Positions 1 through 21,378 of a DNA stretch of 21,378 nucleotides are shown piece after piece (the stretch's first letter is position 1; each line of letters opens with the position of its first letter). Made by a program: the position numbers and the translations under genes. Below the pieces are notes generated by a model. The model worked only from the letters and a program-made list of their open reading frames with translations, ran no database searches and was not told where the DNA came from. The stretch covers positions 1 to 21,378 of the IMG/VR virus record IMGVR_UViG_3300020442_003129; one strand, given 5' to 3'. The DNA is from a virus.

Positions 1-4
1 GCAT
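1..4 (-). CDS. Start codon of the next gene (probable gp14 neck protein), truncated by window edge
   Basis: An ATG on the minus strand occupies positions 4 to 2, one base after the TAA stop of the neck gene (6-8). Tight coupling of this kind is seen at other junctions in this window (for example 1979). In T4 and T4-like cyanophages gene 14 follows gene 13, so a gp14 neck protein is the expected product. Only the first codon and one further base are visible, so this is a positional inference, not a sequence identification. Confidence 0.35.
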
Positions 5-5
5 T

Positions 6-830
6 TTATCCGATCATATCCATTGGTGGGATTGCATACTTACTGAGAACTTCGCTTTCGATTTTCTCAATTTCTGCTAAGGCGTCTGTATAAATTTCTC
101 TACCATTGAGAGTAACACCGCCAGGTAGTTGAACATTGTTATACTTTATTAAGTTCATACCCCACTGTCTCTTCATCAGAGCAGTAGCATATCTCTTTAC
201 AAAAATATCATTGTTCATCTGTGTAGCTTCTGTAGGATCAATAAGACGATGACATTCAATAAGAACTTTAGTTCCTGCTTGAAGGAAGTCTTTATCTATG
301 TCAAGGTACAAACGATCATTACGTGCTGTAAATCTAAACTGTTGGAAAGATCCATTGTTTAGAACCATATCTAGAGTTTCTAGATACTGCTTGTTCATAT
401 AGTAGTTAAGGATATCTAGTGATCCGAATGCATAGAGATCATTCAAGAACAATTGATACTCAACACCAAAGAGATTAGAACGGATTGAGTTACTGACAAG
501 ACCAAATACTCTAGTGATACCAACTACATGATCAGGAATTGGAATGAAGTTTGTTGCTTCTAACCAAGTTCCAGTAGCATTTGGTGTTACATTAGTATCG
601 GTAACTGTCTTAGTAGTTGTTGCTGCAAAACGAGTTTTATCAGCAGCAGTAATTTCGTGATATAAGTATGCACGCTCCATACCATTGTAACAGTTCTCTT
701 GAAAAAACTGGTACGTATCATCAATAACGTTATCGACCTGATCCGTATCTATATTGATCTGCAATACAGGTTCACCCAATTGCCTCTTGCAATATGTTAT
801 AAGATCAGCTCTAGAACTTGGAGATGCCAT
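6..830 (-). CDS. gp13: Neck protein, gp13-like (T4-like cyanophage)
   Basis: The product is 274 residues starting MASPSSRADLITYC and ending PPMDMIG. I recognise the N-terminal pattern (polar start, LITYCKRQLGEPVLQINID, then DQV and an acidic helix with the aromatic pair YQFF) and the IG end as those of the T4-like cyanophage neck family usually annotated gp13; T4 gp13 is of similar size (about 309 residues). Neck proteins gp13 and gp14 complete the filled head and form the site where the tail joins. I chose the ATG at 830, not the in-frame TTG at 839, because homologues as I recall them begin with MA. An AAGAAGGGA ribosome site lies about 13 bases upstream but inside a hairpin. A late-promoter-like octamer lies at 877-884. 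The next gene starts one base after the stop. Family assignment is good; the exact T4 equivalence is from memory. Confidence 0.78.
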   Translation of the reverse strand: MASPSSRADLITYCKRQLGEPVLQINIDTDQVDNVIDDTYQFFQENCYNGMERAYLYHEITAADKTRFAATTTKTVTDTNVTPNATGTWLEATNFIPIPDHVVGITRVFGLVSNSIRSNLFGVEYQLFLNDLYAFGSLDILNYYMNKQYLETLDMVLNNGSFQQFRFTARNDRLYLDIDKDFLQAGTKVLIECHRLIDPTEATQMNNDIFVKRYATALMKRQWGMNLIKYNNVQLPGGVTLNGREIYTDALAEIEKIESEVLSKYAIPPMDMIG

Positions 831-839
831 TACACACAA

Positions 840-874
840 AAATCCCTTCTTACCTATTTAGGAAGAAGGGATTT
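840..874 (-). terminator. 12-bp hairpin with U-tract in the neck gene leader
   Basis: Positions 840-851 (AAATCCCTTCTT on the plus strand) and 863-874 (AAGAAGGGATTT) are perfect inverted repeats around an 11-base loop that itself contains CCTA/TAGG. On the minus-strand transcript the stem is followed by UU, giving a run of five U after GGGA, as in an intrinsic terminator; read on the plus strand there is no T-run. The hairpin lies between the 62-residue gene (stop at 880) and the neck gene (start at 830). Its 3' arm holds the only good Shine-Dalgarno match for the neck gene, so it may act as a translational mask or a 5' stabiliser as well as, or in place of, a terminator. The structure is seen; the function is inferred. 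Confidence 0.6.
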
Positions 875-876
875 GG

Positions 877-884
877 TATTTATT
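877..884 (-). promoter_or_regulatory. Predicted T4-type late promoter for the neck gene
   Basis: The minus strand reads AATAAATA, matching the NATAAATA form of the T4-family late promoter (T4 consensus TATAAATA). It overlaps the GAA-TAA end of the upstream 62-residue gene. By the T4 rule (start about 6 bases after the octamer) transcription would begin near 871, within the first arm of the hairpin, leaving a leader of about 41 bases. Late promoters of this type need no -35 element. No upstream AT-rich match was used as evidence. Confidence 0.5.
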
Positions 885-1068
885 CAGCAGGAGTTTCTGG
901 TGTTTCTCCTTCTGGTTTTTCTTCTAAAAGTTTTAAGGTTTCTAGACCACCCTCTAGTTTAATTTTATATTCTTTTGCTTTAGTTAAATTTGTTTCTAAT
1001 TCACCAATCTGTTTTACTGTAGTGGCAATTTGCTCTTCAAAATTTTTCTTTAATTGTTCAGGATCCAT
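880..1068 (-). CDS. Small coiled-coil protein, conserved in T4-like cyanophages, unknown function
   Basis: The product is 62 residues beginning MDPEQLKKNFEEQ. Residues about 3-50 form a heptad-patterned, charge-rich helix (FEEQIATTVKQIGELETNL, then AKEYKIKLEGGLETLKLLEE), and the last dozen residues are an acidic Pro/Glu/Thr tail. There is no signal peptide or membrane segment. I recall similar small proteins with KAKEYKLKLEGG-type cores beside gp13 in cyanomyoviruses, without known function. The ATG at 1068 is preferred to an in-frame TTG at 1077 because MDPE fits the family start. There is no clear Shine-Dalgarno site. Its own late-promoter-like octamer lies at 1097-1104. A trimeric or dimeric coiled coil acting as a small virion or assembly factor is possible but not shown. 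Confidence 0.75.
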   Translation of the reverse strand: MDPEQLKKNFEEQIATTVKQIGELETNLTKAKEYKIKLEGGLETLKLLEEKPEGETPETPAE

Positions 1069-1096
1069 AGTAATCAAAAATGATATTGTATATGTT

Positions 1097-1104
1097 TATT
1101 TATT
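1097..1104 (-). promoter_or_regulatory. Predicted T4-type late promoter for the 62-residue gene
   Basis: AATAAATA on the minus strand, made from the GAA-TAA-ATA end of the preceding 292-residue gene. The predicted start near 1091 gives a 23-base leader to the ATG at 1068, the same leader length as predicted for the octamer at 3185-3192. Confidence 0.5.
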
Positions 1105-1978
1105 CTACACTAAAACCAATGTAAGAGATAACTGAGGTATCATATGCACTTCTCTTTCCGTTTCCACTAGTTACAGTACCACCACTGTTCCACCAGTTAG
1201 AGTTTCTATGACTCCATGTTCCTTGTCTATCACCACAAGGCAGTTCGTATAGTAATTCCCATCCCTCAGAATCGTTGAATCCCCAGAGTTTTCCCTTTGT
1301 CACACCATTTGCACCACCACCAGAGGATGAGTTTTCTCCTCCAAAGTATCTACCACGAGTATTATCCCGATAGTATCCATCAAAGTCGAAGTTGCCATCA
1401 GGACCAAAGTCCATGACAGCCCAGTCTCCGCCGTCAGATGAACCGTCTCCAGAGATAAACTTCACACCACCATTACTATTTAAGTATGAAACATTTGCAA
1501 GTGGTTCTGCCAACATAGGAATTCTTCCAGAAAAACCACCATTCCACTGAGAATTATTGTTGTTGGATGAGTTCTGGTTTACACCGAAACTGGTAATATA
1601 ACTTAGGAAAGTTTGTGCTCCATTCGGCATTGCAATGTAAGAAATACCACGGGGATTTCCACTAGACTGAATCACAGTAACGTCAGATACATCAACAGCA
1701 CCTGTCACTCTTCCACCTGTTGTTCCCCAAACTGCAGATCCGTCATCTGGATCTACTCCAAAATATACCTCTAACTGCACATCAGTTGAATTATATCCGA
1801 GATAACCAGGACTAATTCCACTGGTAGGTCTATTACCTTCTCCAGCCCAGTTAGGAATAACCAAACTAGCTGGAATAAAACCTCCAGTAAATTCTACTTT
1901 TTGTGTGCTGGTGTTCAAATTCATTGCTAGATTACCAGCATTTGATTGAATTTGAGACAGTCTAATAATGTTTGCCAT
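1100..1978 (-). CDS. Tail-fibre/adhesin-like paralogue 3 (cassette plus Gly/Asn/Ser-rich C-terminal domain)
   Basis: The product is 292 residues. Residues 1-88 form the cassette shared with the two upstream genes: an IQSNAG start, a short beta region, NRPTSGISPGYLGYNST, then EVYFGVD and a final Trp. Residues about 115-292 are a compositionally distinct domain that aligns with the C-terminal domain of the 287-residue neighbour: MPNGAQTFLSYITSFG, an Asn/Ser run, GDGSSDGGDW, FGGE, LWGFNDSEGW, NSNWW, SGGT, SGNGKRSAYD and a final YIGFSVE. The Gly-rich loops and late, fibre-cluster position suggest a surface-exposed virion protein, possibly a receptor-binding tip; I do not recognise a named domain. 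It starts one base after the previous stop with no good ribosome site, so translational coupling is likely. Its own stop codon is part of a late-promoter-like octamer. Confidence 0.8.
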   Translation of the reverse strand: MANIIRLSQIQSNAGNLAMNLNTSTQKVEFTGGFIPASLVIPNWAGEGNRPTSGISPGYLGYNSTDVQLEVYFGVDPDDGSAVWGTTGGRVTGAVDVSDVTVIQSSGNPRGISYIAMPNGAQTFLSYITSFGVNQNSSNNNNSQWNGGFSGRIPMLAEPLANVSYLNSNGGVKFISGDGSSDGGDWAVMDFGPDGNFDFDGYYRDNTRGRYFGGENSSSGGGANGVTKGKLWGFNDSEGWELLYELPCGDRQGTWSHRNSNWWNSGGTVTSGNGKRSAYDTSVISYIGFSVE

Positions 1979-1979
1979 T

Positions 1980-2843
1980 TTATCGTACGCTAAATCCGAT
2001 GTATGTTATTGGTTCGTTGTCATATTCCGAACGTTTTCCATTTCCACTGTTTGTAGTACCGCCAGAACTATACCAATTAGAGTTATTTTTTCCCCAGTTA
2101 CCGCTTGAACTAACTGGTTCTTCCCATAGTTTTATCCATCCAGCAGCATCACTGAATCCCCAAATATAAGCTTTTGAAGCACTTGTACCACTACCCGACG
2201 CACTCTGCTGGATAAATTCACCTCCAAAGAATGCCCAACCACTCTGGTTGCCATTCCATTTCGGGTTAAAGTCACCTCCGCGAAGGTTACCAAAGTTAAA
2301 TAGCACCCAGTCACCACCATCAGATGATCCATCTCCATTGAACATAACCAGATTACCACTGTTGAAATACTGACCGTTCTTTCTATATTCAAAAGACCTC
2401 ACATCATGACCATTTGACCATGAAGAGTTGTTGCTATTACTACTGCTTTGGTTTAAACCAAAACTTGTTACGTAACTCAGTAGAGTTCTAGGTCCGCTTG
2501 GCATAGGTAGATATGCTTTATCAAGCATAGTACCTTCATCGTCCCATGAACTAGTATCTGTGTAATCGTAAGCACTGAATCTAACTCTTGTAGATACACC
2601 AAACCAAATAGGATCACCCAATTCATCAACACCAGTGAATAATTCAAATCTCCTTTTTTCTGTGTTGTATCCAACATAACCAGGAAATAGTCCTGTAGTT
2701 GGACGTGTTGTTTGATCCCAAGTTGACAGTATAACGTTACCTGGATTGTATTGACTAGTTATGTTGATAGTTCCGTCATCATTGACCCCTAAGACGGTAT
2801 CACCATTACTACTTTGTAATTCTTTAACTTTTAAAATTCCCAT
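1980..2843 (-). CDS. Tail-fibre/adhesin-like paralogue 2 (cassette plus Gly/Asn/Ser-rich C-terminal domain)
   Basis: The product is 287 residues. Residues 1-88 hold the shared cassette (KVKELQSSNGDTVLGVNDDG, TRPTTGLFPGYVGYNTE, FELFTGVDELGDPIW). Residues about 112-287 are the second copy of the C-terminal domain: PMPSGPRTLLSYVTSFGLNQ, GDGSSDGGDW, FGGE, WGFSDAAGW, NSNWYSSGGT, SGNGKRSEYD, YIGFSVR. Anchor motifs are almost identical to the 292-residue protein while the segments between them diverge strongly, as expected for exposed loops under diversification. A good Shine-Dalgarno site (AGGAAAG, 2849-2855) precedes the ATG by 8 bases. I infer a virion surface or fibre-tip protein; no enzyme motif is visible. 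Confidence 0.8.
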   Translation of the reverse strand: MGILKVKELQSSNGDTVLGVNDDGTINITSQYNPGNVILSTWDQTTRPTTGLFPGYVGYNTEKRRFELFTGVDELGDPIWFGVSTRVRFSAYDYTDTSSWDDEGTMLDKAYLPMPSGPRTLLSYVTSFGLNQSSSNSNNSSWSNGHDVRSFEYRKNGQYFNSGNLVMFNGDGSSDGGDWVLFNFGNLRGGDFNPKWNGNQSGWAFFGGEFIQQSASGSGTSASKAYIWGFSDAAGWIKLWEEPVSSSGNWGKNNSNWYSSGGTTNSGNGKRSEYDNEPITYIGFSVR

Positions 2844-2848
2844 TTTTT

Positions 2849-2855
2849 CTTTCCT
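2849..2855 (-). promoter_or_regulatory. Strong ribosome binding site for the 287-residue gene, overlapping the upstream stop codon
   Basis: AGGAAAG on the minus strand overlaps the TAG stop (2854-2856) of the 100-residue gene, and AGGA lies 8 bases before the ATG at 2843. Most other genes here lack a clear Shine-Dalgarno match, so this one stands out and supports the start and separate translation of the middle paralogue. Confidence 0.6.
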
Positions 2856-3156
2856 AGTTTGGTGGATCTAAATCATCAGAAACATCTGTTCCAGTAAACA
2901 CAGCCCAGAGAGCATTACCATCAGCATCCACTCCAACATAACATTCAAATTGATTCTGTTTAGAGTTCCATCCAAAAGATCCGTAACTAAGATTGGTTGT
3001 CGGTCTATTTGCAGCACCGTTCCATTGCGGTAAACCAAAATTACTGGGTTGATAGGAACCATCAAATGTGATAGCTCCTCCAGAACCAAGTGACATCACC
3101 TGACTTCCACCTACAGTTTGAACCTTATCTATTTTTAATGCACTAGTTGCACTCAT
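2854..3156 (-). CDS. Stand-alone N-terminal cassette protein (paralogue 1 of the adhesin-like trio)
   Basis: The product is 100 residues and consists almost wholly of the cassette that starts the 287- and 292-residue proteins: KIDKVQTVGGSQVMSLGSGG, FDGSYQPSNFGLPQW, NRPTTNLSYGSFGWNS, FECYVGVDADGNALW. It stops soon after DVSDDLDPPN, where the longer paralogues go on for about 190 residues. Only 10 bases separate its stop from the next gene, so no decayed C-terminal domain is left. It may be a short structural adaptor or cap using the same fold, or a deletion derivative that is still translated. A late-promoter-like octamer lies 29 bases upstream, so it leads the trio. There is no clear Shine-Dalgarno site. 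Function unknown; virion location inferred. Confidence 0.75.
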   Translation of the reverse strand: MSATSALKIDKVQTVGGSQVMSLGSGGAITFDGSYQPSNFGLPQWNGAANRPTTNLSYGSFGWNSKQNQFECYVGVDADGNALWAVFTGTDVSDDLDPPN

Positions 3157-3184
3157 TGTAAACTAAAAAGAGATTTGTTAATTG

Positions 3185-3192
3185 TATTTATG
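3185..3192 (-). promoter_or_regulatory. Predicted T4-type late promoter for the paralogue trio
   Basis: CATAAATA on the minus strand, immediately after the TGA stop (3194-3196) of the giant gene and 29 bases before the ATG at 3156. It matches NATAAATA, with a predicted start near 3179. It would allow the three short genes to be expressed independently of the 10-kb gene upstream. Confidence 0.55.
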
Positions 3193-3193
3193 A

Positions 3194-6100
3194 TCAAAGG
3201 ATAACCCATGTTGCACCATTTTGAATAGTAACAATATTATTTGTTCCTACTCCAATAGGTCCGAAACTGAAAGCATTTAATCCAGAAGAAATAGTTAGAT
3301 CCTCATTAATGGTTGAAGAAGAAACCTTAACAACACCATATTGATCAATCCACTGCTCCTGACCATTAGCTTTTAATGTTCCAGTGAGGTAGACATCACC
3401 TTCAACATCTAAAGCTTCTCTTGGATCCGCAGCAGATGTGAAGTTAATACCAACTTTTGTTGGTCTGAAAATATCAGTATTATTAGGAGCTTCTGTCCAA
3501 CGAGAAGTTACGAATGGTTTATTATCAACAAATAGATTTCCGTTATTGATATTGAAATTACCTTCAATATTCAATGCATAGAATCTTGTAATAATGTTGT
3601 TTGGATCTGTGTTATCTTGTCCTTGGAAAGTTGTAGTGTTAATAGCAACTCTATTATTAGTTCCTTGGATAGCAAGTGCTGGTGTTGATTTCCAAGTAGT
3701 AGCTCCTTGAGAACCGTCATTAGCAGTAATTTCAAATATATCATTACCAATGATACCATTACCAACACGGAAGTTACTTAGATATCCACCAGAACCATCA
3801 GAACCACCAGTATTTCCTAAGAAATATATTGGAGCTTCATCATTATTAGCAGTTGTTCCAAGTGTCAAACCTGTTTGAGTGACAATCATATTGTCAACAG
3901 TAAGACCATCATTAGTACCACTGTTCTCAATAACAACACCACCATCACCTTGAATGGTTAGTTTGTTAGATGAGTTATTACGGAAGATAAAGTCTCTATC
4001 TGATGCTCTACCATTGAATACCCAGTGTGCTCCCTGACCAGGAACAATGCTACCAGGATTTCCAGATGAAAGGAACATCATTGCATGATTAGTATCATCA
4101 TAATAATTGTCCCTAACATCAAGCAGTAACATATGGTTAGTGCTAGTGATGCCTGTTCCACCACCCTGTATTCTTAGAGCAGCTGTGTTTCCACCTTTGA
4201 CTTCAAGACCAACTGCAGTATCTAATGTTGTACCAATGTTAATACCAACAGAATCTTTACTAGCATCAACAAATAATGTATCAGTATCAACTGCTAAGTC
4301 CTCAGCAACTGTAATATTACTCAAGAAATCTGCTCTACCAGATACCTGTAATGCTTGGTTAGCAGCAACAACATTACTGATGACCAAAGCACCAGTCATG
4401 GTATCACCGCCCTTCAGGACGTTGTTAGATGCAGAACCAGTTAGATTTGCTGTGATAGTACCAGCAGCAAAATTTCCACTCTGATCACGAATAACACCAC
4501 TACCAGCAACGTTTGTTGAATCAAAGGTAATGTTACCTTCGTTCCAAATTCTGTTACCATTAATAGTGAATGCGTTATTATTTCCTACCTTTGTTTCAAG
4601 ACTACCACTACCATTAGTACTACCACCACCTGAAGCGATAAATGCTACGTTGTAATCACTTGCTACAAGTTGAGAAGATCTAAAGTAGATAGAAGGATCG
4701 GACGCTTGACCATCTGCTCTACCAAGTTTTAAGCGAGCATTACCAGAAACACTCTCTCCACTAATAACCTCATATGTTCCATCAATATCTCCATCTGCAT
4801 TATCATCAACCTGTGCAACGTTCCAGTTTTGGAATTGGAATGCATTACCTACACCACCAGTACCAATAAATTCAGCATCATCAAATGAATCAAAATCTCC
4901 ACTTGTTAAACTACCAGTAATTAATGTGTAGTTGTTAGCAGGATCATTAGTATCCTGATTTGGTTCTACCTTTGTGATACTAATTGCACCTCTAGCAATA
5001 CCACTAGCGGTGTAAAGGTTAACTGATTGACCAGCAACGAACGGTGTTGTATTTAAGAGTTCATCTCTGACAAGAACGTTAACTCTAACATTTCCAGTCC
5101 AATCCATAACACGAAGTTTGGATAGGAAATCTTTTTCTCTCTGGAGAACTGGTAATCTTTCATTACTTAAGTATCCAAAGTCCATATGCTGTGCAGACTG
5201 GTACCAAGTTCCTTGGCGACCATCTAATCTGTCAGCGTCCAATCCACTTAATGTACCGTCATTACCAGAATGCCAGATTTCGTGCCAGTTACCAAATGAG
5301 TTTGCTGGACTATTGAAAGATCCACGAAGGAACATACCAGCACCAACATCAGCGTTAGCATCTGTAAATGCAAGTTGTCTTACACCACCAAATGTAGCAT
5401 CAAAGTCAGTACCACCATTTCTGAGGGTAAGAACCATGTGCCTTGTTCCACCATCAGATAGACCATCAGCAGAGTTGTTCTTAGTATCAGCGATGATACC
5501 AGCAGAGAACTCATCAGGTGATGGGTTACCAGTTGGTGAGTTAGTAGATGACTTAAGTCTTAATGTACTACCAGACTGGTTGGAGATATTGATATCATAT
5601 GTACCAGATAGTCTATTGACTGGTAGAGTACCAGCATTCTGGTTTCCAGAGTTTAGATAGAATGCACCTTGTGCTCCATCAAGTGTATCAGCATCAAGAC
5701 CAGAATCAGGACCTGTATTAATCTGAACAGAACCGTTTCCAGCTTCGCCAATTAAGAATTGTTGCTTGAAGAATCTAGCAACACCAAGAGTTCCATATGG
5801 ATCACCAGATGTAGTTAGATCACTAACCCTGTCAACGTCAATTGTGACGTTTGCATACTGACGAAGAACTGTTGTAACCTTAGCTAAAAGATTGAGACCT
5901 GTTCCTCCACCAATTTCTGATGGAGCAGATGATACAATAAAGTCAACATTTTGTTGAGAAGTATTCTGTCCATAATCTTTACCACCAGCAACGATAGTGA
6001 CATCAGTAACTGCACCAGCAGAAACAACTAGGTTTGCTCTTAGACCAGATCCAGCACCACCAGTTAGAGGTAAGTTGAAATATTGTCCGTCAGTAAATCC

Positions 6101-9100
6101 AGAACCACCATTTTGAATAACAACTTCTTCAACGAAACCACCTTCTGTCTGGGAAGACTCAACTGTTAGTGGTGATTTACCTCTGTTAAATTCTAGAACT
6201 GTTCCAGCAGGAAGAGTTGATGTAATGAATTTATCAAGAGTAATAGTTGTATTACCAGATTCAGTTAGAACACCATCAATATTTGTATCTGTTTGAATAC
6301 CAGTAATTGGTACAATATCATGACCTTTTAAGAAGTCAGAATTTGAATCAAAGATTAACTGAGAGGAACCACTGTTTGCTTGAAGTTTTAATTGAGCAAA
6401 GTATCTTGTTTCAGGACCTTTGATTGTCTGTACAGCAGGTGCATATGCTTGGTCTCCTCTCAAGAATGTAAAGGAGTTAGCAGCACTATCAACACCCGAT
6501 GCGTTAGATGCTAAACGTGCTGTAGAAATAACACCTGATGTAATATCAGAAGCAGCAATCTGGTTAGTAGATAGAGATACCCAGTTGTTATTATTGTCAG
6601 CAGATGTGTTGACAACACGGTTGATATTGATTGTCTCAGCAGGAAGATCACTAGAGAGAATTGTATCTGTGTCTACGATCTTAATGTTGTTAACAATGTC
6701 ACCATACAATCTACTTTCAATTAAAGCAGTAGCAGTTGCCTGTGTACCAGATCCTGCAGGAGCAGCGATTGTAATAGTAGGTGGAGTAGTGTATCCCTTA
6801 CCACCAACAAATCCATTGAACAATTCAATGTTCATAATCACAACTTGACCATTAGCAATGGTTGTTGTAATCAATGCGTCTACTGCACCAGCTTGAGGGT
6901 TACCACCAGATACTGTTACAACAGGTGGAGTGATGTATCCAGATCCACCGTCAGTAATGTTAACTTGGAAGACAACACCCTGTCTATATTCAGTTGATTG
7001 GATCTTACCACCACTAACACTACCAGTAAAGACATCACCGATAGTAAATTGTAGTGTTGGGTCAACTGCAAACGAAGTAAATAAACTTTCGTTATCGTTG
7101 TTTAAGATGAACGATGTTGTGGTATCCTGTTGGATAGCAATGTCACCAGCAAGTGCTCCTTCAATTGCAAGTCTTTCATTTTGGTTTGCAACAGTATAAA
7201 CTTGGAAAGGACGTAGAGGTGGAATCTGATCTTCAGAAATCTTACCAGAATCAGTAAGTTCAACCAATGCTCTAGGAACTGGGTTAGTAGAGAAAGGTTT
7301 GTTGATGTAAGGTCCTAAAGCGTTAGTGATAAAGTCTTTAACTGCCTTCTGTGTAGGTAGTTTAGAGTCACTAGAGTTAGCACCACCAAGTGTATTGCTG
7401 TTATCAAAACCAGTAACAACAACATCACCACCTTTCAACTTCAAGAATTCAACTTCAGAGATCGTAACCGTACCAGTGAAGGTGATGTTACCAGTTCTGT
7501 TCTCGATTCTAGCAAATGTACCAACCTTAAAGTCACCTAGTTCGTCAGTACCAGAAACGTATGTTCTACCATAATCCTCAGATACCTGTTCGTTTGCTTC
7601 AATCTTAGTACCACCGTTCTCAGGTAGAGCAAGGTAAGTAGTACCAGAACCAGCATATTCCCAAGTGTGAGAAGAAGAGTTAACAATGGATGGTCTGTGT
7701 AACTTAAGATTTTCTCCAACCAGAGATGCTAGAGAAACTACTTGATCAGTAGCAATGCTCTTAAATGATGCAGGACCTCCAGCACCAGATTCTAATGTTA
7801 ATTGAGCGGAGAAAGGAGGACCAACTGTAACACCCTCTACAGCATCAACAAAGTATTCAATCTCTGGATCAGTATTTACAAATCCATCAATCTTAACAAC
7901 ATAGTGCTCTAGTGGTTCTCTACCGAGACCACTTACAGAGAAGATAGTTCTACCAGTAGGAGTAGAAGAAACGTTAGAGATAGTTGCTTGGTCAAAGTCA
8001 TAACATTCTCTTCTAAATCCTCTTGCTCTTAGAGAGTAGATACCAAAGTTAGATGCAGAGTTAGTAACAGAAGCGTAACCACCAGACTCAGCAAGAATAC
8101 CATCTGCAGTAAAGATACAGAAAACAGAAACCAACTGCACATAACCATCTTCAATAATCTTGTAACCAACACCACCTTCAGAAACAATCGTGAAGGCAGA
8201 TGCAACCATTGACTTACCCTGATTAGGGAACTTAGCAGTTCCATCTAGGTTCAAACCAGGAAATGGGCAGTTAGGTTGTTTAACTTTAGAACCATCAACT
8301 AGAGCACCACCACCACCTAATTTGGAGATGATAGAAGCGTTCTGTGTATATGGAGATGCTTCAATGATTGGGAAGTCATCATAAGTTGATTTTACAGTTA
8401 CTTTATTACCATTAAAGTCAGTAATAACGCTATCTGCATAATTGTATAGACCTGCTGTATCTAATAATGTTCCAGTTGTCTTGGTAGTAGCACCAGGTGC
8501 AACAACACTACCTAGGATATCATCAAGAACACCAAATAGAGTTGTGATAGTAGCTTCTACTTGAGCACATAGAGGGTTTCCAAGAGGATCTGCTAAGATG
8601 CTAGGATCTGTAAATCTTGGAATTGGTGTGAATGAAGCTGTAGTTGGGTTACCAGAAGAATCATTCCAGTTACGCATTGCCTCAATACAGAGGTCTCTTG
8701 CTGCAGTAAATGCATATCTAGTTGCTGGAAGTTCACTTGCAGGAACACCTGTCAATTCTGTTCCTGTGAAATATAGTTCAGCGTAAGTAACAACAGCATC
8801 GTTTCCACCAAGAACTAAATTCTTCAGTAATGCAGAGATTACAAGATTGATATCTCTACGGCATTTACGCTCATCAACGTTATTAAGATTGAGAGATGGG
8901 AACTGATTGATTGCATCGTTGTATGCTTCATCTACAATATGATCTCTGTTTCTAGCAATTAGATATGCAGCATCTAGATATGTTCCAGAAGCATTATTTG
9001 CTAGGACATCTACGAACAGATATGCTAGAGTATCAATAGCAGACTTAACGTTGTTACATGCTCCACCTGCATTTAGATCATCAATAATAGTTGGGTCAAA

Positions 9101-12100
9101 GTATCTTGGAAGACTAGAATATACAGGAGTATAAACAGGATCAGTTACAAGACCATTTCCAGTACGCCACTTACGCATTGCAAAGATAGCTAGTTCTCTA
9201 GCATACTCAATGGCACGTACAGTTTGAATGATTTCAAAGTCAATAGTAGTATCAATGAAAGTATTGGTGGCGTCAATATACTTCTTAGCACCATCAATAA
9301 TATTATTGTTACTACCAAATTCTAAATCTTGAATCAGAGCATCAAGGAAATATCTAATATCTCTCTTACATTTCTCATCGCTAATAGGAATACTGAAACT
9401 AGGATATGTTTTCTGTGTTGTTACACCATCAATAACACACTCAACTACAACACCTTCAAGTTCAATAATACTATCTTCTGCAATGCCAGGAATTGATGTG
9501 TTGACAGTAACAACTGCATTACCAGTAATAGCATGATCATATTGGAAATCAGTTACATTGTAAGTGACTCCACCAAATTTAACAGTACCACCACTAACAT
9601 ATGTGTGTGCAAATCTAGATGCACCTAAGAAAATCTTAAAGCTATCGCCACCAGTAGATAGACTGTTAGAAGCACTTCTAACAAATGTATGAGCAACTTG
9701 AGGTCTGAACTTAACAGCGTCTGCTGTAGACGCTTCAAAGTAGTGCTGTGACTGTGGTTCGTGCTTGATAGCATTTGCTGTAGCACCTGTAAATGTATGT
9801 GTAGTAGTGTTAGAAGAAACACCTACGTTAATAGTAATTGTGCCGTCTTGATGATCAATAGCATTACTAGAAGTGCCACCAACGTATGTGTGGGAACCAG
9901 TATAAGATGATTGACCAACATTAACATCAAAAGTATTTTGAGTTACATTAGAAATTTCCAACCATCTGTTTGATGCAGGATCAAAACCAGCACGAGGATA
10001 GGTCTTAGTAACTGTGTTTCCATCTAGAACACATGTATAAGATAGAGCTCCGTCAGCAATCTTAATGTAATCACCATCTGAGAATCCATGATTTGCAACT
10101 TGGAGGGTTATGTTACCTGTTGCTGCATCGTAAGGAGCATCAGTAACATCATGTTGAGTTGATCCAACCGCAGTAATAGCAATAGATTTCTTATCTGCAT
10201 ATGGATCAATACCAGGACGAGGATAAGTTTTAGGAGATGAAGGATCTTGTAAACAAGTAAATGTTAGTGAATTATTTTCAATAGTAATGTTACGACCAAC
10301 ACCTAAACCATGCTGTCCAATGGTAAGAACCATTTCTCCAGTGCTAGGAGTATAAACAGCATTTGTTGGTTGGAAATATTTGTTAGAAGCAGATGCACCA
10401 ATATTTACAGTAATACCAGTTGCTGTCTTACTTGTAATTTTAACAGATCTGTTAGATGCAGGATCAATTCCTGGACGAGGATAAGTCTTAGCTGTGTCAC
10501 GGTTATCCATGTCACATGTAAATGACAAGGAATTGTTATCAATAATAACACTTCCGCCAACTGGTAGAGAATGAGTTCCAATTTCAAGAACTAAATCTCC
10601 AGTAGCAGGATCGTATGATGTTCCTGATTGTGGAGTAAAATCTTGATCTGCAGGTGAAGCACCAACATTAACAGTAAATGTATCGTTAGTTTTTGATAAG
10701 ATTGGAAGTGCTCTTCCAGATCCTGGATCAGTTGGTCTTGGATAACTATGCTCTGTGGCATTATTATCCATTGCACAAGTAAATGTGAGACTATTGTCTG
10801 CAATAGAAATACCAGTTCCAACATCAAATCCATGTGCAGTACTAGTAAATACTAAGTCTCCAGTTGCAGCATCATAAGTAACATCTGATGGTGTTAAAGT
10901 TTGTGATGTTGAACCACCAATCTCATATACTGAATAAAAGTCTTTACTAAATTCGTCATTGATTCTTCCTACAACTTCATCAGCAATAAACTCTCTATTG
11001 TTCCTAATCTGAAGCGAAGCATCTTGGAATCTTCTAGCAACAGGAGTTGCTTCTTGGAACTTAAATGGTGAGTTAAGTAGAGATAAAGTTACAGACTTAG
11101 AGAAAGATTGAACCTGTGCAAATTGACCAGGATCATAATTGTTGTTAGTTAATGAAGGTAACTTCTTAGGAATAACAAAACGTCTGGATCTACCATCAGG
11201 ATCTTCAATGACTTTATAAATTCTTTGCTTACCATTCAACATGGATAAGTCTGGAGCTGATGTAGAAAGATTTTGGATTAAAATCTCTTCACCTTCTTTG
11301 AAGTCGTGGATGTTATCCGATTCAACCAGTGGGTTTGTATAGAAAATAATACCACCAAGATCTTCAGGTGTACCGTAATCACCAAAACCGCCAGTTGCAA
11401 TACTAGGATCTCCCTGTAGAGAGAAGTCAATTCTACTGATTGGTAGTGGAGGATCTGTTAGGTTAGGTCTGTTCTCAAACACAACCTCACCTTCAGGTCT
11501 AATTGAAATAATGTCGGTTGTAACCAGAGAATATGTGTCTCTAATGTATGTAAATTCTAGAGTTCCTGTTCCGTTATTAGCAGCACCAGTATCATGAGTT
11601 GGGTTTGTTTCTCCAGAGGTACCAGCAACTGTTACGTTGTATACATGATCCTCTGTCCAAACAAGTTGACCAACAGTATATGCTGTTAATGGTTGGAATC
11701 TTTGACTATTTGCACCACCATATACTAATGTTTCACCAGCGTTTACAGAACCAGATGTTTGTACAAAATCAAATGAACCATTAACAAATGCACTATTTCC
11801 AGTAACATCATCAAATTGAACATTTCTAGATGTAACAATACCACCAGCGTTAACACCTCTTAGTTCAATACCAGCTACTAGATTGTTGAGACCTCCATTA
11901 GACTGGAATGTTGTTCTGAAAACTGACTCACCAAAGATTTGATGACCAACAGGGAATTGGGTTCCAGCATCTCCATTTTGAAGGAAATCATAAGTAATTC
12001 TTTGCTTATCGTCAAAGACCATAGCAAAGTCCCAAGTAAAGGTGTCAGCACCTTCTTGGTCTCTATAAGTAACACCAATAACGTAGTTCTTATCACCAAA

Positions 12101-13273
12101 CTTAAATATATGCTTTCTTGGGTTGGCAGGACGAATGATAACCAAACGTAGGTTGTCACCAACAATAGAAGCATCAGGTGGGAGAGACATTGGGTTGTCT
12201 TCCGTGTAGTCACCACCTGCAATAATAATAGATTCTTTTACGCCAGGTGTTTCCCATGCCAACTGACATGCTTTCTTAATTGTTCTAACTGGATTAACTG
12301 GAGAACGACCATCGTTATTGTCGTCACCAATCAATTGGGAAACGTAAATACGACCACCAACGTCATTCGTTGCTAGGTTAAGAACGTATTCAGTAGTTGC
12401 AATCTTGTCAGACTTATCACCCAATAGTGGAGTAATAGATCTTGGATATATTCCAGTTTCTCCACTTGTGTTATAGAAAACTTCGTTTGGATCAGATACG
12501 CGGAAACCAATGTGTTTAAACTGAACACCAGGAACAGGATTATCTAATGGATTACCATTAATTTCAATTCCATCAGTATGAAGAGGTGGATCTAATGGAT
12601 TTGATGATGTAGTACCAACGTTTAATGATTGGTATACATTAGGACCACGGAAAACAAAAGTATTTTGCTGTAATAATCTATCTGGTGCCCAAGGGGTACC
12701 AGTGTTATTCATGAAAGTTTTTAAGTTTGGTGCTCTCTGAGCTGCGTCAGGAGTAACCAAATTATCAATATCTAGGTTTAGAATTCTCGCAGTATCAGAA
12801 ATGATAGATGTAGAAGTTCTGATAGCACCGTTAATATCAAGTTCAAAGTCTACTGTATCGAGAAACGCTGTCGCAGTAGCACCTACACCATTACCACCAC
12901 TAATTGTAATTGTAGGAGCAGTAGTATAACCAGCACCTGGATTATCAATAAGGATACCAGCAACTCTACCTTCTGGAGAAATAGAAGCAGAAGCAGCTGC
13001 TTGGACTGGATTGTCACCTAAAGGAGCACTAACTGTAACCGTAGGTTGAGTGGTGTAACCAGAACCTGGATTATCTACTGTGATAGTGTCAATTCTGTTT
13101 CCAGTTCTATTGATACCAACACGAGGTACTTTCGTTGTTGGTTCAATTAGGGCACGCAAGACCTCTTTTTCATCAGTTCCAGTACCCGATCTCAACGAGA
13201 TCTCGTTATCTCCAATAATTTGGGGAGCACTAGCCCTAATTTGCTCTTTGTCAGAATTAAACTTAAAGCTCAT
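3194..13273 (-). CDS. Giant modular tail-fibre-like virion structural protein
   Basis: The product is 3359 residues (roughly 350 kDa), with no signal or membrane segments. Segments in order: Gly-Tyr-Thr beta repeats (about 63-145); a pectate-lyase-like beta-helix opening with IYVSQLIGDDNNDGRSP and GGDYTEDNPMSLPPDASIVGDNL (306-405); an IYxVT-type cassette (525-578); helical module part A (about 747-775); a degenerate tandem array with C..D...KTYPRPG (798-1298); helical part B with EKCKRDIRYFLDAL and AMRKW (1298-1370) and a second complete helical copy (1432-1532); a further beta-helix-like stretch (1640-1760); the tail-fibre signatures LPTQKAVKDFI and GDIAIQQDTTTSFILNND (1974-2060); more GYT repeats; LDADTLDGAQGAFY and WHSGNDG (about 2518-2692); and a final GPIGVG...TWVIL end. 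These are shared features of cyanomyovirus fibre-like proteins. Role inferred: a long fibre or baseplate appendage. It has a weak ribosome site and its own late-promoter-like element. Confidence 0.88.
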   Translation of the reverse strand: MSFKFNSDKEQIRASAPQIIGDNEISLRSGTGTDEKEVLRALIEPTTKVPRVGINRTGNRIDTITVDNPGSGYTTQPTVTVSAPLGDNPVQAAASASISPEGRVAGILIDNPGAGYTTAPTITISGGNGVGATATAFLDTVDFELDINGAIRTSTSIISDTARILNLDIDNLVTPDAAQRAPNLKTFMNNTGTPWAPDRLLQQNTFVFRGPNVYQSLNVGTTSSNPLDPPLHTDGIEINGNPLDNPVPGVQFKHIGFRVSDPNEVFYNTSGETGIYPRSITPLLGDKSDKIATTEYVLNLATNDVGGRIYVSQLIGDDNNDGRSPVNPVRTIKKACQLAWETPGVKESIIIAGGDYTEDNPMSLPPDASIVGDNLRLVIIRPANPRKHIFKFGDKNYVIGVTYRDQEGADTFTWDFAMVFDDKQRITYDFLQNGDAGTQFPVGHQIFGESVFRTTFQSNGGLNNLVAGIELRGVNAGGIVTSRNVQFDDVTGNSAFVNGSFDFVQTSGSVNAGETLVYGGANSQRFQPLTAYTVGQLVWTEDHVYNVTVAGTSGETNPTHDTGAANNGTGTLEFTYIRDTYSLVTTDIISIRPEGEVVFENRPNLTDPPLPISRIDFSLQGDPSIATGGFGDYGTPEDLGGIIFYTNPLVESDNIHDFKEGEEILIQNLSTSAPDLSMLNGKQRIYKVIEDPDGRSRRFVIPKKLPSLTNNNYDPGQFAQVQSFSKSVTLSLLNSPFKFQEATPVARRFQDASLQIRNNREFIADEVVGRINDEFSKDFYSVYEIGGSTSQTLTPSDVTYDAATGDLVFTSTAHGFDVGTGISIADNSLTFTCAMDNNATEHSYPRPTDPGSGRALPILSKTNDTFTVNVGASPADQDFTPQSGTSYDPATGDLVLEIGTHSLPVGGSVIIDNNSLSFTCDMDNRDTAKTYPRPGIDPASNRSVKITSKTATGITVNIGASASNKYFQPTNAVYTPSTGEMVLTIGQHGLGVGRNITIENNSLTFTCLQDPSSPKTYPRPGIDPYADKKSIAITAVGSTQHDVTDAPYDAATGNITLQVANHGFSDGDYIKIADGALSYTCVLDGNTVTKTYPRAGFDPASNRWLEISNVTQNTFDVNVGQSSYTGSHTYVGGTSSNAIDHQDGTITINVGVSSNTTTHTFTGATANAIKHEPQSQHYFEASTADAVKFRPQVAHTFVRSASNSLSTGGDSFKIFLGASRFAHTYVSGGTVKFGGVTYNVTDFQYDHAITGNAVVTVNTSIPGIAEDSIIELEGVVVECVIDGVTTQKTYPSFSIPISDEKCKRDIRYFLDALIQDLEFGSNNNIIDGAKKYIDATNTFIDTTIDFEIIQTVRAIEYARELAIFAMRKWRTGNGLVTDPVYTPVYSSLPRYFDPTIIDDLNAGGACNNVKSAIDTLAYLFVDVLANNASGTYLDAAYLIARNRDHIVDEAYNDAINQFPSLNLNNVDERKCRRDINLVISALLKNLVLGGNDAVVTYAELYFTGTELTGVPASELPATRYAFTAARDLCIEAMRNWNDSSGNPTTASFTPIPRFTDPSILADPLGNPLCAQVEATITTLFGVLDDILGSVVAPGATTKTTGTLLDTAGLYNYADSVITDFNGNKVTVKSTYDDFPIIEASPYTQNASIISKLGGGGALVDGSKVKQPNCPFPGLNLDGTAKFPNQGKSMVASAFTIVSEGGVGYKIIEDGYVQLVSVFCIFTADGILAESGGYASVTNSASNFGIYSLRARGFRRECYDFDQATISNVSSTPTGRTIFSVSGLGREPLEHYVVKIDGFVNTDPEIEYFVDAVEGVTVGPPFSAQLTLESGAGGPASFKSIATDQVVSLASLVGENLKLHRPSIVNSSSHTWEYAGSGTTYLALPENGGTKIEANEQVSEDYGRTYVSGTDELGDFKVGTFARIENRTGNITFTGTVTISEVEFLKLKGGDVVVTGFDNSNTLGGANSSDSKLPTQKAVKDFITNALGPYINKPFSTNPVPRALVELTDSGKISEDQIPPLRPFQVYTVANQNERLAIEGALAGDIAIQQDTTTSFILNNDNESLFTSFAVDPTLQFTIGDVFTGSVSGGKIQSTEYRQGVVFQVNITDGGSGYITPPVVTVSGGNPQAGAVDALITTTIANGQVVIMNIELFNGFVGGKGYTTPPTITIAAPAGSGTQATATALIESRLYGDIVNNIKIVDTDTILSSDLPAETININRVVNTSADNNNNWVSLSTNQIAASDITSGVISTARLASNASGVDSAANSFTFLRGDQAYAPAVQTIKGPETRYFAQLKLQANSGSSQLIFDSNSDFLKGHDIVPITGIQTDTNIDGVLTESGNTTITLDKFITSTLPAGTVLEFNRGKSPLTVESSQTEGGFVEEVVIQNGGSGFTDGQYFNLPLTGGAGSGLRANLVVSAGAVTDVTIVAGGKDYGQNTSQQNVDFIVSSAPSEIGGGTGLNLLAKVTTVLRQYANVTIDVDRVSDLTTSGDPYGTLGVARFFKQQFLIGEAGNGSVQINTGPDSGLDADTLDGAQGAFYLNSGNQNAGTLPVNRLSGTYDINISNQSGSTLRLKSSTNSPTGNPSPDEFSAGIIADTKNNSADGLSDGGTRHMVLTLRNGGTDFDATFGGVRQLAFTDANADVGAGMFLRGSFNSPANSFGNWHEIWHSGNDGTLSGLDADRLDGRQGTWYQSAQHMDFGYLSNERLPVLQREKDFLSKLRVMDWTGNVRVNVLVRDELLNTTPFVAGQSVNLYTASGIARGAISITKVEPNQDTNDPANNYTLITGSLTSGDFDSFDDAEFIGTGGVGNAFQFQNWNVAQVDDNADGDIDGTYEVISGESVSGNARLKLGRADGQASDPSIYFRSSQLVASDYNVAFIASGGGSTNGSGSLETKVGNNNAFTINGNRIWNEGNITFDSTNVAGSGVIRDQSGNFAAGTITANLTGSASNNVLKGGDTMTGALVISNVVAANQALQVSGRADFLSNITVAEDLAVDTDTLFVDASKDSVGINIGTTLDTAVGLEVKGGNTAALRIQGGGTGITSTNHMLLLDVRDNYYDDTNHAMMFLSSGNPGSIVPGQGAHWVFNGRASDRDFIFRNNSSNKLTIQGDGGVVIENSGTNDGLTVDNMIVTQTGLTLGTTANNDEAPIYFLGNTGGSDGSGGYLSNFRVGNGIIGNDIFEITANDGSQGATTWKSTPALAIQGTNNRVAINTTTFQGQDNTDPNNIITRFYALNIEGNFNINNGNLFVDNKPFVTSRWTEAPNNTDIFRPTKVGINFTSAADPREALDVEGDVYLTGTLKANGQEQWIDQYGVVKVSSSTINEDLTISSGLNAFSFGPIGVGTNNIVTIQNGATWVIL
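5935..6131 (-). repeat. Gly-Tyr-Thr-type beta repeat pair, third block in the giant protein
   Basis: Protein-level repeat: VVIQNGGSGFTDGQYF followed by VTDVTIVAGGKDYGQN. Each unit has a hydrophobic strand, G-G/S-G/K-(Y/F/DY), then a second strand and a Gly-rich turn. The pattern matches the blocks at 6705-6967 and 12840-13087 and those in the neighbouring genes. Confidence 0.55.
6705..6967 (-). repeat. Gly-Tyr-Thr-type beta repeat pair, second block in the giant protein
   Basis: Two units, ITDGGSGYITPPVVTVSGG and GGKGYTTPPTITIAAPAG, each followed by an Ala/Thr-rich strand. The unit is about 35-45 residues. Likely a small beta-sandwich or beta-hairpin spacer in the fibre; the fold is inferred from the alternating hydrophobic pattern. 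Confidence 0.6.
8665..9381 (-). repeat. Duplicated helical module (KCxRDI ... AMRxW) in the giant protein
   Basis: Two copies at protein level. Copy 1 includes DEKCKRDIRYFLDALIQDL, an amphipathic stretch, and AIFAMRKW. Copy 2 includes DERKCRRDINLVISALLKNL and LCIEAMRNW, preceded by YLDAAYLIARNRDHIVDEAY. The Cys and the RDI, ALxxxL and AMRxW positions are conserved. The start of copy 1 (FQDASLQIRNNREFIADEVV) lies far upstream at about 10948-11033, separated by the tandem array. Related helical modules are, as I recall, common in cyanophage structural proteins; their role is not known to me. Confidence 0.65.
9380..10882 (-). repeat. Degenerate five-unit protein repeat array (YDxATG ... C..D ... 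KTYP) in the giant protein
   Basis: Four clear units start near 10882, 10620, 10363 and 10140 (about 75-87 codons each). Each has YD/YT-x-(A/S)TG, an I-x-H-G-L type loop, NSLTFTC followed by a short acidic turn, KTYPRPG(I/F)DP, then an IT-x-V-N-(V/I)-G-A-S end. A shorter repetitive zone follows (about 9560-9905; HTYVGGTSSNAI, HTFTGATANAIK, HYFEASTADAVK). A divergent fifth unit ends the array (9380-9547): YDHAITGN, ECVIDGVTTQKTYPSFSIP. Cys and KTYP are kept in all five. Repetition is at protein level; the DNA copies are diverged, so this is old or subject to selection. Confidence 0.7.
11545..11702 (-). repeat. IYxVT/HxxG cassette in the giant protein (second copy in the 1423-residue gene)
   Basis: The segment QPLTAYTVGQLVWTEDHVYN, then VTVAGTSGE, NPTHDTGAANNGTGTLEF, matches at conserved positions the segment around 14895-15110: VVGDYLKYRNNIYEVTAV, then GNPPIHNSGATTNGDLEL. 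Shared are the VG-x-L-V/K-x, V/IYxVT, P-x-H-x-(T/S)GA-x-xNG and L-x-F positions. It is a short beta module resembling those attached to carbohydrate-binding proteins, but I cannot assign a family. Confidence 0.5.
12055..12360 (-). other. Pectate-lyase-like beta-helix segment of the giant protein
   Basis: Residues about 306-405 read GGRIYVSQLIGDDNNDGRSP, a TIKKACQLA helix, IIIAGGDYTEDNPMSLPPDA and SIVGDNLRLVIIRPANPRK. The order (YVS..G.D.N.G.S, a short helix, then G.Y.E and SI.G) is the usual opening of right-handed parallel beta-helix proteins of the DUF1565/pectate-lyase superfamily, which many phages use in fibres and tailspikes. No catalytic residues can be assigned from sequence alone, so a structural role is as likely as a depolymerase. 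Confidence 0.55.
12840..13087 (-). repeat. Gly-Tyr-Thr-type beta repeat pair at the N-terminus of the giant protein
   Basis: Two units: ITVDNPGSGYTTQPTVTVSA and ILIDNPGAGYTTAPTITISG, about 48 residues apart. They match units at 6705-6967 and in the 1423-residue and partial upstream proteins. Confidence 0.65.
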
Positions 13274-13311
13274 TTTCTATCAGCCTGCAGACTTAAAATA
13301 TTTCTCTTTTC

Positions 13312-13318
13312 TATTTAG
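13312..13318 (-). promoter_or_regulatory. Possible late promoter for the giant gene (CTAAATA)
   Basis: CTAAATA on the minus strand lies just after the TAG stop of the 169-residue gene and 39 bases before the ATG at 13273. It is a variant of the T4-family late octamer (I recall CTAAATA being described as a cyanophage form). It overlaps a perfect 10-base palindrome, TTAGTACTAA (13315-13324). The 47-base spacer here is long for this cluster, which fits a regulatory site. Confidence 0.4.
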
Positions 13319-13320
13319 TA

Positions 13321-13830
13321 CTAAGTCCAGTCAATGCTTACCACTTTCACATAAGCAACCCATTTAATTGTACGAGTTGTTCCTGCACGAGAGGTATTAT
13401 AACTAAAAGTATTTGCGGAACCAGCAATAAAAGGATTGATAGTCCAAGTTTGACCTGATGGAATAGCATCCTTAATTATAGTTGTCATTGTGGACAGTTC
13501 AGATACTACCCCATCGTTAGCTACTTTAAGAACAGTATCCAATTTTGTACAGATATTTCCAGATGCATTATCATTAACTCCAACAATAAAAGTCTCTACA
13601 AAATTAATTGAATTACTTGGTACAATAATTGTGGAGTTAACATCGTCTGTAGAAAGAACAGATGTATTAATACCTCTCAAAATATAATGAGTGGTAGAAC
13701 TATCACTATAGAAAGAATTTTTTACTTCTAATGAATTTACATTGGTAACATCTTTTTTCTCATTGATTAAAACTGTTTTATCAACTGAGAATCCTCCAAC
13801 GGAATCATATTTTTTTAAAATTTCTGGCAT
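13321..13830 (-). CDS. Small beta-rich putative virion protein, unknown function
   Basis: The product is 169 residues starting MPEILKKYDSVGGFSVDKTV. An N-terminal polar stretch (residues 1-45) is followed by alternating hydrophobic/polar strands to the end (IIVPSNSINFVETFIVGV, AIPSGQTWTINPFIAG, TSRAGTTRTIKWVAYVKVVS), suggesting a beta-sandwich. There are no cysteine clusters, catalytic motifs or membrane segments. A good Shine-Dalgarno site (AGAGG, 13836-13840) overlaps the stop of the upstream gene 5 bases before the ATG. I recall small proteins with a similar TRAGTT/IKWVA end in cyanophage fibre clusters, but no function. Its place between two giant fibre-like genes suggests a fibre-associated or joint protein (inference). 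Confidence 0.7.
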   Translation of the reverse strand: MPEILKKYDSVGGFSVDKTVLINEKKDVTNVNSLEVKNSFYSDSSTTHYILRGINTSVLSTDDVNSTIIVPSNSINFVETFIVGVNDNASGNICTKLDTVLKVANDGVVSELSTMTTIIKDAIPSGQTWTINPFIAGSANTFSYNTSRAGTTRTIKWVAYVKVVSIDWT

Positions 13831-13832
13831 TT

Positions 13833-16800
13833 TTACCTCTTAGTAATTTGAGAGACTACGGTGAATTCAACATCATCACCACTAGTTAGGCTAGTATCTA
13901 GTGTAAATGTAACTCTAACGTTTCCAGCATCATTCAAATCAAACACTGTGCTGAATTGATTTACTCCTGTTGAAATATTACCAATTTCAGAGAAGAAAAC
14001 ATCAGTTCCTTTATCAGTAACAGAATATTCAACAATTTCTTTATCACCAGTAGAGGTATTGTGTCCTGTAATGATCACTTTTGCTGATGCTTCAACAGAA
14101 GGATCATAGATAACTGCATCTCCTTCGTTAAGTGTTCCTCTTTCTAGAGTTACTTTCTTAGTTACAATTTTAAAATCAGCAATTTCAAGTTCTTTAAGTT
14201 CACTATCAAATAACTTAATACCATTGTAAGTTCCTGTTCCAAAACCTAGGTTGTAGAAAACGTCACCAGTATCAGTTAATCTAAGTAATGGGTCAGTTGT
14301 AAGACCAGAAGACAAACCAAGATCAAAAAACTCTCTGGTAGAGAACAAGAATGTTTTATCACTATTTGTATTGTCTAGTGTAGTTGCTAGATCAGAAAAT
14401 GTAATTGTGGCAGCATTAATATTAAATGTATCTGATGTTTCCGAATTAAGAGTATCTACACTGTAGAAATCAAGTCCAGAACCTGTTAATTGAAGCGTAT
14501 TACTATTTTGATTATAGAAGAATAAAATATCTTCATCAGCGCCAGGAGCTGACTCTGCCTGAATGAAAGTATCCTGATCAATATCTTTAACACCACCTAG
14601 ACCACCCCACTGTGCTCCATTGTATCCTTCAAACTGATTATCGTCAGTGTTATATCTTACAGATCCTTGTGCTGCATTTCCTTTTTGGTTATTGTTTCCA
14701 ACAGGAAGAACTAAAGAAGAACTAGCATTAATAACTGCTTTCTGTCCAGGATTTGGTTGAAGCACTAAATCATTAGTATCTGTTGAAATTGTATTTCCAG
14801 ATATACGAATTTCATTGTTGATAACTAAATCTGTAAATCCTAATGGATCAATATTAACCTCTGAAATTTCTTCAAATGTAAGAGAAGAAACTGCAGTAAC
14901 AGAGAAAGTAAGTTCTAAGTCACCATTTGTAGTTGCTCCAGAATTATGAATAGGAGGATTTCCACTAGAAGCAGTTAAGTTGATAGCTCCTGGTGCAGTG
15001 TTTGTAACCGCTGTTACTTCATAGATATTATTTCTATACTTAAGATAATCTCCTACTACTGCTGGACTATTTGCTGTCCAGTTACTATAAGCTGGTGCTG
15101 CAACATTAGGAGATCTTACTTTCTTAACATTAACAAATTCTTGATATTCAGTAGTAAATCTAACCGTATTTACAGCGTCATTATAGAACCATAATGTATT
15201 ATCATTTGCACCCACAGTCTCCTCTGCGAGAATGTAGGTATTGCCATCCTGATCCCTTACTCCACCAAGTGAAGACCAAGAAGTAGTAGAAGCACTATAT
15301 CCTTCATATGATTGACTATCTGTATTGAAACGAATTGCTCCATCTTCTGTTACGCCAGGTCTTTGAGCATCAGTTCCAACAGGAATAACAAGAGATGTGG
15401 ATGAGTTAACCTTGACTGATTGACCTAATGATGGAGTAAAGGTAATATTAGAACCAGCAGCAGATGAAACTACATTATCAGTAATGAAAAGTTTGTCATT
15501 GATATTTACAGAGTTTAATGTCTTAAGAACTCCTGTAACTTCAAGGTTTCCATTAGCATTATCAAAACTTCCTTTTCCTGAAAAATCTATGCCTCCTGAA
15601 AGATTAATTTGAGATGCAGTAATATCTAAAGTTCCACTATTATTGGTTATCTCATTTAAACTAATAGTATTTCCACTAATATTTCCAGAGGTCAGACTAG
15701 AGATATTACCACTTGAGGAACTTAAGGTAGAACTGGTAAGTCCTGCAGCAGTTAACATCCCAGTCAAAATGTTATTACTAATGATATCTACTTCATTAGT
15801 AGCCAAAACTTCAAGACTAAATCCAGAACCAAATGTTCTTGGGTTGTTTAAATCAACAGTAATTAATGCTTCTTCACCATTTTTTCCACCAACGTCTGAT
15901 GCCTCTGGGGAGTAGTAATAGAGATTTGGAGTATTATCATCTATTAAAATTGTTAGTTCATTGATTGTTCTAGTAACATTTCTGATAAACTCAAATCCTT
16001 TGAATTCTAATTGTACAGGACCAGAAGTTAGAGCAACATTACTTAATGTGATCGTTGTTCCATTGATAGATTCAACTACGGTATTTGGTAGTAACGCACC
16101 TGTTCCACTCAATACAGTTACTTCCATTCCAACAACAATGCCAGCAGCAGAGTTGACTGAAATATCTTTAGATACGTTTGATAATGTTGTTGATACAGGT
16201 GTAACAAGACTTGGAGCATGAATACCATCAGGATATGAACTAAGTGCAAATCCGATGCTTGTTAGAGATGAATCTTGAATATTAAAGACATATGTGTTTC
16301 CAGAATAAAATGTAAGATCTGGAAGTAATAATGGATTTCCAGTATCACCCAAAGAAAGGAAGTAGTAATCTTGAGGATTGGTACATGTATCTACAGTTCC
16401 TATTGCAGTATTAGTACTATCTTCTAAGTCATCTCCATTCTGAAGAACACCACCTAAAGCATTAAGGAAAGCTCTTGTTATATTGCCACCAGCAGATTCA
16501 ATTTTAAAAACTTCATATTGAACTGGAGTACCACCTCCCTCACCACCAGTTGCTGTCTGTATAACATCTCCTACTGCAAAAGCAGATGTAGAAACGTTTC
16601 CAGTAAAAGTTATTTCAATAACTGATGCAGAAGTAACTACGTATTCAATTGGAGAAACTAAATTTTCAGCATCTACAGAAAGTAAATTTCCTACTTCATA
16701 TCCAGTACCACCTTGAGTAATAGTAACATTGTTTACTGTTCCAACTGCTCCAACTGTATAAGCAAAAGGAGTAGTGCCTGAACCAAATACTTGTCCAAAG

Positions 16801-18104
16801 GTTAGTGTAGCTGTACCAGCACCTGTTGGAGCATTATTTAATTGAACAGTGTTTCCTGATATAGAATTGATGACTGTTCCAGCAGCTAGAGATCCATTTC
16901 CTCCAGTCTTAGTAACAGGCATTCCTGGATATAAGACAGAAACATCAGCTACAACAAACTCTGTTAAATTACCAGCACTAGTAAATCCAAGTGTCGCTGC
17001 TCCACTAGTAAGTGGAAATTGATCTAAAGTAATTTGAGTAGCACTGTCAACTGATTGAATTGTTGTACCACCAACTAAAGTTCCAGTATCTCCCTCTCCA
17101 CCAAAGGCAGTCATACCTGCAACAAGACCAGTGGTATCTGCTACAGTAATTTGATAAGAGGTAGTGTTTAATGTTGTTGCAAAACCAGTGATTTGTGCTT
17201 TTAAATCAGCAGAGACTCCTGTTACATCTCCTGGCAGAGAAAGTACGTTACCAGAAGTGTAACCTGTACCATATAATAAAATCTGGAAGTTACTGACTAT
17301 GCCTGGATTTCCATCAATTCTATATTGAAATCCACTTCCAGTTCCAGCACCATCAAAGTTTGGATTTACTGATAAAATATCTCCATTCAGATATCCAGAA
17401 CCTTGACTAACAATAACAATGTCTAGAACCTCTCCAGATGTGCCTGTAATAATGTCTGCCTCAGCACCAGATCCATTACCACCAGTAAGAGGTACAGCAT
17501 TTGTAGTAGTACTAGCAGCGTAGTTAGAACCAGCATTTACAACTGTTCCAGCAATTCCATCTACATCAAATGAGACTTCTACACCACTACCAGTACCACC
17601 ATTTAATTTTATACCACCAGAACCTTGTCCGTAATTACCAGGAGTGTATCCTGCTCCAAAATTAGTAACAGATCCACCATAAGGAGTTACAACAATAGTT
17701 GCTTCACCAGCAACACCAGAACCTCCAGTTAGAGGAATATTATTATATGTTCCACCTTCATATAATGAACCAGCATTTAAGATGGTTACACCATTTGTAG
17801 TTAATTGTTCTTGAGTTAAGTTTAAATCTTGGATACAAGTGACTGCAGTATCACTAAGTTCTAGAACACGTTTCGTAGTTGAAACAAATCCTAGAGTCTT
17901 TGTATCTGCTTTGTATAAACCTAGAGTTGCATCTGTATCAAATGCTAATGATGGTGCTATGACTGTTCCATCACCTAGTTTCAAATTACCTGTAGATAGA
18001 TCAGATCCACCTCCAGTTACATCAAATAATCTTGCACCAATTTGATTAATTTTCTGCCTTTGAAGTTCAAAGGTATCGGTACGTGCGACATTAATTGCTG
18101 GCAT
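13833..18104 (-). CDS. Large modular fibre-like virion structural protein
   Basis: The product is 1423 residues beginning MPAINVARTDTFELQRQKIN; this start, followed by IGARLFDVTGGGSDLSTG and KLGDGT..APSLAF, is one I recognise from T4-like cyanophage structural proteins. Segments: family N-terminus (1-100); four or more Gly-Tyr beta repeats (115-290; for example NFGAGYT, SQGSGYLNGD, YGTGYTSGN); three copies of a GM..G..GT.I.SI repeat (312-374, 381-437, 641-702); a Ser/Asn/Gly-rich stretch (780-865); and a tandem duplication of about 120 residues with RFNT/RYNT, EGY and GGV.D.D (866-985 and 1093-1210) separated by an IYEVT cassette. Its start lies in the last codons of the 68-residue gene, and the 169-residue gene follows after 2 bases. 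Role inferred: fibre or baseplate-peripheral protein. Confidence 0.85.
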   Translation of the reverse strand: MPAINVARTDTFELQRQKINQIGARLFDVTGGGSDLSTGNLKLGDGTVIAPSLAFDTDATLGLYKADTKTLGFVSTTKRVLELSDTAVTCIQDLNLTQEQLTTNGVTILNAGSLYEGGTYNNIPLTGGSGVAGEATIVVTPYGGSVTNFGAGYTPGNYGQGSGGIKLNGGTGSGVEVSFDVDGIAGTVVNAGSNYAASTTTNAVPLTGGNGSGAEADIITGTSGEVLDIVIVSQGSGYLNGDILSVNPNFDGAGTGSGFQYRIDGNPGIVSNFQILLYGTGYTSGNVLSLPGDVTGVSADLKAQITGFATTLNTTSYQITVADTTGLVAGMTAFGGEGDTGTLVGGTTIQSVDSATQITLDQFPLTSGAATLGFTSAGNLTEFVVADVSVLYPGMPVTKTGGNGSLAAGTVINSISGNTVQLNNAPTGAGTATLTFGQVFGSGTTPFAYTVGAVGTVNNVTITQGGTGYEVGNLLSVDAENLVSPIEYVVTSASVIEITFTGNVSTSAFAVGDVIQTATGGEGGGTPVQYEVFKIESAGGNITRAFLNALGGVLQNGDDLEDSTNTAIGTVDTCTNPQDYYFLSLGDTGNPLLLPDLTFYSGNTYVFNIQDSSLTSIGFALSSYPDGIHAPSLVTPVSTTLSNVSKDISVNSAAGIVVGMEVTVLSGTGALLPNTVVESINGTTITLSNVALTSGPVQLEFKGFEFIRNVTRTINELTILIDDNTPNLYYYSPEASDVGGKNGEEALITVDLNNPRTFGSGFSLEVLATNEVDIISNNILTGMLTAAGLTSSTLSSSSGNISSLTSGNISGNTISLNEITNNSGTLDITASQINLSGGIDFSGKGSFDNANGNLEVTGVLKTLNSVNINDKLFITDNVVSSAAGSNITFTPSLGQSVKVNSSTSLVIPVGTDAQRPGVTEDGAIRFNTDSQSYEGYSASTTSWSSLGGVRDQDGNTYILAEETVGANDNTLWFYNDAVNTVRFTTEYQEFVNVKKVRSPNVAAPAYSNWTANSPAVVGDYLKYRNNIYEVTAVTNTAPGAINLTASSGNPPIHNSGATTNGDLELTFSVTAVSSLTFEEISEVNIDPLGFTDLVINNEIRISGNTISTDTNDLVLQPNPGQKAVINASSSLVLPVGNNNQKGNAAQGSVRYNTDDNQFEGYNGAQWGGLGGVKDIDQDTFIQAESAPGADEDILFFYNQNSNTLQLTGSGLDFYSVDTLNSETSDTFNINAATITFSDLATTLDNTNSDKTFLFSTREFFDLGLSSGLTTDPLLRLTDTGDVFYNLGFGTGTYNGIKLFDSELKELEIADFKIVTKKVTLERGTLNEGDAVIYDPSVEASAKVIITGHNTSTGDKEIVEYSVTDKGTDVFFSEIGNISTGVNQFSTVFDLNDAGNVRVTFTLDTSLTSGDDVEFTVVSQITKR
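14475..15509 (-). repeat. Tandem duplication of an RYNT/EGY/GGV module in the 1423-residue protein
   Basis: Copy A (15150-15509) contains LVIPVGTDAQRPG, GAIRFNTDSQSYEGY, SLGGVRDQDGNTYILAEE and LWFYND. Copy B (14475-14828) contains LVLPVGNNNQKG, GSVRYNTDDNQFEGY, GLGGVKDIDQDTFIQAE and LFFYNQ. They align end to end, including an upstream I..N.L/I.ISGN-type strand. This G.xRYNT....EGY....W block is a widespread phage fibre motif. Confidence 0.7.
15999..17171 (-). repeat. Three copies of a GM-x-V/A..G..GT-x-I/V repeat in the 1423-residue protein
   Basis: Copies at 16983-17171, 16794-16964 and 15999-16184. Shared features: (T/S)xxLV/YxGM or GIVVGM, a Gly-rich turn, GTTIQSV / GTVINSI / NTVVESI, then ITLDQFPLTSG / VQLNNAPTGAG / ITLSNVALTSG and a final L-x-F. 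Each is about 60 residues, likely a small beta domain. The third is separated from the first two by about 200 residues. Confidence 0.65.
17235..17762 (-). repeat. Gly-Tyr beta repeat block in the 1423-residue protein
   Basis: Residues about 115-290 hold successive units ending in NFGAGYTPGN, NAGSNYAAST, SQGSGYLNGD and YGTGYTSGN, alternating with PLTGG(S/N)G-type turns. One more (TQGGTGYEVGN) occurs at residues about 462-472. The same motif recurs in the genes on both sides. Confidence 0.6.
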
Positions 18105-18297
18105 TTTTTACTAACTCTCGAAGTAGTGATTTAATTTCAGAGATTTCATTCTTCAACATATTTATGTCGTCCAACGCGGAACCTAACTGTTTTGACTTAC
18201 GTCTTGCAGCTATTGCAGAATCGTTCAAATTAATGATAGCACCAGTGTTTTGGTCTCTTACAAGACCATCATGCCCTTTAACTTTAATATAGTCCAT
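18091..18297 (-). CDS. Small coiled-coil protein conserved in T4-like cyanophages, unknown function
   Basis: The product is 68 residues: a short N-terminal strand region (MDYIKVKGHDGLVRDQNTGA, then IINLND) and a C-terminal amphipathic helix from about residue 27 (AARRKSKQ, then LDDINMLKNEISEIKSLLRE) with heptad spacing, consistent with a coiled coil. I recall proteins of this size with YIKV..LVRD..TGAIIN in cyanomyovirus structural clusters, function unknown. It starts 9 bases after the previous stop. Its last five codons overlap the start of the next gene by 14 bases in another frame, which suggests translational coupling and perhaps fixed stoichiometry. Possible roles are an assembly factor or minor virion protein; neither is shown. 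Confidence 0.75.
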   Translation of the reverse strand: MDYIKVKGHDGLVRDQNTGAIINLNDSAIAARRKSKQLGSALDDINMLKNEISEIKSLLRELVKNASN

Positions 18298-18306
18298 ACG
18301 CGGAAA

Positions 18307-21300
18307 TTAGAATGCTGCAACCGCACGAATGTCTTGAATCTTAGGAACGAATGCAGGATCGACACCAAGCATCACAATTTTGATAGCAAATGATGAATAT
18401 TCGTCAATATCAGATACACTATATTTTAAATCTTGATATGAAGATTGTTTCTCAACAACACTTGAAATTGTATTTTCTGTGGTTGCTAATTCTAAAGTAT
18501 CTGGTTGTCCATTACCATTGAATAAGATCCAATCAATATCCTCAAAGTTTTCTTGACTAGATGCTTTCTTAAACTTATAGAGAACTTGGATATTAGAGAT
18601 GTCTTTAACATTTGCCATTAGATGTACATCAATAGCAGTTGCAGGACTACTAATAACAACTTCCTTAGTTACATACTTAGCAACAGCAGAACCATTCTTA
18701 GAAGTATCTTCAGCAACAAAGTCAATACCATTTGTATAAGTAATTTTACCTACTTCTAAATAGTTTGCTTCCTCATCTGGTTGGTTTGGATACTTAATAA
18801 AGTCTCCTACACGGAAGATATCTTGAAGTTGTTGATCGGTATTAGCGTTTCTATTATAGAAAGCATTATCAATAATTCTGTCAGTATAATTATCATTGAT
18901 TGGATTAACATCAACTCTAGCAGTTAATTCTTGAGTTTGATTATTCCAAATAACTGTTTTACCAGTAATGATATTTTCATATGTGTCAAGAATCACAGCT
19001 GGATTTCTTGCTTCAATTGTTGCTCCATCATCAATAGATGCAAATACTTGTGATGGATTAGAATCAACAACAACGTTTGTCAAAGCTGTTTGATTACCTA
19101 AAGAAACAAGTTCTCCTTTTTGGAAGAATTGACTTGTCTTAACTCTAACATATACAACTTGACCATTAACTCTTGCAATAGTTCCTGTTGTTTTAGAAGT
19201 CTGACCTTCAATTGTTTGATTAGCTTGTAATTCAGTTCCAGCATTACCAGCAAGTTCAAATTGATAAACAGGGAAGAACTCAATAACTTGATCTCTTCTA
19301 CCAAATCTGTTTTCTTCTCCATGTGCATTTTCAATTCTATTACTTACTGTCTTGACAGAGGCACTAGAAAGATCAATGATTGGAGAAAGATTACTAGATG
19401 TGGAAGATAGTTGCATCTTGTAAGTTAGAGATCTTTGTAAATTGTTTAATGTTTCATTGATCTCAGAAGCAATCATCTTCTGGTTTGTAAAGTAATGTGG
19501 TTCATTCAAGAATGTTCTTTCATATTCTGCCTGTGAATATGAAGTGTAGTTAGTTGTGGAAGAATCAACAGGAATTACATTAGTGGTTTGTACAGAGACA
19601 TCTAGTGTTGTACCTGTAAATGTTAGATAATGAATTTGTGGATATAGAGTTTCAAACTTTCTATTATGACTTGCATATACAGAAGTACCACCACCAAGAG
19701 AGTTACCTGCAGCTTGAGATGGAGAAAGAATATTATATGAATCAACACCAGAATTCATTACCTTGAATAGATTGCTGTTAATAGTGGAAGCAGTAATACC
19801 TCCAGTCTCAACTGCAGTTCTATAGAAGACATATGACTTACCACTATCTTCAAAACCATTATCTCTATGATTTACTTTAACAACAGCATTGTTGTTCTTG
19901 AATAGAGTAGATGTTGAAGCAGAATTAGAACTTGCATTTGTTTCAATTGGATTTGCGTCCAAGAGTTCATAACCAAGATTTTCATTCTTAAGAAGAAGTT
20001 CTGCAGGTCTAGTTATATTAAACTCTGCTCTGTAAAGATTAAATTTAAGATCCTCAAAAATATCTTCAGTCCAACTTTCGGTATTCTGGGAACGGTATAC
20101 CGAACCTAGAGATGGTTGAGTTGTGATGACCGTACTTGTAGCAATATCAGTTTCACCAAGTTTAGAAACCCAAAGTTCATAATCAGTAGAATCGGTTTCA
20201 ACTACAAGTGCATACTCAGTATCATTCTGTAGATATACAGGATATTCAAATGCAAAGTGTGTAGGTGTTGTGGAGTTTGTTACTTCTCCAGCATCAGTTG
20301 CTACACCCATTCTTACAGCAGGTGTATCAATTTCAATAAACGTTTGGATCTCACATCCACCTGCTCCATTACCAACACCTTTTACAACAACTGATGGTGC
20401 CTCTGTATATCCAAATCCAGGTAACGATACCTCAGCATTATAAATCTGACCACCAGAAACTTCTATACCTGCAGTAGCAGTAGATCCGCCAGGTAATTGT
20501 GGACTTTCAATAGTAAGAATCGCACTGTCATAATTTTGACCAGTGTTAGTAATTCTCATCTTAGAGACTTTACCACTATCTTTTGCAATAGAAAGAACAA
20601 GATCAGTATTGTTCAATGCGTTTGCTTCTGTGATAGATGGAATAATTAAATCTTCATTCTGTACGAAAGTTTTACCATTATGGTTACTAAGAACCACAGT
20701 GTATACTTGCTCGTTTGTAAGACTAAACTTACCAGATGCAGTTGCAACTAATTCTACATTGTTCTTATCAAAGATCTTAAGAATAGGACCTGATGCAGAA
20801 GAGGATGCACCTGTTACATTCTCACCAACATAAACTGCTACGTTACCACTTGCAAAACACTTAAGGAAAGTATTTGGAGAGAGTGTCTTCTCAGAACCAG
20901 GTACAATATTCTTAGCAGGTTTTTCTGCATCAACATTAGAAATATATGTTTTTACTGGAATGTTAGTGCTCTTTTTACTGAAGAAGAGATCAACACCAGT
21001 TACAAAACATCCACCATCAAGATTTTCAATTTTGAAAGTTTGTGCAAGAGGATTAGGTCTTACAGGATTGTCAGTATTGCTTTCAATTAACTGAACACCT
21101 TCATTAGATTTAAAGTAAGATGGTTTTGTGGATACAATACTTGCTGGATTTTCTGGAAGAAGACCAGTAGCATAATACTTAACTTCTGTGTAACTATCAA
21201 CTTCTTCTTTAGGTGCATTGGTTGAACTAGAAGTAAATCTAAATGTCAACACACCAGAAGTAATTGATACCTCGTCAGCAGAAGTGTCATATGGTAAAGT

Positions 21301-21378
21301 TTCTACATCACCAGTCCAAGTTGCATTCTCAAGTGGTGGTAAACCAGCAGGAACAACAATTAGTCCACTAGCATTACC
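18307..21378 (-). CDS. Large virion structural protein of T4-like cyanophages, 5' end outside the window
   Basis: The frame is open to the window edge (1023 residues visible), so the GTG at 21252 is internal and the true start lies upstream. I recognise several stretches from a conserved cyanomyovirus structural protein: PNPLAQTFKIENLDGGCFVT followed by GVDLFFSKK (about 20960-21057), SLGSVYRSQNTESW with EDLKFNLYRAEF (about 20020-20120), a SPIIDLSSASVKTVSNRI segment (about 19330-19400), and a C-terminus with SSFAIKIVMLGVDPAF, VPKIQDIRAVAAF. Two Gly-Tyr beta units occur near 20380-20560 (ITNTGQNYDSAILTIESP; SLPGFGYTEAPSVVVKG). There are no membrane or catalytic motifs. Lying upstream of the fibre-like genes, in the place of T4 baseplate wedge genes, it may be a baseplate-peripheral component; this is positional inference. 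Confidence 0.82.
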   Translation of the reverse strand, partial: GNASGLIVVPAGLPPLENATWTGDVETLPYDTSADEVSITSGVLTFRFTSSSTNAPKEEVDSYTEVKYYATGLLPENPASIVSTKPSYFKSNEGVQLIESNTDNPVRPNPLAQTFKIENLDGGCFVTGVDLFFSKKSTNIPVKTYISNVDAEKPAKNIVPGSEKTLSPNTFLKCFASGNVAVYVGENVTGASSSASGPILKIFDKNNVELVATASGKFSLTNEQVYTVVLSNHNGKTFVQNEDLIIPSITEANALNNTDLVLSIAKDSGKVSKMRITNTGQNYDSAILTIESPQLPGGSTATAGIEVSGGQIYNAEVSLPGFGYTEAPSVVVKGVGNGAGGCEIQTFIEIDTPAVRMGVATDAGEVTNSTTPTHFAFEYPVYLQNDTEYALVVETDSTDYELWVSKLGETDIATSTVITTQPSLGSVYRSQNTESWTEDIFEDLKFNLYRAEFNITRPAELLLKNENLGYELLDANPIETNASSNSASTSTLFKNNNAVVKVNHRDNGFEDSGKSYVFYRTAVETGGITASTINSNLFKVMNSGVDSYNILSPSQAAGNSLGGGTSVYASHNRKFETLYPQIHYLTFTGTTLDVSVQTTNVIPVDSSTTNYTSYSQAEYERTFLNEPHYFTNQKMIASEINETLNNLQRSLTYKMQLSSTSSNLSPIIDLSSASVKTVSNRIENAHGEENRFGRRDQVIEFFPVYQFELAGNAGTELQANQTIEGQTSKTTGTIARVNGQVVYVRVKTSQFFQKGELVSLGNQTALTNVVVDSNPSQVFASIDDGATIEARNPAVILDTYENIITGKTVIWNNQTQELTARVDVNPINDNYTDRIIDNAFYNRNANTDQQLQDIFRVGDFIKYPNQPDEEANYLEVGKITYTNGIDFVAEDTSKNGSAVAKYVTKEVVISSPATAIDVHLMANVKDISNIQVLYKFKKASSQENFEDIDWILFNGNGQPDTLELATTENTISSVVEKQSSYQDLKYSVSDIDEYSSFAIKIVMLGVDPAFVPKIQDIRAVAAF
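20380..20560 (-). repeat. Gly-Tyr-type beta repeat pair in the partial structural protein
   Basis: Units MRITNTGQNYDSAILTIESP and VSLPGFGYTEAPSVVVKGVG, separated by an Ala/Gly strand, match the pattern of the units in the two large downstream genes. Confidence 0.55.

Follow-up and report, generated by a model that had tools for sequence, protein, structure and literature searches.

Replacement of the receptor-binding domain carried by a conserved anchor is a known phage strategy, and distant marine phages share host recognition modules (PMC10579305). In cyano- and pelagimyophages, the stretch from the baseplate gene VrlC to gp14 has been described as a hypervariable host recognition cluster (PMC7029224). 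The proteins that set the host range of cyanophages are still poorly mapped. Escherichia phage CBA120 encodes its receptor-binding tailspikes TSP1-4 in a four-gene array just upstream of gp13, and Mtd of phage BPP-1 joins an N-terminal beta-prism to a distal receptor-binding domain. In the baseplate anchor of TSP4, a triple beta-helix is combined with a beta-prism II and a linker of four glycines (PMC8825819). In phage S-PM2, the genes S-PM2d089-091 (T4-GC 831-833) are flanked by a ~3,340-aa fibre-like gene on one side and by the small GC834/gp13 pair on the other, and their products are annotated as virion structural proteins. During chemostat coevolution with Synechococcus WH7803, a series of SNPs appeared early in 089 and 090 and later apparently reverted (PMC9910659). 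Here we describe a locus in the same slot, with three genes named A, B and C.

Organisation of the locus

The window, that is the whole stretch of DNA analysed here, is a 21,378-base fragment of a T4-like marine cyanophage (cyanomyovirus) from an IMG/VR virus record. Both megablast and the gp13 sequence place Kyanoviridae and other Synechococcus phages as the nearest isolates. All of its main genes are carried on the minus strand, in the order baseplate-like gene, structural genes, 3,359-aa fibre-like gene, C, B, A, 65-aa gene and gp13 (Table 1). Small structural proteins, together with a 1,423-aa and a 169-aa structural protein, are encoded between the baseplate-like gene and the giant fibre gene. 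By the published definition (PMC7029224), the trio belongs to the host recognition cluster: its genes lie near the fibre genes, with a VrlC/gp7-like baseplate gene on one side and gp14 on the other.

Table 1. Features of the window, with positions counted from its first letter (aa, amino acids)
Feature	Position	Strand	Basis
Baseplate-like protein	18307-21378	minus	window ORF
1,423-aa structural protein	13833-18104	minus	window ORF
3,359-aa fibre-like structural protein	3194..13273	minus	same position and size as S-PM2d088 (3,338 aa)
Gene C, 100 aa, cassette only	2854..3156	minus	same form kept in relatives
Gene B, 287 aa, cassette and domain X	1980..2843	minus	orthologs in L001/L002/L012 at 83-89%
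B N-terminal cassette, aa 1-90	2574..2843	minus	sequence comparison
B beta-prism II-like cassette core, aa 39-84	2592..2729	minus	predicted-structure match to CBA120 TSP3 D4
B C-terminal domain X, stop codon included	1980..2573	minus	sequence comparison
Gene A, 292 aa, cassette and domain X	1100..1978	minus	ORF, alignment, BLASTP
A N-terminal cassette, aa 1-92	1703..1978	minus	~90% DNA identity to gene A of L001/L002/L012
A swap junction, aa ~92-96	1690..1705	minus	identity to close relatives stops, homology to unlinked domain X copies starts
A C-terminal domain X, stop codon included	1100..1702	minus	70% identity to L013 copy
65-aa protein, phrog_580, between trio and gp13	880..1077	minus	PHROGs
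gp13 neck protein (head-tail adaptor Ad2)	6..839	minus	85% identity to Synechococcus phage Sf-CH1b

An initial annotation of this DNA had placed three adjacent genes with a shared N-terminal cassette at this position, and pairwise alignment bore this out; all three ORFs are on the minus strand. Using BLASTP, A and B were found to be 40% identical over 293 columns (E 5e-50; 40-42% over their full length), A and C 37% identical over 95 columns (E 1e-14) and B and C 35% identical over 78 columns (E 1e-12). The cassette common to the three proteins spans their ~85-90 N-terminal residues with a similarity far beyond chance, and its invariant residues across A, B and C include R-P-T, G, N, E, G-V-D and W. 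The C-terminal domains of A and B, of ~200 residues each and referred to here as domain X, are homologous and 48-51% identical. All the anchor motifs that had been named in this domain were recovered in the alignment, but the description of the segments between them as differing greatly was overstated, the two copies being 48% identical and their predicted strands and loops equally conserved.

The product of gene C consists of the cassette only. A protein of 96-101 residues is encoded at the same position in the related contigs L001, L002, L012, L021 and L022, and dN/dS values of 0.15-0.30 among close relatives indicate purifying selection. The kept length in five relatives, combined with this selection, rules out a truncated copy; C is a maintained cassette-only protein.

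The N-terminal cassette as a candidate anchor

The core motif of the cassette, RPT..GxxGYN....E.y.G(V)D...W, recurs in the same-slot products of phages S-H9-1, S-H9-2, S-MbCM7, Syn1, S-CAM4, Sf-CH1b and S-PM2. Scans with the cassette of A only and of B only returned just the three known relatives. Pfam and NCBIfam gave zero matches for A, B or C; in PHROGs the cassette was the only part of the trio to be clearly matched, to families of unknown function, and against PDB sequence profiles it yielded chance-level matches only (a penicillin-binding protein, E 0.26). Two cassette-like beta-prism repeats were also detected in the 1,423-aa structural protein of the window (aa ~881-960 and ~1081-1200, HMM E 1.5e-6 and 6.7e-6), so the module is reused outside the trio. 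Genes with a 2OG-Fe(II) oxygenase-like product were observed beside those of cassette proteins at L030 6171-6737, L031 6084-6728 and L032 4878-5477 (Sf-CH1b, S-CAM4 and Syn1); this label is annotated in S-CAM4 and Syn1 and was given by sequence resemblance in Sf-CH1b.

The structure of B was modelled as a single chain with AlphaFold2 (pLDDT 68). Residues 39-84 of this model matched the beta-prism II of CBA120 TSP3 D4 (Z 5.2, rmsd 1.6 Å over 41 residues), and the modelled cassette matched residues 7-49 of BPP-1 Mtd (Z 4.0) and TSP4-N (Z 2.8); these matches are short (~41 residues) and their Z scores, of about 5 or lower, are at a level that may reflect a mere common arrangement. At the same place, the model of a protein bearing domain Y, an unrelated tip found behind this cassette in relatives and described below, matched TSP3 D4 and the trimerization domain of collagen XVIII. 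The prism core of TSP3 D4 is lined with Asn, Trp and Pro (PMC6517402); Pro51, Asn63 and Trp84 are invariant in the cassette alignment. The sequence of the TSP4 anchor carries the cassette motif as TGLPSSVRYNPDSDEFEGYYENGGW, and was aligned with the cassette profile by hhalign at an E-value of 0.0019, though with a probability of just 14% (a weak similarity); none of the 957 scored shuffles reached the score of the TSP4 anchor on the cassette. The cassette is probably best described as a beta-prism II anchor that would trimerise and that resembles the anchor of TSP4.

Short cyanophage proteins were present among the BFVD fold matches of two models, namely E3SI53 (82 aa), A0A0E3FAL9 (79 aa) and A0A0K0KVP4 (131 aa), of which one bears the name virion structural protein (P-TIM68). 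Proteins that, like C, have the cassette but no tip may be common.

Domain X and the replacement of the gene A tip

The C-terminal domain, which had not been recognised in the initial annotation, likewise belongs to no Pfam or NCBIfam family and has no PDB sequence-profile match; in PHROGs only a marginal match to phrog_16700 was obtained (E 0.046). The PDB profile match of domain Y, to an allophycocyanin (E 0.09), was at chance level. Domain X was found in 14 IMG/VR contigs besides the window, behind four kinds of N-terminus: the cassette, in gene B of L001, L002 and L012; a 196-residue N-terminus in L013, L014 and L015, a gene of which L048 has just the end; a short N-terminus among different neighbouring genes in L016-L018 and L027; and a short 'MPVF/MPLL' N-terminus in L028, L045 and L046, where the gene stands immediately upstream of gp13. 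Neither a tblastn search of 50,697 phage records, up to E 10, nor a pattern scan of 84,980 bacterial and archaeal genomes, confirmed by tblastn, found a copy. The match in L004 proved spurious, this contig being unrelated. At L013 3410-5229, a 196-aa protein consisting of the N-terminus only adjoins a paralog with the same N-terminus and domain X (35% identity over 194 columns), and the pair is preceded by a cassette-like 140-aa protein. In the context shared by L016-L018 and L027, the domain X gene follows a 119-aa gene (L016 613-972, L027 3203-3562) for which the homologs in S-CBWM1 and DSL-LC04 bear the annotation 'putative lectin'.

In the AlphaFold2 model (pLDDT 68) domain X is predicted to be mostly beta. 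Its best Foldseek match was CBM32 at E 0.1 and its best VIA match was MATH at Z 3.0, both weak. The CBM32, MATH, intelectin and fibrinogen folds considered for domains X and Y were too weakly matched to serve as assignments, and the lack of a strong fold-library match to the model does not mean that the fold is new. Among seven domain X sequences, the mean pairwise identity was 0.48 in predicted strands and helices and 0.48 in loops (p = 0.63), with strands and loops assigned from this middling-confidence model, and the strongest anchors (SFG.NQ.SSN, GDGSSDGGD and SGNGKRS.YD) are located mostly in predicted loops. A division into conserved anchors forming the core and variable parts forming loops is unsupported given this equal conservation, and the diversification of exposed loops that had been proposed from the sequence finds no backing in it. 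The conserved loop anchors may form one shared site.

The contigs L001, L002 and L012 are collinear with the window, and their genes C and B are 83-89% identical to those of the window. In their gene A, a cassette with ~90% DNA identity is followed by domain Y, an unrelated domain of ~230 residues: identity drops to background past nucleotide ~276 (codon ~92) and is found again in the 3' flank of gene A and in gp13. The break falls where homology to unlinked copies of domain X sets in, as residues 198-395 of L013 align with residues 94-291 of A and residue 27 of L028 and L045 aligns with residue 93 of A. The domain X of A is 70% identical to the L013 copy, which is in another virus and behind another N-terminus, versus 51% identical to that of B. 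In the more distant relatives L021 and L022, domain Y is present on both A and B, and we infer from this that, in the simplest course of events, X reached B before it reached A.

Phylogenetic analysis separated the histories of cassettes and tips. The cassettes form clades by gene position (support 0.92-0.96), and placing the A and B cassettes of L022 in one clade was rejected (p = 0.0015), whereas the domain Y tree groups by genome and a positional grouping was rejected (p = 0.0003). The cassettes are orthologous by position and, as read from these trees, are old paralogs rather than products of a recent triplication. The neighbouring A and B copies of domain Y in L022 (3718-5699) group by genome while their cassettes group by position, and exchange between neighbours is likely there. 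Since cassettes sort by position and Y by genome, the tips move independently of the anchors, between phages and apparently also between A and B. In gene A this is replacement of a domain, and not drift of exposed loops, with a tip that probably came in from another virus.

These results bear on the history first proposed for the locus, in which tandem duplication was followed by diversification of exposed loops and the domain X of A is a diverged copy of that of B. A and B are indeed adjacent, similar in length and alike over their full length, and grouping of tips within a genome does exist, for domain Y in L022. We nevertheless regard this history as improbable: the tip of A is nearer to that of L013 than to that of B, the closest relatives bear an unrelated tip on the same A cassette beyond a sharp junction, and predicted strands and loops are equally conserved. 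Holding the domain X of the window's A together with that of its B met with a borderline rejection (AU p = 0.0498), so the case against the X of A being a copy of that of B rests mainly on the identity gap and on the Y-bearing relatives. A metagenome assembly chimera could also create a domain switch of this kind, the window and its three close relatives being metagenomic IMG/VR contigs and the switch being seen between different assemblies. Such an artefact is scarcely credible here, as the junction matches a domain boundary set by unlinked homologs, neither the reading frame nor the stop codon nor the 3' flank is disrupted, and Y stands behind the same cassette in three contigs, with the neighbouring gene B collinear throughout.

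Probable receptor-binding function and comparison with known systems

The same-slot cassette proteins of other cyanophages carry a Laminin_G_3 (LamG, E 3e-16) or COLFI/fibrinogen-like (E 2e-4) C-terminus. The adhesin-like, receptor-binding nature that had been suggested for the trio gained support from these other tips on the cassette, from the slot in the host recognition cluster and from the annotation and coevolution of the S-PM2 genes. Our conclusion is that A and B most likely serve in the virion as receptor-binding proteins whose tips can be exchanged. We propose that the trio are fibre or baseplate-tip proteins attached to the virion of this T4-like cyanophage. Each cassette would form a small trimeric anchor joining the protein to the particle, in which a beta-prism II comes after an N-terminal region of strands. 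Past a short linker, A and B would display the ~200-residue domain X, which would touch the host surface and bind a receptor there, its ligand probably being a glycan, and the tip-less C would perhaps serve as an adaptor or cap. Anchors are inherited by gene position, while tips pass from one phage to another and apparently also between the A and B genes of a single phage, and recombination at the boundary of cassette and tip would replace the receptor-binding domain in one step. To this explanation as a whole, an anchored trio with exchanged receptor-binding tips, we assign a probability of roughly 0.74.

The three proteins might instead be structural or decoration proteins of the virion, with lectin-like tips that provide a general hold on cells or mucus and do not set host specificity. 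The tips swapped onto the cassette include common lectin folds (LamG, COLFI-like), the giant fibre could be the main adsorption organ, and mutations in adaptation experiments hit other structural genes too (PMC9910659, PMC6224464). The slot in the host recognition cluster and the mutation of same-slot S-PM2 genes under coevolution speak against a role of this kind, which we consider rather unlikely. A more elaborate arrangement would be an obligate mixed trimer A:B:C. The tip-less C would complete the prism and restrict how many tips there are, and a single fibre would then show two exchangeable receptor-binding domains of different kinds. Pointers to it are the C-B-A order in which the cassettes of three distinct clades are conserved across the window, L001, L002, L012, L021 and L022, and a second locus, in L013, where a protein with the N-terminus only is placed beside a paralog bearing domain X, but we hold it to be very doubtful.

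Among the closest described systems is the trio of S-PM2, where 089, 090 and 091 all carry the cassette (E 1e-8, 1e-6 and 3e-5); they differ from A and B in having other C-terminal tips, domain X being in no phage record searched. The T4-GC_349 / phrog_1325 proteins of S-MbCM7, S-H9-1 and S-H9-2 share the slot, the cassette type and the occurrence in tandem copies, but have COLFI/fibrinogen-like or LamG tips instead of X, and their genes are interleaved with ~120-aa genes that the window does not have. The array of CBA120 resembles the trio in its position just upstream of gp13; its tailspikes have enzymatic beta-helix bodies of several hundred residues and XD1-3 branching domains, both of which A and B lack. 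In contrast to BPP-1 Mtd, the trio varies by replacement of whole domains, with no C-type lectin tip or diversity-generating retroelement identified; the ORF list of the 21-kb fragment showed no evident reverse transcriptase-like gene.

Swapping of tips is a known route to altered attachment, and the locus is an unusually clean example of it, as a natural one-step exchange between near relatives. New here are the family of domain X, the gene A swap with its sharp definition, and a partner that is maintained as a cassette only. The locus offers a small nameable unit, made of a ~90-residue anchor and a ~200-residue tip, and domain X represents an undescribed putative tip family common to several marine phage lineages. 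Combined with the coevolution data of S-PM2, it opens the role of this slot to direct testing.
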